From Streptomyces sp. SLBN-118 (GTDB lineage Bacteria; Actinomycetota; Actinomycetes; Streptomycetales; Streptomycetaceae): a DNA stretch of 64,000 nucleotides. A program made the position numbers and the translations under genes. Below the pieces are notes generated by a model, which worked only from the letters and a program-made list of their open reading frames with translations, was not told where the DNA came from and ran no database searches. Each line of letters opens with the position of its first letter. Position 1 is the stretch's first letter. Below are positions 1 through 64,000 of the stretch, in pieces. Location: positions 806,001 to 870,000 of the forward strand of contig NZ_VFNP01000002.1 of NCBI RefSeq assembly GCF_006715635.1, written 5' to 3'.

Positions 1-1
1 C

Positions 2-2116
2 CGGATTGTCGTCGGCGAGGACGGCGCACCGGCCCGTATGGTCGGGCGGCTCTGGGAGACCAACGAGAGCCTGGTCGCCCTGGACTCGGTCGGCCGCGCC
101 CTGCGGCACATGAGCGACGGATTCCTCGCGGTCGACACCGCCTGGAGGGTCCTCTACGTCAACGTCCTGGCCGAGCGACTCCTCGGCCCCTCGCGGGAAC
201 TCGTCGGGCGGACGCTGTGGGACATCCGGGAGGTCAATACGCCCGGCCTCGAATCGGCGTGCCGCCGGGCCGTTGCCGACCGCAGGCCGACCGGGCTGGA
301 TCTGCGGCTGCCCGTCGACGGCCGCTGGTATCACCTGCGGCTGATCCCCGTGCCCGACGGACTGACGGTCTATCTGACCGACGTCACCGAGCGACGCCGG
401 GCGGAGGAGCAGCGTCTGGCGGCGGAACATGCGGCCGCCGAACGAGCCGCACGCATCGGGGAGCTGACAGCGGCGCTCGCCGAGGCACTCACCGCGGAGG
501 ATGTGGTGGCCGCGGCGGCCGAGCGGGTACTGCCGCTGTTCGGCGCGACCGGGCTGATCGTGCAAGCGCGTCAAAGTGGCCGGGTACAACCGGTCGGGTC
601 AGTCGGATACCCGCGCGCATTCCTCGACGAGCTGGCCAAGGGCGGCATCCCGGCCGCCTCCCCCATCGAACTCGCACTGCACGACGGTATCCCGAGGTTC
701 ATCGACTCGATGGAGGAGATGAAGGCCGACTATCCGGAGATGGGCGTCCTGCCGGGCCTGAGCGGGAAGCAAGCCTGGGCCTTCCTGCCGCTGGTGGTCT
801 CCGGCCGCGCGGTCGGCGGCTGTGTGGTCTCGTTCGACCGGCCCCGCCATCTCACCGGAGAGGAGCGCACCCTGCTCGTCGCGCTCAGCGGACTGGTCGC
901 CCAGGCCCTGGAACGGGCCCGGCAGTACGACGCGGAGCACGGCCGGGCGCAGGCGTTGCAGCGCGGCCTGCTCCCCCGCGCGCTTCCGGCCCTCCCGGCC
1001 GTCACCGCCGCCGCCCGCTATCTGCCGGCCAGCGAGGGCACGCTCGGCGGCGACTGGTACGACGTCATTCCGCTCTCCGCCGACCGCGTCGCGCTGGTCA
1101 TCGGCGACGTGATGGGCCACGGCCTCCACGAGGCCGCCACCATGGGCCGACTCCGCACCGCCGTACACACTCTGGCCGGTCTCGAACTGCCTCCCGACGA
1201 GTTGTTCTCCCACCTCAACGACCTGGTCAGCGAGCTGGGCGACGACTTCTACGCCACGTGCCTCTACGCCCTCTACGATCCCGCCTCCGGCGTCTGCACA
1301 TTCGCCGGTGCCGGACACCCGCCACCGGCGGTCGTCCACCCCGACGGCACGCTGCACTTCGCCGACGTCGCCGCCAACCCGCCGCTCGGAGCTGCCACGC
1401 CGCCCTTCGAAACCACGGAGCTGAAGCTCCCCGAGGGAAGCCTCCTGGTGCTCTACACCGACGGTTTCGTGGAATCCGCCCGGCGCGACATCGACAGCGG
1501 AATCGAGCAGTTGGCCAAGGCACTCACCGTCGGCCTCGACGGCGCGCGGGGCGCGGACAGGTCCCCAGTCCGCGAGGCCCCACCACGTCCCCGGCCAGGA
1601 ACCCCCCACCGCCACTCCGAAGCCGGGCATCTCGAACGGCTCTGCGAATCGCTCGTCTCCGCTCTCCTGCCCGCCCAGGAGGAGACCAGCGACGATGCCG
1701 CTCTGCTCATTGCCCGCACCCATATCCTCCCGGCCGACGACATGGCGTCCTGGCCCCTGCCCGAGGACCCCGCTGCGGCCGGAGTGGCCCGCGGCCATGT
1801 CCGGCATCAGCTGGGCCAATGGCAGCTCGACGATCTTGTCGCGACCACCGAGCTGATCGCCAGCGAACTGGTGGGCAATGTGGTGCGGCACGCGAAAGGC
1901 CCCGTCCGGCTGCGCCTGCTCCGGAGCCGGACGCTCATCTGCGAGGTCTCGGACGGCAGTCTCACCACACCCCGCATCCGCCGTGCTCTGGACACCGACG
2001 AGGGCGGCCGCGGACTCCAACTGGTGGCCGCACTCAGTCATCGCTGGGGCACGCGTTACACCTCCGAGGGCAAGTGCATCTGGACCGAGCAGCCATTGCC
2101 CGAGCCCGTGCGGTGA
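2..2116 (+). CDS. PAS/GAF/PP2C/HATPase multi-sensor phosphatase, 5' end outside window
   Basis: This is a signalling protein of the SpoIIE/RsbU type, expected to dephosphorylate an anti-sigma-factor antagonist and carrying its own RsbW-like kinase domain. Reading from base 2, the frame is open upstream of the first ATG at base 38, and those residues (RIVVGEDGAPARMVG) look like the end of a PAS fold, so the true start lies before the window. From base 38 the order is a PAS domain (residues about 24-115), a GAF domain (about 140-295), a PP2C phosphatase domain (about 325-500; GDWYD, GDVMGHG, AGHPPP and YTDGF motifs) and a C-terminal HATPase_c domain (about 570-690; N-box with SELVGNVVRHA, glycine motif EGGRGLQL). 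A low-complexity Pro/Arg insert lies between the phosphatase and ATPase domains. The acidic metal-binding residues of PP2C are present, so it should be active. The input signal is unknown. Confidence 0.9.
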   Translation, partial: RIVVGEDGAPARMVGRLWETNESLVALDSVGRALRHMSDGFLAVDTAWRVLYVNVLAERLLGPSRELVGRTLWDIREVNTPGLESACRRAVADRRPTGLDLRLPVDGRWYHLRLIPVPDGLTVYLTDVTERRRAEEQRLAAEHAAAERAARIGELTAALAEALTAEDVVAAAAERVLPLFGATGLIVQARQSGRVQPVGSVGYPRAFLDELAKGGIPAASPIELALHDGIPRFIDSMEEMKADYPEMGVLPGLSGKQAWAFLPLVVSGRAVGGCVVSFDRPRHLTGEERTLLVALSGLVAQALERARQYDAEHGRAQALQRGLLPRALPALPAVTAAARYLPASEGTLGGDWYDVIPLSADRVALVIGDVMGHGLHEAATMGRLRTAVHTLAGLELPPDELFSHLNDLVSELGDDFYATCLYALYDPASGVCTFAGAGHPPPAVVHPDGTLHFADVAANPPLGAATPPFETTELKLPEGSLLVLYTDGFVESARRDIDSGIEQLAKALTVGLDGARGADRSPVREAPPRPRPGTPHRHSEAGHLERLCESLVSALLPAQEETSDDAALLIARTHILPADDMASWPLPEDPAAAGVARGHVRHQLGQWQLDDLVATTELIASELVGNVVRHAKGPVRLRLLRSRTLICEVSDGSLTTPRIRRALDTDEGGRGLQLVAALSHRWGTRYTSEGKCIWTEQPLPEPVR

Positions 2117-2307
2117 CCCACCGGGCCGACCCCCCGCGCAAAGGTCGACGGCCTGTCACGGTCGAGAGGGCAGCGAGGCCCCTCATAGGGGCTGCACGCA
2201 CTCCGGGCGACGTAAGTATGGTGTCCCACCACATGTGCCCGTAACCTGCGCGTTTCTACGGTGTGGCGACACAACGACATCCTCGCCCCCGCCCGGAAGT
2301 GGTGACC

Positions 2308-3696
2308 ATGGCCGCCTCGGCATCCGCCCCACCAGCCCCCGCCCCCAGCTCACTCAAGCGCATCGTCGCCGCGAGCCTCATCGGGACCACCATCGAGTGG
2401 TACGACTTCTTCCTCTATGGATCGGCCGCCGCGCTCGTCTTCAACAAGCTGTTCTTCCCGGGCTCCGATCCGCTCGTCGGAACCCTGCTTTCCTTCCTCA
2501 CCTACGCCGTCGGGTTCGCCGCCCGCCCGCTCGGCGCGCTGGTCTTCGGGCACTTCGGCGACCGGCTCGGCCGTAAGAAGCTGCTGGTGCTGAGCCTGCT
2601 GCTGATGGGCGGGGCGACCTTCGCAATCGGACTGCTGCCGACGCATGCCACCGTCGGGACCGCCGCGCCCGTCCTGCTCACCACGTTGCGGCTGGTGCAG
2701 GGATTCGCGCTCGGCGGCGAGTGGGGCGGTGCCGTGCTGCTCGTGTCCGAACACGGGGACGCCAAGCGGCGCGGTTTCTGGGCTTCATGGCCTCAAACCG
2801 GCGCTCCCGCCGGGCAGTTGCTCGCCACCGGAGTGCTCTCCGCGCTGACCGCTCTGCTGTCGGACGCGGCCTTCACCTCATGGGGCTGGCGCATACCCTT
2901 CCTCCTCTCCGGTGTGCTGGTGATCGTCGGCTTGTGGATTCGTCTCTCTGTCGATGAATCACCGGTCTTCAAGGCCGCGCTGGCACAGGCAGAGGTACGC
3001 CAGGCCGCGGCCGGGCAGGCCGAGAAGATGCCGCTCGTCGCCGTGCTGCGGCACCACTGGCGCGATGTGCTGGTCGCGATGGGCGCACGCATGGCGGAGA
3101 ACATCAGCTACTACGTCATCACCGCTTTCATCCTCGTGTACGCGACGACTGCCGTGGAGATGAGCAAGCAGACCGCGCTCAATGCCGTACTCATCGCCTC
3201 CGCCGTGCACTTCGCGGTCATCCCGGCGTGGGGCGCGCTCTCGGACCGGATCGGGCGCAGGCCGGTGTATCTCATCGGCGCGATCGGCGTCGGCGCCTGG
3301 ATGTTCCCGTTCTTCTCGCTCATCGACACCGGCAGCTTCGGCAGTCTGCTGCTCGCCGTCACGGTCGGGCTGGTGTTCCACGGAGCGATGTACGCACCGC
3401 AGGCCGCCTTCTTCTCCGAGATGTTCGCGACGCGCATGCGCTATTCCGGTGCCTCCATCGGCGCGCAGTTCTCCTCGGTCGCGGCCGGTGCCCCGGCGCC
3501 GCTGATCGCCACCGCGCTGCTCGCCGACTACGACTCGTCGACCCCGATCGCCCTGTATGTCATCGCCGCGGCGCTGATCACGGTGGTGGCCATCGGGTGT
3601 GCGCGAGAGACCCGGCAGCGAGACCTGAACGCCGTCGAGGCGGAGCCGGTGGAGGAAGCGCCCGCCGCCCGCTCGGCGGATATGCGCACCGCCTGA
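2308..3696 (+). CDS. MFS transporter, metabolite:H+ symporter (MHS) type
   Basis: A 462-residue inner-membrane secondary transporter with 12 predicted membrane segments. The N-terminal IEWYDFFLYG stretch and the loop 2-3 motif GHFGDRLGRKK are typical of the MHS group (ProP/ShiA/KgtP-like), whose members import organic acids or betaines with protons. A matching DRIGRRP motif follows the central loop. I place the start at ATG 2308 because GGAAG lies about 8-10 bases upstream; an in-frame upstream start at 2263 has a sequence unlike a membrane protein N-terminus. It converges on a PucR-like regulator gene, which is preceded by a 3-hydroxybutyrate-dehydrogenase-like gene. This suggests, by inference only, that the substrate is a small organic acid such as 3-hydroxybutyrate. 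Confidence 0.88.
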   Translation: MAASASAPPAPAPSSLKRIVAASLIGTTIEWYDFFLYGSAAALVFNKLFFPGSDPLVGTLLSFLTYAVGFAARPLGALVFGHFGDRLGRKKLLVLSLLLMGGATFAIGLLPTHATVGTAAPVLLTTLRLVQGFALGGEWGGAVLLVSEHGDAKRRGFWASWPQTGAPAGQLLATGVLSALTALLSDAAFTSWGWRIPFLLSGVLVIVGLWIRLSVDESPVFKAALAQAEVRQAAAGQAEKMPLVAVLRHHWRDVLVAMGARMAENISYYVITAFILVYATTAVEMSKQTALNAVLIASAVHFAVIPAWGALSDRIGRRPVYLIGAIGVGAWMFPFFSLIDTGSFGSLLLAVTVGLVFHGAMYAPQAAFFSEMFATRMRYSGASIGAQFSSVAAGAPAPLIATALLADYDSSTPIALYVIAAALITVVAIGCARETRQRDLNAVEAEPVEEAPAARSADMRTA

Positions 3697-3771
3697 CGGA
3701 CGCAGGACGAACAACTCCCGTCTGCCGCGCGAACTCCCGAGAAGGGGGTCCGGCGCGGCGGCACGTTCGGC

Positions 3772-5700
3772 TCAGCGAGCGACCGAGGCGGACATCGCGT
3801 GCAGACGAAGCGCCAGCTGGATCTCGAGCGCACGGCCCGGTGACTGCCAGTCCGGGCCGAGCAGCCGGCCTATTCGCTCCAGGCGCTGGGCCACGGTGTT
3901 CACATGAACGTGCAGATCCTCCTTCGTACGGGCAGGGCTCATGCCGCTCGCGAAGTACGCGTCGAGCGTGCGCACCAGGTCCGTGCCGCGCTTGCGGTCG
4001 TAGTCGACGACCTCGCCCATCGTCCGCTGGACGAAACCGTCGATGTCACCGGGGTCGGCGAGCAACAGGCCGAGGAAACCCAGGTCCTGTGCCGCGGCCC
4101 CCTGCCCTGAGCGGCCGAGCAGACGCAGGGCGTCGAGGCAGCGGCGCGCCTGCTCGTACGCCCCCGCTATCGGGCCGGGATCGCCGGCGGGCGCTGCCAC
4201 CGGCGAGGAAGCGCCGACGGTGACCAACTCCCTGAGCGTGCCGCCCAGTTGTCTGGCTGTCTGGCGGGCGAGGTCGGAGGCGCTGTCGCGAGGGCCGAGC
4301 GGCAGCAGCAGGACGGCGCCGCCGTCGCGGGCGGCCGACAGACCCGAGCGGGTCGCGGCCAGATGCGAGGCGGCCGACCACAGCCGCTGGCGGTCCGCGG
4401 TCTCCCGTTGCGCGGTGGCCGCGGCCGCATCGCTGCCGCGTGCCCCGGCGTCCCGGCCTGGGCAGTCCGTGCCCGGTGCGTCGATCCGGGCGGCCAGCAC
4501 CACATGCGGCACGTCGAGATCGGCGTGCAGCCGGGCCGCCCGTTCGCGCAGCAGCCGCGGGTCCCGGTCCGCCGCATCGAGAAGGTCGTCGAGCAGTTCG
4601 CCCCGGACCCGCTGTTCCGCCTCGTGGGCGGAGCGCCGGGCGAGGAGCAACAGTGAGGTGACCATGGCGGCGCGCTCCAGGGTGCGCTGGTCGACGGGGT
4701 CGAGGTCGCGGTGGCCGCGGAGCATCAGGGCTCCCAGCAGCTCACCGCCCGCTGACACCGCTGCCACCCAGTCGTCCCCGTGCCGTATCGCGCGCCCGTC
4801 GGCGCCGGTCACTTCGAGGTCTTCATCCGTGAACTCGACTGTGCCGTCGAGGACTTCGGAGAGCGCGGCAGCCACATCATGGACCCCGCCACCGCGCAGG
4901 ACGACCTCGGTCAGCCGGTCGTGGACCTCCGACGCGCGCTCGATGACGCCACTGTGGTCCCGGATGATCTGGTTGGCCCGCTCCAGCTCGGCGAGCGCGG
5001 AACGGGTCTCGGCCAGCAGGTTGGCGGTGTCGATGGCGACGGCGGCATGTGCGGCGAACGAGGCCAGCAGGGCTACCTGTTCCCGTTCGAACACTCTCGC
5101 GCGGCGGTCCGCCGCGAAAAGCACGCCGATGACCTGGCTGCCGAGCATCAGCGGCACTCCGAGAATCGCGACCAGGCCTTCGTCACTGACGGCCGTGTCG
5201 ATCGCCCTGGTGTGCTCGAAGCGGGCGTCGTCGAAATAGCTGTCGGTGACATACGGCCGTGCGGTCTGGGCGACAAGCCCGCCGAGCCCCTCCCCCATGC
5301 CCAGCCGCAGCTGCTGGAAGCGCGCCGAGACCGAGCCTTCGGTGACGCGCATATAGGTGTCGCCCGCAGAAGGGTCGTTCAGGCTCAAGTAGGCGACCTC
5401 GGTGCCCAGGAGTGAGCGGGCGCGCTGCACTATTGCGCGCAGCACGGCATCGAGATCGCGCAGTCCCGCCAGGTCGTGCGCGGTCTCGAAGAGCGCGGAC
5501 AGCTCGGCCTCACGCCGTCGCCGTCCCTCCAACTCGGCTCGCACCCGCAGCGCGAGCTGCTTGGCCTGGTCGAGTGCGGCGAGCTCGTCCGGTCCGGCGC
5601 CGCTCGCGCGGGCGAGCAGCAGCGGCCGGTCGTACGCCTCGGCGGCGGCGCCGCGAGCGAGGAGCTCCAGGTAGGAGGCTTGATCGTGGGACATGGACAC
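3772..5700 (-). CDS. GAF-domain PucR-family transcriptional regulator
   Basis: A 642-residue cytoplasmic regulator. A GAF domain occupies roughly residues 50-205, a diverged GGDEF-like/PucR central region follows, and the C-terminal 55 residues form the PucR helix-turn-helix (FASGMSPARTKEDLHVHVNT and RLLGPDW motifs, HTH_30 type). Proteins of this layout are often activators of neighbouring catabolic genes. The gene lies 72 bases downstream of the SDR dehydrogenase gene on the same strand, so the two may be co-transcribed. It converges on the MHS transporter gene. The start could be the GTG at 5700 or the ATG two codons later (5694); an AGG-type ribosome site lies just upstream of both. The ligand sensed by the GAF domain cannot be told from sequence. 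Confidence 0.85.
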   Translation of the reverse strand: MSMSHDQASYLELLARGAAAEAYDRPLLLARASGAGPDELAALDQAKQLALRVRAELEGRRRREAELSALFETAHDLAGLRDLDAVLRAIVQRARSLLGTEVAYLSLNDPSAGDTYMRVTEGSVSARFQQLRLGMGEGLGGLVAQTARPYVTDSYFDDARFEHTRAIDTAVSDEGLVAILGVPLMLGSQVIGVLFAADRRARVFEREQVALLASFAAHAAVAIDTANLLAETRSALAELERANQIIRDHSGVIERASEVHDRLTEVVLRGGGVHDVAAALSEVLDGTVEFTDEDLEVTGADGRAIRHGDDWVAAVSAGGELLGALMLRGHRDLDPVDQRTLERAAMVTSLLLLARRSAHEAEQRVRGELLDDLLDAADRDPRLLRERAARLHADLDVPHVVLAARIDAPGTDCPGRDAGARGSDAAAATAQRETADRQRLWSAASHLAATRSGLSAARDGGAVLLLPLGPRDSASDLARQTARQLGGTLRELVTVGASSPVAAPAGDPGPIAGAYEQARRCLDALRLLGRSGQGAAAQDLGFLGLLLADPGDIDGFVQRTMGEVVDYDRKRGTDLVRTLDAYFASGMSPARTKEDLHVHVNTVAQRLERIGRLLGPDWQSPGRALEIQLALRLHAMSASVAR

Positions 5701-5772
5701 AGGATTACCTGCCGTACGGGTGGTCGCACCAGACCTGTGGACGACGAAGCCGTTGTGGACAACCTCGTCACG

Positions 5773-6588
5773 CTAGTGAGCGGTCCAGCCGCCGTCGAGG
5801 GTGAGTGAGGTGCCGGTGATGAAGGACGCCTGCGGGGTGCACAGATAGAGCACCGCTTCGGCGACCTCCTCCGGCTCGATCAGCCTCTTGATCGCGGAGT
5901 CCTTGAGCAGTACGTCGGCGAGCACACGCTCCGCGGCCATGGAGTGGGCAACCGCCTGGTCGGCGATCTGCCGCTCGACCAGGGGCGTGCGCACATAGCC
6001 GGGATTGACACAGACCGATGTCACTCCGTGCGGGGCGCCTTCGAGGGCCGCGGTCTTGGAGAGCCCCTCCAGACCGTGTTTGGCAGCCACATACGCGGAC
6101 TTGAAGGCAGAGGCGCGCAGCCCGTGAACGGAGGAGATATTGACGATGCGGCCCCACCCCTGCGCGTACATGTGCGGCAGTGCGCCCCTGATCAGGCGGA
6201 ACGGTGCCTCCAGCATCACCGTGAGCACGGTGTGGAAGACGTCCGGCGGGAACTGCTCGATGGGCCGGACCAGTTGCAGCCCGGCGTTGTTCACCAGGAT
6301 GTCGGCGCCGGCCGCGGCCGCCTCGGCCGCGTCGAGATCGGTGAGATCCAGGACGTCCGGTTCGACGGCGCCCGCCAGCCCGTCGCAGTGCGCGGCAAGG
6401 GCCTCGAGCCCGTGGGCATCCCGGTCGACCGCCCTGACCTTGGCTCCGGCGGCCGCCAGCCGCAGCGCACACGCGCGGCCGATACCGCCGGCCGCGCCGG
6501 TGACGAGTGCCGTACGGCCGCCGAGATCGAGGTCGACCGAAGGCGCGGGGAGGTGGGGTGCGGGACCTGGTGTGGTGGGGGCGGTCAT
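5773..6588 (-). CDS. SDR oxidoreductase, probable 3-hydroxybutyrate dehydrogenase
   Basis: A classical short-chain dehydrogenase of 271 residues that probably oxidises (R)-3-hydroxybutyrate to acetoacetate with NAD. The cofactor loop TGAAGGIG is at residues 30-37, NNAG at 100-103, and the catalytic Ser153-Tyr166-Lys170 triad (YVAAK) is intact. The segment SSVHGLRASAFKSAYVAAKH and the following VNPGYVRTPL resemble D-beta-hydroxybutyrate dehydrogenases more than generic SDRs, but substrate assignment rests on family resemblance and context. I use ATG 6588; a GTG three codons upstream (6597) is also possible and neither has a strong ribosome site. It sits upstream of the PucR-like regulator and 55 bases downstream of a NUDIX gene. 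Confidence 0.85.
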   Translation of the reverse strand: MTAPTTPGPAPHLPAPSVDLDLGGRTALVTGAAGGIGRACALRLAAAGAKVRAVDRDAHGLEALAAHCDGLAGAVEPDVLDLTDLDAAEAAAAGADILVNNAGLQLVRPIEQFPPDVFHTVLTVMLEAPFRLIRGALPHMYAQGWGRIVNISSVHGLRASAFKSAYVAAKHGLEGLSKTAALEGAPHGVTSVCVNPGYVRTPLVERQIADQAVAHSMAAERVLADVLLKDSAIKRLIEPEEVAEAVLYLCTPQASFITGTSLTLDGGWTAH

Positions 6589-6643
6589 GCTTCGCACCCT
6601 AGGCAGTGATGATCCGCCGACCGATGTGGTCAGCGCCCATACT

Positions 6644-7126
6644 TCACTGCTCGGTGGTGGGTTGGAACCATGCAGGACCCTCGGTCAGGGCCTGCTTGAT
6701 CCGGAAGCGGGCGAAATCCTTGAGTTCGGGCAGCATGTCCACAGAGAACCATCCCACCTCCAGCGACTCGTCGTCGTTGACACGCGCCTGTCCGCCCACC
6801 GCGCGACAGCGGAAGGTGATGTCCATGAACTGGCACCGGTCGCCGTTGGGGTAGGTGATCGGCTTGGGCAGCCCATGGACGAGCACGACCCGTTCGGCGA
6901 CACAGCGCACCGCGGTCTCCTCGTACACCTCGCGCACCGCCGTCACGGCCGGCTGCTCCCCCGGCTCCGGAATTCCGCCGATGATTGCCCACTTGCCGGT
7001 GTCGGCACGTCTGCCGAGCAGCACGCGGCCCTTGTCGTCGAAGACGACCGCGCTGACGCCAGGCAGCAGGAGCAGCTGATGGCCTGCACCGGCCCGGATC
7101 TGGCGGATGAAATCAGGGGTTGCCAT
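6644..7126 (-). CDS. NUDIX hydrolase
   Basis: A 160-residue NUDIX pyrophosphohydrolase. The Nudix box spans residues 51-73 (GIPEPGEQP then REVYEETAV), with the metal-binding REVYEE core intact. The fold begins near LLLLPGVSAVVFDDKGRVLL. The substrate (oxidised nucleotide, nucleotide sugar or other nucleoside diphosphate-X) is not predictable. It starts at ATG 7126, 67 bases downstream of the Lnt stop codon and on the same strand, so it may be read from the Lnt transcript or from a local promoter. Confidence 0.88.
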   Translation of the reverse strand: MATPDFIRQIRAGAGHQLLLLPGVSAVVFDDKGRVLLGRRADTGKWAIIGGIPEPGEQPAVTAVREVYEETAVRCVAERVVLVHGLPKPITYPNGDRCQFMDITFRCRAVGGQARVNDDESLEVGWFSVDMLPELKDFARFRIKQALTEGPAWFQPTTEQ

Positions 7127-7193
7127 GTACTCGACCCTAATGGGCGTCGGCCGTCCTCACCGGCGGAGACATCCTCGCGGGCGTCACCGTGTC

Positions 7194-8813
7194 CTACCCG
7201 GCCTGGAGCGTGTCCTGCTCGGCCTTCCGCAGCCTGCGGTCCCCGGCCGAACGCGCGACGGCCCACCCGAGTCCACCGGCCGCGACCAGCACCAGAATCC
7301 CCTCGGGCCAGGTGGCGAGCCGGGTCGCGGGAGTCAGCGAGGAACGCAGCGGCACCGCGGCGACCAGCGCGTCCGGCGTGAACATCCGGGTCTTCTGGAC
7401 GATCTTCCCATCCGGCAGGATCACCGCGCTGACGCCACTGGTGACGGGCACGACGACGGAGCGCCCGTGCTCGACGGCCCGCACCCGTGACATCGCCAGC
7501 TGCTGATAGGTCATCTCGCTTCGACCGAACGTGGCGTTGTTGCTGGGTACGGAGATCAGCTGCGCGCCGTGGGTGACGGTGTCCCGCGCGGCGTCGTCGA
7601 ACGCCGCCTCGAAGCAGGTGACGAGCCCGACCTTGGTACCCGCCAGATCGAAGACACCCACGGTGTGACCCGGGCCGAAGTCACGCCGTACCCGGTCGAC
7701 GTCGGCGCTGAAGAGCCGCACGAAGGAGCGCATCGGGATGTACTCGCCGAACGGCTGCACATGACGCTTGTCGTAGGTGTTGACGGGCCCGCGCGCGGGG
7801 TCCCATTCGATCAGGGTGTTGCGGAGCTTGCCGGTGTCGGGAGTGACCACGGCGCCCACGACGGTCGGCACCCCGATCGCCTTCACCGCGTCGTCGATGA
7901 CGACCTTGGCGTCGGCATTGCGGTACGGGTCGAGATCCGAGGAGTTCTCGGGCCACAGCACGAAGTCCGGCTTCGCCGCCTTGCCCGCCTTCACCTCGGC
8001 GGCCAGCTGCTGGGTGCGGCGGGCGTGGTTGTCGAGGACGGCGCGGCGCTGGGAGTTGAAGTCGAGCCCGAGGCGCGGCACATTGCCCTGGATCGCGGCG
8101 ACGGTCGCGGTGCCGTCCTCGGCGGTGTCGTCGACGAGCGGCAGGGCGGCGAGGCTCCCGGCCACCGGGACGAGCACGGTGAGGACGGCTGCGAGAGCCG
8201 CACCGCGCGGCAGTTCACCACTGCGCCGGTAGGCGAGAACACGGCGCACCGTCTCGTACAGACCGAAGCCACACAGGACGACCGCGAAGCTGAGCAGCGG
8301 CGTCCCTCCCACGGCGGCCAGCGGCAGAAAGACGCTGTCCGCCTGGCCGAAGGCGATCTTGCCCCAGGGAAAACCACCGAACGGCATCCGCGCGCGGGCC
8401 GCCTCGCCCACGATCCACACGCCGGCAGCCCACACCGGCCACAGGGGCAGTCGGGACACCGCGGCAATGCCCATGCAGGCAAGTGCGACGAAGACCGCCT
8501 CCGCCGCGGTCAGGGCGAGCCACGGCAGGGCGCCGACCTCCTCGCCCGTCCACACGAGCAGGGGCAGCAGAAAGCCGAGGCCGGTGAGGTAACCCAGACC
8601 GAAGGCGGGCCGCAGCCTGCGCCCGTACAAGGTCCACCCGAGCAGGGCGAACGCGGGCAGGGCCAGCCACCACAGGGGCCGCGGCGGGAAGCTCAGGTAG
8701 AGCATCACCCCGGACAGCGCGGCGGCTCCCGGCCGTACGGACCGGCGCAGCAGCGGTCGGCCTGCGGCGGTGGCGGGCTGTGGGGTCTCGACGGAGGTGA
8801 TGGTGACGCTCAC
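7194..8813 (-). CDS. lnt: Apolipoprotein N-acyltransferase
   Basis: A 539-residue membrane enzyme that transfers a third acyl chain to the N-terminal cysteine of lipoproteins on the outer face of the cytoplasmic membrane. Several membrane segments (residues about 25-215) precede a nitrilase-type catalytic domain. The expected Glu-Lys-Cys triad can be seen: Glu in LWPENSSD (about residue 289), Lys in YDKRHVQPFGEY (about 349) and Cys in VTCFEAAFDD (about 400), with spacing close to that of the E. coli enzyme. A last membrane helix follows near residue 505-525. The GTG start at 8813 has only a weak ribosome site. The upstream region is shared with the divergent O-antigen-ligase-like gene at 9083. 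Confidence 0.92.
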   Translation of the reverse strand: MSVTITSVETPQPATAAGRPLLRRSVRPGAAALSGVMLYLSFPPRPLWWLALPAFALLGWTLYGRRLRPAFGLGYLTGLGFLLPLLVWTGEEVGALPWLALTAAEAVFVALACMGIAAVSRLPLWPVWAAGVWIVGEAARARMPFGGFPWGKIAFGQADSVFLPLAAVGGTPLLSFAVVLCGFGLYETVRRVLAYRRSGELPRGAALAAVLTVLVPVAGSLAALPLVDDTAEDGTATVAAIQGNVPRLGLDFNSQRRAVLDNHARRTQQLAAEVKAGKAAKPDFVLWPENSSDLDPYRNADAKVVIDDAVKAIGVPTVVGAVVTPDTGKLRNTLIEWDPARGPVNTYDKRHVQPFGEYIPMRSFVRLFSADVDRVRRDFGPGHTVGVFDLAGTKVGLVTCFEAAFDDAARDTVTHGAQLISVPSNNATFGRSEMTYQQLAMSRVRAVEHGRSVVVPVTSGVSAVILPDGKIVQKTRMFTPDALVAAVPLRSSLTPATRLATWPEGILVLVAAGGLGWAVARSAGDRRLRKAEQDTLQAG

Positions 8814-9082
8814 CCAGCGGAGTCTACGGTGGTTGGCTGTACTCCCGGCAGTCCGGCCCGATCACCGGCCGCGAATGCCCTCCGGATCACCCGCCCCTGC
8901 AGCGGGCCGGATCGCCTGACGCGTCGGCTGGCCGAGCGTCCTGCCGCCAGCGCTGCCGCAACGTTCCTGCGCAACCCATCCACAAACCCCCGCATCTGCC
9001 GTTACCGTGTGCGCCAGTCCCTGCCAGCCGATCCGGTTCGGCTGCTGCGGCAGGGCCCGTCACAGGTCGGGGGGTCGACGGG

Positions 9083-10162
9083 ATGGCTCCACCGGACAGC
9101 CGGTCGGCTGCGCGCGAGCGCGGCAGCGCGACCGACGTCGCCGGCGTCGTCGTCCTCAGTGGATGCGTCGTGTGGTCGCTCGTGAGCGCGGCCGGGCGCG
9201 AGGCACGGCCTGAGGGCGTGCTGCTCGCCGTGTTCGCCGTCGCTGCGGGCTACGCCTGCGGGCGTATCTGCGGCACGCTCCTGCCGGTCGCCGCCCCCGG
9301 CGCGGCAGCGCTCGCGGCCCTCGGCCTGGCGATCGCCTCACGGCAGGGCGTTCCCGGTGCGAACCCGGGCGCGCCCACCCAGCCAGGTCACACCGGGGCT
9401 GCCGCCGCCCTGCTGGTACTCGCCGCGGGCGCTGCCTGCTGCGCAGCCGCGGCGGCTCGCCCGCCTGTGCTGCGTCTCGCCCTGCGGCTGCTTGCTCTCG
9501 CCGTCGCCTCCACAGCGCTGGCGCTTGGCTGGGTGACCGGGTTCGCCGCTGCGATCGGCGTGCTGCTCTGTTCGCTCGCGGCGGCCCGGATGCGCTGGCG
9601 GACCCTGGCGCTCGCGGGCCTCGCCGTCGCCACCGGCCTCGTCGTCGCCATCTCGTGGGGCGTGGCCGAGGACTCCCTGCCGCAGGGGCTCACGGTCTCG
9701 CTGGAGGGTCAGCTGACCCAGAACCGCGTGGCGCTGTGGCAGGACGCGGTCGCCCTCGCCAAGGAGAATCCGGTACGGGGCGTGGGCCCCGACCGCTTCG
9801 GCACGCTCAGCACCACAGCCCAGCAGTCGCTGGGTTCCGACGGCAAGCCGCACTCGGCGTCGCTGCAGCAGGCGGCCGAGCAGGGTGTGGTGGGGGTGGC
9901 TCTGCTGGGGGCGGTGTTCGGCTGGTTGTTGTACAGCTTGTGGCGCTCGCCCCGGTCCACGCCGGTGGTGCTGAGCGCGGGCGCCACGTTGACGGCACTG
10001 GCGTTCCTGGCGAGCGTCGGCAACGCGCTGAGCTTCACACCGGTGACGGCGGGCGCGGGGCTGCTCGCTGGTCTGGCGACTGCGCGCATGGCGGGCGAGG
10101 GCAGCACCCGAGCGCAGGGGCATCCGGCACGGCAGAGGCACGCGGACAGCCGGGTGCGCTAA
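9083..10162 (+). CDS. O-antigen ligase/polymerase-like membrane protein
   Basis: A 359-residue polytopic protein with about eight or nine hydrophobic segments, rich in Ala and Leu. The segment RVALWQDAVALAKENPVRGV, followed by HSASLQQAAEQGVVGVALLG, is the hallmark of the Wzy_C/WaaL ligase family: a periplasmic-type loop with an Arg and a His before the last helices. Proteins of this family join polysaccharide or glycan units on the outer membrane face; in actinomycetes the substrate is usually unknown. The protein is shorter than typical WaaL proteins (about 400-450), lacking some N-terminal helices. GGGGGG lies about 8 bases before the ATG. A small 6-bp-stem hairpin follows the stop codon. 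Confidence 0.72.
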   Translation: MAPPDSRSAARERGSATDVAGVVVLSGCVVWSLVSAAGREARPEGVLLAVFAVAAGYACGRICGTLLPVAAPGAAALAALGLAIASRQGVPGANPGAPTQPGHTGAAAALLVLAAGAACCAAAAARPPVLRLALRLLALAVASTALALGWVTGFAAAIGVLLCSLAAARMRWRTLALAGLAVATGLVVAISWGVAEDSLPQGLTVSLEGQLTQNRVALWQDAVALAKENPVRGVGPDRFGTLSTTAQQSLGSDGKPHSASLQQAAEQGVVGVALLGAVFGWLLYSLWRSPRSTPVVLSAGATLTALAFLASVGNALSFTPVTAGAGLLAGLATARMAGEGSTRAQGHPARQRHADSRVR

Positions 10163-10182
10163 GTCGTACGGGGAGGTCGAGG

Positions 10183-10197
10183 GGGAGCCTCGCTCCC
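10183..10197. terminator. short GC hairpin between convergent genes
   Basis: GGGAGC-CTC-GCTCCC forms a 6-bp stem with a 3-base loop in the 44-base gap between the O-antigen-ligase-like gene and the convergent membrane gene. There is no T-run. It could end transcripts from both sides, but the stem is short. Confidence 0.35.
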
Positions 10198-10206
10198 ACC
10201 GCAGGC

Positions 10207-10773
10207 TCAGGCCTGGCCGGTGCGGGCCGGCCCCGCGCCGGCCAGACCGAGGCAGTGACGGATCGCCCTGACTGCCTCTTCCGCGTCGTCGACGGTCACC
10301 GTGAAGATCCTTCCGTCGCCCAGCGTGACGACGATGCCCTCACCACGGCGTACGACCACGGCCGTGCCCTTCTCGGGGCGCCAGCGATACCCCCAGCCTC
10401 CCCAGTGCCGCGGATTGACCTTCGGGTCGAACTCCGCGCACACGACATGGGAGAGCGGGATCCGTCGCCGTGGCAGGCCCATGTAGCCGCAGCGCACCTC
10501 GACAGCATCGCGGTCCACCTTTACCGCCACATGGACGAAGGCGAGGGTCCCGAACAGGATGAACAGCCCTGCCGCGACACAGCCGATCACGGACATCAGC
10601 AGGGCGACGATGCCCGAGGTCCAGGTGGAGTCGACGGCGAGCTCGACACCCAGCGCCATGCAGGCCGCACCCGCCGCGGCGAGCAGCCACTGAAAGCGGT
10701 TCGTCGCGCGCCCGGTCCAGACCGCCGGCCGCGGCTCCACGGTGGGCGATGAGTCGTGGGGGTGCTCCGTCAT
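10207..10773 (-). CDS. membrane protein of unknown function with PH-like domain
   Basis: A 188-residue protein with two membrane segments (about residues 28-48 and 52-78) followed by a C-terminal domain rich in beta strands (VKVDRDAVEVRCGYMG, then RIPLSHVVCAEFDPKVNP). This layout resembles bacterial PH-domain membrane proteins. The WGGWGYRWRPEKGTAVVVRRGEG stretch, in which a Gly/Trp loop precedes a strand, is typical of that group. No catalytic residues are seen. ATG start at 10773. Function unknown; it faces the convergent O-antigen-ligase-like gene. Confidence 0.75.
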   Translation of the reverse strand: MTEHPHDSSPTVEPRPAVWTGRATNRFQWLLAAAGAACMALGVELAVDSTWTSGIVALLMSVIGCVAAGLFILFGTLAFVHVAVKVDRDAVEVRCGYMGLPRRRIPLSHVVCAEFDPKVNPRHWGGWGYRWRPEKGTAVVVRRGEGIVVTLGDGRIFTVTVDDAEEAVRAIRHCLGLAGAGPARTGQA

Positions 10774-10861
10774 GGACGCAGAGTACCGGGCTTCCGGCGG
10801 CTCAGCAGGAACTCGGGAGTCGAGAACGGGCCAACGCTGAGCGCCACTGTGGCGGTCACCG

Positions 10862-11635
10862 TCAGTGTGCGGGCGTCACTGCCTGGAGCAGACGGCCTTC
10901 GGCATAGCTCATCGACTGTCCCGGAAGAGCGGACTCACGGCCGCTGAGCAGCACGGTGAGCCGGCTTCCCGGGGTTGCGTCAGGGGCGGGCAGTTCGCCG
11001 ATACGGCGCAGCGCCTGCGCGGCCACGGCCTCGGCCGAACCATGCAGGACCACCTGTCCGCCGACGGCGGCACTGATGCGGTCGGCGACCAGCTCGTAAT
11101 GGGTGCAGCCCAGGACGACGGCCCTTACATCGGCGGGTGTCAGGGCAGCTGCTGCCGCCACCGCCGCGTCGATGGCCGTCTCGTCCGCGTGCTGTACGGC
11201 ATCGGCCAGCCCGGGGCACGGCACCTCGGTCACGGTGACCGAGTCGGCGAAGTCCCGGATGAGGGCTCGCTGGTACGGGCTGCCGGTCGTGGCGGGCGTG
11301 GCCCAGATCGCGACGGGGCCGCCGCCCGCGGACGCCGGTTTGATCGCGGGAACCGTCCCGATGACCGGGATCGCGGGCTCCAGCTCCGCGCGCAGCGTGG
11401 GCAGGGCGTGCACGGAGGCCGTGTTGCAGGCGACGATCAGAGCGTCGGGGCCGTACGCGGCCGCCGCACGGGCCACGGCGAGCGCACGCCCGGTCACATC
11501 GTCCGCCGTACGCGGCCCCCAGGGCATGCCGTCGGGGTCGGACGAGAGGACCAGATCCGCGTCCGGCCGCAGCCGGCGCACCGCGGCGGCCGCCGCGAGC
11601 AGGCCGATTCCGGAGTCCATGAGCGCGATCTTCAC
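10862..11635 (-). CDS. glutamate/aspartate racemase family protein
   Basis: A 257-residue member of the Asp/Glu racemase family. The two catalytic cysteines are in VACNTAS (Cys70) and LGCTHYE (Cys177), and the N-terminal DSGIG loop is the substrate-binding motif of MurI-type glutamate racemases. It would interconvert L- and D-glutamate for peptidoglycan. The second half is more Ala-rich than typical MurI and the context is not a division or wall cluster, so it could be a second racemase paralogue. The GTG start at 11635 gives VKIALMDSG. It is divergent from the glycosyltransferase gene at 11694, with 58 bases between them. Confidence 0.8.
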   Translation of the reverse strand: MKIALMDSGIGLLAAAAAVRRLRPDADLVLSSDPDGMPWGPRTADDVTGRALAVARAAAAYGPDALIVACNTASVHALPTLRAELEPAIPVIGTVPAIKPASAGGGPVAIWATPATTGSPYQRALIRDFADSVTVTEVPCPGLADAVQHADETAIDAAVAAAAALTPADVRAVVLGCTHYELVADRISAAVGGQVVLHGSAEAVAAQALRRIGELPAPDATPGSRLTVLLSGRESALPGQSMSYAEGRLLQAVTPAH

Positions 11636-11693
11636 CCGGTCACCTTAATCGACTGCCCTTGCGGTACCGGCATGGTGGGGCAGACTGCGGCGA

Positions 11694-12869
11694 ATGAGCG
11701 CCATTGCCTGGACCGCCGCCGGATCGCTCGCCGCCTGGGGGTGGCTGCTGCTCGGGCAGGGCTTCTTCTGGCGTACGGACCAGCGGCTCCCCCGGCGCGG
11801 GGCCCCCGCCGACTGGCCGGATGTGGCCGTTGTCGTGCCCGCGCGGGACGAGGCGAGGGTGCTCCCGGCCGGCCTACCCTCGCTCCTGGCCCAGGACTAT
11901 CCCGGCCGCGCGGAGATCGTGCTGGTCGACGACGGCAGTACGGACGGGACCGGGGAGGTGGCCCGCGCGCTGTCCCGTCAGCACGGCGGGCTGCCGCTGC
12001 GGGTGGTCTCCCCCGGTGAGCCGGAGCCCGGCTGGACCGGGAAGCTCTGGGCGCTGCGGCACGGCATCGCAGTGGCCCGGGCCGCGCGCGAGCCCGAGTA
12101 TCTGCTGCTGACCGACGCGGACATCGCCCATGGTCCGGACAGCCTGCGCGAGTTGGTGGCCGCCGCCCGCATCCAGGGTCTCGACCTGGTCTCCCAGATG
12201 GCCAGGCTGCGGGTCGCGAGCGGGTGGGAGCGACTGGTGGTGCCCGCCTTCGTCTACTTCTTCTCGCAGCTCTACCCCTTCCGTTGGGTCAACCGCCCGG
12301 GCGCCCGGACAGCGGCCGCCGCGGGCGGCTGCGTCCTGCTGCGCACCGAGGCCGCCGAGCGGGCGGGCGTACCGGAGTCGATCCGGCAGGCGGTGATCGA
12401 CGATGTTTCGCTGGCCCGGGCGGTGCAGCGGACGGGCGGCCGGATCTGGCTGGGACTTGCGGAGGGCGTGGACAGCGTGCGGCCGTATCCGCGGCTGGCG
12501 GACCTGTGGCGGATGGTGTCGCGCTGCGCGTACGCGCAACTGCTGCACAGCCCCCTGCTCCTGGCCGGAACAGTGGTGGGGCTCGCTCTCGTCTATCTCG
12601 TGCCGCCCGTCGCGCTGTGCGCCGGCGTGCTCGGCAACGACGCGGCCGCGGGCTGGGCCGGGGCTCTGGCGTGGGCGGTGATGACGGGCACGTATCTCCC
12701 GATGCTGCGCTACTACCGCCAACCGCTGCTGCTCGCGCCCCTGCTGCCCTTCACCGCGCTGCTGTACCTGCTGATGACCGTCGATTCGGCCGTACAGCAC
12801 TACCGCGGCCGGGGAGCCGCCTGGAAGGGACGGACGTACTCACGCCCCGAGACGGCTCCCGACCGGTGA
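11694..12869 (+). CDS. glycosyltransferase family 2, HpnB-like
   Basis: A 391-residue membrane-bound GT2 enzyme. An N-terminal helix (about 4-24) is followed by a GT-A domain with VVVPARDEA, LVDDGSTDGT and the DxD-like TDADI motif (about residue 140), and then three or four membrane helices at the C-terminus (about 280-360). The TGKLWALRHG segment and the FRWVNRPG loop match the family named hopene-associated glycosyltransferase HpnB. No hopanoid biosynthesis genes are in the window, so the acceptor is unknown. The product is probably a glycolipid made at the cytoplasmic membrane face. Confidence 0.82.
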   Translation: MSAIAWTAAGSLAAWGWLLLGQGFFWRTDQRLPRRGAPADWPDVAVVVPARDEARVLPAGLPSLLAQDYPGRAEIVLVDDGSTDGTGEVARALSRQHGGLPLRVVSPGEPEPGWTGKLWALRHGIAVARAAREPEYLLLTDADIAHGPDSLRELVAAARIQGLDLVSQMARLRVASGWERLVVPAFVYFFSQLYPFRWVNRPGARTAAAAGGCVLLRTEAAERAGVPESIRQAVIDDVSLARAVQRTGGRIWLGLAEGVDSVRPYPRLADLWRMVSRCAYAQLLHSPLLLAGTVVGLALVYLVPPVALCAGVLGNDAAAGWAGALAWAVMTGTYLPMLRYYRQPLLLAPLLPFTALLYLLMTVDSAVQHYRGRGAAWKGRTYSRPETAPDR

Positions 12870-12885
12870 GGCGTTCTGGCCGGGT

Positions 12886-14133
12886 TCACTTTCTGCCGGG
12901 CGTCCAGTTCATGCCCCAGCCGTACGCGTAGTCGATGGTGCGCTGCGGGCTCACGCCGCGCTCCGGGACCAGGAAGCGCGCCTCGCGCTGGACGACGAGA
13001 TCCGAGCCGGTGTTGGTGATCAGCGCGAGCGCGCAGACCGTCGACGGCACGGTGCACTCACCCAGCGAGAAGTCGATCGCCGCGCCGTTCTGCGGCTGGA
13101 GGGTGACCGTCGCGTCCAGATCGGCGAAGCTGCGTGCTCCTTCGTAGATGGTGACGAAGATGACCACGCGGCGCAGCCGGTCCTTGTGATCGAGGTTGAT
13201 GGTGAGGTTCTCGCCGGAGGTGCCGCCGGTGCGGTCGTCCCCGTCGAGATGGATGTACGGGGGTTGGTGCAGCGCGCCGAAGGCGTTGCCGAGGGCCTGG
13301 ACCACGCCCTTGCGGCCGTCGGTGAGTTCGTAGAGCGCGCACAGGTCGAGGTCGAGGTCGCCGTGCATGGCGACGGCTCTGCCGAGTTTGGCGCCCCAGC
13401 CCTGGAACTGCTTGCGCACCTGCCAGCTGAGGTTGACGCGCATGGCTCCCGATGTGCCTCCCTGTTTGGTGAGGGAGACGGAGGGGGTGTCCTTGGTGAG
13501 CGTCACTTTGCTCAGGCGCACAGGAGTGGAGGGCGCGGCCACGGGAGGAGGCGGTGGTGCCGGAGGCATGACGGGCGCGGCGGGAACCGGGGCGGGTGCC
13601 GCCTGCTGCGGCTCGTCGACCGTGATGCCGAAGTCCGTCGCCAGGCCCTCGAGTCCGGTGCTGTAGCCCTGCCCCACCGCGCGGAATTTCCACGCGCCCT
13701 GGCGCCGGTACAGCTCACCCAGGACGAAGGCCGTCTCCACGGTCGCGTCCTGGCTGTCGTAGCGCGCGATCTCGGCGCCGGAGCCCGCGTCGAGCACCTT
13801 GATGTAGAGGCCGGGCACCTGCCCGAAGCTGCCGCGGTCCGCCGAGGCGGCCAGCACGATCTTCTCGATCGTGGGCTCCACGCGCGCGAGGTCGACCCAC
13901 ACCTGGTCCCTCACCCCGTCCGGCGCGGTCTGCTTTCCCTCGTGGCGTACGGCCCCCGAGGTGTGCGTCGGCTGGTTGTAGAAGACGAAGTCGGCGTCGG
14001 AACGGACCTTCCCCGATACCAGGAGGAGCGCCGAGGCATCGACGTCGGGCACGCCGGGGCCTGTATGCCAGCCCAATTCGACGCGCACCTGCGGCGCCGG
14101 AACCGGCGTATTCGCTCCTTTAAGCATGGCCAT
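12886..14133 (-). CDS. double TerD-domain protein
   Basis: A 415-residue protein with two TerD (stress/tellurite-resistance type) domains joined by a Pro/Ala-rich linker. Domain 1 covers about residues 1-180 ([20 protein letters not shown] opening). The linker lies near 180-215 with a run of prolines. Domain 2 runs to the end ([17 protein letters not shown], then DDRTGG calcium-loop-like acidic motifs). The C-terminal tail [15 protein letters not shown] is typical of actinomycete members. TerD domains bind calcium; their role is thought to be in stress responses, and the exact role is unknown. I chose ATG 14133 over 14145 because GGGGGCGAG lies directly before it. Confidence 0.88.
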
Positions 14134-14386
14134 GCTCGCCCCCATCGCGAGTCTGGGTGCCCGGAAAGTTCACCTGCCGACCACCTAATCATCCGAGCGG
14201 CCCGAACACCCCGGCCGACCCGTGGGTAACCCGCTCTCAGCTTGCGCTTTACACGATCTAAGCACTTGTCGGCGACCGATTTCCCCAGGTTCGCTCGCAT
14301 TGGGGATCCACGGTCACTCGCATCTCCCGAAACAACCCTCTTATCGGACTCCCCAACCGGCACATCGTGGGCTTAACTTATGTGCC

Positions 14387-14842
14387 ATGACGTCCCCCCG
14401 CGCCACGTACGGCGGCGGTTACTACTCCGCTCCGTCGTTCCCCGACACCCCCATCTACGACTCCCTGGTCGCGGAGCGGGGCACACCTCAGATCGCACCG
14501 ATCCGGGTGCCTTCCGCGTACGACACCGGCAACAGCTATCTGCCGGCGCTCCCCGCGGCCCTGCCCGCCCTCCCGGCGGCTCCCTCGCCTGTTCCCTCCT
14601 ACGGCTATCCGCAGCAGATGCAGCAGCCCATGCCACTGCAGCACGCACCTGCTCCTTACATCCCGCAGCAGCCCCAGGTGCCGCGCGGGTACCCCGGACC
14701 CCAGGGTTACGCCCAGCAGCAGCCGCGTCCGGTCGCCACCGGGTACGAAGCGATGCGGCCGGCGGCAACCCGCCCGGCTCCGGCGCCCGCCCCCTACGAC
14801 GACCCGTACAACCGCCCGTACCAGGGCGGCCGGGGGTACTGA
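14387..14842 (+). CDS. Pro/Gln/Tyr-rich small protein (DUF6643-like)
   Basis: A 151-residue low-complexity protein. The N-terminal 45 residues (MTSPRATYGGGYYSAPSFPD, then IYDSLVAERGTPQIAPIRVP) are ordered-looking and resemble a widely conserved Streptomyces family that I recall as DUF6643. The rest is Pro, Gln, Ala and Tyr rich, with repeated PQQ and PYD units. There is no signal peptide or membrane helix, so it is probably cytoplasmic and disordered. ATG 14387 begins the conserved part; an upstream in-frame start at 14222 gives residues with no sign of selection. It is divergent from the TerD gene. A strong hairpin downstream (14970-15000) probably ends its transcript. Function unknown. Confidence 0.75.
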   Translation: MTSPRATYGGGYYSAPSFPDTPIYDSLVAERGTPQIAPIRVPSAYDTGNSYLPALPAALPALPAAPSPVPSYGYPQQMQQPMPLQHAPAPYIPQQPQVPRGYPGPQGYAQQQPRPVATGYEAMRPAATRPAPAPAPYDDPYNRPYQGGRGY

Positions 14843-15228
14843 CCGACCGACTGTTTACCCGGTCCGACGGGGATGCGGGGTGCACACCCGGCGAACGGCT
14901 GAGCAGCCGCGGGGATTCGCCGGGGGGACCGTCGGTGGGCACTGATCGACCCTTCGGCCACAGTGGCCGACCAACGCCGGCAGCGACTGCCGGCGTTGGT
15001 GCTTGTCCGGGGCCTTCCGCCGGGCGGCGGATTCCGGCCGTTCCGCGCCGATCCGGCCGATCCGCGCCATTGCACTCCCGTGGGAACCCTCCGTGGTGCC
15101 AGGCGCGTTGAACCGGTGGCGGGGGGCCGGAGCGCGGCGAGGGGCAGGGGTGACGTTGTTTTCTCCTGGCGCCGCCCGCCTGTGCCGTGCCGTACCGGGC
15201 TATGACGGACGGAAGGGGGTGCAGGATC
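14843..15228. other. non-coding gap of 386 bases with one strong hairpin
   Basis: No convincing gene is visible between the Pro-rich protein and the Rv1733c-family gene. It contains the perfect 14-bp-stem hairpin annotated separately and, at its 3' end, the GGAAGGGGG ribosome site at 15211-15219 of the next gene. Any promoter for the next gene must lie between 15001 and 15200; I see no clear -35/-10 pair there. Confidence 0.6.
14970..15000. terminator. perfect 14-bp-stem terminator hairpin
   Basis: ACCAACGCCGGCAG pairs fully with CTGCCGGCGTTGGT around a CGA loop. It lies 128 bases after the stop codon of the gene at 14387, and GCTTG follows. There is no U-run, as is common for actinomycete terminators. 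Confidence 0.8.
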
Positions 15229-15837
15229 GTGCGAGCAGCCACAGGAATCTGGCGCTGGCGCCACAATCCCCTGCGCCGTGCGACCGATCTCTTCGAGGCA
15301 TGGCTGGCTCTCGTCGCCGCCGCGCTTCTCGTCACGGCCGCTCCGGCCGTCGGCTGGCTCGGCGGGAGTCTCACCGACGACTTACTGCGTCAATCGGTGC
15401 GGATCCAGCGCCAGCAGCGTCATCCGGTCACCGCGACGGTATTGAGACCGGCCGGGGAGTCCAAGCCCTCGGCGTACGACCCCGAGGGCGCGGCGGCCCG
15501 TGAGAAGCGCCGGCCCGTCGTGGCGAAATGGACGGCGGTGGACGGCAGCCGGCACACCGGCACGCTGTCCGCGGTGCTGCGAACCGCACGGGCCGGTGAC
15601 ACGTTCACCATCTGGACCGACCGCACCGGCCGGCTCGTCAATCGTCCGCTCGACGCGGCGACCGCCCGGGTGCATGCCGTTGCCGCGGGCATCGGCGCCG
15701 CTGTGACCACCGGGGGGCTCGTCGAAGGCGCCAGACGGCTGGTCATGTGGCGGCTCATACGACGCAGATACGCGCGCCTGGACTCGGCCTGGGCCGCGGC
15801 GGGCCCCGACTGGGGTCGCACCGGCGCGGGCAACTGA
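15229..15837 (+). CDS. Rv1733c-family membrane protein with a TTA codon
   Basis: A 202-residue protein with two membrane segments (about residues 28-48 and 145-165) and an extracytoplasmic middle domain. The opening WRWRHNPLRRATDLFEAWLA is the signature of the Rv1733c family of actinobacterial membrane proteins, whose role is not established. I chose GTG 15229 because GGAAGGGGG ends about 9 bases upstream; ATG 15202 would put that site inside the gene. Residue 52 is encoded by TTA (15382-15384), the rare leucine codon read by the bldA tRNA in Streptomyces. Its expression may therefore be tied to development. Confidence 0.85.
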   Translation: MRAATGIWRWRHNPLRRATDLFEAWLALVAAALLVTAAPAVGWLGGSLTDDLLRQSVRIQRQQRHPVTATVLRPAGESKPSAYDPEGAAAREKRRPVVAKWTAVDGSRHTGTLSAVLRTARAGDTFTIWTDRTGRLVNRPLDAATARVHAVAAGIGAAVTTGGLVEGARRLVMWRLIRRRYARLDSAWAAAGPDWGRTGAGN

Positions 15838-15962
15838 CCGGTCGCATCTCGTCAACTCCCGCTCGTCGCGCGCGCTACGGTGGTGCGACCCTTCGGGGGT
15901 CAGGGGGCGTCCCCTCAGAGGCGCGGCGGAGCAGTTTCACACGGTGGGGGCAGAGCAGCACG

Positions 15963-18356
15963 ATGGCACAGGGCACGGTCCAGGTGACGCACACCGGCAC
16001 ATCGCGGTGGCGGCGCCGCACGGGCGAGTACCCCTCACTGGCCGCAGCCCTGGAGGCCGCAGGCGACGGCGACATCCTCACCGTCGCGCCGGGGACGTAC
16101 CGCGAAAACCTCGTCGTCCAGCGGGCGGTGACCCTGCGCGGTGCCGAGGGCGCCGTCGGTTCGGTGCGCATCGCGCCCGCCGACGGGGTGGCGCTGACCG
16201 TGCGTGCCTCGGCAACCGTCCAGGACCTCCATGTGGAGGGGCAGGACTCGGCGGCCCCCGCGCTGCTCGTCGAGGACGGCACTCCCGAACTGATCGATCT
16301 GCGGATCGTGACCCGTTCCGCGGCCGGTCTCGAGGTGCGTGGGGCGGCCCGGCCCACCGTCCGCCGCTGCACCGTCGACAATCCTGCGGGCGTCGGAATC
16401 GGCGTCCTGGACGGCGCGGGCGGGGTGTTCGAGGAGTGCGAGGTCGTCTCGGCCGGCCAGTCGGGCATCTCCGTGCGCGGCGGCGCGCATCCGCGTTTCG
16501 AGCGCTGCCGGGTGCATCACGCCTCGGGAGCCGGCCTGTCCGTGACCGGCGAGGGCAGCGGCCTGGAGGCAATCGGCTGCGAGGTGTACGAGATCAAGGG
16601 CACCGGCGTCCAGATCGCCTCGCGCGCCTCGGCCCATCTCACGGACTCGACCGTGCACCGCACGTCGGCGGACGGCGTCACGCTGGACACCGACGCCGTG
16701 CTCACACTCTCCGACTGCGATATTCACGATATTCCGGAGAACGCGATCGATCTGCGCTCCCGGTCGGTGCTCACTCTCACCCGCTCCACGGTGCGCCGCT
16801 TCGGGCGCAACGGCCTGTCGGTGTGGGATCCGGGCACCCGGGTCGATGCCAACCAGTGCGAGATCCACGACAGTACGGGCGACTATCCCGCGGTCTGGGT
16901 CAGCGACGGCGCGAGTGCCGTCCTCGACTCGTGCCGGGTCCACGACGTCCCGGACGCGCTGTTCGTCCTCGATCGCGGATCGCGCGTCGATGTCGTCGAC
17001 AGCGATCTCTCCCAGATCCGCAACACCGCGGTGTCGGTCAGCGACGGCGCGACCGCTCAGCTCGACGACTGCCGGATCAGGGAAGCCTCCACCGGCGCCT
17101 GGTTCCGTGACCACGGCAGCGGCGGCACCCTGAACGGCTGCACCATCGACGCGGCGCAGACCGGCGTGATCGTCACCAAGGGCGCGGATCCGGTGATCGA
17201 ACGCTGCACGGTCACCTCGCCCGCCGAGGCCGGTTTCTATGTCTCGGCAGAAGGCCGCGGCACCTTCCGCGGCTGCCGGGTCACCGGCAGTGGCGGCTAC
17301 GGGTTCCATGTGATGGACGGCTGCCGTACGACGCTGAGCCGCTGCCGCACCGAGCGCTGTGCGCGCGGCGGTTACGAGTTCGCCGAGTCCGACGGCGTGG
17401 TCGCAGAGGACTGCACGAGCGACGAGAGCGGCGTACGGACAGCGGCCGAGCCGACGACGGCCGTGCTCACGGCGACCCAGTCCCCCGGGCTGCTCACCAC
17501 CGTCCCCGCGCAGCCGGCCCCCGAGGCCGTGCCCCCCGAGCCCGTACGGGCCTCCGGTGCCGTGCTCGGCGAACTGGACGCGCTGGTGGGCCTGGAGAGC
17601 GTCAAGCGCGAAGTCCGCACGCTCACCAACATGATCGAGGTCGGAAGGCGCCGCCAGGAGGCGGGTCTCAAGGCCGCCTCCGTCCGCCGCCATCTGGTCT
17701 TCACCGGCTCTCCCGGGACCGGGAAGACGACCGTGGCGCGGTTGTACGGCGAGATCCTGGCCTCGCTCGGAGTGCTGGAGCGCGGCCATCTCGTCGAGGT
17801 CTCCCGCGTGGACCTGGTCGGCGAGCACATCGGCTCCACCGCGATCCGTACGCAGGAGGCATTCGACCGGGCGCGCGGCGGTGTCCTGTTCATCGACGAG
17901 GCCTATGCCCTCTCTCCCGAGGACTCGGGGCGGGACTTCGGCAAAGAGGCCATCGACACCCTGGTGAAGCTGATGGAGGACCACCGCGACGCCGTGGTGG
18001 TGATCGTCGCCGGGTACACGGCGGAGATGGAGCGGTTCCTGTCCGTCAACCCCGGTGTGGCTTCCCGGTTCTCGCGGACCATCACCTTCCACGACTACGC
18101 GCCCGAAGAGCTGCTGCGGATCGTGGAGCAGCAGGCCGAGGAGCATGAGTACCGGCTGGGCACGGGCACGGGTGAAGCACTGCTGAAGTACTTCACCGCG
18201 CTGCCCAAGGGGCCCGCCTTCGGCAACGGCCGCACCGCCCGCCAGACCTTCGAGTCGATGGTGGAGCGGCACGCGGGCCGGGTCGCCGAGCTCACCGAGG
18301 TGAACACCGACGACCTGACCCTGCTCTACCCGGACGATCTGCCCGAACTGCCCTGA
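15963..18356 (+). CDS. right-handed beta-helix / AAA+ ATPase fusion protein
   Basis: A 797-residue two-part protein. Residues about 15-495 are a long right-handed parallel beta-helix (pectate-lyase-like repeats of about 22-24 residues with recurring Cys-x-Val/Ile-x and D-x-G positions, such as DGAGGVFEECEVVSAGQSGI). After a Pro-rich linker (about 496-535), residues 545-797 are a CbbX/CfxQ-type AAA+ domain, with Walker A GSPGTGKTT near residue 582, Walker B VLFIDEAYAL near 641 and the arginine-finger region SRFSRTITF. The same AAA type occurs in EccA proteins of type VII secretion. The helix may bind a partner or glycan. I start at ATG 15963, where the sequence first looks like protein. Neighbours on both sides carry TTA codons. 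Confidence 0.87.
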   Translation: MAQGTVQVTHTGTSRWRRRTGEYPSLAAALEAAGDGDILTVAPGTYRENLVVQRAVTLRGAEGAVGSVRIAPADGVALTVRASATVQDLHVEGQDSAAPALLVEDGTPELIDLRIVTRSAAGLEVRGAARPTVRRCTVDNPAGVGIGVLDGAGGVFEECEVVSAGQSGISVRGGAHPRFERCRVHHASGAGLSVTGEGSGLEAIGCEVYEIKGTGVQIASRASAHLTDSTVHRTSADGVTLDTDAVLTLSDCDIHDIPENAIDLRSRSVLTLTRSTVRRFGRNGLSVWDPGTRVDANQCEIHDSTGDYPAVWVSDGASAVLDSCRVHDVPDALFVLDRGSRVDVVDSDLSQIRNTAVSVSDGATAQLDDCRIREASTGAWFRDHGSGGTLNGCTIDAAQTGVIVTKGADPVIERCTVTSPAEAGFYVSAEGRGTFRGCRVTGSGGYGFHVMDGCRTTLSRCRTERCARGGYEFAESDGVVAEDCTSDESGVRTAAEPTTAVLTATQSPGLLTTVPAQPAPEAVPPEPVRASGAVLGELDALVGLESVKREVRTLTNMIEVGRRRQEAGLKAASVRRHLVFTGSPGTGKTTVARLYGEILASLGVLERGHLVEVSRVDLVGEHIGSTAIRTQEAFDRARGGVLFIDEAYALSPEDSGRDFGKEAIDTLVKLMEDHRDAVVVIVAGYTAEMERFLSVNPGVASRFSRTITFHDYAPEELLRIVEQQAEEHEYRLGTGTGEALLKYFTALPKGPAFGNGRTARQTFESMVERHAGRVAELTEVNTDDLTLLYPDDLPELP

Positions 18357-20689
18357 GCCTGACGGGGCACGACGGGTGTGAGCCGGTCGAGCAGCTCGCG
18401 CCGTTCCTTCTCGAACTCCGGGTCGGCCTGGTACTCGGAGTGCCCGAGGATCGGCTCGGGCAGTGGATGCACCTCCGAACGCCCGTACACCAGCGGGTCC
18501 TTGAACACCGGGCAGTCCACTCCGGGGCGCGTGCCGTCGGCGGGGACCCGAACGGGCCCGCCGATCGGGTCGGTGAGCCGCCACAGATTGCGCCAGGTGT
18601 GCACCTGGCCGCTCAGCTCGGCGAGCGCGGCGGGCCCGAAGTAGGCGGGGAACCAACGGCCGTAGAGGCGTTCCAGCGGTGATCCGTACGTCAGCAGCGC
18701 GACCCGGCGCCGGGTGGCCTCCGGCAGCTGCCAGACGGCGGCCGCCGCCAGCACGCTGCCCTGGGAGTGGCCGGAGATGACGAGCCGCCCCCCGCTGCGT
18801 GCGGTCCAGGTGCACATCCGCCAGGTGAGGTCGGGCACGGCGCGCTCGGCGTAGCAGGGCGGCGCGAAGGGGTGGGCCGCGCGCGGCCAGAAGGTGCCGA
18901 CGTCCCACAGGATGCCGATGGTGCGCCGCGCGGAGGCGTCACGGTAGGCGCGGCGGCCCCAGGTGACGAACAGTATGAATCCGAAGCCGATCAGCCAGGA
19001 GCCCGCGGACTGCGCGGCCTCGGCAACGGACTGGGCAACGCCGTCGCCGAAAGCTTCGCCGGGCACGTCCCCGCTCGCCCACGCGCCGGCTACCGCGCCG
19101 GCGCCGAGGAGCAGGGTGGCGCCGGAGACGATGCCGACGATCCAGGGTGCCGCGTCGGTGAGGGCGGCCCGCGCCCGCGTGCCCGCAATGCGCCGGGTGC
19201 GGACTTCGTCGGGACGGCCGACCTCGTACTCGGCCTCCACGTCTTCGCCGAGACCGCGCGCCGTCCGCCAGGTGCGTACGGCCAGGACCGCGCCGGGGAC
19301 GAGCAGGACGATCAGCAGGACGGGGATGACCGAGGCCTGCCAGCTCAGCAGCACCGGGGGCCCCACAATGGAGCCGTCCGCGTCCATGCCGGGCGTGCCG
19401 GGGCCGTCCAGCCAGTCGGCGACGCGCTGGGCGACGCCGCCGGTCATCACCCCGCCGAGGGCGCAGGCGAGCATCGCGACGGCCGGCCCGCCCAGTCCGT
19501 ACAGGGCGGTGCGGGCATGACGCGCGCGGCGGTGCAGGATCCGGGCGACGACACCCAGGGCGATGACCAGCGCGCCCTGGGCGAGGGCGATGACACGGAA
19601 GGTGACATCGCCGGGGAGGGTGGCGGTGGAGACCCAGTCGGGCCGCGACCAGGACGCGTACAGCAGCGAGAGGCCTAACGCCCCGAGTGCGGCACCCGGC
19701 AGCCAGCGCACGGCGGCGCGGTCGATGCGGACATCGATCTTCCTTTCGCTGCGGCCCCTGCGCACCACGACCCACAGCACGCCGAGCAGCCCGATGACGA
19801 GGGCCGTTTCCAGCAGCCATCCGCAGACTTCGAGCAGTGTGTCCTCGCCGCCCCGGTCGTGGCGGGCTGCGGCTCCGGCGACTGCGGCTGCGACGGTGAG
19901 GAAGCCCGCGGCGGTGTGCGCGGCGCGGAGCCTGGCGACGAGGCGTCGGCCGTACCAGAATCCGGGGCGGCCGAGCGCGGGCCGTACGACGGGGCCCTTC
20001 GGCCCGGCGGCGTCCTCCTCGGTCTCCTCCGGGCCCTCCTCCTCGCCCATGCCCTCGCCGGTCGGCGGCCGCTGTGATTCGTACGCGCTCCAGGTGCGGT
20101 TGGAGAGGTACCAGAGCAGACCGACCAGCGCGGCCGGTACGACCGAGGCGAGCGCGAGGCGCCTGCCGGGCTGTGACCACCAGCCGCCCTGAGCTGCGGA
20201 CACGAATCCCAGCCAGGACCTTTCCCCCGTGCATTCGGGAGAGCCGGCGCACTGCCAGGCCAGCAGGTCGAGCGCGACCTCGCAGGCGGCGGCCGTCAGC
20301 AGCACGGTGAGGCTGAGGGCGACGAGGCGCACGAGCACGCCGTACAGCCGTGTCGTGGTCCTGCGGCCCTTCGCGCGCGGGCGCATCCAGTGTGCGAGGT
20401 TGGCCACCATGAAGGGGAGCAGCAGCAGCCACAGCGCCCGTGCGCTGTTGCCGGAGGTGAGGTTGGACCAGCAGTACGCCTCGGGGACGGGCCGGTCCTC
20501 GTACCGTTCGGGGTGGTTCTCCGCTTTCTCGTCGTCGGTGCGCCGGAACACGGCGGCTTTCTCGTCACCGGAGATCCGGATCGTACGGGGGTCGCCGAGC
20601 ATGTCCTGCGGAGTGGCTCCGCCGACGCCGTGGACCAGCAGCTCGAGCGCGGGCCCTCCGTTCTGCGGGACCGGAGTGGCAGAGGACAC
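18326..20689 (-). CDS. large membrane protein with alpha/beta-hydrolase motifs and a TTA codon
   Basis: A 787-residue protein. The start shows ALELLVHGVGGATP, like the oxyanion strand of an alpha/beta hydrolase. Then come many membrane helices (about residues 75-580), and a C-terminal soluble region with VISGHSQGSVLAAAAV (about residue 635), a lipase-type nucleophile elbow, followed by LLTYGSPLERLYGRWFPAYF. The hydrolase core thus seems split around an inserted membrane domain. The substrate may be a lipid, but this is inference. GTG 20689 fits GAGAGCGAG about 10 bases upstream; the frame stays open to 20782. A TTA leucine codon occurs at 19676-19678. Its 3' end overlaps the convergent AAA+ gene by 31 bases. 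Confidence 0.75.
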   Translation of the reverse strand: MSSATPVPQNGGPALELLVHGVGGATPQDMLGDPRTIRISGDEKAAVFRRTDDEKAENHPERYEDRPVPEAYCWSNLTSGNSARALWLLLLPFMVANLAHWMRPRAKGRRTTTRLYGVLVRLVALSLTVLLTAAACEVALDLLAWQCAGSPECTGERSWLGFVSAAQGGWWSQPGRRLALASVVPAALVGLLWYLSNRTWSAYESQRPPTGEGMGEEEGPEETEEDAAGPKGPVVRPALGRPGFWYGRRLVARLRAAHTAAGFLTVAAAVAGAAARHDRGGEDTLLEVCGWLLETALVIGLLGVLWVVVRRGRSERKIDVRIDRAAVRWLPGAALGALGLSLLYASWSRPDWVSTATLPGDVTFRVIALAQGALVIALGVVARILHRRARHARTALYGLGGPAVAMLACALGGVMTGGVAQRVADWLDGPGTPGMDADGSIVGPPVLLSWQASVIPVLLIVLLVPGAVLAVRTWRTARGLGEDVEAEYEVGRPDEVRTRRIAGTRARAALTDAAPWIVGIVSGATLLLGAGAVAGAWASGDVPGEAFGDGVAQSVAEAAQSAGSWLIGFGFILFVTWGRRAYRDASARRTIGILWDVGTFWPRAAHPFAPPCYAERAVPDLTWRMCTWTARSGGRLVISGHSQGSVLAAAAVWQLPEATRRRVALLTYGSPLERLYGRWFPAYFGPAALAELSGQVHTWRNLWRLTDPIGGPVRVPADGTRPGVDCPVFKDPLVYGRSEVHPLPEPILGHSEYQADPEFEKERRELLDRLTPVVPRQAQGSSGRSSG

Positions 20690-20894
20690 TTCTGTGACTC
20701 GCTCTCTCGTTGGAAGGCTCCCGATGGGAGAATTGATCAGTGCGCAGTGGCGCGGAGGTTCATGACCACGATCCCGGATCACGGCAGTTCACCGCACGGC
20801 ACTTACGGAATCTCCCCGAGGCCCGGCCGCACCGGCCGTGCGAGGATGAGCAGCCTTGGCCACATGCGGTGCACGACACCCGGTGTACGACGAC

Positions 20895-21797
20895 ATGGAA
20901 GGACCGGCCCCGGCAGTGACCGACAACCAGAACCTGCTCGCGGAGCAGCGTCGCGCTCTGATCCTCGACGAGGTGCGCAGGCGCGGCGGGGTACGGGTCA
21001 ACGAGCTCACCCGCAAGCTCAATGTCTCCGACATGACAGTGCGCCGGGACCTGGACGCCCTGGCCCGCCAGGGGGTCGTCGAGAAGGTCCACGGCGGGGC
21101 GGTGCCGGTGGTCGAGGCGAGTACGCACGAGCCGGGGTTCGAGGCCAAGTCGGCGCTGGAGCTGAGCGCCAAGGAGGACATCGCGCGGGCGGCGGCCCGG
21201 ATGGCGGTGCCCGGCACCGCGATCGCGCTGTCCGGCGGCACCACGACCTTTGCCCTGGCGCACCACCTCCTCGACGTGCCCGACCTGACGGTGGTCACCA
21301 ACTCCGTGCGGGTCGCCGACGTGTTCCACGCGGCTCAGCGCGCGGGTGCCGCGGGCGGCCAGCGGCCGGGCGCGGCCACGGTGGTCCTCACCGGAGGGGT
21401 GCGGACGCCCTCCGACTCGCTGGTGGGACCGGTCGCCGACCAGGCGATCCGTTCCCTGCATTTCGATGTGCTCTTTCTCGGGGTGCACGGGATCTCGGTC
21501 GAGGCCGGGCTGTCCACGCCGAATCTCGCGGAGGCGGAGACGAACCGCCGTTTCGTCCAGGCTGCGCGGCGGGTCGTCGTGGTCGCCGACCACACCAAGT
21601 GGGGGACGGTGGGCCTGAGTTCCTTCGCCGGGCTGGCCGAGGTCAACACGCTGGTGACGGATTCGGGGCTGTCGCAGGAGGCGCGCCAGGAGATCGCCGA
21701 GCACCTGCCCGGCCTGGTGGTTGCGGGCGGTCCCGAAAGTTCTGTGGCTCCCGCGAGTGCCGACGGTCCAAAGAGCGCCGACGGACAGGAAGGCTGA
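20895..21797 (+). CDS. DeoR/GlpR-family transcriptional regulator
   Basis: A 300-residue DeoR-type repressor. The N-terminal winged helix-turn-helix (about residues 12-65) has the family signature LNVSDMTVRRDLDALARQGV and the KVHGGAV wing. The DeoRC sensor domain (sugar-phosphate-isomerase fold) covers about 85-260, with SGGTTT for phosphate binding and the VVVVADHTKWG segment. Such proteins usually sense a phosphorylated sugar and repress a nearby catabolic operon. Here no sugar operon adjoins; the next two genes are SRPBCC proteins. ATG 20895 is chosen; GTG 20916 and GTG 20856 are alternatives. The C-terminus is Ser/Pro-rich and variable. Confidence 0.88.
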   Translation: MEGPAPAVTDNQNLLAEQRRALILDEVRRRGGVRVNELTRKLNVSDMTVRRDLDALARQGVVEKVHGGAVPVVEASTHEPGFEAKSALELSAKEDIARAAARMAVPGTAIALSGGTTTFALAHHLLDVPDLTVVTNSVRVADVFHAAQRAGAAGGQRPGAATVVLTGGVRTPSDSLVGPVADQAIRSLHFDVLFLGVHGISVEAGLSTPNLAEAETNRRFVQAARRVVVVADHTKWGTVGLSSFAGLAEVNTLVTDSGLSQEARQEIAEHLPGLVVAGGPESSVAPASADGPKSADGQEG

Positions 21798-21804
21798 CGC
21801 ACGG

Positions 21805-22254
21805 GTGGGCGAATTCCGGCTCACACGGGCCGTCGCGCTGCCGGCCGACGAGGCCTGGTCGCGCGTCACCGACTGGCGCGGGCACGCGGCTCAGGTGCCG
21901 TTGACGGCCGTGCGGGTGATGACGCCGCCGCCCACCGGGGTGGGCACCCGATTCGTCGCGCGCTCCGGAGTGGGCCGCGCATGCTTCGACGATCCGATGG
22001 AGGTCGTCGGCTGGGAGCCGCCAGCAGGCGGGAGGCCGGGACGCTGCCGTCTGGAGAAGCGCGGCTCCGTCATCACGGGCTGGGCCGAGATCGAGGTGCT
22101 TCCGCAGGGCCCCGGCGCCGTGGTGGTCTGGGTGGAGCAGCTTCATATCCGTTTTCTGCCCAGGCTGCTGGATCCGCTGGTCGCCCGGGCGGGGCGGCTG
22201 GTGTTCGGCCGCGCCCTGGACGGACTCCTGCTGGGATCCTCGTCTCATGTCTGA
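21805..22254 (+). CDS. SRPBCC (polyketide cyclase/START-like) protein
   Basis: A 149-residue START-fold protein. The helix-grip pattern is seen: LTRAVALPADEAWSRVTDWRG (first strand and helix), AVRVMTPPPTGVGTRFVARS, and a long C-terminal helix ending ARAGRLVFGRALDGLL. Such proteins bind small hydrophobic ligands or act as cyclases/aromatases; the ligand is unknown. The GTG start at 21805 lies 7 bases after the DeoR stop codon, with AGGAAGG about 12 bases upstream. The two genes are therefore probably translated from one mRNA. Confidence 0.8.
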   Translation: MGEFRLTRAVALPADEAWSRVTDWRGHAAQVPLTAVRVMTPPPTGVGTRFVARSGVGRACFDDPMEVVGWEPPAGGRPGRCRLEKRGSVITGWAEIEVLPQGPGAVVVWVEQLHIRFLPRLLDPLVARAGRLVFGRALDGLLLGSSSHV

Positions 22255-22332
22255 AGCGCCTGCGGACAATTGACGAGCTGTCAGCTATGGTGTGCGATCC
22301 CACACCCCTTGCCCCGCCGGAGGTACGGACCC

Positions 22333-22815
22333 ATGGCACGCCGACTGAGCCCCGTGGAACTCGACTTCGTCGAGGCCGCCCCGCTGCGCCTGGTTTTCTC
22401 GGCCGAGGTGTCTGCGACGCCGAAGGCGGTGTACGAGGCGCTCGCCGACGATGTCGCGGGCCTGCCCACCTGGTTCGACGCGGTCGCCTCCGCCACGCCG
22501 ACACACGCGGGCGCGGGCCGCGAGGTCAGGCTCAGGGGCGGGATCTTCTTCGCCGAGACGATCCTGGCCACCGACCTCGGCGAGCGCTACGCCTACCGCG
22601 TCGACCGGACCAACGCCCCTGGCCTGCGTGCCCTGTTGGAGGAGTGGCTGCTCACGCCCAGCGCCTCCGGGACGCGTGTGCAGTGGACGTTCGCGGTGGA
22701 CGCCCCCGCGGCGGTGCGCGGCGTGCTGAAGCTGAGCCGGGCGGCTCTGGCCTCGTCCTTCCGGGGCGCGGTGCGCAATCTCGACCGGAAACTCGCCCGC
22801 TCCGCCGCACAGTGA
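22333..22815 (+). CDS. SRPBCC family protein
   Basis: A second START-fold protein of 160 residues in tandem with the previous one. The features are PLRLVFSAEVSATPKAVYEA, VAGLPTWFDAVASATP, RVQWTFAVDA and a C-terminal helix RAALASSFRGAVRNLDRKLA. It matches the MxaD/polyketide-cyclase-2 group. The ligand is unknown. ATG 22333 follows CCGGAGGTACGGACCC, with GGAGG about 10 bases upstream, a good ribosome site. It converges on the cysteine-synthase-like gene with only 4 bases between stop codons. Confidence 0.82.
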   Translation: MARRLSPVELDFVEAAPLRLVFSAEVSATPKAVYEALADDVAGLPTWFDAVASATPTHAGAGREVRLRGGIFFAETILATDLGERYAYRVDRTNAPGLRALLEEWLLTPSASGTRVQWTFAVDAPAAVRGVLKLSRAALASSFRGAVRNLDRKLARSAAQ

Positions 22816-22819
22816 GAGA

Positions 22820-23953
22820 TCAGCGGGGCCACTCCCCCGTGGCCAGGAACTGCTCGATCGTCGCCGTGTAGGGGGCGATGTCCAGGCCTTGTTCCGCCAG
22901 CCACGCATCGGAGTAGTACTTGTCGAGGTAGCGGTCGCCCGGGTCGCAGAGCAGCGTGACGACGCTGCCTCTTCGGCCCCCGGCCACCATCTCGGCGATG
23001 ATCTTCAGCGAGCTCCACAGCCCGGTACCGGTGGAGCCTCCCGCCTTGCGCCCGATGGCCTTCTCCAGAGCCCGCACGGCGGCGACGCTCGCCGCGTCCG
23101 GCACCTTCATCATCCGGTCGATGGCGCCGGGCACGAAGCTGGGCTCCATACGCGGCCGCCCGATGCCCTCGATCCTTGAGCCGTGGTCGGTGCAGGCGCC
23201 CGGGTCACCCTTGGTCCAGCCTTCGAAGAAACAGGAGTTCTCCGGATCGGGGACGCAGACCCGGGTGTCGTGCTGCAGGTAGTGCACATAGCGGGCGATG
23301 GTCGCCGAGGTTCCGCCGGTGCCCGCCGTCGCCACGATCCACGTCGGCTCGGGATAGCGCTCCAACCGCAGCTGCTGGTAGATCGATTCGGCGATGTTGT
23401 TGTTGCCGCGCCAGTCGGTGGCACGCTCCGCGTAGGTGAACTGGTCCATGTAGTGGCCGCCGGTGCGCTCGGCGAGGGACGCGGACTCCTCGTACATCTT
23501 GCGCGAGTCGTCCACGAAGTGGCACTGCCCGCCGTGGAACTCGATCAGCCGGATTTTCTCGGGGCTGGTCGTGCGTGGCATCACGGCGATGAAGGGGACT
23601 CCGATGAGCTTGGCGAAGTAGGCCTCGGAGACCGCGGTGGAGCCGCTGGATGCCTCGATGACCGGTTTGCCCGGCCGGATCCAGCCATTGCACAGGCCGT
23701 AGAGGAACAGCGACCGGGCGAGGCGGTGCTTGAGGCTGCCGGTCGGATGGGTGGACTCGTCCTTGAGGTAAAGGTCGATTCCCCACTCCTCGGGCAGCGG
23801 GAAACGCAGCAGATGCGTGTCGGCAGAGCGGTTCGCGTCGGCCTGGACCTTGCGTACCGCTTCCTTCAGCCATGCCCGGTAATGCGGATCACTGCGGTCC
23901 ACATCGACGGTCACCATCGCCCCGTTCGCCACTGACTTCCCACTCGTCTTCAT
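22820..23953 (-). CDS. PLP-dependent cysteine synthase family protein, Cds1-like
   Basis: A 377-residue fold-type II PLP enzyme. The cofactor lysine is Lys75 in [27 protein letters not shown] is the substrate-binding loop and [10 protein letters not shown] the phosphate loop. The N-terminal [17 protein letters not shown] and the long C-terminal part match the mycobacterial L-cysteine desulfhydrase Cds1, which makes pyruvate, sulfide and ammonia, better than CysK or CysM, which are nearer 310 residues. ATG 23953 has GGCGAGGA about 9 bases upstream; ATG 23917 is an alternative. It stands alone on its strand. The reaction is inferred from family resemblance. Confidence 0.83.
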
Positions 23954-24152
23954 GCGTCCAGTTCCTCGCCCTCTCGACTCCGGTCCCCACTCGCCACAGT
24001 AAGCCCCTCACCTGCGCAAACGTTCACTTTGGGGATCCATAGGAGTCACTTGCAGGCCAGGAGATGCCCCTGCCTTTGCTCACGTACTGGTGAACTCGCC
24101 CCGGGTTGTGCAGACTTGCCACCAGGAAACGTGCGAAGGGGGCGGAGACTCG

Positions 24153-24476
24153 ATGTCGATGGCAGAGCCCGAATTCAGCGCTACGGGCGTGCGGATCGAG
24201 CGATGGCCGCGATCACTGACGAAGGCCGGACAAGTGCAGATCAAGGACGGCAGGCTGGCACTGCTCACCAGCTACGGCCGGGTGATCGAGAGCGCACCGG
24301 TGCGCGCGGTCAGGGCCGGCAAGCCCTGGTTCGCCGATGACGCGAGCACCATTGCGACGCTGAACGGGAAGAGGTACCGGCTCACGATGGGGCAGCGCGG
24401 CCGCAGGCCGGAGGGCCAGGCGCTGGCCGGGCGTTTCCTCGAGGCCGTGCGGGGCGCGGGTGGCACCAGGACCTGA
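24153..24476 (+). CDS. small conserved protein of unknown function
   Basis: A 107-residue basic protein without signal peptide or membrane helix. The middle (GQVQIKDGRLALLTSYGRVI and KPWFADDASTIATLNGKRYR) looks like a small beta-sheet domain, and the C-terminus a short helix (GQALAGRFLEAVRGAG). I do not recognise the family. GAAGGGGGCGGAG precedes the ATG at 24153; ATG 24159 is equally possible. It precedes an RsbW-like gene on the same strand by 178 bases. Confidence 0.65.
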   Translation: MSMAEPEFSATGVRIERWPRSLTKAGQVQIKDGRLALLTSYGRVIESAPVRAVRAGKPWFADDASTIATLNGKRYRLTMGQRGRRPEGQALAGRFLEAVRGAGGTRT

Positions 24477-24654
24477 GAGACCCGCCCGGGTGCTGTGAGT
24501 TGCGGGACCGTCGTGAGTGCTTCACGCTTTTATCACGTCACTCAGGGTATACCGGCGGTCACGCTGTGATCCAGGGCCGCCGGACACATCAGCAGCCAGC
24601 CAACTGCTGGATCCGATCCTTCGTCTTCCGGACCTCATTCGGGGAGTCGCAGCC

Positions 24655-25170
24655 GTGATCAGCCAGCCAAGCAGGCACTGCACGGTGGAGCTCCAGGCCC
24701 TGCCGTCGCGGATCGGTCAGGTCCGCAGAATCATCTCGGCGCAGCTGCGCTACTGGCATCTCGATCCCTTGATCGACCAGGCTGCGCTCGGCGTCACCGA
24801 ACTGCTGACCAATGTCCACCGCCATGCCGAGCCCGACAAAGTGTGCACGGTCGAGATCGAGTTGCTGCTCGACCGGCTCACGGTCTCCGTCCATGACCAC
24901 GATCCACGTCTTCCGACCGTGGGAGACTCCGATGCCCTGGACACCTCCGGTCGCGGGCTCGCGCTGATAGCGGCGGTGAGCGAGAGCTGGGGCGTGCGGC
25001 CCAAGGGCGACACCGGGAAGATCGTGTGGTTCACCCTTTCGGCGCCATCGCCCGCGGTGGCTCTGCCGACCTACCCGATGGTGTACGGCGCGACGCCGGA
25101 CGGCCCGTTCGCCGAGACGCAGGACGGTGCACGCAAACGCGCCACGGCGCGCTCGACCGTCGCGGGCTGA
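24655..25170 (+). CDS. RsbW-like ATP-binding protein (anti-sigma/serine kinase type)
   Basis: A 171-residue single-domain GHKL ATPase of the kind that is very numerous in Streptomyces. The N-box ALGVTELLTNVHRHA (about residues 44-58) and the glycine-rich lid DTSGRGLALIAAVSESWGV are intact. These proteins may act as anti-sigma factors or serine kinases in partner-switching. No sigma factor or antagonist gene adjoins. GTG 24655 has GGGGAG 8 bases upstream and begins the conserved part; the frame runs further upstream without plausible protein. Confidence 0.85.
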   Translation: MISQPSRHCTVELQALPSRIGQVRRIISAQLRYWHLDPLIDQAALGVTELLTNVHRHAEPDKVCTVEIELLLDRLTVSVHDHDPRLPTVGDSDALDTSGRGLALIAAVSESWGVRPKGDTGKIVWFTLSAPSPAVALPTYPMVYGATPDGPFAETQDGARKRATARSTVAG

Positions 25171-25189
25171 CCCACAGGCCGCACAAGAC

Positions 25190-25217
25190 GCCGGACGAGC
25201 GAGTCGGCCCGTCCGGC
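25190..25217. terminator. bidirectional hairpin between convergent genes
   Basis: GCCGGACG at 25190-25197 pairs with CGTCCGGC at 25210-25217 around a 12-base loop, in the 65-base gap between the RsbW-like gene and the convergent ABC permease gene. It is GC-rich with no T-run. Confidence 0.55.
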
Positions 25218-25235
25218 GCCGCGGACACCACCGGA

Positions 25236-27806
25236 CTACTCCGTGGCGATGGCGCGCAGCACGTCGAGGCGTGCCGCGCGGCGCGCCGGCCGCCAGCCCG
25301 CGACCGCCCCGGCCACCAGGCCGACCAGCGCGACCACCAGGAGCTGGAGGGGGGGTACGGCGAACGCGAAGGCCGTGTCGCCCGCGCCCTCCGACGCCTT
25401 GACGAGCACCCAGCCGAGCAGTCCGCCCAGTGCCAGGCCGCCTGTCGTGCCGAACGCGGCGACCAGCACGGACTCGTAGCGCACCATCGAGCGCAGCTGC
25501 CTTCTGGTCTGTCCGACCGCCCGCAACAGGCCCAGTTCCCTGGTGCGTTCGTGGATCGCGAGGGTGAGCGTGTTGGCGATACCGAGCAGCGCGATCACCA
25601 CGGCGAGAGCGAGCAGGGCGTAGACCAGGGTGAGCATCATGTGTATGGCTCCGGCCGCACTCTGCGCGTACTCGTCCCTGGTCTGCACCTCGGGGTTGCC
25701 GTAGGCGGCCGCTGTCTTCCCGACCGCCGCCGCGCCGTCCGCGGCGGACACTCCGTCCTTGAAGCTGACGGCGATCAGCGTGTCGGAGTCCTGGCCCCGG
25801 TGCGGGGCCCAGGCCTCGCGGGTGATGACATAGTCGCCCGCCAGTTCCGACTGCTCGAAGACGGCGCGGACCGTGAAGGTCTGCTTCCGGCCGTCGGTGA
25901 AGGCGAGTTCGGCTGTGGATCCGGGCTTCCAGCCCTTCTTGTCGGCCTCGGTGTCCGCGACGGCCATTCCGGTGGTGCCGAGGCCGTCGAGCGAGCCGTG
26001 CACGGTGCCGAGGTCGAAGGACCTGCCGAGGGCCACCGGATCGGTGACGGTCAGCCGGCGTCCCGCGCCGTCGACGTCCGCGACGCCCTTGCCGAGGCCG
26101 ACCGCGTTCTCCACCTCGGGCTGTGCGGCGATGGCCGGGGCGAGTTTCGGGCTGAGCCCGCTGCCGCCCGCGCCGAAGGCCGGCGCGCTGACGGCCACAT
26201 CACCGGCAAAGGACCGGGAGACCGTCTGGTCCATGGTCGCCTTCAGCGAGGCGCCGAATACGGTGAACAGGGAGACGACGGCGACACCGATCATCAGCGC
26301 GGTCGCGGTGGCCGCGGTGCGCTTGGGGCTGCGCAGGGCGTTGCGCTTGGCCAGGCCGCCGGACACACCGCGCAGCCGGTCGAGCGGCCCGCCGAGGACC
26401 CGTACCGCATACGAGGACGCGACGGGGCCGAGCACCACAAAGGCGGCCAGCGCCAGCACGGCGCCCGCGGCCGCGAGCCAGATCGACGGCGCGGCCACGA
26501 CGCCGGCCAGGATGATGCCGATGCCGGACAGGGCGACGCCCGCTCCGATGTACGCACGCTTCCTGGAGGCCGCCGACTGGTCCACGGCCGTCTCGCGCAG
26601 CGCGGCGAGCGGAGCGGTCCGCCCGGCGCGCAGAGCGGGCATCAGCGCGGAGCCGAGTCCGACGATCACGCCGACGGCGAGCGGCAGCAGCAGCGAGAGA
26701 GCACTGATCACCAGGCCGCCCTCCGGGAAGGGGAATCCGATCACGGGGAACAGCGCCCGCAGTCCTGCGGCGATCCCGATGCCGCCGAGCAGCCCCACGG
26801 CGGACGCGGTCAGCGCGACGAGGGCCGCCTCGACGAGGGTCGAGCCGACGACCTGGCGCCTCGACGCGCCGAGCGCGCGCAGCAGCGCGTTCTCGCGGGT
26901 GCGCTGGGCGATGACGATCGCGAAGGTGTTGTAGATGGAGAAGGTCGCGACCAGCAGCACGATGCCGGAGAAGACCAGCAGCAGGATGGTGAAAAGATTC
27001 AGGAACTGACCGGAGATCATGTCCTGGTTCTCTTCGGTGGACTCCTGTCCGGTGATCGCCTCGACTCCCTGCGGGAGTACGGGCGTCAGCGCGTCGACGA
27101 GCTCCTGCTGACTGGTGCCGGGACCGGCCCGCACCTGGATGGACGCCGCCTGACCGGGCTTCGGGGTGAGGTACTTCTCGGCGTCGGCGAGGGTCATCGC
27201 GGTGAAAGTGACCTGGCCCATGCCGTCCTCGCCGCCGAAGGTGGCCAGTCCGACGATCGTGACCCGCACCGGGTCGGGCGTGCGCAGCACGGTACGGTCG
27301 CCGATCTTCAGTCCGCCCTTCTCGGCGGTGCCGCGGTTGACCACCACCTCGCCGCTCCTGACGGGGACCCGTCCCTCGGCGAGCTGGTACGGGTTGAGCT
27401 CGGGGTCGGTGATCCAGTTGCCCGCGAGCGTCGGCGGGCCCTGTCCGCCGATGGGCTTGCCGCCCGATCCGACGAGCTGTGCCGCGCCCTGGATGTTGGG
27501 CTCGGCGGCGGCGACACCGGGCGTCTTCGCGATCACCGACACGAGGTCCGTCTGTACGGGCTGTCGGGTGCCCTGGCCCTCGCCGGAGACCGTGACGACG
27601 TTGGAGCTGCGGACGACGGCGTCGGTGCCGCCGTTGGCGTCGGCGAACATGGTGTCGAAGCTGCCGCGGAGGGTGTCGCCCATGATGAGCGTGCCCGCGA
27701 GAAAGGCGACGCCGAGCAGAACGGCGGTGAGGGTGCCGGCGAAGCGCCGTTTGTGGGCGCGCAGGGAGTTGAGGCTGATGCGCAGCGCAGCGCGGCTCTC
27801 GCTCAT
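25236..27806 (-). CDS. ABC transporter permease, FtsX/MacB type
   Basis: An 856-residue permease with duplicated FtsX-like halves. A membrane helix near residues 17-37 is followed by a large external domain (about 40-255). Then come helices near 265-410, a second set of helices around 425-510, another external domain (about 525-735), and final helices near 740-840 with the conserved TLAIHERTRELGLLRAVGQT segment. Such permeases export lipids, peptides or antibiotics or do mechanical work at the envelope; they are not importers. Its ATG overlaps the stop codon of the ATPase gene by 4 bases, so the subunits are translationally coupled. Confidence 0.92.
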   Translation of the reverse strand: MSESRAALRISLNSLRAHKRRFAGTLTAVLLGVAFLAGTLIMGDTLRGSFDTMFADANGGTDAVVRSSNVVTVSGEGQGTRQPVQTDLVSVIAKTPGVAAAEPNIQGAAQLVGSGGKPIGGQGPPTLAGNWITDPELNPYQLAEGRVPVRSGEVVVNRGTAEKGGLKIGDRTVLRTPDPVRVTIVGLATFGGEDGMGQVTFTAMTLADAEKYLTPKPGQAASIQVRAGPGTSQQELVDALTPVLPQGVEAITGQESTEENQDMISGQFLNLFTILLLVFSGIVLLVATFSIYNTFAIVIAQRTRENALLRALGASRRQVVGSTLVEAALVALTASAVGLLGGIGIAAGLRALFPVIGFPFPEGGLVISALSLLLPLAVGVIVGLGSALMPALRAGRTAPLAALRETAVDQSAASRKRAYIGAGVALSGIGIILAGVVAAPSIWLAAAGAVLALAAFVVLGPVASSYAVRVLGGPLDRLRGVSGGLAKRNALRSPKRTAATATALMIGVAVVSLFTVFGASLKATMDQTVSRSFAGDVAVSAPAFGAGGSGLSPKLAPAIAAQPEVENAVGLGKGVADVDGAGRRLTVTDPVALGRSFDLGTVHGSLDGLGTTGMAVADTEADKKGWKPGSTAELAFTDGRKQTFTVRAVFEQSELAGDYVITREAWAPHRGQDSDTLIAVSFKDGVSAADGAAAVGKTAAAYGNPEVQTRDEYAQSAAGAIHMMLTLVYALLALAVVIALLGIANTLTLAIHERTRELGLLRAVGQTRRQLRSMVRYESVLVAAFGTTGGLALGGLLGWVLVKASEGAGDTAFAFAVPPLQLLVVALVGLVAGAVAGWRPARRAARLDVLRAIATE

Positions 27807-28564
27807 GTCGTCGCCCCCTTGGCGTCGAAGGCCTTGAGACGGTCCAGGACGCGCTCGGCGGTCGGGGCCTCCATCCGGTCGACGAGCCGTCCGTCGGCGA
27901 GGAAGACGACCTCGTCGGCATGGGCCGCGGCGACCGGGTCATGGGTGACCATGACGACCGTACGGTCCGTCTGGCGCACTGCCCGGCCGAGCAGCCTCAG
28001 CACCTCTTCGCCCGAGCGGGAGTCGAGATTGCCCGTGGGCTCGTCGGCGAAGACCACATCGGGCCGGCCGGCGAAGGCGCGGGCCACGGCGACGCGCTGC
28101 TGCTGACCGCCGGACAGCTCGCTCGGCCGGTGGTGCAGCCGGTCGCGCAGGCCGACGGTGTCGATGAGGGCATCGAGCCACTCACCGTCGGCCCGCTCCC
28201 CCGCCAGGTCCATGGGAAGGGTGATGTTCTCGGCGACGGTGAGCGTGGGGATGAGATTGAAGGCCTGGAAGACGAAGCCGATGCGCTCGCGCCGCAGCAG
28301 GGTGAGCCTGCGGTCGTCGAGTGCGCTCAGCTCGGTGTCGCCGATGAGGGCGGAACCCGCGGTGAGGGTGTCGAGCCCGGCGGCACAGTGCATCAGCGTC
28401 GACTTGCCGGAGCCCGAGGGCCCCATGATCGCGGTGAAACGGCCGACCGGGAAGTCGACGCTCACCCCGTCCAGGGCCCTCACTTCGGTGTCGCCCTTGC
28501 CGTAGACCTTCACGGCGTCGACGACACGGGCGGCGATCCGGGTCAGGGTGGCGGTCGTGGTCAC
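27803..28564 (-). CDS. ABC transporter ATP-binding protein, LolD/MacB type
   Basis: A 253-residue ATPase partner of the FtsX-type permease. Walker A is GPSGSGKST (about residues 50-58), the signature LSGGQQQR, Walker B VVFADEPTGNLDS and the switch His in VTHD. The TGNLDS extension of Walker B marks the LolD/MacB/FtsE group. The ATG at 28564 overlaps the stop codon of the small upstream gene by 4 bases and its own stop overlaps the permease start, so all three make one tightly coupled operon. Confidence 0.94.
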   Translation of the reverse strand: MTTTATLTRIAARVVDAVKVYGKGDTEVRALDGVSVDFPVGRFTAIMGPSGSGKSTLMHCAAGLDTLTAGSALIGDTELSALDDRRLTLLRRERIGFVFQAFNLIPTLTVAENITLPMDLAGERADGEWLDALIDTVGLRDRLHHRPSELSGGQQQRVAVARAFAGRPDVVFADEPTGNLDSRSGEEVLRLLGRAVRQTDRTVVMVTHDPVAAAHADEVVFLADGRLVDRMEAPTAERVLDRLKAFDAKGATT

Positions 28565-28848
28565 ACCGCACCGCCCTTGCCCGCCGTGCGGCCGAACTCC
28601 TCGTCCAGGACGGACAGTCGGCGCCAGTACTCGTCCTCGTCGATCTCACCGGCGGCGAAGCGGCGTCCGATGATCGCGATTGGCGAGTTCTCGCCGTACA
28701 TCACACGGGAGCCCTGCCACGGGCCGCGGCGGCCGCGCCAGATGCCGGTGCGGCGCAGGACGGTGACGACGCCGACGACGAGGGCCGCCCAGACCAGCGG
28801 GAAGAACAGAATCCACGGGCCGGGCCCGTCGTACGCCAGGGTGTTCAT
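28561..28848 (-). CDS. small membrane protein with SHOCT domain
   Basis: A 95-residue protein with one membrane helix (about residues 12-30) and a C-terminal SHOCT-type helix pair (IGRRFAAGEIDEDEYWRRLS). SHOCT domains occur at the C-terminus of many short membrane proteins and are thought to mediate oligomerisation. It is the first gene of the ABC exporter operon, with a 4-base overlap to the ATPase gene, so it may regulate or assemble the transporter. The 239 bases upstream should hold the operon promoter; I see no clear boxes. Confidence 0.83.
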   Translation of the reverse strand: MNTLAYDGPGPWILFFPLVWAALVVGVVTVLRRTGIWRGRRGPWQGSRVMYGENSPIAIIGRRFAAGEIDEDEYWRRLSVLDEEFGRTAGKGGAV

Positions 28849-29087
28849 CTCGGTTCAGCTCCTCGGTGGCGATGGTGGTTCGTTGTCGCTTCCGAGGCTC
28901 CCGCCGGGAGGGGCCGAAGTCGTCGTACGGCCAGCGGCACTGCGCATACCACCCAGGGAGTACGCAGGGCTTTCGCGACTGCTCCCGAGCGCCCTGCTGC
29001 ACGAGCGGGAGTGCTGCGCGCTCCGGGCCGAGGACACCCGGAATCGCGGCATCGCGGAGGGGACGGGTGAGTCTGTCCGTACGGCCT

Positions 29088-29939
29088 CTAGACCGGGCCC
29101 ACGGCTTCGCGTTCCAGCCGCCGCCGTACACGCTCCTCGTGGTAGAGGCGTCCCACGAGCGCTCCCCCGTAGACGACGAATCCGACGCCGACGAGCCAGG
29201 ACTGGATGACGAGCACGGTCCCGAACGGGCCGTAGGTCACGGCGTTCGACGCGATCAGCGGCGAGAAGACGAGCTGTGAGAAGACCCGCAGCCCCAGCAT
29301 GCCCACGGCCGTGGCCACCGACCCCGGGAGCAGGGCGCGCCAGCGGACCCGGCCCCCGAGCAGCACCCGCTGCGACAGCCAGAAGAACAGGATGGTGCCG
29401 ATCAGGTCACCCACGGCGCCGAATATCGTGACCGGGACCGGTTGGTCCGACAGGGGTGTGCTGACGAAGGCCAGGAGGGCAAAGATCAGCAGGGCGAGCC
29501 AGACGACATGCCGCCACATGGTGTGCCAGCGGGCGGTCGGCAGGCCCCAGACCTTCTCGTAACCCGTCTGTACGACCGAGCCGAAGGTCAGACCGAAGAC
29601 GGTGAGCGCCGCGAGACCGAACGCGGTCGTGCGCTGCAGTGTCGCGCCCGGCAGGCCGAACAGCCGCTGGACCTCGTCCTGGGAGGCTTCGGAGACCCCC
29701 AGTGCCTGGCCCAGCCAGCGGGCGAAGCCCTGTCCACTCGCCGGATCGGCTGCCGCCACGACGACGAGCAGCGGAACGAGTGTCAGAAAGCCCAGTGCGG
29801 CAAAGCCCATGGCACGGTGCATCAGCTCCAGCTCGCGGCCGCGGCGCCACGCCACCCCGACGGGTGACGCAAGAATCCTGCGGCCCATTTCGTGGAGCCG
29901 GTGCGCGTGGGAAGCCGCGCCGGTGGGCTTGTCGGTCAT
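29088..29939 (-). CDS. YihY/BrkB family membrane protein
   Basis: A 283-residue protein with six membrane segments (about residues 50-265). The features MHRAMGFAALGFLTLVPLL and the FGSVVQTGYEKVWGLPTARW loop fit the YihY/BrkB (formerly ribonuclease BN) family, whose molecular function is not settled. I chose ATG 29939 (MTDKPTGAAS) because the family-like sequence starts there; the upstream frame to 30179 is Gly/Pro-rich, has repeats and does not look like protein. No strong ribosome site is seen. Confidence 0.82.
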   Translation of the reverse strand: MTDKPTGAASHAHRLHEMGRRILASPVGVAWRRGRELELMHRAMGFAALGFLTLVPLLVVVAAADPASGQGFARWLGQALGVSEASQDEVQRLFGLPGATLQRTTAFGLAALTVFGLTFGSVVQTGYEKVWGLPTARWHTMWRHVVWLALLIFALLAFVSTPLSDQPVPVTIFGAVGDLIGTILFFWLSQRVLLGGRVRWRALLPGSVATAVGMLGLRVFSQLVFSPLIASNAVTYGPFGTVLVIQSWLVGVGFVVYGGALVGRLYHEERVRRRLEREAVGPV

Positions 29940-30300
29940 AGGTCGTCGACTACCCGGAAGTGCACCGCCACGCTTCCATCGTGCCCCCGGACGGGTGTTC
30001 CCGCCTGTGCCGCCGACGGGCTGGTGATCCGGCGCGGGGGCCTGGCCCCGGCCATAGTGATCCGGCCCGGGGTCCGGGCCCAGGCCGTGCGGGCCGGAGC
30101 CCGCCGGATGCTGCTCGCCCCCGCTCATGGCAGCGTCGTGAGCGATCCGGTTTCGCCAAAGCACTGTCCGCATGGCCATCTCCGCTGATCCGTGGCCGGC
30201 CGCCGAAGTCTCCTGCGTGCGGCCACCCTACGACCCGGCGGCTGCCGCGGACCCGGGCGTCCGCCGCACCGGGCACGCCTCGGTCAAGCCCGCGCGGCGA
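29940..30300. other. non-coding gap of 361 bases with GC palindrome and imperfect repeats
   Basis: I see no convincing gene here. GGGGCC-T-GGCCCC forms a 13-base palindrome at 30037-30049. The stretch starting TGATCCGGCGCGGGGG near 30024 is imperfectly repeated about 33 bases later as TGATCCGGCCCGGGG. The gap must contain the promoter of the BrkB gene; none is clear. Confidence 0.5.
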
Positions 30301-31515
30301 TCAGCCGAGCGCGGCCAGCGGGTCGTCGAGAACCGGCTGCCAGGCCAACTCGGCGGCTCCGACCAGGCTGTTGTGATCCAGCGTGCAGGCCAGGATCGGC
30401 ACGCCGCCGCTGCGTCCCCACAGACTGCGGTCGGCGACCACGGCGCGCAGCCGCTCGGGGTCGGCGTCGAGCAGTTCGCGGTGCAGCCCGCCGAGGATGA
30501 TGCGGTCGGGGTTGAGGATGTTGACCAGTCCGGCGAGCCCGAGGCCGAGTCGGTCGATGAGTTCCTCGCGGGCGTTGCGTACGGCCGGGTCGTCGTACTC
30601 CGTGCGGAGCAGTTCCCGGCACTGCTCGAGCAGTGGGACTTCGGGACCGGGGTCGCGACCTGCGGCCATGAGGAAGGCGAGCGGGTCGGCTTCGACGTCG
30701 AGGCAGCCGCGGCTGCCGCAGTGGCAGGGGCGTCCCTCCGGATTGACGGTGAGGTGACCGACTTCGAGGGCGAGGCCCGAACTGCCGGTGTGCAGACGGC
30801 CTTCGAGGACCAGAGCCCCGCCGACGCCGCGGTGACCGGTGGCGACGCAGAGCAGGTGCTCGGCGCCCCGGCCCGCACCGTGCCGGTGTTCGGCGAGCGC
30901 CGCGAGGTTGACATCGTTGCCGGTGAACGCGGGTCCCTGGATGCCCGCTGCGCGGACCCGCTCGGCGAAGATGTCGCGGACGCGAGCCCCGGCGGGCCAG
31001 GCCAGGTGGAGCGGGTTGAGCGCGGTACCTTCCGGTTCGGCGACCGCGGAGGGCACGGCGAGGCCGGCGCCCACGCATCTGCGGCCGCTCGCGCGGAGCA
31101 GCTGCGCGCCCGCGTCGACGACCTCGCCGAGCACTTGGGCGGGGTCTTCGGACACGGTGACGCAGCCGGGCGCGGTGGCGACGGTGCTGCCGCCGAGTCC
31201 GACGAGCGCGGCGCGGAATCCGTCGGCGTGCACCTGGGCGGCCAGGACGACAGGGCCCGCGTCGTTGACGGCGAGCCGGTGCGATGGGCGGCCCTGGGAG
31301 CCGGCGGCGGCGCCGGGCCGGGAGTCGACCCGGATCAGCCCGAGGGCTTCGAGTTCGGCAGCGACGGCGCCGGCGGTGGCGCGGGTGACGCCGAGTTCGG
31401 CGGTGAGGACGGCGCGGGTGGGGGCGCGGCCCGTGTGAACCAGTTCCAGCGCGGGGCCGAGGGCGCCGCGGCCCCTCTCCAGCCTCGCTTTGATGGTTGT
31501 CGCCTTGCCGTTCAT
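30301..31515 (-). CDS. ROK-family transcriptional regulator (NagC/XylR type)
   Basis: A 404-residue ROK repressor. An N-terminal winged helix-turn-helix (about residues 15-70; TAELGVTRATAGAVAAELEA) is followed by the sugar-kinase-like ROK domain. The zinc-binding cysteines are in GRPCHCGSRGCLDVEAD and the ROK signature is near EVGHLTVNPEG. The ATP-binding glycines are degraded, as expected for a repressor rather than a kinase. It is divergent from an MFS gene with 76 bases between starts, so it probably controls that gene and itself. The ligand is probably a sugar. Confidence 0.9.
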   Translation of the reverse strand: MNGKATTIKARLERGRGALGPALELVHTGRAPTRAVLTAELGVTRATAGAVAAELEALGLIRVDSRPGAAAGSQGRPSHRLAVNDAGPVVLAAQVHADGFRAALVGLGGSTVATAPGCVTVSEDPAQVLGEVVDAGAQLLRASGRRCVGAGLAVPSAVAEPEGTALNPLHLAWPAGARVRDIFAERVRAAGIQGPAFTGNDVNLAALAEHRHGAGRGAEHLLCVATGHRGVGGALVLEGRLHTGSSGLALEVGHLTVNPEGRPCHCGSRGCLDVEADPLAFLMAAGRDPGPEVPLLEQCRELLRTEYDDPAVRNAREELIDRLGLGLAGLVNILNPDRIILGGLHRELLDADPERLRAVVADRSLWGRSGGVPILACTLDHNSLVGAAELAWQPVLDDPLAALG

Positions 31516-31555
31516 GGAGGCGAGTCTCCCATGATCCGGAGGCTGAGCAGCCGCC

Positions 31556-31585
31556 TTGTACGGATCGGCCTCCGGCCTCTATCCT
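31556..31585 (+). promoter_or_regulatory. promoter of the MFS gene, probably leaderless
   Basis: TTGTAC (31556-31561) and TATCCT (31580-31585) are separated by 18 bases. The GTG start codon at 31592 falls where transcription would begin, about 7 bases after the -10 box. The mRNA would thus have no leader, and no ribosome site is visible before the GTG. Confidence 0.55.
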
Positions 31586-31591
31586 GACTTT

Positions 31592-32836
31592 GTGCCGCTA
31601 CTAAACAAAACAAGGACGGCCGTTCTCCAGGGACCCGGCGGAAACACCGCCCCACCCTCCCTGTCCCGCCTCCGTACCGCGCTCACCGTGTTCTTCGCCC
31701 TCGACGGCTTCCTCTTCGCCGGCTGGGTGGTCCGCATCCCCGCGATCAAGGAACAGACCGGGTCGTCGGCGAGTGATCTGGGGCTCGCCCTGCTCGGCGT
31801 CTCGGCGGGAGCGGTGGTGACGATGACGCTGACCGGCCGGCTCTGCCGCCGCTACGGCAGCCATCCGGTGACCGTCGTCAGCGGCGCCCTGATGTCGCTG
31901 AGCATCGCCCTCCCGCCGCTGACGCATTCGGCGCTCGTACTCGGCCTGGTTCTGCTGGCCTTCGGGGCCGCATACGGCGGGATCAATGTCGCGATGAACA
32001 GCGCGGCGGTCGATCTGGTCGCGGTCATGCGCAGGCCGGTGATGCCGAGCTTCCACGCGGCATTCAGCCTCGGCGGCATGATCGGCGCCGGTCTCGGCGG
32101 ACTGGTCGCGGGCGGCCTCTCCCCCAGCGCCCATCTCATCAGCCTCACGGCGATCGGCCTGCTGGTCACCGCCGCCGCGGGACCCTTTCTGCTGCGCCAC
32201 CCGGCGCCGGTCGCCGCACACGCGGCGAAGGACCCGGCGAGGGACCCGGCGCCCCGCGGGCTCGGGGGACGCAGCCGCCGGATCGTCATCCTCTTCGGCG
32301 TGATCGCTCTCTGCACGGCCTACGGAGAAGGCGCGATGGCCGACTGGGGCGCACTCCATCTCGAACAGGACCTGCATGCACACGCGGGCGTCGCCGCCGC
32401 CGGATACTCGCTCTTCGCGCTCGCCATGACCGCCGGCCGGCTCACCGGAACGGCGCTGCTGGAGCGGTTCGGCCAGACCCGCACGCTGGTCGCGGGCGGC
32501 AGCACGGCGGCTGCCGGAATGCTGCTCGGCTCGCTCGCCCCCACCGCCTGGCTCGCGCTGCTCGGCTTCGCGGTGACCGGCCTGGGTCTCGCGAACATCT
32601 TCCCGGTGGCGGTGGCCAGGGCGGGTGCACTCGCGGGACCCGGTGGGGTCGCGGCCGCGTCGACGCTGGGCTACGGCGGGATGCTGCTCGGCCCGCCCGC
32701 GATCGGCTTCCTCGCCGACTGGTTCTCGCTGCCGGTGGCGCTGACGACCGTGGCCGTCCTCGCAGGTGGCGCGGCCCTGATCGGATACACGGCACGAAAG
32801 GCATCCGTACCCGCATCCGTGTCCAAGGGCGGCTGA
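31592..32836 (+). CDS. MFS transporter
   Basis: A 414-residue, 12-helix transporter. The opening LTVFFALDGFLFAGWVVRIP, and the mid-region GEGAMADWGALHLEQDLHAH, resemble the YbjJ/FucP-like branch of MFS, often linked to sugars. GTG 31592 is taken because the promoter-like boxes leave no room for an upstream start, and no ribosome site precedes it. It is divergent from a ROK regulator, which supports a sugar or sugar-derivative substrate. The C-terminus is short and cytoplasmic. Confidence 0.85.
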   Translation: MPLLNKTRTAVLQGPGGNTAPPSLSRLRTALTVFFALDGFLFAGWVVRIPAIKEQTGSSASDLGLALLGVSAGAVVTMTLTGRLCRRYGSHPVTVVSGALMSLSIALPPLTHSALVLGLVLLAFGAAYGGINVAMNSAAVDLVAVMRRPVMPSFHAAFSLGGMIGAGLGGLVAGGLSPSAHLISLTAIGLLVTAAAGPFLLRHPAPVAAHAAKDPARDPAPRGLGGRSRRIVILFGVIALCTAYGEGAMADWGALHLEQDLHAHAGVAAAGYSLFALAMTAGRLTGTALLERFGQTRTLVAGGSTAAAGMLLGSLAPTAWLALLGFAVTGLGLANIFPVAVARAGALAGPGGVAAASTLGYGGMLLGPPAIGFLADWFSLPVALTTVAVLAGGAALIGYTARKASVPASVSKGG

Positions 32837-32967
32837 GCACGCCTGCTCAAGGCCGGTCGCCGCCCGCGCGGACGGTCGCTCGCGCTCGGACTGTTCGTAG
32901 GGCTGCTCTGCGGGCGCCTGCGTCCGCGCACCCCCGAGGGCGTGAGCGGGATGGCACAATCTGCGGC

Positions 32968-33705
32968 ATGGAGACCGCCAGACTGATCGAGTCCCTGTTC
33001 CACGAGGGCCAGTTGCTGGCGGCAGCCGCCGCCGAGGCGGGCCCCGACGCCATGGTGCCGACCTGTCCCGACTGGCAGGTGCGGGACCTGCTGCGGCACA
33101 CCGGAACGGTCCACCGCTGGGCGACCGGCTTCATCGCCGAGGGCCATACCGAGTACCGCCCTTTCGGCGAACACTCCGAGCTCGACGGCGACGAACTGGT
33201 GGAGTGGTTCCGGGAGGGACACGGGCTGCTGGTGGCGGCGCTCAGCGAGGCGCCCGCGGACCTCCAGTGCTGGACCTTCATGCCCGCCCCTTCGCCGCTC
33301 GCCTTCTGGGCCCGGCGGCAGGCGCACGAGACGGCGATCCACCGCGCGGACGCCGAGTCGGCACGGGGCGGCAAACCAAGTCCCGTGACCGCCGAGTTCG
33401 CCGCCGACGGCATCGCCGAGCTGTTGACCGGCTTCCACGGCCGCTCCCGCAGCCGGGTGCGCTCCGAGGCGCCCCGCTCACTGCGCGTACGTCCCCTCGA
33501 CACGGATGATGTGTGGACCGTATGGGTCTCCACCGACGTACCGCGTACGGAGCCGAGCGAAGAAGGGCCCGCGGACTGCGAGTTGAGCGGTACTGCCGAG
33601 CAGCTCTACCTGACGCTCTGGAACCGGCTGCCGCTGTCCGCCGTGTCCGTCGCGGGAGAGGCGGACCTCGCACAGCTGTGGCGCGAGATGTCCGCGATCG
33701 GCTGA
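32968..33705 (+). CDS. maleylpyruvate isomerase family mycothiol-dependent protein
   Basis: A 245-residue DinB-like protein of the mycothiol-dependent maleylpyruvate isomerase (MDMPI) group. The N-terminal four-helix domain carries possible metal ligands: His in LLRHTGTVHRWATG and the HE of RRQAHETAIHRADAE. The conserved VPTCPDWQVRDLLRH opening is clear. The C-terminal domain is a small SCP2-like part. Most actinomycete members have unknown substrates, and here no aromatic degradation gene is near. It converges on the MarR gene with 12 bases between stop codons. Confidence 0.85.
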   Translation: METARLIESLFHEGQLLAAAAAEAGPDAMVPTCPDWQVRDLLRHTGTVHRWATGFIAEGHTEYRPFGEHSELDGDELVEWFREGHGLLVAALSEAPADLQCWTFMPAPSPLAFWARRQAHETAIHRADAESARGGKPSPVTAEFAADGIAELLTGFHGRSRSRVRSEAPRSLRVRPLDTDDVWTVWVSTDVPRTEPSEEGPADCELSGTAEQLYLTLWNRLPLSAVSVAGEADLAQLWREMSAIG

Positions 33706-33717
33706 TCGGGGACCGGA

Positions 33718-34119
33718 TCAGACTGCCGGGTCGGCCAGCATCCGGGAGAGCACCGCACGCTGCAGCGGCTGCACCTCGGCGTGACGGGCCCGGCCCGCCC
33801 CGGTGAGCGCGACCCGCACACCGCGCCGGTCCTCGCTGCACATCCCGCGGGTGACAAGACCGTCCTTCTCCAGCCGCGCGACCAGCCGCGACAGGGCGCT
33901 CTGGCTCAGATGGACCCGGGACGCGAGCTCCTGTACCCGGAGCGAACAGTCGACGCCGTCCCCGGTCTCTTCGGCGAGCACATCGAGAACCTCGAAGTCA
34001 CTGGCGCCGAGCCCGTGCCGGTGCAGCTGGCGGTCGAGTTCGCAGATCGTACGGGCATGCAGCGCGAGGACCTCCCGCCATTCCTCGACGAGCGCTCGCT
34101 CGGACTTCTTCGCCGCCAT
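33718..34119 (-). CDS. MarR-family transcriptional regulator
   Basis: A 133-residue MarR protein. The winged helix-turn-helix spans about residues 50-105 (VHLSQSALSRLVARLEKDGL, then EDRRGVRVALTGAG as the wing). The dimer helices at both ends are present, although the C-terminal helix is short. A perfect 13-base palindrome (TGCATT-C-AATGCA) lies 54 bases upstream of the ATG and is probably its operator. The divergent small membrane protein gene at 34327 could be its target. Confidence 0.9.
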   Translation of the reverse strand: MAAKKSERALVEEWREVLALHARTICELDRQLHRHGLGASDFEVLDVLAEETGDGVDCSLRVQELASRVHLSQSALSRLVARLEKDGLVTRGMCSEDRRGVRVALTGAGRARHAEVQPLQRAVLSRMLADPAV

Positions 34120-34172
34120 GACGGCACGGTAGCAGAGCAGAGGGACTTCATTGCATCGGAATTAAATGTGTC

Positions 34173-34185
34173 TGCATTCAATGCA
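34173..34185. promoter_or_regulatory. palindromic operator, probably for MarR
   Basis: TGCATTCAATGCA is a perfect inverted repeat with one central base, in an AT-rich patch between the MarR gene and the gene at 34327. A related half-site, ATTGCAT, is at 34150-34156, and a GCATGCGCATGC palindrome follows at 34183-34194. MarR dimers commonly bind such short symmetric sites. Confidence 0.6.
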
Positions 34186-34326
34186 TGCGCATGCGCCATC
34201 CCCGTCCATGACCTCTCCGCACACCGCTTCCGGGCGGGCCTGGTGGTGGTACCGGAAGCGTGCTCAAGGGGGCGGCCGACGACGGGAGTTCTTGCCCGCC
34301 GGCCGCCCGCCTGTGACACTTCGTTC

Positions 34327-34611
34327 ATGGGCCGACGAACTCAGGCGGAGCGGGACGCCATCACGGTCGAGATCGGCTACGCCGTCGTCACCGGGTTCCT
34401 GGTGGGCGGACTGACGTTTCTGGCGATCGCAGGACCGGTGATGGTGACCCCGATGCCCGCCGCCGCCGAGCGCGGACTGGTCCTTGCGGGCACAGTGGCC
34501 GGACTGGCCGTCTTCGTCGTGCGCGTCGTGCACGTCCTGTGGCGCTTTCCCGGTGGGCCGGGCAGGAACCCTCAGCCCAGCCAGCCCGGGCGTACCAAGC
34601 CCGACTCGTAG
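34327..34611 (+). CDS. small two-helix membrane protein (DUF6332-like)
   Basis: A 94-residue protein with two membrane helices (about residues 17-37 and 47-67). The start MGRRTQAERDAITVEIGYAV fits a Streptomyces family that I recall as DUF6332. Function unknown. It is divergent from the MarR gene and the intergenic palindrome may control both. Its last 40 bases overlap the convergent response regulator gene, and the coding tail there is Pro/Arg-rich. Confidence 0.68.
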   Translation: MGRRTQAERDAITVEIGYAVVTGFLVGGLTFLAIAGPVMVTPMPAAAERGLVLAGTVAGLAVFVVRVVHVLWRFPGGPGRNPQPSQPGRTKPDS

Positions 34612-35237
34612 GCCAGCACGACCAGTTGGGCCCGGTCGCGGGCACCGAGCTTGACCATCGTGCGGCTCACATGCGTCTTGGCCGTGAGCGGGCTGACCAC
34701 GAGCCTGCAGGCGATTTCCTCGTTCGAGAGGCCGATGCCGACAAGGGCCATCACCTCCCGCTCCCGTTCCGTGAGTTCGCCCAGCACCTCGGCGTCCGTG
34801 GGTACCTTGGAGCGGGCCGCGAACTCCGCGATCAGACGGCGCGTCACACCCGGGGAGAGCAGGGCGTCGCCCTGCACAACCGCCCGCACCGCACGCAGCA
34901 GCTCCTGCGGCTCGGTGTCCTTCACCAGGAAGCCCGACGCTCCGGAGCGGATCGCCTCGAAGACGTACTCGTCGAGCTCGAAGGTGGTCAGCATCACCAC
35001 CTTCACCTCCCCGAGCCGCTTGTCCCCGGTGATCCTGCGGGTGGCGGCGAGACCGTCGAGCGTGGGCATCCGGATGTCCATCAGCACGACGTCGGGGCGT
35101 AGTTCGCTCACCAGCCGCACCGCCTCCTCGCCGTCGGCCGCCTCACCCGCCACCTCGATGTCGGGCTGCGCATCGAGCAGCGCCCGGAAGCCCGCCCTCA
35201 CCAGCAACTGGTCGTCGGCGAGCAGTACACGGATCAC
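34572..35237 (-). CDS. NarL/LuxR-family response regulator
   Basis: A 221-residue response regulator. The receiver domain has the acidic pair near the N-terminus (LLADDQ), the phosphorylated Asp in VVLMDIRMPTLDG (about residue 54), Thr in MLTTF and the conserved Lys in LVKDTEP. The C-terminal LuxR-type helix-turn-helix (about 155-215) starts LTEREREVMALVGIGLSNEE. Its ATG overlaps the kinase gene stop codon by 4 bases. The targets are unknown. Confidence 0.94.
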   Translation of the reverse strand: MIRVLLADDQLLVRAGFRALLDAQPDIEVAGEAADGEEAVRLVSELRPDVVLMDIRMPTLDGLAATRRITGDKRLGEVKVVMLTTFELDEYVFEAIRSGASGFLVKDTEPQELLRAVRAVVQGDALLSPGVTRRLIAEFAARSKVPTDAEVLGELTEREREVMALVGIGLSNEEIACRLVVSPLTAKTHVSRTMVKLGARDRAQLVVLAYESGLVRPGWLG

Positions 35238-36466
35238 ATCGTCTCCTTCGGCTGCACAGGGAGGTCGGCCCGCACCCGGAAGCCGCCGTCCGGCCGTGGT
35301 CCGGCCTCGATCGTGCCACCCAGTGCGGCGGCTCGCTCCCGCATTCCGACGAGGCCGTTGCCGCTGCCCCCGGCGTCCGAACGGGTAGCCGGGCCGTCGT
35401 CGTCGATCCGCAGACCGAGGCGGCCCGGTGCGTACGCGATCCGCACGCGCGCGGTGCGCGAGCCCGAGTGGCGTACGACATTGGTCAGGGCCTCCTGGAC
35501 GATGCGGAAGGCGGCGAGATCGGTTCCGGGCGAGAGGGCGGTGCGTTCCCCTTCCGTCGCGATCTCCACGTTCAGTCCGGCGCCGGCGGCCTGTTCGACG
35601 AGTTCGGGGAGCCGGTCGAGTCCGGGGGCGGGCGCTCGCGGTGCGTCGCCCGGCGTACGGAGGGTGTCGAGGACCTGGCGTACCTCGCCCAGTGCCTCCT
35701 TGCTCGCCGCCTTGATGGTGGTGAGCGCTGCGCGAGCCTGCTCCGGGTTGGTGTCGAGCAGCGCGAGGCCGACGCCGGCCTGCACATTGATGACCGAGAT
35801 GGAGTGGGCGAGGACGTCGTGGAGTTCACGGGCGATCCGCAGCCGCTCCTCGTCGGCCCGGCGCTTCTCGGCGGCGGCGCGTTCGGCGCCCTCGCGGGCC
35901 CACGCCTCCCGCCGTACACGTACGAGCTCCGAGGCCGCAAGGACCGCCACCACCCAGGCGAGGACGACCAGTTCCTGCCCCCAGGGCGCCGCGTCGTCCT
36001 TGCCCGGTGGCAGATACTCGTAGAGCCAGTGCGCGATCAGCAGGTGGCCGGCCCAGAGCCCGCCCAGGGCCCACCAGGCGGCACGCCGGTGCCCGGAGAT
36101 GACGGCGGCGAAAGCGCCGACGGCGACGGTGAAGAAGACGGGACCGTAGGGATAGCCCGCGCCGACGTAGACGAGCGCTGTCGCGCAGACGCCGAATACG
36201 CAGGCGACGGGCCGGCGGTTGCGCAGCAGCAGAATCGCCGGACCGGTCAGCAGCAGCACGCGCGCAAAGGCGTCGATCGGTTCACGGTCCGGCTGGCCGT
36301 GCGCGGCAAAGCTCGACCCCACCATCACGAGCACGGCCAGGGCGATCGTCGAGAGCCAGGGCACCCTGCCGGTGCTGCGGCGGGCGTCCCAGCGACGCAG
36401 CGGCGGCGGTGGTCCACCACCCCGCGCCCAGGGGGGACCGCAGAAGCGGGTGTGCTGCTCATCCAT
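35234..36466 (-). CDS. NarL-type sensor histidine kinase
   Basis: A 410-residue membrane kinase. Five or so membrane helices (about residues 35-180) form the sensor. The HisKA_3 box has the phosphoacceptor His in IARELHDVLAHSISVINVQA (about residue 215), and the HATPase_c domain has the N-box EALTNVVRHSG and the G-box GGSGNGLVGMRERAA. There is no large external domain, so it may sense a membrane signal, as in the many actinomycete kinases of this class. It is paired with the overlapping response regulator gene. Confidence 0.93.
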   Translation of the reverse strand: MDEQHTRFCGPPWARGGGPPPPLRRWDARRSTGRVPWLSTIALAVLVMVGSSFAAHGQPDREPIDAFARVLLLTGPAILLLRNRRPVACVFGVCATALVYVGAGYPYGPVFFTVAVGAFAAVISGHRRAAWWALGGLWAGHLLIAHWLYEYLPPGKDDAAPWGQELVVLAWVVAVLAASELVRVRREAWAREGAERAAAEKRRADEERLRIARELHDVLAHSISVINVQAGVGLALLDTNPEQARAALTTIKAASKEALGEVRQVLDTLRTPGDAPRAPAPGLDRLPELVEQAAGAGLNVEIATEGERTALSPGTDLAAFRIVQEALTNVVRHSGSRTARVRIAYAPGRLGLRIDDDGPATRSDAGGSGNGLVGMRERAAALGGTIEAGPRPDGGFRVRADLPVQPKETM

Positions 36467-36535
36467 ACGGCCACGCTAGACCTGGCGGGGCCGCCCGGAC
36501 GTCAGCCCGGCGTGGCGATCACGCGTACTCCCCGT

Positions 36536-36585
36536 GCAGTACGTGACCTGCTTCAGGGCGGGCAGTACGTGACCTGCCTCAGGGC
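36536..36585. repeat. tandem 24-base repeat at the TetR stop codon
   Basis: Two copies of a 24-base unit (beginning GCAGTACGTGACCTGC) start at 36536 and 36562, period 26, differing at one base. The second copy contains the stop codon of the TetR gene (36579-36581). Confidence 0.85.
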
Positions 36586-37280
36586 CGCACACTCCGCAGG
36601 CCGACCTCGTGCGCGAGGCGGGCGGCGGCATGGACGAAGAACGCGTCCCGGTCCTCGACCACCCGGTTGAACTGCCCGAAGAGCTCGAAAGAGATCAGCC
36701 CGAACAGCTGCGGCCACGCGCTCACCAGGGCCACTACCACGGCCGGCGGCAGATCGGGCACGAGGGTCGCGGTGAGCCGGTGGGCCTCGGGGCGCAGTTC
36801 CTCGGCGAGCGGGGGCGGCGCGATTCCGTTCGCGCGGTGGGCGTCACGAGCGATCGAGATCATCGCGAGTCCGACACGGGAGGCGGGTCCGACGGTGTCC
36901 ATCGGGGCGGAGTAGCCGGGTACCGGGGAGCCGTGGATCAGCGCGTACTCATGGGGGTGCGCGAGCGCCCAGGCGCGGACGGCCGAGCAGAGCGCGACCC
37001 AGCGCGCCGGGTGGTCCTGAGGGTCGGGGGCGAGGGTCAGTGTGTTCTCGGCAGCGGCGCCTACGGCGTCGTAGGCGTCGACGATGAGGGCTGTCAGCAG
37101 GTCGTCGCGGCTGGGGAAGTAGCGGTAGAGCGCGGAGGAGACCATGCCCAGTTCGCGGGCGACGGCGCGCAGGGAGAGCTTGGCGGCACCTTCGGCCGCG
37201 AGCTGTCTGCGAGCCTCGTCCTTGATCGCTGCGGTGACTTCGACTCGGGCCCGTTCCCTGGCCCCTCGGATCGTGGTCAT
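36579..37280 (-). CDS. TetR-family transcriptional regulator (TetR_C WHG type)
   Basis: A 233-residue TetR repressor. The helix-turn-helix is near residues 25-65 (LSLRAVARELGMVSSALYRY, then FPSRDDLL). The C-terminal part resembles the WHG domain class (WVALCSAVRAWALAHPHEYA, LIHGSPVPGY). ATG 37280 begins the conserved part. Two perfect AGAGCA-N-TGCTCT palindromes lie in the 127-base gap to the divergent deazaflavin-type reductase gene, so it almost certainly controls that gene and itself. The C-terminal codons lie inside a tandem repeat. Confidence 0.92.
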   Translation of the reverse strand: MTTIRGARERARVEVTAAIKDEARRQLAAEGAAKLSLRAVARELGMVSSALYRYFPSRDDLLTALIVDAYDAVGAAAENTLTLAPDPQDHPARWVALCSAVRAWALAHPHEYALIHGSPVPGYSAPMDTVGPASRVGLAMISIARDAHRANGIAPPPLAEELRPEAHRLTATLVPDLPPAVVVALVSAWPQLFGLISFELFGQFNRVVEDRDAFFVHAAARLAHEVGLRSVRP

Positions 37281-37321
37281 GGGGCGCAGTCTTTCACGTT
37301 TCGGAGCAGTGCCCAACAATG

Positions 37322-37334
37322 AGAGCAGTGCTCT
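37322..37334. promoter_or_regulatory. TetR operator copy 1
   Basis: AGAGCAGTGCTCT has perfect 6-base arms around one base. It lies 42 bases upstream of the TetR ATG. A second copy with the same arms is 53 bases away. Confidence 0.75.
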
Positions 37335-37374
37335 TGCTTCAGATCGGCGTTCCGGTGCACACTGCTCTTAAGCG

Positions 37375-37387
37375 AGAGCACTGCTCT
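37375..37387. promoter_or_regulatory. TetR operator copy 2
   Basis: AGAGCACTGCTCT has the same perfect arms as copy 1, placed 21 bases before the ATG at 37408, where it could block transcription start of the reductase gene. An extra TGCTCT half-site is at 37363-37368. Confidence 0.75.
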
Positions 37388-37407
37388 CTCAATCACAGGA
37401 GTCCACG

Positions 37408-37857
37408 ATGTCGCAGGTGCACTACATCAAGCCCGGCCGCTTCGACACCATGCTCAACGGCGCCGCCGCCTGGCTCGCCCGCCACGGCATCAGCCTCATG
37501 GGCACCGCAGAGCTCTCGGTACGCGGCCGCACCAGCGGTGAGTGGCGGCGTATCCCGGTCAACCCGCTCCCCTACGAGGGCGGCCCATATCTGATCTCCG
37601 CCCGCGGCCACTCCCAGTGGGTCCGCAATCTGCGGGCGGCCGGCGGCGGACAGCTCCAAGTCGGCCGCAAGACACAGCAGTTCACCGCGGTCGAGCTGGC
37701 CGACGAGGAGAAGCCCGCGCTGCTGCGCACCTACCTGGAGCGCTGGGGCTGGGAGGTCGGACGCTTCTTCGGCGACGTCAACGCCAAGTCGACGGACGAG
37801 GAACTCCTCGCCGCGGCGCACAAGCACCCCGTCTTCCGGATCACCGTGACCACGTGA
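37408..37857 (+). CDS. nitroreductase family deazaflavin-dependent oxidoreductase
   Basis: A 149-residue F420-type split-barrel protein (DDN/FDOR-A family). The motifs are LMGTAELSVRGRTSGEWRRI and VNPLPYEGGPYLISARGHSQ, followed by WVRNLRAAGGG, the typical cofactor-binding segments. Such enzymes use reduced F420 to reduce quinones, nitro compounds or other small molecules. Directly regulated, by context, by the divergent TetR protein via the two palindromes upstream. That arrangement suggests an inducible detoxification role. Confidence 0.9.
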   Translation: MSQVHYIKPGRFDTMLNGAAAWLARHGISLMGTAELSVRGRTSGEWRRIPVNPLPYEGGPYLISARGHSQWVRNLRAAGGGQLQVGRKTQQFTAVELADEEKPALLRTYLERWGWEVGRFFGDVNAKSTDEELLAAAHKHPVFRITVTT

Positions 37858-37980
37858 CCGACCAGGCGCCCGGCGCCCAGGCCCGCGCCCACGCGGCTGG
37901 TGCGGCCGAGACGGCCGTCCTGGCCGGTCCGATGCCCCGGCCGCCCAGTCCGCTCAAAGCCAGCCCGCTCAAGCCAACAC

Positions 37981-38046
37981 CCGGCCGGAGCGAGCCAGGT
38001 CCCCGCCCGCCCACCGACGCCCGGCCGGAGCGAGCCAGGCCCCCGC
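37981..38046. repeat. 26-base direct repeat, period 40, next to a stop codon
   Basis: The unit beginning CCGGCCGGAGCGAGCCAGG occurs at 37981 and again at 38021 with one mismatch over 26 bases. The second copy ends 4 bases before the stop codon of the minus-strand flavoprotein gene. The 190-base gap holding it has no gene. Confidence 0.85.
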
Positions 38047-38049
38047 GGC

Positions 38050-39303
38050 TCAGGCCGACTGCTCGTTCGGCTCCGCCCGGCGGTCGAGCGCTTCCAGTGC
38101 CCGCCGCGCCATGCCGTGCGTACGTACCAGACCCGCCAGCGTCGTCGAGCCACGTGTGATGTCGGCGAACGCCCGCCACGCGGGTCGCAGACCGGTGATC
38201 GCCGCATGGAGAAGCCCCGGACGGCGCTCGAAGATCGCGAGCATCCGCCGTCCGACGCCCATCTCCACACCAAGACCGGCCTTGATCGCGAACGCGTAGT
38301 TCAGCGCCTGACGCCTGGCGTCCACAGCGTCGTGGGCCTCCGAGATCCGTACCGCCCACTCCCCCGCGAGCCGCCCCGACCGCAGCGCGAACGAGATTCC
38401 CTCGCGGGTCCACGGTTCGAGGAGACCGGCCGCGTCCCCGCACACCAGCACCCGTCCGCGCGACAGCGGCGAGTCGTCGCTGCGGCACCGCGTCAGATGC
38501 CCGGAGGAGATGGCGGGCTCGAACCCGGCGAGTCCCAGCCGTGCGATGAAGTCCTCCAGGTAGCGCTTGGTCGCCGCGCCCTCTCCCCGGGCGGAGATCA
38601 CACCGACCGTCAGGGTCTGCCCCTTGGGGAACACCCAGCCGTAACTGCCCGGCATCGGCCCCCAGTCGATGAGCACGCGCCCCGCCCAGTCCTCGGCCAC
38701 CGTCGCCGGTACCGGGATCTCGGCCTCAAGGCCCAGGTCGACCTGGTCGAGCTTCACTCCTACATGCGCGCCTATGCGGCTGGCGCTGCCGTCGGCGCCG
38801 ACGACGGCTCGGGCCAGCACCGTCTCGCCGTCGGCCAGCACCACGGCGACCGTGCGTCGGTCGGGCACCGCGGGTCCGTGCTGCTCGACACGGGAGACGG
38901 TCGCGCCCGTACGCAGGACGGCTCCCGCCTTCTGCGCCTGCTCGACAAGACCGGCGTCGAACTCCGGCCGGTTGATGAGCCCGAAGAGCATCCGCTTGGA
39001 GCGGCGGGTACGCGCCAGCCTGCCGTTCAGCGAGAAGGTGACGGCGTACACCCGGTCCCGCAGCGGCAGTTCGAAGCCCGGCGGCAGGCTGTCCCGCGAG
39101 GGGCCGATGATCCCTCCGCCACAGGTCTTGTAGCGGGGCAGTTCGGACTTCTCCAGCAGGAGCACCTGGCGGCCGGCCACCGCGGCGGCGTAGGCCGCCG
39201 AGGCGCCTGCCGGCCCCCCGCCGACCACGACGACGTCCCACACCGGCTGGTCGTGCCCCGGCTCGTCGTGCTCACCCACGGCGTCTGCGTTCTCGCTGCT
39301 CAC
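38050..39303 (-). CDS. geranylgeranyl reductase family FAD-dependent oxidoreductase
   Basis: A 417-residue flavoprotein. The dinucleotide fold is VVVVGGGPAGASAAYAAA (residues about 24-41), followed by the PxxKxCGG signature in LPRYKTCGGG. A second FAD motif is VGADGSASRIGAHVG and a third VLVCGDAAGLLEPWTREGIS. These are diagnostic of the geranylgeranyl-reductase/ChlP family, which saturates isoprenoid double bonds, for example of menaquinone or carotenoid side chains. The substrate here is unknown, and no isoprenoid genes adjoin. Its stop codon is flanked by a direct repeat. Confidence 0.9.
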   Translation of the reverse strand: MSSENADAVGEHDEPGHDQPVWDVVVVGGGPAGASAAYAAAVAGRQVLLLEKSELPRYKTCGGGIIGPSRDSLPPGFELPLRDRVYAVTFSLNGRLARTRRSKRMLFGLINRPEFDAGLVEQAQKAGAVLRTGATVSRVEQHGPAVPDRRTVAVVLADGETVLARAVVGADGSASRIGAHVGVKLDQVDLGLEAEIPVPATVAEDWAGRVLIDWGPMPGSYGWVFPKGQTLTVGVISARGEGAATKRYLEDFIARLGLAGFEPAISSGHLTRCRSDDSPLSRGRVLVCGDAAGLLEPWTREGISFALRSGRLAGEWAVRISEAHDAVDARRQALNYAFAIKAGLGVEMGVGRRMLAIFERRPGLLHAAITGLRPAWRAFADITRGSTTLAGLVRTHGMARRALEALDRRAEPNEQSA

Positions 39304-39446
39304 GATGTGCTTCTGCTCCCGATCCGAGCTGTGATCAATGCTCTCGACGGCATCCTACGGCGCGGTCACTTCCTGCCCGTGGGAGGATCAACCACACATT
39401 CGCCGTACACATATCTCACAACGTCGCACCCACAAGGAGCGTGCCC

Positions 39447-40802
39447 ATGACCGCCCATCCGATCGCCGAGACCATTGCGTCCCTGATGCCCCGCGCCAAG
39501 GCGGAGCTGACGGAACTCGTGGCTTTCCCGTCGGTGGCGGACGAGGCCGTGGCGCCGAGAAGCGCGTGCGAGGCCGCCGCGAACTGGGTCGCCGATGCGC
39601 TGCGCACCGAGGGCTTCCAGGACGTCGCGCTGCTCGACACCCCTGATGGCTCGCAGTCGGTGTACGGACTGCTGCCCGGCCCGGAGGGTGCGCGGACCGT
39701 TCTGCTCTACGCCCACTACGACGTGCAGCCGCAGCTGGACGAGGCCGCCTGGATGAGCCCGCCCTTCGAGCTGACCGAGCGGGACGGCCGCTGGTACGGA
39801 CGCGGCGCCGCCGACTGCAAGGGCGGCTTCATCATGCATCTGCTCGCGCTGCGCGCCCTGAAGGCGAACGGCGGCGTCCCGGTCAATGTGAAGGTGATCG
39901 TCGAGGGCTCGGAGGAGCAGGGCACGGGCGGCCTCGAGCAGTACGCCGATGCGCACCCGGATCTGCTGACGGCCGACGCGATCGTAATCGGCGACACCGG
40001 GAACTTCCGGGTGGGTCTGCCTACGGTGACGGCCACACTGCGCGGGATGACGATGATCCGCGTCCAGATCGACACCCTTGAGGGCAATCTGCACTCGGGC
40101 CAGTTCGGCGGCGCCGCGCCCGACGCGCTGGCCGCGCTCATCCGCGTACTGGACTCGCTGCGTGCCGCGGACGGTTCGACGGTGATCGACGGGCTGCCCG
40201 CGCAGGCCCAGTGGGACGGACTGCAGTACCCAAAGGAGCAGTTCCGCAAGGACGCCAGGGTCCTCACCGGTGTCGGTCTGACCGGCAGCGGCACGGTCGC
40301 CGACCGTATCTGGGCGCGCCCCGCAGTCACGGTGATCGGCATCGACTGCCACCCGGTGGCAGGGGCGACCCCCTCCATTCCGGCGAGCGCCCGGGCTCAG
40401 ATCAGCCTGCGGGTGCCGCCCGGCCAGGACGCGGCCGAGGCGACCAAGCTGCTGTTCGCCCATATCGAGAAGCACACGCCCTGGAACGCCCGGGTCTCGC
40501 TGGAGCAGGTGGGCCAGGGGCAGCCTTTCCAGGCGGACGTCACGAGCCCCGCGTACACCTCGATGGCCGACGCGATGCGTGTCGCCTACCCGGGCGAGGA
40601 GATGCAGACCTCCGGGATGGGCGGCTCGATCCCGCTGTGCAACACGCTCGCCGCGCTCTACCCCGAGGCGGAGATCCTCCTGATCGGTCTGAGCGAGCCG
40701 GAGGCGCAGATCCACGCGGTGAACGAGTCGGTCTCGCCCGAGGAACTGGAGCGGCTGTCCGTGGCGGAGGCGCTGTTCCTGCAGAACTACGCCGCGAGCT
40801 GA
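39447..40802 (+). CDS. M20-family dipeptidase
   Basis: A 451-residue zinc peptidase of the M20 family (PepV/CNDP-like). The metal and catalytic motifs are YAHYDVQP (first His and Asp), RGAADCKGG (bridging Asp), EGSEEQGT (catalytic Glu pair) and GDTGN; the last His is in a C-terminal loop. The dimerisation domain lies around residues 190-320. AAGGAG ends 7 bases before ATG 39447, which rules out the GTG two codons upstream. It would act in the cytoplasm on dipeptides. A very strong terminator hairpin follows at 40840. Confidence 0.93.
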   Translation: MTAHPIAETIASLMPRAKAELTELVAFPSVADEAVAPRSACEAAANWVADALRTEGFQDVALLDTPDGSQSVYGLLPGPEGARTVLLYAHYDVQPQLDEAAWMSPPFELTERDGRWYGRGAADCKGGFIMHLLALRALKANGGVPVNVKVIVEGSEEQGTGGLEQYADAHPDLLTADAIVIGDTGNFRVGLPTVTATLRGMTMIRVQIDTLEGNLHSGQFGGAAPDALAALIRVLDSLRAADGSTVIDGLPAQAQWDGLQYPKEQFRKDARVLTGVGLTGSGTVADRIWARPAVTVIGIDCHPVAGATPSIPASARAQISLRVPPGQDAAEATKLLFAHIEKHTPWNARVSLEQVGQGQPFQADVTSPAYTSMADAMRVAYPGEEMQTSGMGGSIPLCNTLAALYPEAEILLIGLSEPEAQIHAVNESVSPEELERLSVAEALFLQNYAAS

Positions 40803-40839
40803 CCGTCGAGCGCGCGCCCGCGCGAAGCTGGAGCCGTAG

Positions 40840-40889
40840 GCCGCCCGTGAAGGACCCGCGCCGTGTCGCGTGGGCCCTTCACGGGCGGC
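40840..40889. terminator. strong terminator hairpin
   Basis: GCCGCCCGTGAAGG (40840-40853) pairs perfectly with CCTTCACGGGCGGC (40876-40889). The inner CCCGCG/CGCGTGGG segment can extend the stem. It lies 38 bases after the dipeptidase stop codon and faces the convergent P-loop/NUDIX gene. Confidence 0.85.
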
Positions 40890-40950
40890 ATTCGAGGGTG
40901 ACCGCTTGGAGCCCGGGCGGCGTTCGAGGGTGACCGCTCGGAGTCCGGGC
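40887..40950. repeat. tandem 32-base repeat
   Basis: Two 32-base units with the core TTCGAGGGTGACCGCT are at 40887-40918 and 40919-40950, differing at three positions. They lie between the terminator hairpin and the stop codon of the minus-strand P-loop/NUDIX gene. Confidence 0.85.
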
Positions 40951-40967
40951 CGCCCCGACGCAGGCTG

Positions 40968-41999
40968 TCAGACCGGGACGCCCGCCTCCAGGTAGAGCGC
41001 GGCGCCCCGCTCCCGCGCCCTCAGTGCCCAGCGCAGCCGCTCGTAACGCGTCGGCGGCAGTAGCTCGGCAGCCTCCTCCTCGGCAACGAACCGCCAGCCG
41101 CGCAGCTCCGATCCGGGCAGCAGCACCCGACCGGCCTGGCCGCTGTCCAGTCGGCCGCCGTCGTACAGGAGCCGGAGCCCGCCGAAGCCCGGCGGCCGCG
41201 GCGCCTCCCAGTCGACCACCAACAACCGGGGAACCTCGGCGAGTTCGATACCCAGCTCCTCGGTCACCTCGCGCATCCCGGCACGCGCGGGTGGCTCGCC
41301 GCGCTCCACCACTCCGCCCGGGAACTCCCAGCCGGGCTTGTAGGTGGGGTCGACCAGCAGCACCCGGTCCTCCTCGTCGAAGAGCAGTACGCCGGCGGCC
41401 AGTGTTTCGGCGGTCGGCTCGGGGGTCTGCACGATCTCGCAGACCGGGGCGTCCCCGTTGCGTACCGCCGTGGCTATGCGCCGCGCCGTCTGAAGGGGGT
41501 CGAGCCTGCTGTTGTCGATGACGTATGCGTCGCCCCCGATCCAGTCGAGGGCGGCGAGGTACGGCTCGATGTGGTCGTATGCCCATTGCCTCACGGGCTG
41601 GTCGGCGTCCGGGAGATCCGGCTCCTCGATGGTGGCTGCCCGTTCGCGCAGGATCGTTTCATCCGGTCGAAGCAGCACATGCCGCACCGGAATCCGGCGG
41701 GAGGCCAGACCGCCGAAGATCTCGTCGCGGTACTCCTGTCGCAGCAGGGTCATCGGCACGACCAGCACTCCGCCGAGCTCGTTCAGCAGCGCCGCAGCGG
41801 TGTCCACCACGAGGCGCCGCCAGATCGGCAGATCCTGGTAGTCGCTCACCTCGGCCAGGCGCTTCTGCGGCAGCAGCCGGCGCAGCTGTCCGCCGATGAG
41901 TTCGGGGTCGTACAGCGTGCTGTTCGGGATCAGATCGATCAGTTCGCGCGCGGTACTGCTCTTGCCCGCTCCGAACGCACCGTTGATCCAGACAATCAC
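40968..41999 (-). CDS. P-loop kinase-like / NUDIX hydrolase fusion
   Basis: A 343-residue two-domain protein. The N-terminal half (residues about 1-175) is a P-loop nucleoside/metabolite-kinase-like domain starting VIVWINGAFGAGKSSTAREL, with the Walker A at residues 7-15 and a lid-like region DETILRERAATIEEPD. The C-terminal half (about 185-335) is a NUDIX domain with the box GGVVERGEPPARAGMREVTE, then ELGI. GTG 41999 is chosen because GGGGGAA lies just upstream; the frame extends to 42593 but without protein-like sequence. The pairing suggests that the two domains act on the same nucleotide or phosphorylated compound. Confidence 0.87.
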   Translation of the reverse strand: MIVWINGAFGAGKSSTARELIDLIPNSTLYDPELIGGQLRRLLPQKRLAEVSDYQDLPIWRRLVVDTAAALLNELGGVLVVPMTLLRQEYRDEIFGGLASRRIPVRHVLLRPDETILRERAATIEEPDLPDADQPVRQWAYDHIEPYLAALDWIGGDAYVIDNSRLDPLQTARRIATAVRNGDAPVCEIVQTPEPTAETLAAGVLLFDEEDRVLLVDPTYKPGWEFPGGVVERGEPPARAGMREVTEELGIELAEVPRLLVVDWEAPRPPGFGGLRLLYDGGRLDSGQAGRVLLPGSELRGWRFVAEEEAAELLPPTRYERLRWALRARERGAALYLEAGVPV

Positions 42000-42241
42000 G
42001 GTTCCCCCTCTTCCGTAGCCCACAGTGGATTGCCCGCAACACCCTGCCACGGAAACCCGTGTCGGGAACCTGCCCGTTGATCGTGGGCGGCGTCGTGGGT
42101 CCAACTGTGTCCGTCCTGTTGCCGGTTCACCACCACCGTGCGGGAACCAGCCGCGTCTCACCCTGCGAACAGGCGGCTTCGCCGGACCGTGACACCGGGG
42201 TGCGGAGCGTCGTTGGAGCGAGAGAGACAAGGGGGTGCGGG

Positions 42242-42412
42242 ATGCGCCGTACGGTGTTGGAGAGGTTTCCCGCCGGGGGCCCGCGCGGAAGCTGGCCGGC
42301 CGAGGAGTTCGCACGGGCCCGCCAGGACGAGGGCATGGCCGCGGAGGTCGTGATGGACCTGGAGACTGATGCGTTCTTGGTGATCGTGCAGCAGCATACC
42401 GCCGACGTCTGA
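42242..42412 (+). CDS. small conserved actinomycete protein
   Basis: A 56-residue protein, MRRTVLERFPAGGPRGSWPA to VVMDLETDAFLVIVQQH, of a short family that I have the impression recurs in Streptomyces. It has no membrane helix. The acidic MDLETDAF core and the PAGGPRGSW motif are distinctive. AAGGGGG lies 7-8 bases before ATG 42242, which supports real translation. It stands alone between the P-loop/NUDIX gene and the convergent pxpC. Function unknown. Confidence 0.65.
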   Translation: MRRTVLERFPAGGPRGSWPAEEFARARQDEGMAAEVVMDLETDAFLVIVQQHTADV

Positions 42413-42501
42413 GGCCAATGCCGGCGCCGGAGCCTTTGCGGGTGACATCCGAGGCCACAGCCGCAACTGGTTCTGGCCGACCTCGAGTTCCTCGGTGTCC
42501 G

Positions 42502-43380
42502 TCAGGACCGTTTCCGACGGCGGACCGGCGCGAATCTGACGCCGAGGCCGGGGCCGGCCTGGGCAGCGGCCGACAGCCGGTTCTCTGGCACAACGCCGAT
42601 CACGGGATAGCCGCCGGTGGTGGGGCTGTCGGCAAGGAAGACCACGGGTTTGCCGTCGGGCGGTACCTGGATGGCTCCCAAAACCATGCCTTCGCTGGGC
42701 ATTTCACGGTGCACGGCACGCTCGAGAGTGGGCCCGTCCATCCGCAGCGCGATGCGGTTGCTCTGGGGAGAGACCGAGAAACGGGCTGATGCGAGGGTCT
42801 TCACGGCTGTGGCGGTGAACCAGTCGTCCCGTGGGCCGAGCAGTACGGGCAGGACCAGCTCCTGAGGAGGCGCTTGCCAGACCACTGTGTCGGCGTGGAG
42901 CGGTCGGCCGAGTTTCCCGCCCAGGGGCAGGATGTCCCCGTCCCTGAGAGGGGCCGGGCCGAGGCCGGAGAGCAGGTCGGTGGAGCGGCTGCCGAGGACA
43001 GGGGGGACCGCGACGCCTCCGCTGACGGCGACATAGCTGCGCACGCCGGTGGTGGGGACGCCGACATCGAGCACGGCGCCGGCGGGAAGGTGTATGGCCT
43101 CGGCCCAGGCCGCCGGCCGTCCGTCGACCCGCACCGGTGCGGGCGCCCCGGTCACGGCGACGATCACGGCCTGTGCGGCGCGCACGGCCGCTCCGGTCAG
43201 TGTGGTCTCCAGCGTTGCGGCCTCGGCGTGGTTGCCCACCAGCCGGTTCGCGAGTCGGTGAGCCGGCTGGTCCAGTGCCCCGGAGCGCGGTACGCCAAGG
43301 TAGGCGTGACCGAACCGGCCCAGGTCCTGCAGGGTGGTGAGCGCACCGGCCCGTACGACTTCCAGCTTGCCGCCGCTCAT
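42502..43380 (-). CDS. pxpC: 5-oxoprolinase subunit PxpC (biotin-dependent carboxyltransferase family)
   Basis: A 292-residue protein of the KipA/PxpC family (carboxyltransferase domain, subdomain A and B). The N-terminal LEVVRAGALTTLQDLGRFGH, the RLANRLVGN segment and the C-terminal FLADSPTTGGYPVIGVV are family hallmarks. With PxpA and PxpB it forms the ATP-dependent 5-oxoprolinase that opens 5-oxoproline to glutamate. It is last in the pxp operon, and its ATG overlaps the pxpB stop codon by 4 bases. The annotation 'biotin-dependent' is by homology; no biotin attachment site is present, as usual for the family. Confidence 0.92.
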   Translation of the reverse strand: MSGGKLEVVRAGALTTLQDLGRFGHAYLGVPRSGALDQPAHRLANRLVGNHAEAATLETTLTGAAVRAAQAVIVAVTGAPAPVRVDGRPAAWAEAIHLPAGAVLDVGVPTTGVRSYVAVSGGVAVPPVLGSRSTDLLSGLGPAPLRDGDILPLGGKLGRPLHADTVVWQAPPQELVLPVLLGPRDDWFTATAVKTLASARFSVSPQSNRIALRMDGPTLERAVHREMPSEGMVLGAIQVPPDGKPVVFLADSPTTGGYPVIGVVPENRLSAAAQAGPGLGVRFAPVRRRKRS

Positions 43381-44051
43381 GTGATGCGCCTTTCGGCCCT
43401 TGTGGGCTGTGCAGGTGTGTCAGGGCTCCCGCAAACGGGTTCTTCAGGGACGAACCGCACCCGAGCGCCGGGAGTCAGCAAAGCCTCGGGTTCGCGCTCC
43501 ATGTCCCACAGGCGCACATGGGTCGTACCGATCAGTTGCCAGCCGCCGGGCGAGGCACGCGGGTAAATGCCGGTGTAGGAACCCGCAACCGCAACGGAGC
43601 CGACGGGTACGGAAGTGCGTGGTGCAGCGTGGCGCGGCACGGCGTACGTCTCGCCGAGTCCGATCATGTACGCGAACCCCGGGGAGAACCCGCAGAAGGC
43701 CACACGGTGTTCGATACTGCTGTGGATCCGCGCCACCTCGTCTTCGGTGACACCCCACATCTCAGCCACCGCACGGAGATCGGCTCCGTTGTAATGCACC
43801 GGGATCTCCAACAGGGGCCCACTGTCGGCTGCCAGAGCGGGCACGGACCACCGGTGCAGCTCCGTCTGCAAGGCGTCTGCGTCGTGGACCCCGTAGAGAA
43901 GAACGGTTTTCTCACCGGGCACGATCTCGCGCACCGGCGAGAGCGTCCCGGCGATATGGCGGCTCAGGAGCTCGGCATGCCAGGCCTGTGCCTCTTCCGG
44001 CGTGTCCAGATCAACAAGGAGGGAATCGACTCCTACCGGCCTCAGCATCAT
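43377..44051 (-). CDS. pxpB: 5-oxoprolinase subunit PxpB (KipI family)
   Basis: A 224-residue KipI/PxpB protein. The motifs AFCGFSPGFAYMIGL, RTSVPVGSVAVAGSYTGIYP and SPGGWQLIG are those of the allophanate-hydrolase-C-like carboxyltransferase domain. It works with PxpA and PxpC in ATP-dependent cleavage of 5-oxoproline. Two adjacent ATG codons (44051, 44048) overlap the pxpA stop; a 4-base ATGA overlap couples translation to pxpA. An in-frame extension to 44858 is antisense-like noise and antiparallel to nothing real. Confidence 0.92.
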   Translation of the reverse strand: MMLRPVGVDSLLVDLDTPEEAQAWHAELLSRHIAGTLSPVREIVPGEKTVLLYGVHDADALQTELHRWSVPALAADSGPLLEIPVHYNGADLRAVAEMWGVTEDEVARIHSSIEHRVAFCGFSPGFAYMIGLGETYAVPRHAAPRTSVPVGSVAVAGSYTGIYPRASPGGWQLIGTTHVRLWDMEREPEALLTPGARVRFVPEEPVCGSPDTPAQPTRAERRIT

Positions 44052-44812
44052 GCGAACGCCTCCACCGTGACTCCGGCCGCCTCCAGAGCCGTACGCACCT
44101 GCTTGGCCAGCTCGACTGCCCCCGGAGTATCGCCATGCAGGCACAGAGAGCGCGCACGCATGGACACTGAGGCCCCGTCCAGCGAAGTGACGCGGCCGTC
44201 CAGCGCCATGGCAACGGCTCTGGCGGCGACCTGCTGGGGATCGGTGATCACCGCATCCGGCGTGGATCGCGGGACGAGCGCCCCGTCCGCCGTGTATGCA
44301 CGGTCGACGAACGCCTCGTCGACCACCTGGAGGCCGACCCGCTCGGCTTCCTCGTGCATGGCCGAATCGGGCAGGCACAGCACCTGAAGTGCCGGATCGG
44401 CGAGTCTGACGCCTGCTGCCACGGCAGCCGCCTGTGCCTGATCGAACACCACACGGTTGTACAGCGCTCCATGAGGCTTGACGTAGGTCACTTTCGTTCC
44501 GGCCGCCCGAGCGAACACCTGAAGGGAACCGATCTGGTACGTGATCTCGTCGGCGAGTTCGTCCGCAGGCACGTCCATGGCCCGTCGGCCGAAGCCGGCC
44601 AGGTCCCGGTAGGAAACCTGGGCGCCGATCCTCACACCGCGTTCGGCCGCCATGTCGCAGACGCGGCGCATGATGCTGGGATCTCCGGCGTGGAAGCCGC
44701 ACGCAACGTTGGCGCTGGTGACGACCGACAGCATGGCCTCGTCGTCGGTGAGGACCCACCGTCCGTAGCCTTCCGCGAGGTCTGCGTTGAGGTCGATCAC
44801 GATGCCTGTCAT
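44048..44812 (-). CDS. pxpA: 5-oxoprolinase subunit PxpA (LamB/YcsF family)
   Basis: A 254-residue LamB/YcsF-family protein with the polysaccharide-deacetylase-like fold. The signature motifs are IDLNADLAEGYGRW, SANVACGFHAGDP and TYVKPHGALYN. It provides the part of 5-oxoprolinase thought to bind and cleave the lactam with PxpBC. I chose ATG 44812 because AAGGAGA lies 9 bases upstream; the ATG at 44869 would overlap the DUF1445 gene and has a non-conserved extension. It is the second gene of the operon. Confidence 0.93.
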   Translation of the reverse strand: MTGIVIDLNADLAEGYGRWVLTDDEAMLSVVTSANVACGFHAGDPSIMRRVCDMAAERGVRIGAQVSYRDLAGFGRRAMDVPADELADEITYQIGSLQVFARAAGTKVTYVKPHGALYNRVVFDQAQAAAVAAGVRLADPALQVLCLPDSAMHEEAERVGLQVVDEAFVDRAYTADGALVPRSTPDAVITDPQQVAARAVAMALDGRVTSLDGASVSMRARSLCLHGDTPGAVELAKQVRTALEAAGVTVEAFA

Positions 44813-44865
44813 CGCTGGGTTGTCTCCTTGGAACAGTCCGATCGGCACGAGATACCACTGCGACA

Positions 44866-45657
44866 TCATGCGATGCGGTAATCCGTGTCTCGGCGGTCGG
44901 TGATCAGCATGTATCCGGGGGCGTGAGTGATGGCGAACGGGGGTCGTGAGGCCATCAGCGCGGCCTGCGGTGTGACGCCGCAGGCCCAGAACACCGGCAC
45001 ATCGCCCGGCTCCTCCTGCACCGGGTCGCCGAAGTCGGGGTGCGCAAGGTCCTCGATACCCAGGGCTGCCGGGTCGCCGGTGTGCACCGGGCCTCCGTGC
45101 ACCGCGGGCATGAGGGCGCTGACGCGGACCGCGGTGTCGACGAGGTCAGCCGGAATCTGCCGCATGGACACCACCATGGGGCCCTTGAGCCGGCCGGCCG
45201 GCCGGCAGTCACGATTTGTCTTGTACATCGCGACATTGCGTCCCTGGTCGACGTGGCGCAGGGGCACTCCTGCCTGGGCGAGCGCGGTCTCGAAGGAGAA
45301 GCTGCACCCGATGAGGAAGGTGACAAGGTCGTCACGCCAGGCATCAGTGGCGTCGGAGGGTTCGTCGATCAGTCGGCCGTTCTCCCAGACACGGTAGCGA
45401 GGGACGTCGGTGCGCAGGTCGGCGCCGGGAGCCAGCGGTGTCGACCAGTGTCCCGGGTCCGTGACATCGAGCACCGGACACGGCTTGGGGTTGCGCTGGC
45501 AGAACAGGAGAACGTCATAGGCCCAGTCGGCCGGGACAGCGACGAGATTGACCTGGGTGTACGCCGCGCACCATCCCGTGGTCGGCACACTTGCACCGTC
45601 GCGGAACATCGCCCGCGCGTCGGCGGGGGTGAGGGCCCCGGCATCCGCTGTCGTCAT
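44866..45657 (-). CDS. DUF1445 putative hydro-lyase (D-glutamate cyclase-like)
   Basis: A 263-residue protein of the DUF1445/YcsI family. The conserved stretches are [32 protein letters not shown] and [17 protein letters not shown]. Members are annotated as putative hydro-lyases; the mitochondrial DGLUCY protein with this domain turns D-glutamate into 5-oxo-D-proline, and bacterial ycsI genes travel with kip/pxp genes. It heads the pxp operon, 53 bases before the pxpA ATG. I chose ATG 45657 (GGGGAGAG upstream) over starts up to 45735. A promoter with a GntR-type palindrome lies just upstream. Confidence 0.88.
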
Positions 45658-45742
45658 CGCTCTCCCCATCGTCACCGGCAGCATCAAGGCCGCCTCGAGT
45701 ATCACCGCGCTGTGTGCAGCACGGCCGCTCATCATTCATTCA

Positions 45743-45772
45743 ATAGTAGAGGATCGTTGAACGATCCGACAG
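45743..45772 (-). promoter_or_regulatory. probable pxp operon promoter
   Basis: On the minus strand, CTGTCG (45772-45767) and TACTAT (45748-45743) are 18 bases apart. The 17-base GntR palindrome fills this spacer. Transcription would start near 45736, about 80 bases before the DUF1445 start codon. The -35 box is a weak match. Confidence 0.5.
45751..45767. promoter_or_regulatory. GntR-type operator, site 1
   Basis: GGATCGTTGAACGATCC is a perfect 17-base inverted repeat with a central G, between the pxp operon and the divergent gntR gene. An identical sequence is found 5.9 kb away upstream of the MFS gene. Confidence 0.85.
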
Positions 45773-45877
45773 TGCCTCTGTTGTTTCGTTCACGAGTTTC
45801 CTGTTCACTTGGATACAGAGAAACCGAGTGTGGAAGACCGTCGGACGCACCGTCGGCCGTGGGAAAGGGCAGAGACC

Positions 45878-46573
45878 ATGACAGCCGAGGTGGACCCGTC
45901 CGTGCTCGTTGGTGACCGTGCGCTTCTGGGGCGCTCCAGCACCGCCGACCGCGTCGCCGACATCTTGCGGGCACGCATTGCCGAGGGCTACCTCCCGCCT
46001 GGGAGCAAGCTCTCCGAAGACACCATCGGGGGCGCTCTGGGAGTTTCGCGCAACACGCTGCGAGAGGCGTTCCGACTCCTCACCCACGAGAGGCTGCTGG
46101 TCCACGAGCTCAACCGCGGCGTGTTCGTCCGCGTCCTCACCATGCAGGATGTCACCGACATCTACCGGGTCCGCAGACTCATCGAGTGTGCGGCGGTGCG
46201 TAATCTCGGGGCACCGCCCTACGACCTTGCCCAAGCTGAAGCCGCAGTCGCCGAAGGCGAGAAGGCGGCCGAGGAAGGCGCATGGCGTGAACTGGGCACC
46301 GCGAACATCCACTTCCACCATGCCGTGGTGGCCCTCACCCACAGCAAGCGCTTGGACGACCTCATGCGCGGTGTGCTGGCTGAACTGCGCTTGGTCTTCC
46401 ATGCCATGGACAATCCGCGCAGCTTCCACGAGCCGTACCTGGGGCGCAACCGGGAGATCCTCTCCGCCCTCAAGGCGGCAGACAGGGTGAGAGCCGAGCT
46501 GCTGCTGGCCGACTATCTTGACGGCGCGGAAAAGCAGCTGCTCGAGAAGTACTCCGAGTTCATGGCTCCGTGA
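45878..46573 (+). CDS. GntR-family regulator, FCD (FadR) subfamily
   Basis: A 231-residue regulator. The winged helix-turn-helix covers about residues 20-85 (IGGALGVSRNTLREAFRLLT, then RLLVHELNRGVFVRVLT). The FCD helical domain follows (IYRVRRLIECAAVRNL), with a possible metal site in the NIHFHHAVV stretch. FCD regulators usually bind carboxylic acids or amino-acid derivatives and repress the adjacent catabolic operon. ATG 45878 is used (GGGCAGAG upstream). Its own upstream region carries the 17-base palindrome, so it may repress itself, the pxp operon and further genes to 52.7 kb. Confidence 0.93.
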   Translation: MTAEVDPSVLVGDRALLGRSSTADRVADILRARIAEGYLPPGSKLSEDTIGGALGVSRNTLREAFRLLTHERLLVHELNRGVFVRVLTMQDVTDIYRVRRLIECAAVRNLGAPPYDLAQAEAAVAEGEKAAEEGAWRELGTANIHFHHAVVALTHSKRLDDLMRGVLAELRLVFHAMDNPRSFHEPYLGRNREILSALKAADRVRAELLLADYLDGAEKQLLEKYSEFMAP

Positions 46574-46609
46574 GGCCTGACGGAGACCAAGGACGCATGC
46601 TCCATGCCG

Positions 46610-47881
46610 TCATCCCTCGTCGGCCATGGGCCACCGCAGGCGTGCACGGGCCACGTCGAAGGGATAGACGAGGTGGTACCGGCCGTTGTGGACCTGCTCC
46701 ACGATGCCTCGGGCTCCGATGTTCTGGTGGTTGTCGTCGAACTTCACGCCGTCCCACGGCATGATCGTGTCGCGGCCCGGCACATCGATGTTCACCAGTG
46801 CTGAGCGGATATCGGCCGGTGTGGGGGATCCGGCCTCGTTGATCGCCTGTGCGAGCGTCATCACGGCTGTGAACGCACGGGCAGCGTCATCGTTCATGGG
46901 GGCGTCGTACGTTTCCCTGTAGAGGTACCCGACGGCCCTGGCCGTGGGGTTGCGCTCGGCCAGGTCGGAAGACCAGGCGAAGCGGCTGCAGACTCCCTCG
47001 GCGGCGCTCGGGTCCCTCCGGATGAATGCGGGATCTGCATGCCCGCCTCCGAAGGCTATGAGCGCCGGAGGCTGGTATCCGAGGCGGTCGAAGGCGTCCC
47101 TCAGCGCCAGCGCTTGGGATGTGTACAGGAAGGTCAGTACGACATCGGGGTCGGAGGCTGTCACCGCGTGCGCGTGGGAGGACAGATCGCTGGACCGGGC
47201 CCCGACTTTGATGTCCGCCACGACGTTGCCGTCGATGTGGGAGACAAGACGCTCGATCATGGCGGATCCGTCGTTGCCGTATTGATCGTCGGTGTGGAGC
47301 ACTGCGATGCGCTTGACCGACGTTCCCTCGCTCTGGCGTTCTTTCAGCAGGGAGAACACCACTCGGCCGTAGCTCAGGTCGGAGGGTCCGGTGCGGAAGA
47401 ACCAGTCAAGGCCGCGCTCGGTCAATGACGATGCGGAGGAACCTCCGTTCACGAACGGGATCCTCAGATCCTCGGAGCGTGCGCTGGCAGCTTCGGTGAC
47501 GGCTGATTCGTAGCCCCCGGCCATGGCGACCACGTGCTGGGTCCTGACCAGATGCGCCACCTGGGTCGCCCCGCGCGAAACGGAGCCACTGGTGTCGGCG
47601 GCTATGAGCCTGATCTTCGCGTTGTCCAAGCGAGGAAGACCCGCCCCCGGCCCCAGCGGCAGCGCCACCGAGGGATATTGGCCGTTGACAATCTGCACGG
47701 CCAGTTCGGCGCCTCGCTTGGTGTCGGTTCCCACTGAGGCGCCAGGACCCGACAGCGGCGCGAGGAAGCCGATATTCACGGGGGCGCGGGACGGCGGAAC
47801 AGCCGGCTCACCTGTGCAGGCGGAGGCCAGGAACAGGGCGGCGCTGAGAAGCACAGCGGTACCAATGACTGGTCTGGGCAT
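46610..47881 (-). CDS. ABC-type branched-chain amino-acid/amide binding lipoprotein
   Basis: A 423-residue periplasmic-binding-protein-fold protein (PBP type 1, Leu/Ile/Val or urea/amide type). The N-terminus MPRPVIGTAVLLSAALFLAS followed by AC is a lipoprotein signal, with Cys about residue 22. Motifs include NIGFLAPLSGPGASVG and the VAMAGGYESAVTEAASA ligand loop. No permease or ATPase genes adjoin, so it may feed a sensor rather than a transporter. Its ATG overlaps the stop codon of the histidine kinase gene by one base, which couples the two. It converges on gntR with 36 bases between. Confidence 0.9.
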   Translation of the reverse strand: MPRPVIGTAVLLSAALFLASACTGEPAVPPSRAPVNIGFLAPLSGPGASVGTDTKRGAELAVQIVNGQYPSVALPLGPGAGLPRLDNAKIRLIAADTSGSVSRGATQVAHLVRTQHVVAMAGGYESAVTEAASARSEDLRIPFVNGGSSASSLTERGLDWFFRTGPSDLSYGRVVFSLLKERQSEGTSVKRIAVLHTDDQYGNDGSAMIERLVSHIDGNVVADIKVGARSSDLSSHAHAVTASDPDVVLTFLYTSQALALRDAFDRLGYQPPALIAFGGGHADPAFIRRDPSAAEGVCSRFAWSSDLAERNPTARAVGYLYRETYDAPMNDDAARAFTAVMTLAQAINEAGSPTPADIRSALVNIDVPGRDTIMPWDGVKFDDNHQNIGARGIVEQVHNGRYHLVYPFDVARARLRWPMADEG

Positions 47882-50109
47882 CACGTTTGTCCTTCTACGG
47901 TCGGCAGATCGTCCAGCGTGTCGCTGCCGGTGTGAGGTACCGGGGGCGAGCCGGGCGATGGTCTGTCGCTGATGTGCATGCCATCGGTGTAGCGGCGGTG
48001 CGCCAGCCATTCCTGCGGCGAGCCGAAGATGGGTTCGACGCCGGTGGTCGGATATGAGCCGACGGCAGGAGCAGGCTGGTCCTCAGGTGGCGATGCGGAC
48101 ACAGGGGCCGAAGACGCCGTCCAGGCCGGGACAGGGTGGGTGGAGGGCTGGTCGGCCGATCCGGAGTCGCTCCACTCCTGCGCCACCGGGCCGTATGGGT
48201 GGAGGCCGGCCAGAAGGTTCCGGGGGATTCGTACCAGGGCCGTGCTGCCCCGTCGGGGGGTCGAAACAAGACGCACGTCGATGCCGTGTCTGGCTGCGAG
48301 GCGGCCTACGACAAACAGCCCCATGCTCTGCCCCGCATCGGGGTCGAGCGACAACGCCGAGGCCAGCCGCTGGTTCACCGTGGCCAGTTTCTCGGCTGTC
48401 ATTCCAGTGCCCTCGTCATCAATGGAGATCGTGAGGTCAGTGGGACGGTCGGAATCCGTCCGGCAGGTCACGGTGACGCGGGAGCGGGCGCTGGAAAAGA
48501 CCGTCGCATTTTCCATCAGCTCGGCCAACAGGTGCACCAGGTCGGTAACGGCGTCAGCCGCGATGTCGGCTCCTTGCGACGGACGAAAGTCGATGCGGGT
48601 GTACTGCTCCACCTCGGCACTGGCAGCCAGCACAATCTCCGACACCGGCATCGGCTGCTCCCATCCGCGACCCGTGTCGGAGCCGGCCAGCACCAGGAGG
48701 CTTTCGTCCGTGCGGAGCATCTGTGTGGCCAGGTGATCCAGACGGAAAAGGCGAGCCAGGTGGTTGGGGTTGTCCTCGTGCTGCTCCAAGTCGCTGATCT
48801 CGGAGAGGAGTTTGCTGACCAGATGCTGGTTGCGGCGGGAGAGGTGGATGAACATGCCGTTGATGTGCTTGCGGAGTGCGGCCTGGTCCCTCACGAGAGC
48901 GACGGCGGCACTCTGTACGGCATCGAATGCTTGGGCGACCTCGCCGATCTCGTCGTTGGCCGCGACTGCGGTCGGGGTGGCCCGGTAGTCGCGCAGGTCA
49001 TCAATGTCCGCCTGCCGAAGCCGTGTGAGTGCCTGCGGCAGGTGCTCGTTTGCGACCTTCAGCGCGGAGATGCGCAGGGTCTTCAGGGGCCGGGTCATGG
49101 ACCGTACGACGACGGTGACCACGGAGCCTGTCACCAGGAATACGGCGAGCAGCCCAGCCGCTCCCCACAGCGCTGCGCTCTGGCGGGAGCTGTGCACCTG
49201 GCCGCTGCGGGTGATGAGATCGGCGAGAATCCGTGATTCCACCTCGCGCATGAGCGCGATCCTGCGGCTGGAAACCTTGTTCCATGTCGCCGCGTCCGCT
49301 TCGACGCGCGGGGACTGTGCCTGCTCGCCGGCGCGTTCCTGGATGGCCTGGGTGGTGCTGACGGATGCGCCCTTGACGGTGTTGGCGTACAGGCTCTGCT
49401 GGGCTTCGCTGGCTGTGGCCATGAAATCGTCCACCGACTCCTGCTGGCGTGCGACCGCGCCGGCGAACTCCGGGAACTGGCCCACGAGAAAGGTACCGGT
49501 GGTCAGGACGCAGTTGAGGTCGGCTCGCACCCGGCTGGTGTTTTCCACTGCGGATGACAGGGAGTTGAGGGCCCGCACCTGACCGGCGGTCGTGTCGCCG
49601 CCGTTGTGCGCGGCCAGGACCGGCCCGAGACGCATGAGTTTGCCGATGGCGGCTGTGTAGTTGGCGAGGATCGAGCCCTGCGTCAGGTTGGCTTCATCCA
49701 CTGACCTGCGGAGCGCTGGGAGGCTTCCCAGTTCCTGCGTGACGGCGCTCAGGACCTCCTGCAGCTGGGGATCGTCGGAGGCGTCCATGTCATCGGCTGC
49801 CTGACGGTAGAGGGCAGCAGCGGCGTCGACTTCGGTGCGCTGGCGACGGGGGTTGCTGTTCGCGGCCTTGCGCCGGCCGGCGATAAATCCGGCTGTGGTG
49901 TCGCGTTCCTCCTGGAGCGCGTGGACCAGGGCCAAGGCCGGTTGCTGGAGGCGGGCGAGGACGGAGAACTGCCCGTAGTCCTCGGCGTCGGCGACAGTGC
50001 GGGAAAGGCTGACGACCGCCAGAACGCCGGCCAGGAGCCCGGGGATCAGCACGACGGCTGTCAGTTTGTTGCGTACGCGCCAGTTCTTCGGCTTGATGAG
50101 GTGGCGCAC
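47881..50109 (-). CDS. conservon-type sensor histidine kinase with NIT domain
   Basis: A membrane kinase of about 742 residues resembling CvnA proteins. A membrane helix (about 15-35) is followed by an external nitrate/nitrite-sensing-type helical domain (about 45-290), a second helix (about 305-330), HAMP, and a cytoplasmic part in which HLSRRNQHLVSKLLSEISDL and FRLDHLATQML stand in for the usual H-box. HATPase motifs are ELMENATVFSS, DEGTGM and GQSMGLFVVGRLA. The tail is long and Pro/Ser-rich. The start is uncertain: GTG 50109 is the only sensible one, with a poor ribosome site, and the frame extends upstream. The usual partners (roadblock, DUF742, GTPase) are missing here. Confidence 0.85.
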   Translation of the reverse strand: MRHLIKPKNWRVRNKLTAVVLIPGLLAGVLAVVSLSRTVADAEDYGQFSVLARLQQPALALVHALQEERDTTAGFIAGRRKAANSNPRRQRTEVDAAAALYRQAADDMDASDDPQLQEVLSAVTQELGSLPALRRSVDEANLTQGSILANYTAAIGKLMRLGPVLAAHNGGDTTAGQVRALNSLSSAVENTSRVRADLNCVLTTGTFLVGQFPEFAGAVARQQESVDDFMATASEAQQSLYANTVKGASVSTTQAIQERAGEQAQSPRVEADAATWNKVSSRRIALMREVESRILADLITRSGQVHSSRQSAALWGAAGLLAVFLVTGSVVTVVVRSMTRPLKTLRISALKVANEHLPQALTRLRQADIDDLRDYRATPTAVAANDEIGEVAQAFDAVQSAAVALVRDQAALRKHINGMFIHLSRRNQHLVSKLLSEISDLEQHEDNPNHLARLFRLDHLATQMLRTDESLLVLAGSDTGRGWEQPMPVSEIVLAASAEVEQYTRIDFRPSQGADIAADAVTDLVHLLAELMENATVFSSARSRVTVTCRTDSDRPTDLTISIDDEGTGMTAEKLATVNQRLASALSLDPDAGQSMGLFVVGRLAARHGIDVRLVSTPRRGSTALVRIPRNLLAGLHPYGPVAQEWSDSGSADQPSTHPVPAWTASSAPVSASPPEDQPAPAVGSYPTTGVEPIFGSPQEWLAHRRYTDGMHISDRPSPGSPPVPHTGSDTLDDLPTVEGQT

Positions 50110-50281
50110 GGCTTTGAGGTCCGTCCCGTACCGGTGCCTGGGTTTTGTTCTGGGGGCTCGGCCGACCTTCTCGCGCAAAGGATGGAACCTCTCATGATGT
50201 GGTGCCGACCGGCAGTGGTGAGGTGGCCGGCGGGTTTGTCGCCGGCCACCGTCACCAATGGTCAGTGGGTGTGGGACAGGT

Positions 50282-51553
50282 TCAGGTGAGTTCGGCGCCG
50301 CGGGTCTCCGGGAGGCCGAGAAGAGCGACGAGTGCGAGCCCGTAGCCGATGGCACCGTAGATCAGCGCACCGCCGACACCCGCCGACGAGAAGCCGACAG
50401 CCGTCGGGAAGATGGCGCCGAGCGCTCGTCCCACGTTGTAGGTGAAGCTCTGGCCGGTTCCGCGGACCGTGCTGGGGTAGAGCTCGGCCAGGTAGGAGCC
50501 GAAGCCGGAGAAGATGGCGGAGGCGCTGAAGCCGAGGGGGAAACCGAGGATCAGCAGAAGGGAGTTGGAGCCCTGTGGGATGTTGACGTACGAGATCAGA
50601 AGGCCGGCGCTCAGGAGCGCGAAGATGACGAAGGTGCCTTTGCGGCCCAGGCGGTCGACGAGCTGGCCGGCCGTGATGTAGCCGCAGAAGGCTCCGGTGA
50701 TGAGGACGAACAGGTAGCCGCCGGTGCCGACGACCGTCAGGCCGCGTTCGGTCTTGAGGTAGGTCGGCAGCCACGTGGCGAAGGTGTAGTACCCGCCCAT
50801 CACGCCGGTGGACAGCAGGGTCGCGCAGATGGTCCGGCGAGCCATGCCGCCCTTGAAGACGGAGGACAGCGGAGGGCGGGCTTCCTTCCTGGCCAGCCGC
50901 TCGGTCACCTCGGGTGCGTCCTCGACGTTGCGCCGCACGTACACCAGCAGCAGCGCGGGCAGGGCTCCTGTCCAGAACAGCACACGCCAGGCCAGGTCCG
51001 GATCGACGTTGTTCGTGAGGGTCGTGCCCACGACGACGGCCAGGGCCCAGCCGACCGCCCACGCGCTCTGGACCCAGGCCAGGACCCGGCCGCGGTAGAG
51101 CGGCTTGGCGTACTCGGCGACCAGGATGGCGCCGGCCGCCCACTCGCCACCGAAACCGACACCCTGAAGTGTCCGGAATCCCAGCAGCATCGGGTAGCTC
51201 GTGGCGAAGCCACACAGCACGGTGAACACGGCGTAGGTGCCCACCGTGACCATGAGGGTCTTGACCCTGCCGATTCTGTCGATCAGGAGACCGGCGACGA
51301 CTCCGCCGACTGCGGAGGACAACAGTGTGACGGTGGTCAGTAGCCCGGTCTGCGCCGTGGTCAGGCTGAAGTAGGCGGTGATGGCAACCATCGCCATCGG
51401 GAGCACGAGGAAGTCGTAGGAGTCGAGGGCGTACCCGCCGAATGCGCCCTTGAAGGCCCTGCGGCCCTGCGGGGACATCGACCGGAACCAGGCGAAGGGG
51501 CCGGTCACCTCGCTCTCGACTGTGGTCGGGGGGCTGGTGGGGATGGATGTCAC
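50282..51553 (-). CDS. MFS transporter 1 (SHS/NanT-like)
   Basis: A 423-residue, 12-helix MFS protein. The opening GPFAWFRSMSPQGRRAFKGA, then GGYALDSYDFLVLPM, and the RIGRVKTLM loop resemble the sialate/lactate:proton (SHS) and NanT branch, which imports organic acids. It is very similar over its whole length to MFS 2 at 56019. GTG 51553 fits GTGAGG about 6 bases upstream. An excellent promoter with a perfect GntR palindrome in its spacer lies about 130 bases upstream. The kinase gene begins about 170 bases after its stop codon. Confidence 0.92.
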   Translation of the reverse strand: MTSIPTSPPTTVESEVTGPFAWFRSMSPQGRRAFKGAFGGYALDSYDFLVLPMAMVAITAYFSLTTAQTGLLTTVTLLSSAVGGVVAGLLIDRIGRVKTLMVTVGTYAVFTVLCGFATSYPMLLGFRTLQGVGFGGEWAAGAILVAEYAKPLYRGRVLAWVQSAWAVGWALAVVVGTTLTNNVDPDLAWRVLFWTGALPALLLVYVRRNVEDAPEVTERLARKEARPPLSSVFKGGMARRTICATLLSTGVMGGYYTFATWLPTYLKTERGLTVVGTGGYLFVLITGAFCGYITAGQLVDRLGRKGTFVIFALLSAGLLISYVNIPQGSNSLLLILGFPLGFSASAIFSGFGSYLAELYPSTVRGTGQSFTYNVGRALGAIFPTAVGFSSAGVGGALIYGAIGYGLALVALLGLPETRGAELT

Positions 51554-51674
51554 GGTGACCTCACGGAGATGGAGAGGGACGGGAGTCAAAGCCCTCATCA
51601 GCGGTGGGCTGTCATCCGTACTGCCGCCTTCGAGATTCGGACGACGCGCATGCCCTGCGGCTTGACGTGGGTAC

Positions 51675-51703
51675 AAGCTAGGGATCGTTGAACGATCCTT
51701 CAA
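51675..51703 (-). promoter_or_regulatory. promoter of MFS 1
   Basis: On the minus strand, TTGAAG (51703-51698) and TAGCTT (51680-51675) are 17 bases apart. The spacer is almost exactly the GntR palindrome, with one operator base shared with the -35 box; a bound repressor would mask both boxes. The predicted start is near 51668, leaving a leader of about 115 bases. Confidence 0.7.
51682..51698. promoter_or_regulatory. GntR-type operator, site 2
   Basis: GGATCGTTGAACGATCC is identical to the site between the pxp operon and gntR. It occupies the spacer of the MFS 1 promoter. Confidence 0.85.
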
Positions 51704-51721
51704 GAGGGGATGAAGCTTTTT

Positions 51722-52255
51722 CTACAACTCAGTTTCATCACGACGCGCCTCGGCCGGCCGTGGAGCCGGTAGCGCCGCAGAGTCGGCAAGACCGCCATCA
51801 ATCGGCAGCGCGGCCCACACCGCATGGCCGTGCGGCAGGTTCCAGGTGCCCCAGCCCGAGGACAGGGCCTCGACCAGGTACAGCCCTCGCCCACTGCACG
51901 GGATGTCGTCGTCGGACTGCGGGGGAGACAGAGCACCGCTCCACCCTCGGCCGTAGTCGCCGACCTCGAGGCGGATCACGGCCCCGGTGGCCATGTGGAT
52001 GCGCCGCACCGTGTGCCAGATCGGATCACGGTCCGAGCCGTGGCAGATCGCATTGGTGACGAGTTCAGAAACGATCAGCTCTGCATCCTCGACCAGATGC
52101 CGCAGATCCCACGCCTGCAGCAGGTCGCCGACTTGCCGGCGGGCGGATTGAGCAGATTCAGCCACCGCAGGCAGGACCCAGGTCACGGAGACCCGTTGCC
52201 CGGTCTCGGTATCCGAGTGAACCGACGGCACCTGAGTGGAGGTGAAGGGAGGCAT
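51722..52255 (-). CDS. RsbW-like ATP-binding protein
   Basis: A 177-residue single GHKL ATPase domain. The N-box is ELIVSELVTNAICHGS (about residues 58-73) and the lid DIPCSGRGLYLVEALSSGWG. It has the size and pattern of the many Streptomyces anti-sigma-factor-like proteins. ATG 52255 has GAGGA 5 bases upstream. A GntR-type palindrome lies about 180 bases upstream of it, so it may belong to the same regulon. No sigma-factor gene is adjacent. Confidence 0.83.
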   Translation of the reverse strand: MPPFTSTQVPSVHSDTETGQRVSVTWVLPAVAESAQSARRQVGDLLQAWDLRHLVEDAELIVSELVTNAICHGSDRDPIWHTVRRIHMATGAVIRLEVGDYGRGWSGALSPPQSDDDIPCSGRGLYLVEALSSGWGTWNLPHGHAVWAALPIDGGLADSAALPAPRPAEARRDETEL

Positions 52256-52437
52256 TGCGTCCTCACTGGGGGATGCGCGGCCATGTTGCCGGAACTACGC
52301 CGCGCGGTGGTCCGCCTGCGAGAGGGCTCGAAGCGGCTGGATGATGGCTGAGGCTGTGGCATTGGCCGGAAACGCGACACCGGGAGGGAAGCCGATCCAG
52401 ATCCCGCGAGTGCAGACCTCCGCCTTACCGATGCGTA

Positions 52438-52454
52438 GGATTGTTCTACAATCC
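52438..52454. promoter_or_regulatory. GntR-type operator, site 3
   Basis: GGATTGTTCTACAATCC has perfect 7-base arms (GGATTGT/ACAATCC). It matches sites 1 and 2 at all but four symmetric positions. It may act on the RsbW-like gene or serve as a second, looping site for the carboxylase promoter. Confidence 0.75.
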
Positions 52455-52580
52455 CCTTTCTGGATTACTGGATTATCATGCGATCCGGCCCATGTCAACC
52501 GTCACCCAGCCGCCCTCATCCGGCGCGAGGCGCGGACGACGCACCTCGGCCGCGCTCCGCAGCGAGAAGGCGATGCTCTA

Positions 52581-52609
52581 TTGAAGAATCGTTCTACAAT
52601 CCCTAAGGT
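52581..52609 (+). promoter_or_regulatory. promoter of the carboxylase genes
   Basis: TTGAAG (52581-52586) and TAAGGT (52604-52609) are 17 bases apart. The -35 sequence is identical to that of the MFS 1 promoter, and the spacer again holds a GntR palindrome. The leader would be about 93 bases. Confidence 0.65.
52586..52602. promoter_or_regulatory. GntR-type operator, site 4
   Basis: GAATCGTTCTACAATCC matches the GGATYGTTSWACRATCC consensus with one mismatch (A at position 2). It fills the -35/-10 spacer of the carboxylase promoter. Confidence 0.7.
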
Positions 52610-52708
52610 GACATCGCGGTCGTCTTGGTCTCGTTGAACGGCCGCCCGCGGTGCGAGGACCTGCCCCCTCGCACCGCGGACACTCCCCCGGACACGGAGA
52701 CCCACGCG

Positions 52709-54298
52709 ATGGCCACATCCCAGAGCAGCATCCTCACCGCTCGAAGGCATGCCGAGAATCTGCATCACCCGATCGAGCAAGCCGTGCACACCTTGGAAGC
52801 GCAACACGCCCAAGCCGAGGTGGCCCAGGTGACCGCCCGTGCACGCGTGGAGCAACTGCTCGACCAGGACTCCCTGGTGGAACTGGACGCGGCCGCAGGG
52901 CACCGCCTGAACCATGCAGAGCTGGATGGCGAACGACCGTATGGAGACGGCGTGGTCACCGGCTACGGCACCGTCGACGGCCGCCCCGTGGCTGTCTTCG
53001 CACAGGACTCCACCGTTTTCGGCGAGGCCATGGGTGAGGCGGTCTGCAGGAAGATCGCAAAGGTGATGGACTTTGCCCTGAAGACCGGCTGTCCAGTTAT
53101 CGGCATCAGCGACTCCCGACGGGCCGGCGTCCAGGCCGGGGGCAGCGCCCTGGGCACGAGCGGCGAGACGTTCCGCCGCCACGTGCATGCTTCCGGAGTC
53201 GTCCCCCAGATCTCACTCGTTCTGGGATCGTGCGACGGCCCTGCGGTCTTCTCCCCCGCTCTGACCGACTTCACCGTGATTGCCGAGCGCACCTCGCACA
53301 TGCTCACCAGCGGGCCCGAAGTGATCAGGACCGTGACCGGCGAAGACATCGACATCGAGGAATTGGGCGGAGCTCGCACGCACAGCACCGTCTCCGGTGT
53401 CGCTCACTGCTTGGCGGGTGATGCAAAGGAGGCCATGGAATACGTCAGGGCACTGCTGTCCCACCTGCCTTCGAACAACCTCCAGGAACCTCCGGCCCAC
53501 CCGGACCAGGCCGACCTGGAGACCTGCGCCGAAGACCTGGAGCTGGACACGGTCGTACCAGATTCCACCAACCAGCCCTACGACATGCACCACGTCATCG
53601 AGCACGTCATCGACGACTACGAATTCCTTGAGACACAGCCTCTGTTCGCGCCGAACCTCATCACCGGCTTCTGCCGCATCGAGGGACACCCTGTGGGCAT
53701 CGTCGCCAACCAGCCGTTGCAGTTGGCCGGCTGCCTGGACATCGACGCCTGCGAAAAGGCCGCCCGGTTCGTTCGGACCTGCGACGCCTTCAACGTCCCG
53801 GTGGTGACCTTCGTGGATGTACCCGGCTTCGTGCCGGCCACTGACCAGGAACACCAAGGCATCATCCGCCGCGGCGCCAAACTGATCTACGCCTATGCCG
53901 AGGCCACCGTCCCGCTCATCACCGTCATTACCCGGAAGGCTTTCGCCGGCGCCTATGACCTCATGGGTTCCAAGCACCTCGGCGCCGACCTCAACCTGGC
54001 CTGGCCCACCGCACAGATCGCGGTGATGGGTCCCCAGAGCGCCGTCGGCATCCTCCACGGCGTGTCGCAGACGGGGGCTGACCTCCAAGGCCCAGTCCAC
54101 CGGGAGGAGAAGCGCGCCGAGCTGATGAGCGAGTACGGGGACGCTCTCCTCACTCCCTTCATCGCTGCCGAGCGCGGTTACATCGACGCGGTGGTCAAAC
54201 CCTCTGAGACGCGGCAGCACGTCATCCGCGGCCTGCGGGCGCTGCGCACCAAGCGAGAGACACTGCCCCCGAAGAAGCACGGCAACATACCGCTCTAG
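52709..54298 (+). CDS. acyl-CoA carboxylase beta (carboxyltransferase) subunit
   Basis: A 529-residue carboxyltransferase of the PccB/AccD type, which moves carboxyl from carboxybiotin to an acyl-CoA. Both crotonase-like halves are present: GVVTGYGTVDGRPVAVFAQD and SRRAGVQAGGSALGT in the first, and FCRIEGHPVGIVANQPL, VDVPGFVPATDQEHQGIIRRG and KAFAGAYDLMGSKHLGAD in the second. ATG 52709 has GGAG 9 bases upstream. The residues that set acyl-chain preference cannot be judged here, so acetyl-, propionyl- or another acyl-CoA is possible. A small epsilon subunit follows; no alpha (biotin) subunit is in the window and must come from elsewhere. Confidence 0.93.
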   Translation: MATSQSSILTARRHAENLHHPIEQAVHTLEAQHAQAEVAQVTARARVEQLLDQDSLVELDAAAGHRLNHAELDGERPYGDGVVTGYGTVDGRPVAVFAQDSTVFGEAMGEAVCRKIAKVMDFALKTGCPVIGISDSRRAGVQAGGSALGTSGETFRRHVHASGVVPQISLVLGSCDGPAVFSPALTDFTVIAERTSHMLTSGPEVIRTVTGEDIDIEELGGARTHSTVSGVAHCLAGDAKEAMEYVRALLSHLPSNNLQEPPAHPDQADLETCAEDLELDTVVPDSTNQPYDMHHVIEHVIDDYEFLETQPLFAPNLITGFCRIEGHPVGIVANQPLQLAGCLDIDACEKAARFVRTCDAFNVPVVTFVDVPGFVPATDQEHQGIIRRGAKLIYAYAEATVPLITVITRKAFAGAYDLMGSKHLGADLNLAWPTAQIAVMGPQSAVGILHGVSQTGADLQGPVHREEKRAELMSEYGDALLTPFIAAERGYIDAVVKPSETRQHVIRGLRALRTKRETLPPKKHGNIPL

Positions 54299-54318
54299 AC
54301 GTAGGGGCGCGTACCGAC

Positions 54319-54546
54319 GTGGCTGACACGGACTTCCCCATCCAGGAGCACACGATCCCTCCCATCAAGGTGCTGTACGGGCAGCCCACTCCCGAAGAAC
54401 TGGCCGCTGTGGTCCTCGTGGTCCACACCCGTGCCACCACCACGGCAGCAGACCCCGAACCACCTCGCAGGCCCCCGGTCTCCGCGTGGACCGACCGTGG
54501 CACGGCCATCGCGCTCCGCCGTCTGCCTGTCCCCCGACCCGCGTAG
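54319..54546 (+). CDS. acyl-CoA carboxylase epsilon subunit
   Basis: A 75-residue protein. The IKVLYGQPTPEELAAVVLVV core followed by a disordered Pro/Thr-rich stretch and a basic tail (SAWTDRGTAIALRR) matches the epsilon subunits (AccE/PccE) that stabilise actinomycete carboxylases. The GTG start is 20 bases after the beta-subunit stop codon, so the two are co-transcribed. Its presence argues that the beta subunit works in a real AccA-B-E complex. Confidence 0.85.
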   Translation: MADTDFPIQEHTIPPIKVLYGQPTPEELAAVVLVVHTRATTTAADPEPPRRPPVSAWTDRGTAIALRRLPVPRPA

Positions 54547-54609
54547 CCGGTACAGCGGGCGGCGGCTGCCGCGGAACCGGCGGGCAACTCGATCTGCCGG
54601 GGTTGACGA

Positions 54610-55929
54610 TCAGTGCACCTGGCCAAGAACGATGGGCAGGGACAGCGGCGCCCGGAAGGACAGCAGGCCCAGCATCGGCGAGCGAGCGCTGTCCTTGACT
54701 GTGACGGCGTCTGGCAGCGAGCGAGCCGCCGCGTGAAGTGCGATCGCGGCTTCGGTCCGGGCCAGGGAAGCGCCGGGGCAGCGGTGGCGCCCGGCGCCGA
54801 AAGCCAGGTGATGGCGGACGTTGTTCCGATGAGCGTCCAGCAGCTGCGGCTGCTGGAACACATCCGGGTCGGCCCCCGTGCTCATCAGCATCAGCAGCAG
54901 CTGGGAGCCCGGCGCGAGCTGTACTCCGCCGAGTTCCACCTCATATGCCGTTGTCCGGCGCCAGCTCGTCACCGGTGACTCACTCCGCAGGATCTCTTCC
55001 ACCCAGGCTTGTGCGAACCCCGGCTCCGCGCCGGCCATGGCCCATCGACCCGGCTCTTCCAGGGCCCGACGCAGCACGGTGGCGATCAGCTGTCCGGTCG
55101 TGGACTGACCGGCGATGAGGACAAAGAAGCACACGGCTACGGCTGTCGCGCTGTCCAGCTGCGTGCCGTCTGGCAGCAGGTACTGCGACAGGGCTCCCAC
55201 CAGGCTGTCCGTGTCCACCGAGCCGCCCGAAACCTCCTCGGACAGCCACTGGTGGAACGCCGCCACCGATTCGGCCAGTTCCACCTGGCGTTCCACCGTT
55301 GCCCGGCCCCAGAACAACTCCAGCGCATCGTCACTCCAGCGCACCAGCGTCAGCGGATCCTCTCCGTGCACACCCAGCATCCGCATCAGAACGCGGCAGG
55401 GGAGAATACGCGCGAAATCAGACACCAAGTCGCCGGGTTGCCCGGCCTCCAGCCGTCCGCGCAGTTCTGTCAGCAACTCCAGCGCGACATTGTCGACCAC
55501 AGGTACTGCGGCAGCCACACGCTCGGCGTTGAAGAATCGGGTGACAAGCCGACGCAGGCCGCCATGGCTCACGCCGCCGTTGTTGGCCAGGGCCGGAGGC
55601 AGGGAGAAGCCGGACCGCGCGAGCACACGCAGCGCGGCCACCGACAGCGGCGTGACCGCATTCTGAGCGTTGTCAGGACGGAATGCGACGCTGTCGAGCA
55701 GCACGCGACGCACGTCCTGGTAGCGGCTCACCACCCACAGGCCCGTCGCCGAATCGAAGTGCACGGGTGCTTCCTGTCGCAGCCGAGCGAGCAGGGGATG
55801 GGGGTCCTGTACGAACGATTCGTCGAAGAGATCCAATTCGGCGATCACCAGGTCCCGCTCCCAACGTACCGAAGGCCGACGACGGTGACGCTGCCACAGC
55901 CTCGCGACCAGCGCAGTAAGCAACGACAC
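54610..55929 (-). CDS. cytochrome P450
   Basis: A 439-residue soluble P450. The I-helix is VLIAGQSTTGQLIA (acid/alcohol pair replaced by Ser-Thr-Thr), the ExxR motif is in VEEILRSESPV, and the haem loop is FGAGRHRCPGASLAR with the Cys ligand. The N-terminus has an additional basic stretch (LWQRHRRRPSVRWERD). GTG 55929 is the start. It lies downstream of MFS 2 on the same strand with 89 bases between, and converges on the carboxylase epsilon gene. P450 genes also accompany conservons, and a conservon-type kinase is nearby. Substrate unknown. Confidence 0.92.
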   Translation of the reverse strand: MSLLTALVARLWQRHRRRPSVRWERDLVIAELDLFDESFVQDPHPLLARLRQEAPVHFDSATGLWVVSRYQDVRRVLLDSVAFRPDNAQNAVTPLSVAALRVLARSGFSLPPALANNGGVSHGGLRRLVTRFFNAERVAAAVPVVDNVALELLTELRGRLEAGQPGDLVSDFARILPCRVLMRMLGVHGEDPLTLVRWSDDALELFWGRATVERQVELAESVAAFHQWLSEEVSGGSVDTDSLVGALSQYLLPDGTQLDSATAVAVCFFVLIAGQSTTGQLIATVLRRALEEPGRWAMAGAEPGFAQAWVEEILRSESPVTSWRRTTAYEVELGGVQLAPGSQLLLMLMSTGADPDVFQQPQLLDAHRNNVRHHLAFGAGRHRCPGASLARTEAAIALHAAARSLPDAVTVKDSARSPMLGLLSFRAPLSLPIVLGQVH

Positions 55930-56018
55930 TGAAGCTCATGCCAGAGACGTGAGCATGATCACTATTCGCTGCCCGCGTCCGGGACGACATCTGCGACGGA
56001 TGAAACCTTGCCGGTGCT

Positions 56019-57293
56019 TCAGGTGAATTCGGTGCCCCGGGTCTCGGGCAGGCCGAGGAGGGCGACGAGGGCGACGGCGTATCCCACGACGCCGTAGACG
56101 AGGGCGTTGCCGACGCCGGCGCTGCCTGCGGTGAAGCCCACTGCGGTGGGGAAAAATGCTCCGATACCGCGGCCGAGGTTGTAGGTGAGGCTCTGACCGG
56201 TGCCACGGACCGCGCTGGGGTAGAGCTCGGCCAGGAAGGAGCCGAAGCCGGAGAAGATGGCGGAGGCGCAGAACCCCAGGGGGAAGCCGAGGACCAGCAG
56301 AAGGCTGTTGGCGCCGTCGGGGATGTTGATGTAGGCCAACAGCAGGCTCCCGCTCATGACCGCGAACAGGGCGAAGGACTTCTTTCGTCCCAGGAGGTCG
56401 ATGACGTACCCGGCGGTCACGTAGCCGCAGAAGGCGCCTGTGATGAGCACGAACAGGTAGCCGCCCGTACCGACAACGGTCAGACCTCGCTCGGTCTTGA
56501 GGTACGTGGGCAGCCACGTCGCAATGGTGTAGTAGCCGCCCTGGGCTCCGGTCGCCAGCAGCGTCGCGAAAAACGTCCTGCGCGCCAGGGTGCCCCGGAA
56601 GACCGATGTCAGCGGGACACGCTCGCCCTTCTCGGCGAGCCGGTTGATCACCTCGGGGGCGTCCTGGACGTTGCGGCGCACGTAGAACAGCAGCGCTGCC
56701 GGCAGAGCACCGGTCCAGAACATCACCCGCCAGGCGATGTCGGGCGCAAGATTGTCCATCACCACCGTGCTCACGATGACCGCCAGTCCCCAGCCGATGG
56801 CCCAGGAGCTCTGGATGAAGGCCAGGGTCCGGCCGCGGTAACGGCTCCTGGCGTACTCGGCGACCAGGACGGCGCCTGCCGCCCACTCACCGCCGAAGCC
56901 AAGGCCCTGAAGAGCGCGGCTCGCCAGCAGCATCGGATAGGTCACGGCAAAACCGCACAGCACGGTGAACAGGGCGTAGGTACCCACGGTGATCATGAGG
57001 GTCCTGACCCGGCCGACCCGGTCGATCAGCCCCCCGGCGAGGATCCCGCCGAGCGCGGACATCACCAGTGTGACGGTGGTCAGAAGCCCTGCTTCCGCCT
57101 TGGTGAGGTGGAAGTAGGCCGTGATGGCGACCATGCTCAGCGGCAGCACCTGGAAATCGTAGGAATCAAGTGCGAATCCGCCGAATGCGCCCTTGAAGGC
57201 CCGGCGCCCCTGCGGGGTGAACGACCGGTACCAGGAGAACGGACCAGTAACCTCCTCACCGACTGTCCGGGGGCCGGTTGGAGTAGATGCCAC
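56019..57293 (-). CDS. MFS transporter 2 (paralogue of MFS 1)
   Basis: A 424-residue, 12-helix MFS protein nearly collinear with MFS 1, sharing long identical stretches such as GTGGYLFVLITGAFCGY and ASAIFSGFGS. The opening GPFSWYRSFTPQGRRAFKGA is the same variant. GTG 57293 follows GAGG, like MFS 1. No copy of the GntR palindrome is visible in its 185-base upstream region, so the two paralogues are probably controlled differently. The frame stays open far upstream (to 58682), but that part is antisense to permease coding sequence. Confidence 0.92.
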   Translation of the reverse strand: MASTPTGPRTVGEEVTGPFSWYRSFTPQGRRAFKGAFGGFALDSYDFQVLPLSMVAITAYFHLTKAEAGLLTTVTLVMSALGGILAGGLIDRVGRVRTLMITVGTYALFTVLCGFAVTYPMLLASRALQGLGFGGEWAAGAVLVAEYARSRYRGRTLAFIQSSWAIGWGLAVIVSTVVMDNLAPDIAWRVMFWTGALPAALLFYVRRNVQDAPEVINRLAEKGERVPLTSVFRGTLARRTFFATLLATGAQGGYYTIATWLPTYLKTERGLTVVGTGGYLFVLITGAFCGYVTAGYVIDLLGRKKSFALFAVMSGSLLLAYINIPDGANSLLLVLGFPLGFCASAIFSGFGSFLAELYPSAVRGTGQSLTYNLGRGIGAFFPTAVGFTAGSAGVGNALVYGVVGYAVALVALLGLPETRGTEFT

Positions 57294-57478
57294 GGTGCAC
57301 CTCACAACGCAGATTGAGGAGGGCGTCAGCGAACTCTCCGAGCCGCCGGCGCGGACCTTGCCGGTGCATCCCGGGCTTCCACCCTCCACGAGAACCACCG
57401 TAGATCGCATCTCCTCCGGCACCCGGAGCGTCGCACCGGCGGGCCGTCGGTCTGACGAATTCCGCCTACCGCGCAGTG

Positions 57479-58396
57479 TCAGCCCTTGGTGGAGCCGAGT
57501 GTGAGCCCGGCGATGAAGTGCCGCTGCAGCAGCAGGAAGACCAGCAGCGTCGGCAGCGCGACGATCACCGAGCCCGCGGCGAGCAGGTTGTAGTCGGTGA
57601 AGAACTGGCCCCGGAGATTGTTCAGCGCCGAGGTGACGGGGAGCTTGTCGCCGTCGGAGATGAAGACGAGTGCCCACAGGAAGTCGTTGTACATCCAGGT
57701 GAACTGAAGCGTGCCCAGGGCCGCGAGGGCCGGCCGGCACAGCGGGAGCGTGATGCGCCAGTACTGCGTCCACACACCCGCGCCGTCCACGATCGCCGCC
57801 TCCAGGATCTCCTGCGGCAGCGTGCGCATGAAGTTGGCGAGCACGAAGACGCAGAAACCGATCTGGAACCCGACCTGGACAAGGATGACGGCCCAGTACG
57901 AGTCGAACATCGTCATCGAGTCGGACATCCAGTACGGCAGCGGGATGCGGTTGAACATGACGTACAGCGGCGTGACGATCACCTGCTGGGGCAGCAGATT
58001 GCCCGCGGTGAACAGCATCAGAAGCAGGATCGAGCCGCGCATCTTCAGCCGTGCGACGGCGAAGGCGACGAATGAGGCGAAGAACAGCGTGAGCAGCACT
58101 CCCGGCACGGCGATGAGCAGGGTGTTGACGAAGTACTTCGTCATCCCCGAGTCGCTGAAGGCCTGCCGGTAGTAGTCGAAGGAGAGCTTCCGGGGCAGCG
58201 AGAAGTACCCGTGCTCGGATGTTTCGTCGTACGGCCTGAGCGAGGCGTACACGGCGAGCAGCAGCGGTGCCAGGAACGCCAGCGAGACGGTCATCAGGAA
58301 GGCGTGCACGCCGAGCCGACCGGGCAGGCGGCGCTTGCGGGGCGCCGTGGCCGGGGCCGTGGTGGTGGCCGGCGCCGGGGCGGTGTCGAGCGTCAT
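57479..58396 (-). CDS. carbohydrate ABC transporter permease (MalG type)
   Basis: A 305-residue inner-membrane permease with six helices. The EAA loop, which docks to the ATPase, is LPQEILEAAIVDGAGVWTQY, followed by WRITLPLCRPA. A basic, Ala-rich N-terminus precedes the first helix. It is the second permease of a carbohydrate uptake (CUT1) system and overlaps the first permease gene by 4 bases. No ATPase gene is near; Streptomyces CUT1 systems often share one MsiK ATPase encoded elsewhere. Confidence 0.94.
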   Translation of the reverse strand: MTLDTAPAPATTTAPATAPRKRRLPGRLGVHAFLMTVSLAFLAPLLLAVYASLRPYDETSEHGYFSLPRKLSFDYYRQAFSDSGMTKYFVNTLLIAVPGVLLTLFFASFVAFAVARLKMRGSILLLMLFTAGNLLPQQVIVTPLYVMFNRIPLPYWMSDSMTMFDSYWAVILVQVGFQIGFCVFVLANFMRTLPQEILEAAIVDGAGVWTQYWRITLPLCRPALAALGTLQFTWMYNDFLWALVFISDGDKLPVTSALNNLRGQFFTDYNLLAAGSVIVALPTLLVFLLLQRHFIAGLTLGSTKG

Positions 58397-59391
58397 CGGT
58401 TCTTCTCCCCACGGATCTCCTGGACCAGGTACGTGACGACGAATCCCAGGGAGACCAGGAGCAGCACCACGGCGATCGCGGAGCCGAATCCGATCCGGCT
58501 GGCCTCGCCGATGATGTTGTCGGTGACCAGGACCGAGAGCAGCTCCAGGCCGTTTCTGCCCTTGTTGACGGCGTAGACGATGTCGAAGGCGCGCAGCGCC
58601 TCGATGACCGTGATGACGCCGACGATGACATTGACGGGCCGCAGGGTCGGGAAGACGACACGGAAGAAGGTCTGCGCCTCACTGGCCCCGTCGATGGCAG
58701 CGGCTTCCTTCAGCGAGGGATCGACGGCCTTGAGTCCGGCCAGGTAGAGGATCATCACATAGCCGGTGTGCCGCCAGGCCGCGGCCAGCATGATCATCCA
58801 GAGGTTGAGGTCGGGATCGCCGAGCCAGTCGGTGGGATTCTCGGTGTCCCCGAGGATCGCGTTGAGCGCGCCCTGGTCGCGGGAGAAGACCAGTTGGGCG
58901 ATAAAGCCGACGACGGCGAGGGAAAGCACCACCGGCATGTACAGCGTGGACTGGTAGAAGCGGCTGAACCGCACGCCCCTGTCGATCAGGACGGCCAGCA
59001 GCAGCCCGAAGGGCGTGGCGATCAGTCCGAGGAAGGCCAGCCAGAGCAGGTTGTGGCGGGCCGCCGGCCAGAACTGCGGATAGTCGGTGAAAAGGGTCTC
59101 GTAGTTCTTCGTACCGACCCAGGAGATGTCTCCTATGCCGTCCCAGCTGGTGAAGGAGAGGACGACGGAGGCGAGGGTCGGTCCCCACACGATGGCCAGG
59201 TCGAGCAGGATCGGTATGCCGAGCAGCACGCCGAGGACGGCGAGGTCGCGGCGGGTGAAGCGCCGAGGACCCCGCCGTGCGGCGCGCCTCGGGACGCTCC
59301 CCCCCGATCGCCCCCCGGCGTGCTTCAGGGTGCCCCCGGCGGTCTGGGGCGGGCCGGGGGCGTCTTCCCCGGAAGATTGCAGCAGCGGCAC
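58393..59391 (-). CDS. carbohydrate ABC transporter permease (MalF type)
   Basis: A 332-residue permease with six helices and a Pro/Gly-rich N-terminus of about 55 residues. The EAA loop is LKEAAAIDGASEAQTFFRVV. I chose GTG 59391 because GGAG lies about 9 bases upstream and the earlier frame up to 59493 overlaps the binding-protein gene. It lies 37 bases after that gene and 4-base-overlaps the MalG-type gene, so the three form one operon. Confidence 0.92.
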   Translation of the reverse strand: MPLLQSSGEDAPGPPQTAGGTLKHAGGRSGGSVPRRAARRGPRRFTRRDLAVLGVLLGIPILLDLAIVWGPTLASVVLSFTSWDGIGDISWVGTKNYETLFTDYPQFWPAARHNLLWLAFLGLIATPFGLLLAVLIDRGVRFSRFYQSTLYMPVVLSLAVVGFIAQLVFSRDQGALNAILGDTENPTDWLGDPDLNLWMIMLAAAWRHTGYVMILYLAGLKAVDPSLKEAAAIDGASEAQTFFRVVFPTLRPVNVIVGVITVIEALRAFDIVYAVNKGRNGLELLSVLVTDNIIGEASRIGFGSAIAVVLLLVSLGFVVTYLVQEIRGEKNR

Positions 59392-59428
59392 GGCTGGTGG
59401 CTCCAAGTCGGTTGCGGCCGGTGTCGGT

Positions 59429-60781
59429 TCAGCCCTCGGCGGCGAAGATGGTCTTCTTCTGCCTCTCGATACTGTTGACCAACCCGTCAACATCCTTTGG
59501 CTTGTTGATGAAGGTCTGGATGGCCGGAATCATCACCGTCGACGAGAAGTCGGGCCTCGTGTCGCGGTCCAGGAACTGCGAGATCTGCTTGGCGCCCGAG
59601 ACGAGTTCGACGGCCTTCTTCTGCAGCGGCGAGTACTTCGAGGTGTCGGCCCGGTCGCTCACCGCGATGTTGTTGGGGTCACTGGCGAGGTAGATGTCCT
59701 CCGCCTTGCCACTGGCCAGCCACGTGAGCAGGTCCTTGGCGCTCTGCATGCTCTTGCTGTTCTTGAGTTCCTTCGCCTTCTTCGCCAGCAGGAAGCCGTC
59801 GATGGGCGCCTCGACCGCGTCCTGGCCGTGCTCCGGATTGATCTCCGGGAAGGGAAAGAAGTCGATGTCGGCCTGCTCGCCCTTGGGGAACTGGGCGCCG
59901 GGGTGCGGCAGTCCGAAGACGGCCATGCCCGCTTCCTTCTTCTGCAGGCTGGTCGCGGCCTCCTGCCAGGTACGGCCGTTCGCTCCGGGCTGGCAGTACG
60001 GAAGGAGGCTGCGCCAGGTGTCGAAGACGTCCTTGACGCGCTTGTCGGTCCACGCCTCCTTGCCCGCCATCAGGTTCTTGTGGAACTCGTATCCGTTGGT
60101 ACGCATGTTGATGTAGTCGAAGGTGCCCATCGCGGGCCAGCCGTCCTTGTCGCAGAACGCGATGGGGACGAGCTTGTCCTTCTGCATCTGCCTGGCGAGG
60201 GCTATGTACTCGTCGAGGGTCTTGGGGGCCTGGTAGCCGTGCTGCTCGAAGACGCTCTTCCGGTGGAAGACGGCCCAGGGGTAGTAGTAGTACGGCGTCA
60301 GGTACTGCTTGCCGTCCTCACCTGTCGACTGCGCCTTCAGCGCGGGCGAGAAGCCCTGGTAGCCCGCCCAGTTGTCGCTGATGTCGTGCAGCAGGCCCTT
60401 CTTGGCGAAGAACTGCATGCGGTAGCCCGCGAACCACATGAACACGGAGTCCGGCTTGCCCTGCAGATAGCGGTTGATGTTCTCCTGGAAGGTGTTGTGG
60501 TCAACGGTGTTGACCTTTACCTTCCGCCCTTCCTTCGACTGCTCCGCGTACGCGGCGAAGGCGTCGGCGAACGCCTTCTTCGGCACCGGGTCGGACGAGT
60601 TGGACCCCATGGTGATGGTCTTGCCGTCCCCGCCGGGGCCACTGCCGCAGGCGGCGAGCAACGAGGGCAGCGTGATGGCTCCCGCACCCGCTGCCGCACC
60701 ACGCAGCAGATTCCGCCGGGACATCCGATGTCCTGCCACGCTCCCGAGCGCTGCAGGACCGTTGAACGATGACTGCGCCAT
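59429..60781 (-). CDS. ABC sugar-binding lipoprotein, Tat-type signal
   Basis: A 450-residue solute-binding protein of the MalE-like type (PBP type 2). The N-terminus has a twin-arginine-like motif (SRRNLLRG, about residues 21-28) and a lipobox (SLLAACGSG; Cys near residue 45), suggesting Tat export and lipid anchoring. GGAGGAGGGG is a very strong ribosome site before ATG 60781. It heads the carbohydrate operon. The ligand is unknown. Codons 4-9 contain a sequence partly like the GntR palindrome, which I consider coincidental. Confidence 0.93.
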   Translation of the reverse strand: MAQSSFNGPAALGSVAGHRMSRRNLLRGAAAGAGAITLPSLLAACGSGPGGDGKTITMGSNSSDPVPKKAFADAFAAYAEQSKEGRKVKVNTVDHNTFQENINRYLQGKPDSVFMWFAGYRMQFFAKKGLLHDISDNWAGYQGFSPALKAQSTGEDGKQYLTPYYYYPWAVFHRKSVFEQHGYQAPKTLDEYIALARQMQKDKLVPIAFCDKDGWPAMGTFDYINMRTNGYEFHKNLMAGKEAWTDKRVKDVFDTWRSLLPYCQPGANGRTWQEAATSLQKKEAGMAVFGLPHPGAQFPKGEQADIDFFPFPEINPEHGQDAVEAPIDGFLLAKKAKELKNSKSMQSAKDLLTWLASGKAEDIYLASDPNNIAVSDRADTSKYSPLQKKAVELVSGAKQISQFLDRDTRPDFSSTVMIPAIQTFINKPKDVDGLVNSIERQKKTIFAAEG

Positions 60782-60829
60782 GTCCCCTCCTCCGGGATGA
60801 AACCCAACACAACCGAACGCGAGGATTGG

Positions 60830-60858
60830 ATCTCACTCCCAGAAAGTGGCGTCGTCAA
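60830..60858 (-). promoter_or_regulatory. possible promoter of the sugar ABC operon
   Basis: On the minus strand TTGACG (60858-60853) and TGAGAT (60835-60830) are 17 bases apart. The -35 is good, the -10 is poor. The leader would be about 40 bases. No copy of the LacI palindrome is visible next to it. Confidence 0.35.
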
Positions 60859-60973
60859 GGGTTTTGGCGAGAAATCAAACAACCGTTACCCCATCTCTTC
60901 CAACAGACTCCAACATGCCCTACCGGAAACGCTCGCGACCGACAAGCGTCACCAGCCATCCCAAAATGCGCGA

Positions 60974-61174
60974 ATGCGTAGGAACGTGACGAGGGGACAT
61001 CTTCCCACCCGCAGTACCCGCCACAGAGTCGTCGGAGCGCTGGCCGCCGCGTGGCTCTGCGCGGCAGGCGTGGGCTTCGGGCTGGGGTTCGCCCTGCCCA
61101 GTGGTCACCGACGGCAGAGGGGCGCGCCGAACTCGGACCACACCGGCTGGTCCGGTCTCAGGACCGGCTGCTGA
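60974..61174 (+). CDS. possible small membrane protein
   Basis: A 66-residue frame with one convincing hydrophobic helix, VVGALAAAWLCAAGVGFGLG, after a basic N-terminus. It is divergent from the sugar-binding protein gene and converges on the ROK kinase gene. There is no good ribosome site, and its 3' end lies in a direct repeat shared with the kinase stop region. It may be real or chance; if not real, bases 60782-61194 hold no gene. Confidence 0.3.
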   Translation: MRRNVTRGHLPTRSTRHRVVGALAAAWLCAAGVGFGLGFALPSGHRRQRGAPNSDHTGWSGLRTGC

Positions 61175-61213
61175 CAACCTGCACCGGGCCGGTCTCAGGA
61201 CCCGCTGCTGACC
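61152..61213. repeat. 24-base direct repeat, period 37, covering a stop codon
   Basis: The unit beginning CCGGTCTCAGGACC and ending CTGCTGAC is at 61152-61175 and at 61189-61213 with one mismatch. The second copy holds the last codons and stop codon (61195-61197) of the minus-strand ROK kinase gene. Confidence 0.85.
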
Positions 61214-62160
61214 ACGGCTGCAGTATCGTCCCGCCTGCCGAGCATGGCGGCGGCGGCCGCACCCACCAGACCGGCGTCCGTACCCGTCATGGCCGGCGCC
61301 ACCGTGAGGCGCTGGACGAAGGAGAGCGTGGCGTAGTCGCGCAGCGAGTGGCGCAGTGGAGCGAACAGCACCTCGCCCGCGCCCGCCACTCCCCCGCCGA
61401 TCACGGCGATCTCGATCTCCACGAGGGTCGCGGTGGCTGCGATTCCGGCGGCGAGCGCCTGGGCAGCGCGCTCGAAGGAGGCGATGGCGACCGGGTTTCC
61501 GGCGCGGGCGGCGGCGGCCACCGCGGCGGCCGAGGTGTCGCCTTCGGGACCTGGCCGCCAGCCGTCCTCCAGGGCCCGGCGTGCGATGTTCGGACCGCTG
61601 GCGATGCGCTCGACGCACCCGCGCGCGCCGCAGGGGCACAGGTCGCCGTCGAGGTCCACGCTGATGTGGCCGATGTGTCCGGCGTTGCCGGTGGGTCCGG
61701 GGTGGAGCCTGCCGCCGAGGACGAGTCCACCGCCGACGCCGGTCGAGACGACCATGCACAGGGCATTGTCGTAGCCGCGGGCCGCGCCCTGCCAGTGCTC
61801 GGCCGCCGTCATCGCGACACCGTCCCCGACAAGTGTGACGGGGAGCCCGCCCACGGCCCGGCGCACCCGCGCCACCAGGGGAAAGTCGCGCCAGCCGGGG
61901 ACATTGACCGGGCTGACCGTGCCTGCGGTTGCGTCCACAGGTCCGGCGCTGCCGATGCCGACGGCGCAGGTGCGCACCCAGAGCGGGGATGCGGCAAGCT
62001 CACGAAGCACCGCCTCGACGGTGCGCATCACCGTCTCGCCGTCCTCCTTGGCCGGCGTCGGACACTGGGCTCGCACCAGAATCGTGCCGCTGTCGTCCAC
62101 CAACGCGCCGGCGATCTTGGTGCCGCCGATGTCGAGCGCGGCGACGAGGTCGGTATGCAT
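61195..62160 (-). CDS. ROK-family sugar kinase
   Basis: A 321-residue ROK kinase (glucokinase type). The ATP loop is ALDIGGTKIAG at the N-terminus; the ROK signature with the zinc ligands is GHIGHISVDLDGDLCPCGARGCVE, given here as G-H-I-G-H then C-P-C-G-A-R-G-C; the catalytic Asp lies in LVGDGVAMTAAEHW. It should phosphorylate a hexose. ATG 62160 has GGGGGAT about 9 bases upstream; ATG 62217 would add 19 non-conserved residues and sit right at the operator. It neighbours the sugar ABC operon and is divergent from the LacI regulator. Confidence 0.88.
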   Translation of the reverse strand: MHTDLVAALDIGGTKIAGALVDDSGTILVRAQCPTPAKEDGETVMRTVEAVLRELAASPLWVRTCAVGIGSAGPVDATAGTVSPVNVPGWRDFPLVARVRRAVGGLPVTLVGDGVAMTAAEHWQGAARGYDNALCMVVSTGVGGGLVLGGRLHPGPTGNAGHIGHISVDLDGDLCPCGARGCVERIASGPNIARRALEDGWRPGPEGDTSAAAVAAAARAGNPVAIASFERAAQALAAGIAATATLVEIEIAVIGGGVAGAGEVLFAPLRHSLRDYATLSFVQRLTVAPAMTGTDAGLVGAAAAAMLGRRDDTAAVVSSGS

Positions 62161-62223
62161 CGGTGTGGGATCCCCCATGGGAGCTGTCGGACCTGCGGGT
62201 TCGGTAACAGTCTCCATTCCCCT

Positions 62224-62235
62224 GACAACGTTGTC
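62224..62235. promoter_or_regulatory. LacI-type operator
   Basis: GACAACGTTGTC is a perfect 12-base palindrome with the central CG typical of LacI-family sites. It lies between the divergent ROK kinase and LacI genes. A degenerate second site (GACAACGACAGG) is at 62272-62283. Confidence 0.65.
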
Positions 62236-62292
62236 CAGGGCCTATGCTCGACGCCACACCCTTGCACACCCGACAACGACAGGACAGCGCAC

Positions 62293-63345
62293 GTGGCCGA
62301 GACCGACCATCCCCTGGCGTCGCCCGGGCGCCCCAGAGGCCCCGAGCCCCGCTACGGCAATCGGCCCACCATGAAGGATGTCGCGGCCCGGGCGGGCGTA
62401 GGCCTCAAAACGGTCTCCCGGGTGGTCAACGGCGAACCGGGTGTCACGCCAGACACCGAGCGCCGGGTGCAGGAGGCCATCGAGTCCCTGGGCTTTCGCC
62501 GCAACGACAGCGCGCGCGTCCTGCGCAAGGGCCGCACCGCCTCCATCGGGCTCGTCCTCGAAGATCTCGCCGACCCCTTCTACGGCCCCCTCAGCCGCGC
62601 CGTCGAAGAGGTCGCCCGCGCGCACGGCGCACTGCTGATCAACGGTTCCAGCGCCGAGGACCCGGACCGCGAGCAGGAGCTGGTGCTCGCCCTGTGCGCC
62701 CGCCGGGTCGACGGGCTGATCGTGATCCCCGCAGGTCATGACCACCGCTATCTGGAGCCCGAGATCAAGGCGGGCATAGCCACGGTGTTCGTGGACCGGC
62801 CGCCCGGGAAGATCGACGCCGACGTGGTGCTCTCGGACAGCTTCGGCGGCGCCCGCGCGGGCGTGGCCCATCTGATCGCGCACGGCCACCGCCGTATCGG
62901 CTTCATCGGCGACCAGCCCCGCATCCAGACGGCCGTCGAGCGGCTGCGCGGCTATCGCGCCGCCATGGAGGACGCCGAGCTCACGGTCGACGAGTCCTGG
63001 GTATCGCTGGGCTCCACCGCCCCGGAGCGGGTGCGGGACGCCGTGACTGCGATGCTGACGGGTCCCGACCCGGTCACCGCGATCTTCGCGGGCAACAACC
63101 GGGTGACGGTGACGGCCGTACGAGCTCTGGCCGAGCGCGAGCGGCCCATCGCCCTCGTTGGCTTCGACGACATCGAGCTGGCCGATCTGCTGGGCATCAC
63201 GGTCATTGCCCAGGACGCCGCGACGCTGGGGCGTACGGCGGCGGATCGGCTGTTCCGGCGTCTCGACGGCGCGGACGATCCGCCCTCCTCGGTGGCGCTG
63301 GAGACGGTGCTGATCCCCCGCGGTTCGGGCGAGATCCCGCCGTGA
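62293..63345 (+). CDS. LacI-family transcriptional regulator
   Basis: A 350-residue LacI/GalR repressor. The helix-turn-helix is near residues 27-50 (MKDVAARAGVGLKTVSRVVN) with the hinge helix SARVLRKGRT. The sugar-binding domain follows, with GLVLEDLADPFYGPL and IALVGFDDIELADLL. GTG 62293 has AGGACAG about 10 bases upstream; a 25-residue basic/Pro N-terminal extension precedes the DNA-binding domain. The context implies control of the ROK kinase and sugar ABC operon. Confidence 0.93.
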   Translation: MAETDHPLASPGRPRGPEPRYGNRPTMKDVAARAGVGLKTVSRVVNGEPGVTPDTERRVQEAIESLGFRRNDSARVLRKGRTASIGLVLEDLADPFYGPLSRAVEEVARAHGALLINGSSAEDPDREQELVLALCARRVDGLIVIPAGHDHRYLEPEIKAGIATVFVDRPPGKIDADVVLSDSFGGARAGVAHLIAHGHRRIGFIGDQPRIQTAVERLRGYRAAMEDAELTVDESWVSLGSTAPERVRDAVTAMLTGPDPVTAIFAGNNRVTVTAVRALAERERPIALVGFDDIELADLLGITVIAQDAATLGRTAADRLFRRLDGADDPPSSVALETVLIPRGSGEIPP

Positions 63346-63999
63346 GCAGACGAGTAGGCCGGGCACCGGCTCGTCGTTGTCACCGCCCTTGAGGTAGACG
63401 TCCCTGACGAAGACATCGGTGTTTCCGCTGTCGTCGTCGGTCTTGGCCCACCAGACGTTCCTCCACTGGCCGTAGGTCTCACGGCGGCCCAGATTCTGCT
63501 GGCAGTAGAAGTTGTTCGTGCCCGCGTTCAGTGTGCCCACCCGGACGCCGGACGCGGTGTACGAGTTCGCCGTGCGCCAGACCTCGCAGTTGTACTTCCC
63601 GCCGCCGATCGCGTGGCAGGCGGCTGCCGGTGTCGGGGCCGGCCGGTCGCCGCACCGCCGCCCGTGGCAGTTGAGCCGCTGGTCGACCCGCCGCCGGTGG
63701 CGCTCGAGGAACCACCGGTCGCTGAACTGCCGCCCGTGGTACCGGAGTCGGAACCCGCGGGGCCCGCGCCCGGCGCATGCGGCTTCGCGGGCGGCGATGA
63801 CCCCGGGGTGGCGTACACGTGCGGCGGCGCGGGCCTCGCGCTGCATGCGCACCATGAGGTCGGCCAGTTCGGGCCGAGGAGTCGGTGTAGGTGCGCAGTT
63901 CCTTGACGGCGCCTCACGGCCGAGTACCTCGTCGAAGGCTCGCCACACGACGCCCATGCCGCCGCGGCCCAGCTGCTCGATCACCCGGTACCGGGCCGG
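63346..63999 (-). pseudogene. decayed Ser/Thr protein kinase gene, 5' end beyond window
   Basis: Read from the window edge on the minus strand, the start RYRVIEQLGRGGMGVVWRAF is a Hanks-type kinase P-loop. Near 63917 one base seems lost (expected VAVKEL becomes out of frame); the frame is restored by about 63880 (PELADLMVRMQREARAAARV, then RHPGV). The whole catalytic core is then absent, and the sequence jumps to a Gly/Ser/Thr-rich linker in another frame (TGGSSATGGSSSATGGG) and, after one more shift, to a C-terminal domain CHAIGGGKYNCEVWR to DVYLKGGDNDEPVPGL. No stop codon follows where expected, and the frame runs on antisense to lacI. At least two frameshifts and one large deletion make this a pseudogene. 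Confidence 0.75.
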
Positions 64000-64000
64000 C

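Follow-up and report, generated by a model that had tools for sequence, protein, structure and literature searches.

The closest described system is that of PxpR from Corynebacterium glutamicum, a repressor of the pxpTABC operon encoded by a gene divergent from it (PMC13274462). Its operator, agattgttcaacaatct, is supported there by mutation and deletion, the motif having been first proposed by the RegPrecise database, and the protein binds 5-oxoproline (5-OP) with a KD of 726 nM. This study is the sole publication on the PxpR regulator found in the open-licence PMC literature, where no description of a Streptomyces PxpR regulon was found, although earlier predictions, e.g. in RegPrecise, may exist.

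A related locus lies in a stretch of 64,000 nucleotides from the soil bacterium Streptomyces sp. SLBN-118 (contig NZ_VFNP01000002.1, positions 806,001 to 870,000), here called the window, to which all coordinates refer. It is highly probable that it holds an enlarged PxpR regulon, in which a GntR/FCD protein would bind a palindrome, repress four promoters and be released by 5-oxoproline. This reading rests on the sites, their rarity, their co-occurrence with GntR, the conserved composite promoters and the gene families seen in the comparison; binding to the DNA, repression, the nature of the ligand, what the transporter carries and any benefit from the ATPase and carboxyltransferase described below are inferred.

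Organization of the locus

The gntR gene (45878..46573, + strand) is divergent from an operon of four genes (45735-42502, − strand). The first of these (44866..45735) encodes a D-glutamate cyclase/putative hydro-lyase (PF07286, E 1.1e-67; NF003969, 412.8 bits, above the cut-off), the true start of which probably lies further downstream than 45735, as NF003969 matches from residue 30 onwards. The remaining three encode the 5-oxoprolinase subunits A (pxpA, 44048..44869; PF03746, E 6.9e-99; NF003814 above the cut-off), B (pxpB, 43377..44057; PF02682, E 2.6e-53) and C (pxpC, 42502..43380; PF02626, E 8e-89; TIGR00724 above the cut-off, the equivalog NF045499 below its own). PxpB reaches 134.9 bits with TIGR00370, short of the cut-off of 145.55, and its start was chosen rather than fixed. 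PxpA is the sole LamB/YcsF match found in the genome (G000).

The regulator comprises a winged helix (PF00392, E 3.5e-15) and an FCD domain (PF07729, E 2.4e-18), and is assigned to the PxpR type by motif co-occurrence, linkage and the conserved wHTH. Within the winged helix, the SRNT-REAF and RGV segments show a conservation of 95% or more among 64 aligned GntR proteins from several families, and the window protein shares 43–61% identity with its relatives from other genera.

Next to gntR, on the − strand, are genes for a branched-chain-amino-acid-type binding protein (46610..47884; PF13458, E 1.1e-47; closest PDB sequence 8wch, E 1.5e-72), lipoprotein-like by eye, and a NIT-HAMP histidine-kinase-like sensor (47881..50145; PF08376, E 8.5e-46; PF02518 and PF00672), which overlap by 4 bases. 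We infer that both are in one transcript with the MFS1 transporter gene (50282..51553, − strand; PF07690, E 6.8e-52 on the longer ORF 50282-51703), the product of which is a candidate 5-oxoproline importer. In the related locus L007, the kinase gene has an operator of its own (site 17702). An NRAMP gene occupies the transporter slot behind such sites in L007 and L175, and in L142, L154 and L168 one is found between gntR and pxpA, like pxpT of C. glutamicum. The displacement of NRAMP at the same kind of promoter nominates the MFS protein as a new kind of 5-oxoproline transporter.

Between the MFS1 and carboxyltransferase genes is a gene for an RsbW/SpoIIAB-like ATPase-domain protein (51722..52255, − strand; PF13581, HATPase_c_2, E 3.1e-12, above the cut-off). 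The PccB-like acyl-CoA carboxyltransferase beta subunit (52709..54298, + strand; PF01039, E 6.6e-162 on a longer ORF from 52625; PDB 1xnv, E 3.4e-240) is followed by an acyl-CoA carboxylase epsilon subunit with a GTG start (54319..54546, + strand; PF13822, E 8.3e-13).

Palindromic sites in the window and in the genome

The preliminary description placed four palindromes here, and all are present letter for letter: GGATCGTTGAACGATCC exactly at 45751-45767 and again at 51682-51698, GGATTGTTCTACAATCC at 52438-52454 and GAATCGTTCTACAATCC at 52586-52602. Its view that a perfect 17-base palindrome present twice in 6 kb is not due to chance agrees with the counts. With up to three mismatches to the first palindrome, there are seven strand-hits in the window against 0.15 expected from dinucleotide shuffles, and none of 100 shuffles of the window reached seven. 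The genome-wide motif search it had asked for was run with GGATYGTTNWACRATCC at up to two mismatches on the whole 7.79-Mb genome and returned five places, the four window sites and G000:C2:1730438, while the reversed control pattern found no match there. The outlying place (L005, two mismatches) lacks a TTG in the −35 slot, whichever strand is read. A further weak match in the window, at 60756 (three mismatches), is inside the open frame 59429-60781 (− strand) and is probably due to chance.

Some motif matches in relatives, e.g. in G183 and G068, sit in called ORFs without promoter boxes, as would be expected if the four window sites were chance occurrences or copies of a dispersed repeat. Such an origin is nonetheless extremely unlikely, given that four of the five genome matches are within 7 kb, that the reversed control has no match in 392 genomes and that promoter boxes are in register with the sites; on these last two grounds the dispersed repeat was rejected.

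Promoter architecture

The MFS1 promoter (51675..51703, − strand) is composed of a −35 box TTGAAG (51703-51698), the operator (51682-51698) and a −10 box TAGCTT (51680-51675), and the carboxyltransferase promoter (52581..52609, + strand) of TTGAAG (52581-52586), the operator (52586-52602) and TAAGGT (52604-52609). Both read as first written, with the operator in a 17-base spacer behind the same −35 box (TTGAAG-17-TAGCTT and TTGAAG-17-TAAGGT). The first G of the operator is also the last base of the −35 box, which had been claimed for MFS1 and holds there, but is equally true of the carboxyltransferase promoter.

In the pxp promoter (45743..45772, − strand), CTGTCG in the −35 slot (45772-45767) and the −10 box TACTAT (45748-45743) are 18 bases apart, and the operator (45751-45767) does fill the spacer as proposed, but the −35 is poor, more so than had been reckoned. 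Among ten other loci of the window type, this slot reads TTGTCG in eight, TTGTGG in one and CTACCG in one. The site is 111 bp before gntR; a gntR promoter was also sought, with autoregulation in mind, and none was convincingly recognised.

The RsbW-like gene promoter (52438..52498, − strand) has its operator outside the spacer, the site (52438-52454) being downstream of the −10 box of a TTGACA-17-TAATCC promoter (52498-52493 and 52475-52470). The layout is similar in L006, L007, L008, L012, L136 and L138.

In 30 motif-centred loci, every one of the 31 sites has TTG in the −35 slot, and 30 of the 31 have both boxes, with TAnnnT 16–18 bases on; at random window positions the corresponding frequencies are 0.011 and 0.00005. 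At loci of the window type, the transporter sites all combine TTGA with TAnnnT at 17 bases (11/11), the carboxyltransferase sites TTGA with TAnnnT at 17 or 18 bases (9/9), and the pxp sites have TTGT in nine of 11 and TAnnnT at 18 bases in all 11. At the class level both boxes are found at just seven of 18 sites. Judged by these sequences, operator and boxes together form a composite promoter that is conserved. The design is compact: at three promoters the predicted operator doubles as the spacer, and at the fourth a post-(−10) layout takes its place.

Conservation across related loci

Eleven window-type loci were compared. A site with up to two mismatches is found at the gntR/pxp divergence and at the transporter in all 11, before the carboxyltransferase in nine of the nine loci having the gene (in L139 at a distance of 2.1 kb) and at the RsbW-like gene in seven of eight. 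The four-promoter regulon proposed at the outset thus gains comparative support, the same composite promoters recurring at corresponding genes in 10 other genomes, and the RsbW-like protein, earlier included with a "maybe", has its own operator in most loci that carry it.

Five further genomes (G129, G174, G218, G366 and G646), not counted among the window-type loci, have a close GntR, with most of the extra genes missing near gntR. Several unlinked motif matches, e.g. in G183, G068, G217, G013, G263 and G086, are without promoter boxes and look non-functional.

Among 30 class-level loci, pxp genes are present in the fetched stretch in 22 and a related palindrome in 19, leaving eight and 11 without, respectively; a few of the palindromes are 0.6–2 kb away from gntR. 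Six permuted palindromic control patterns have no match in these loci. Several relatives carry GGATTGTTCAACAATCC or its reverse complement, identical to agattgttcaacaatct at 15 of 17 positions.

Association of the motif with the GntR regulator

The comparison set consisted of 392 same-genus genomes, searched for the exact motif, with GntR called at E 1e-40 or better. GntR is present in 289 and the motif in 231, all of which have GntR; the motif is found in none of the 103 genomes without it. With pxpA held constant (354 genomes), the motif occurs in 230 of 288 genomes with GntR versus none of 66 without (Fisher 2.4e-37), all of these being raw genome counts in which kinship is ignored. The exact motif is absent from 58 of the 289 GntR-bearing genomes. 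Around the best GntR matches, window included, 29 of 30 gntR-centred loci hold a motif with up to two mismatches.

The choice of the gene at 45878 as candidate binder is backed by this co-occurrence. The palindromes might instead be operators of a second regulator, with GntR a mere passenger of the pxp locus: co-occurrence differs from binding, and in several relatives the same palindrome is also found away from pxp, beside ORFs without a Pfam match (L103, L111, L112, L114, L122 and L131). This is very unlikely, since every motif-bearing genome has GntR and a near-identical site serves the corresponding C. glutamicum system (PMC13274462); another binder was rejected mainly because none of the 66 genomes with pxpA and without GntR has the motif.

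The carboxyltransferase and its epsilon subunit

The carboxyltransferase is of whole length, PF01039 covering residues 68-555 of the longer ORF and 1xnv residues 11-529, and an epsilon-like frame follows it in eight other loci too, as compared by eye. Its N-domain motifs are altered, SDSRRAGVQAG and GSCDGPAVFSPA standing in the window in place of NDSGGARIQEG and GPCAGGAVYSPA, and the alignment shows both motifs altered in the window protein and eight homologues. They are intact in six PccB proteins (L183-L188), one of which (L188) is a separate PccB of the same genome with 68% identity. The PDB entry 1xnv is PccB, the propionyl-CoA carboxylase complex B subunit, from S. coelicolor, and G182-G183 of PccB form the oxyanion hole. 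The window carboxyltransferase looks catalytically altered, judging by these motifs.

Together with their rapid divergence, the altered motifs could mean that this gene and the RsbW-like gene are decaying, that their sites are by-products of local duplication, and that the functional sites are those of pxp and the transporter. In four comparisons the carboxyltransferase (identity 0.61-0.75) and the ATPase (0.56-0.67) are indeed among the fastest-evolving products of the cluster, as against 0.81-0.89 for gntR. This reading appears unlikely, however, with dN/dS at 0.27-0.42 and 0.29-0.58, respectively, no stops in the matched stretches of nine carboxyltransferases, an epsilon-like frame kept in nine of nine, and sites and boxes conserved at both genes.

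Under the four-promoter regulon, PxpR may control a beta subunit derived from PccB that no longer has its catalytic motifs on the acyl-CoA side and has become a pseudo-carboxyltransferase, while the RsbW-like ATPase relays the 5-oxoproline signal, a speculative proposal more probably wrong than right by a wide measure. Such a subunit, keeping its C-domain and epsilon partner and induced by 5-oxoproline, would join or compete in the real propionyl/acetyl-CoA carboxylase complex and tune the supply of malonyl- or methylmalonyl-CoA, thereby coupling pyroglutamate status with acyl-CoA metabolism in this clade of Streptomyces, and the ATPase would feed the signal into a network of sigma factors or partner switching. 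The analysis exposes a putatively co-regulated, apparently altered carboxyltransferase, the role of which is open to direct testing.

Proposed mechanism and signal

GntR-family regulators are usually dimers. A dimer of the protein encoded at 45878 would bind the 17-bp palindrome and repress four units: the pxp operon (D-glutamate cyclase, pxpA, pxpB and pxpC), MFS1 with the kinase and binding protein, the gene of the RsbW-like ATPase, and the two genes for the PccB-like carboxyltransferase and the epsilon subunit. In the pxp, MFS1 and carboxyltransferase promoters the operator fills the −35/−10 spacer, and repressor and RNA polymerase would be mutually exclusive; at the RsbW-like gene, with the operator after the −10 box, the transcription start would be blocked. 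5-Oxoproline from outside the cell, or from cyclised glutamate or glutamine, would release the repressor, turning on uptake by MFS1, hydrolysis to glutamate by PxpABC and the accessory genes.

The regulator is very probably a pyroglutamate (5-oxoproline) sensor. The gene set includes a D-glutamate cyclase homologue, for which D-glutamate is the expected substrate, and a PccB-like protein, and GntR might bind the sites in response to another organic acid, such as D-glutamate or a carboxyltransferase-linked acyl-CoA. This is distinctly unlikely in view of the pxp linkage in 22 of 30 class-level loci and of C. glutamicum PxpR, which binds 5-OP but, in the conditions used there, none of Glu, Gln, Pro and Asp (PMC13274462). 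With 5-oxoproline as the probable signal, a motif seen by eye becomes a testable regulon, the regulator of which occurs in the majority of the Streptomyces genomes sampled (289/392).

Comparison with known systems

FCD regulators of the FadR subfamily recognise TKGT/ACMA boxes (PMC4494728). The window regulator shares the FCD domain, and its putative operator has the core TYGT N3 ACRA; it differs in allowing C at a position that is G or T in the consensus and in flanking GGA/TCC as part of the conserved operator. HypR of Streptomyces coelicolor (PMC6608401) is likewise a GntR repressor with an FCD domain and acts on several targets in the catabolism of an amino-acid derivative, but its motif is CTNTGC(A/C)ATGTCAC and its substrate L-hydroxyproline. 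The carboxyltransferase shares with PccB (PDB 1xnv) the Carboxyl_trans fold, the C-domain motif GAYD-MGSKHLGAD and the adjoining epsilon gene, the N-domain replacements given above being the difference.

The window GntR looks like a PxpR-type regulator by its winged helix, gene order and operator. Both systems have a GntR-type regulator divergent from a 5-oxoprolinase operon and a 17-bp palindrome in the same frame, agattgttcaacaatct agreeing with the 52438 site at 14 of 17 positions and with the 45751 site at 13 of 17 when the better-fitting orientation is taken. PMC13274462 gives one operon, an operator downstream of the −10 box and an NRAMP-type transporter in C. glutamicum, in contrast to four promoters, operators in the spacer at three of them and an MFS transporter in the window, which additionally has the D-glutamate cyclase, the ATPase, the PccB-like beta/epsilon pair and the linked sensor pair. 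What is new beyond C. glutamicum is the set of four promoters, the MFS protein in the transporter slot, the linked binding-protein/NIT-kinase pair and the pair made up of a PccB-like carboxyltransferase and an epsilon subunit.

Gene content of the locus

The genes pxpC, pxpB, pxpA and a D-glutamate-cyclase/hydro-lyase homologue (PF02626, PF02682, PF03746 and PF07286, respectively) occupy the left end in that order on the minus strand, followed by the GntR/FCD regulator gene (45878-46573) on the plus strand. Further right on the minus strand are genes for a branched-chain-type, lipoprotein-like binding protein and a NIT-HAMP histidine kinase (46610-50145), overlapping by four bases, then an MFS transporter gene (MFS1, 50282-51553) and one for an RsbW/SpoIIAB-like ATPase-domain protein. 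The plus strand carries a PccB-like carboxyltransferase gene (52709-54298) and a small ORF, starting with GTG at 54319, for an acyl-CoA carboxylase epsilon subunit (PF13822, E 8.3e-13). PxpA and the cyclase each score above the cut-off of a curated model, and PxpB and PxpC score under those of the NCBIfam equivalog models; the window's PxpA is the only LamB/YcsF match in the genome. A second, MFS1-related gene (56022-57296) lies on the far side of a P450 gene; upstream of it the window has no operator within two mismatches. In the related locus L009, sites precede the MFS2-type gene.

The palindromes and their probable regulator

The four palindromes of the preliminary description, at 45751 (pxp), 51682 (MFS1), 52438 (RsbW-like gene) and 52586 (carboxyltransferase), are all present letter for letter. 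Allowing three mismatches, the window contains 7 strand-matches against 0.15 expected, a count that 0 of 100 shuffles reached. Throughout the genome (7.79 Mb, two contigs), exact GGATYGTTNWACRATCC occurs only at the three window sites fitting that pattern. Allowing two mismatches raises the count to five places, namely all four window sites plus C2:1730438; the reversed control pattern has no match in the genome at this tolerance. At C2:1730438, a two-mismatch site, TTG is missing from the -35 slot of both strands. A version with three mismatches, GGACCGTTGAACGATGA at 60756-60772, is probably a chance match; it lies within an open frame (59429-60781, minus strand) which by eye resembles an ABC binding protein.

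Among 392 Streptomyces genomes, GntR (E 1e-40 or better) is found in 289 and the exact motif in 231, while the reversed control gave 0 across the listing of these genomes. GntR is present in all 231 motif-bearing genomes and the motif in 0 of the 103 lacking GntR, kinship being ignored. The regulator was told apart from mere pathway presence by filtering on pxpA (354 of 392 genomes): the motif then occurs in 230/288 genomes with GntR versus 0/66 without it, again ignoring kinship. These counts support the earlier choice of the GntR protein at 45878 as the candidate binder. The exact motif is absent from 58 genomes with GntR; 29 of 30 gntR-centred loci (best matches, the window among them) contain a site once two mismatches are tolerated. 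In G136 alone, GntR and the exact motif occur together with no LamB/YcsF (pxpA) match at 1e-30.

A literature sequence search with the palindrome core led to PxpR of C. glutamicum, a GntR-type repressor divergent from pxpTABC for which 5-oxoproline is the inducer (KD 726 nM by ITC). Its operator, agattgttcaacaatct, was a RegPrecise proposal that mutation and deletion then supported (PMC13274462). Relatives of the window GntR in other genera share 43-61% identity with it. Among 30 class-level loci (one of them same-genus), 22 carry pxp genes within the fetched stretch and 19 a related palindrome; six permuted palindromic control patterns matched in 0/30. In an alignment of 64 sequences, among them that of the nearest solved structure (PDB 2hs5), the winged-helix motifs SRNT, REAF and RGV show conservation of at least 95%.

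Motif sites are also found away from the pxp locus. An element like AACCATCCTATTGAAGGATCGTTGAACAATCCATACATTGG recurs near 4001 in L103, L111, L112, L114, L122 and L131, from five other genomes (G183, G370, G373, G024 and G095), with TTGAAG ahead of the palindrome and, in L111, L112 and L122, TACATT behind it; the ORFs beside those tested have no Pfam match. It may represent a further target family or the site of another regulator. Three or four operator-like palindromes cluster inside ~180 bp in G217 (L109, 3899-4077) and G013 (L130, 4001-4110), distant from the gntR match and without promoter boxes.

Promoter architecture

The box test looked on one strand for TTG in a -35 slot that takes in the first base of the operator and for TAnnnT 16-18 bases on; random window positions succeed at 0.011 (TTG) and 0.00005 (both boxes). 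In 30 motif-centred loci, 31 distinct sites, not independent since the genomes are related, gave TTG in 31/31 and both boxes in 30/31, as in the composite promoter TTGAAGGATCGTTCAACGATCCTCTACCTT. The gntR-centred loci gave 26/29 and 24/29, and the class-level loci 16/18 and 7/18. By these counts the operator-in-spacer design is real and is kept across the genus; beyond the genus its conservation is less clear.

The MFS1 and carboxyltransferase promoters, described earlier as having operators in their spacers, match the composite design in full. The same claim for the pxp promoter holds in part: TAnnnT lies at 18, but the -35 is CTGTCG rather than a TTG box, where 8 of the 10 other window-type loci have TTGTCG. 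The promoter of the RsbW-like gene differs, with TTGACA (TTGACG in 2/7 loci) and a weak -10 at 16-18 bases; in most loci its operator starts ~7 bases past the -10, against 15 bases past it in the window, and it would overlap the transcription start or lie beyond it.

Conservation of the proposed regulon

Eleven window-type loci were compared (the window, L006-L012, L136, L138 and L139). Within two mismatches, a site lies between divergent gntR and pxp in 11/11, at the transporter in 11/11, upstream of the carboxyltransferase in 9/9 loci having that gene (in L139 the site is 2.1 kb off) and at the RsbW-like gene in 7/8, L139 being the exception. The 7/8 count strengthens the suggestion that the RsbW-like protein belongs to the regulon. 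Transporter promoters have TTGA and TAnnnT at 17 in 11/11, carboxyltransferase promoters TTGA and TAnnnT at 17 or 18 in 9/9, and pxp promoters TTGT in 9/11 and TAnnnT at 18 in 11/11. The L007 kinase has a composite site of its own, in a PxpR-type promoter (17702). Only fragments of a D-glutamate cyclase match are seen in L008 (9404-9610) and L012 (9510-9775), which retain the site, gntR and pxpABC.

The eleven leave out L013, of the common arrangement, and five genomes (G129, G174, G218, G366 and G646) with a close GntR but most extra genes missing near gntR. G129 and G174 have a two-mismatch site at gntR and pxp and, elsewhere, an MFS gene that has a separate one-mismatch site, in G129 lying 62 bp upstream. 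In G366, sites precede an MFS gene and pxpA, and a stop lies within the gntR match; G646 has an NRAMP gene. Elsewhere in Streptomyces, gntR is divergent from MFS, D-glutamate cyclase and pxp genes (e.g. L115, L124) or directly from pxpA (e.g. L116, L177, L178).

The transporter

In L007 an NRAMP-family gene (PF01566, E 6.3e-96) stands behind the kind of promoter that drives MFS1 in the window, and in L175 an NRAMP gene starts 66 bp past a site. It is mainly because of this NRAMP/MFS displacement at the same promoter kind that MFS1 is proposed as a 5-oxoproline importer. C. glutamicum pxpT is likewise NRAMP-type, and three class-level loci that were checked (L142, L154 and L168) have an NRAMP-like gene separating gntR from pxpA. 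The L007 NRAMP protein is not close to this second group: none of the other-genus loci matched it at 1e-20.

The altered carboxyltransferase

The carboxyltransferase is best matched by PccB (1xnv); elsewhere in the genome lies a separate PccB (L188), 68% identical to it. In PccB numbering, D422 and the C-domain motif are retained, NDSGGARIQEG has become SDSRRAGVQAG, and GPCAGGAVYSPA has become GSCDGPAVFSPA, with proline at 183. We take G182-G183 of PccB to be the oxyanion hole, and D422 presumably affects substrate choice. The first N-domain motif is intact in 0/9 proteins (window and eight homologues), and G182 or G183 is changed in 8/9, L138 having both glycines; the PccB proteins L183-L188 keep both motifs (6/6). 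Four homologues (L010, L011, L012 and L136) miss ~30-40 residues near the C-terminus. An epsilon-like frame follows in 9/9 loci. The gene is constrained but relaxed, since its dN/dS is 0.27-0.42 versus 0.11-0.15 for PccB.

Proposed mechanism and comparison with C. glutamicum

PxpR is predicted most likely to bind all four operators, where it would shut out polymerase at three promoters and block the start at the fourth; on binding 5-oxoproline it would leave the operators. In C. glutamicum, control of pxp by PxpR has been described before (PMC13274462). New here compared with C. glutamicum PxpR are the larger regulon, the operators set in promoter spacers, the transporter displacement and the changes in the carboxyltransferase, none of them found in the portions of the literature searched.
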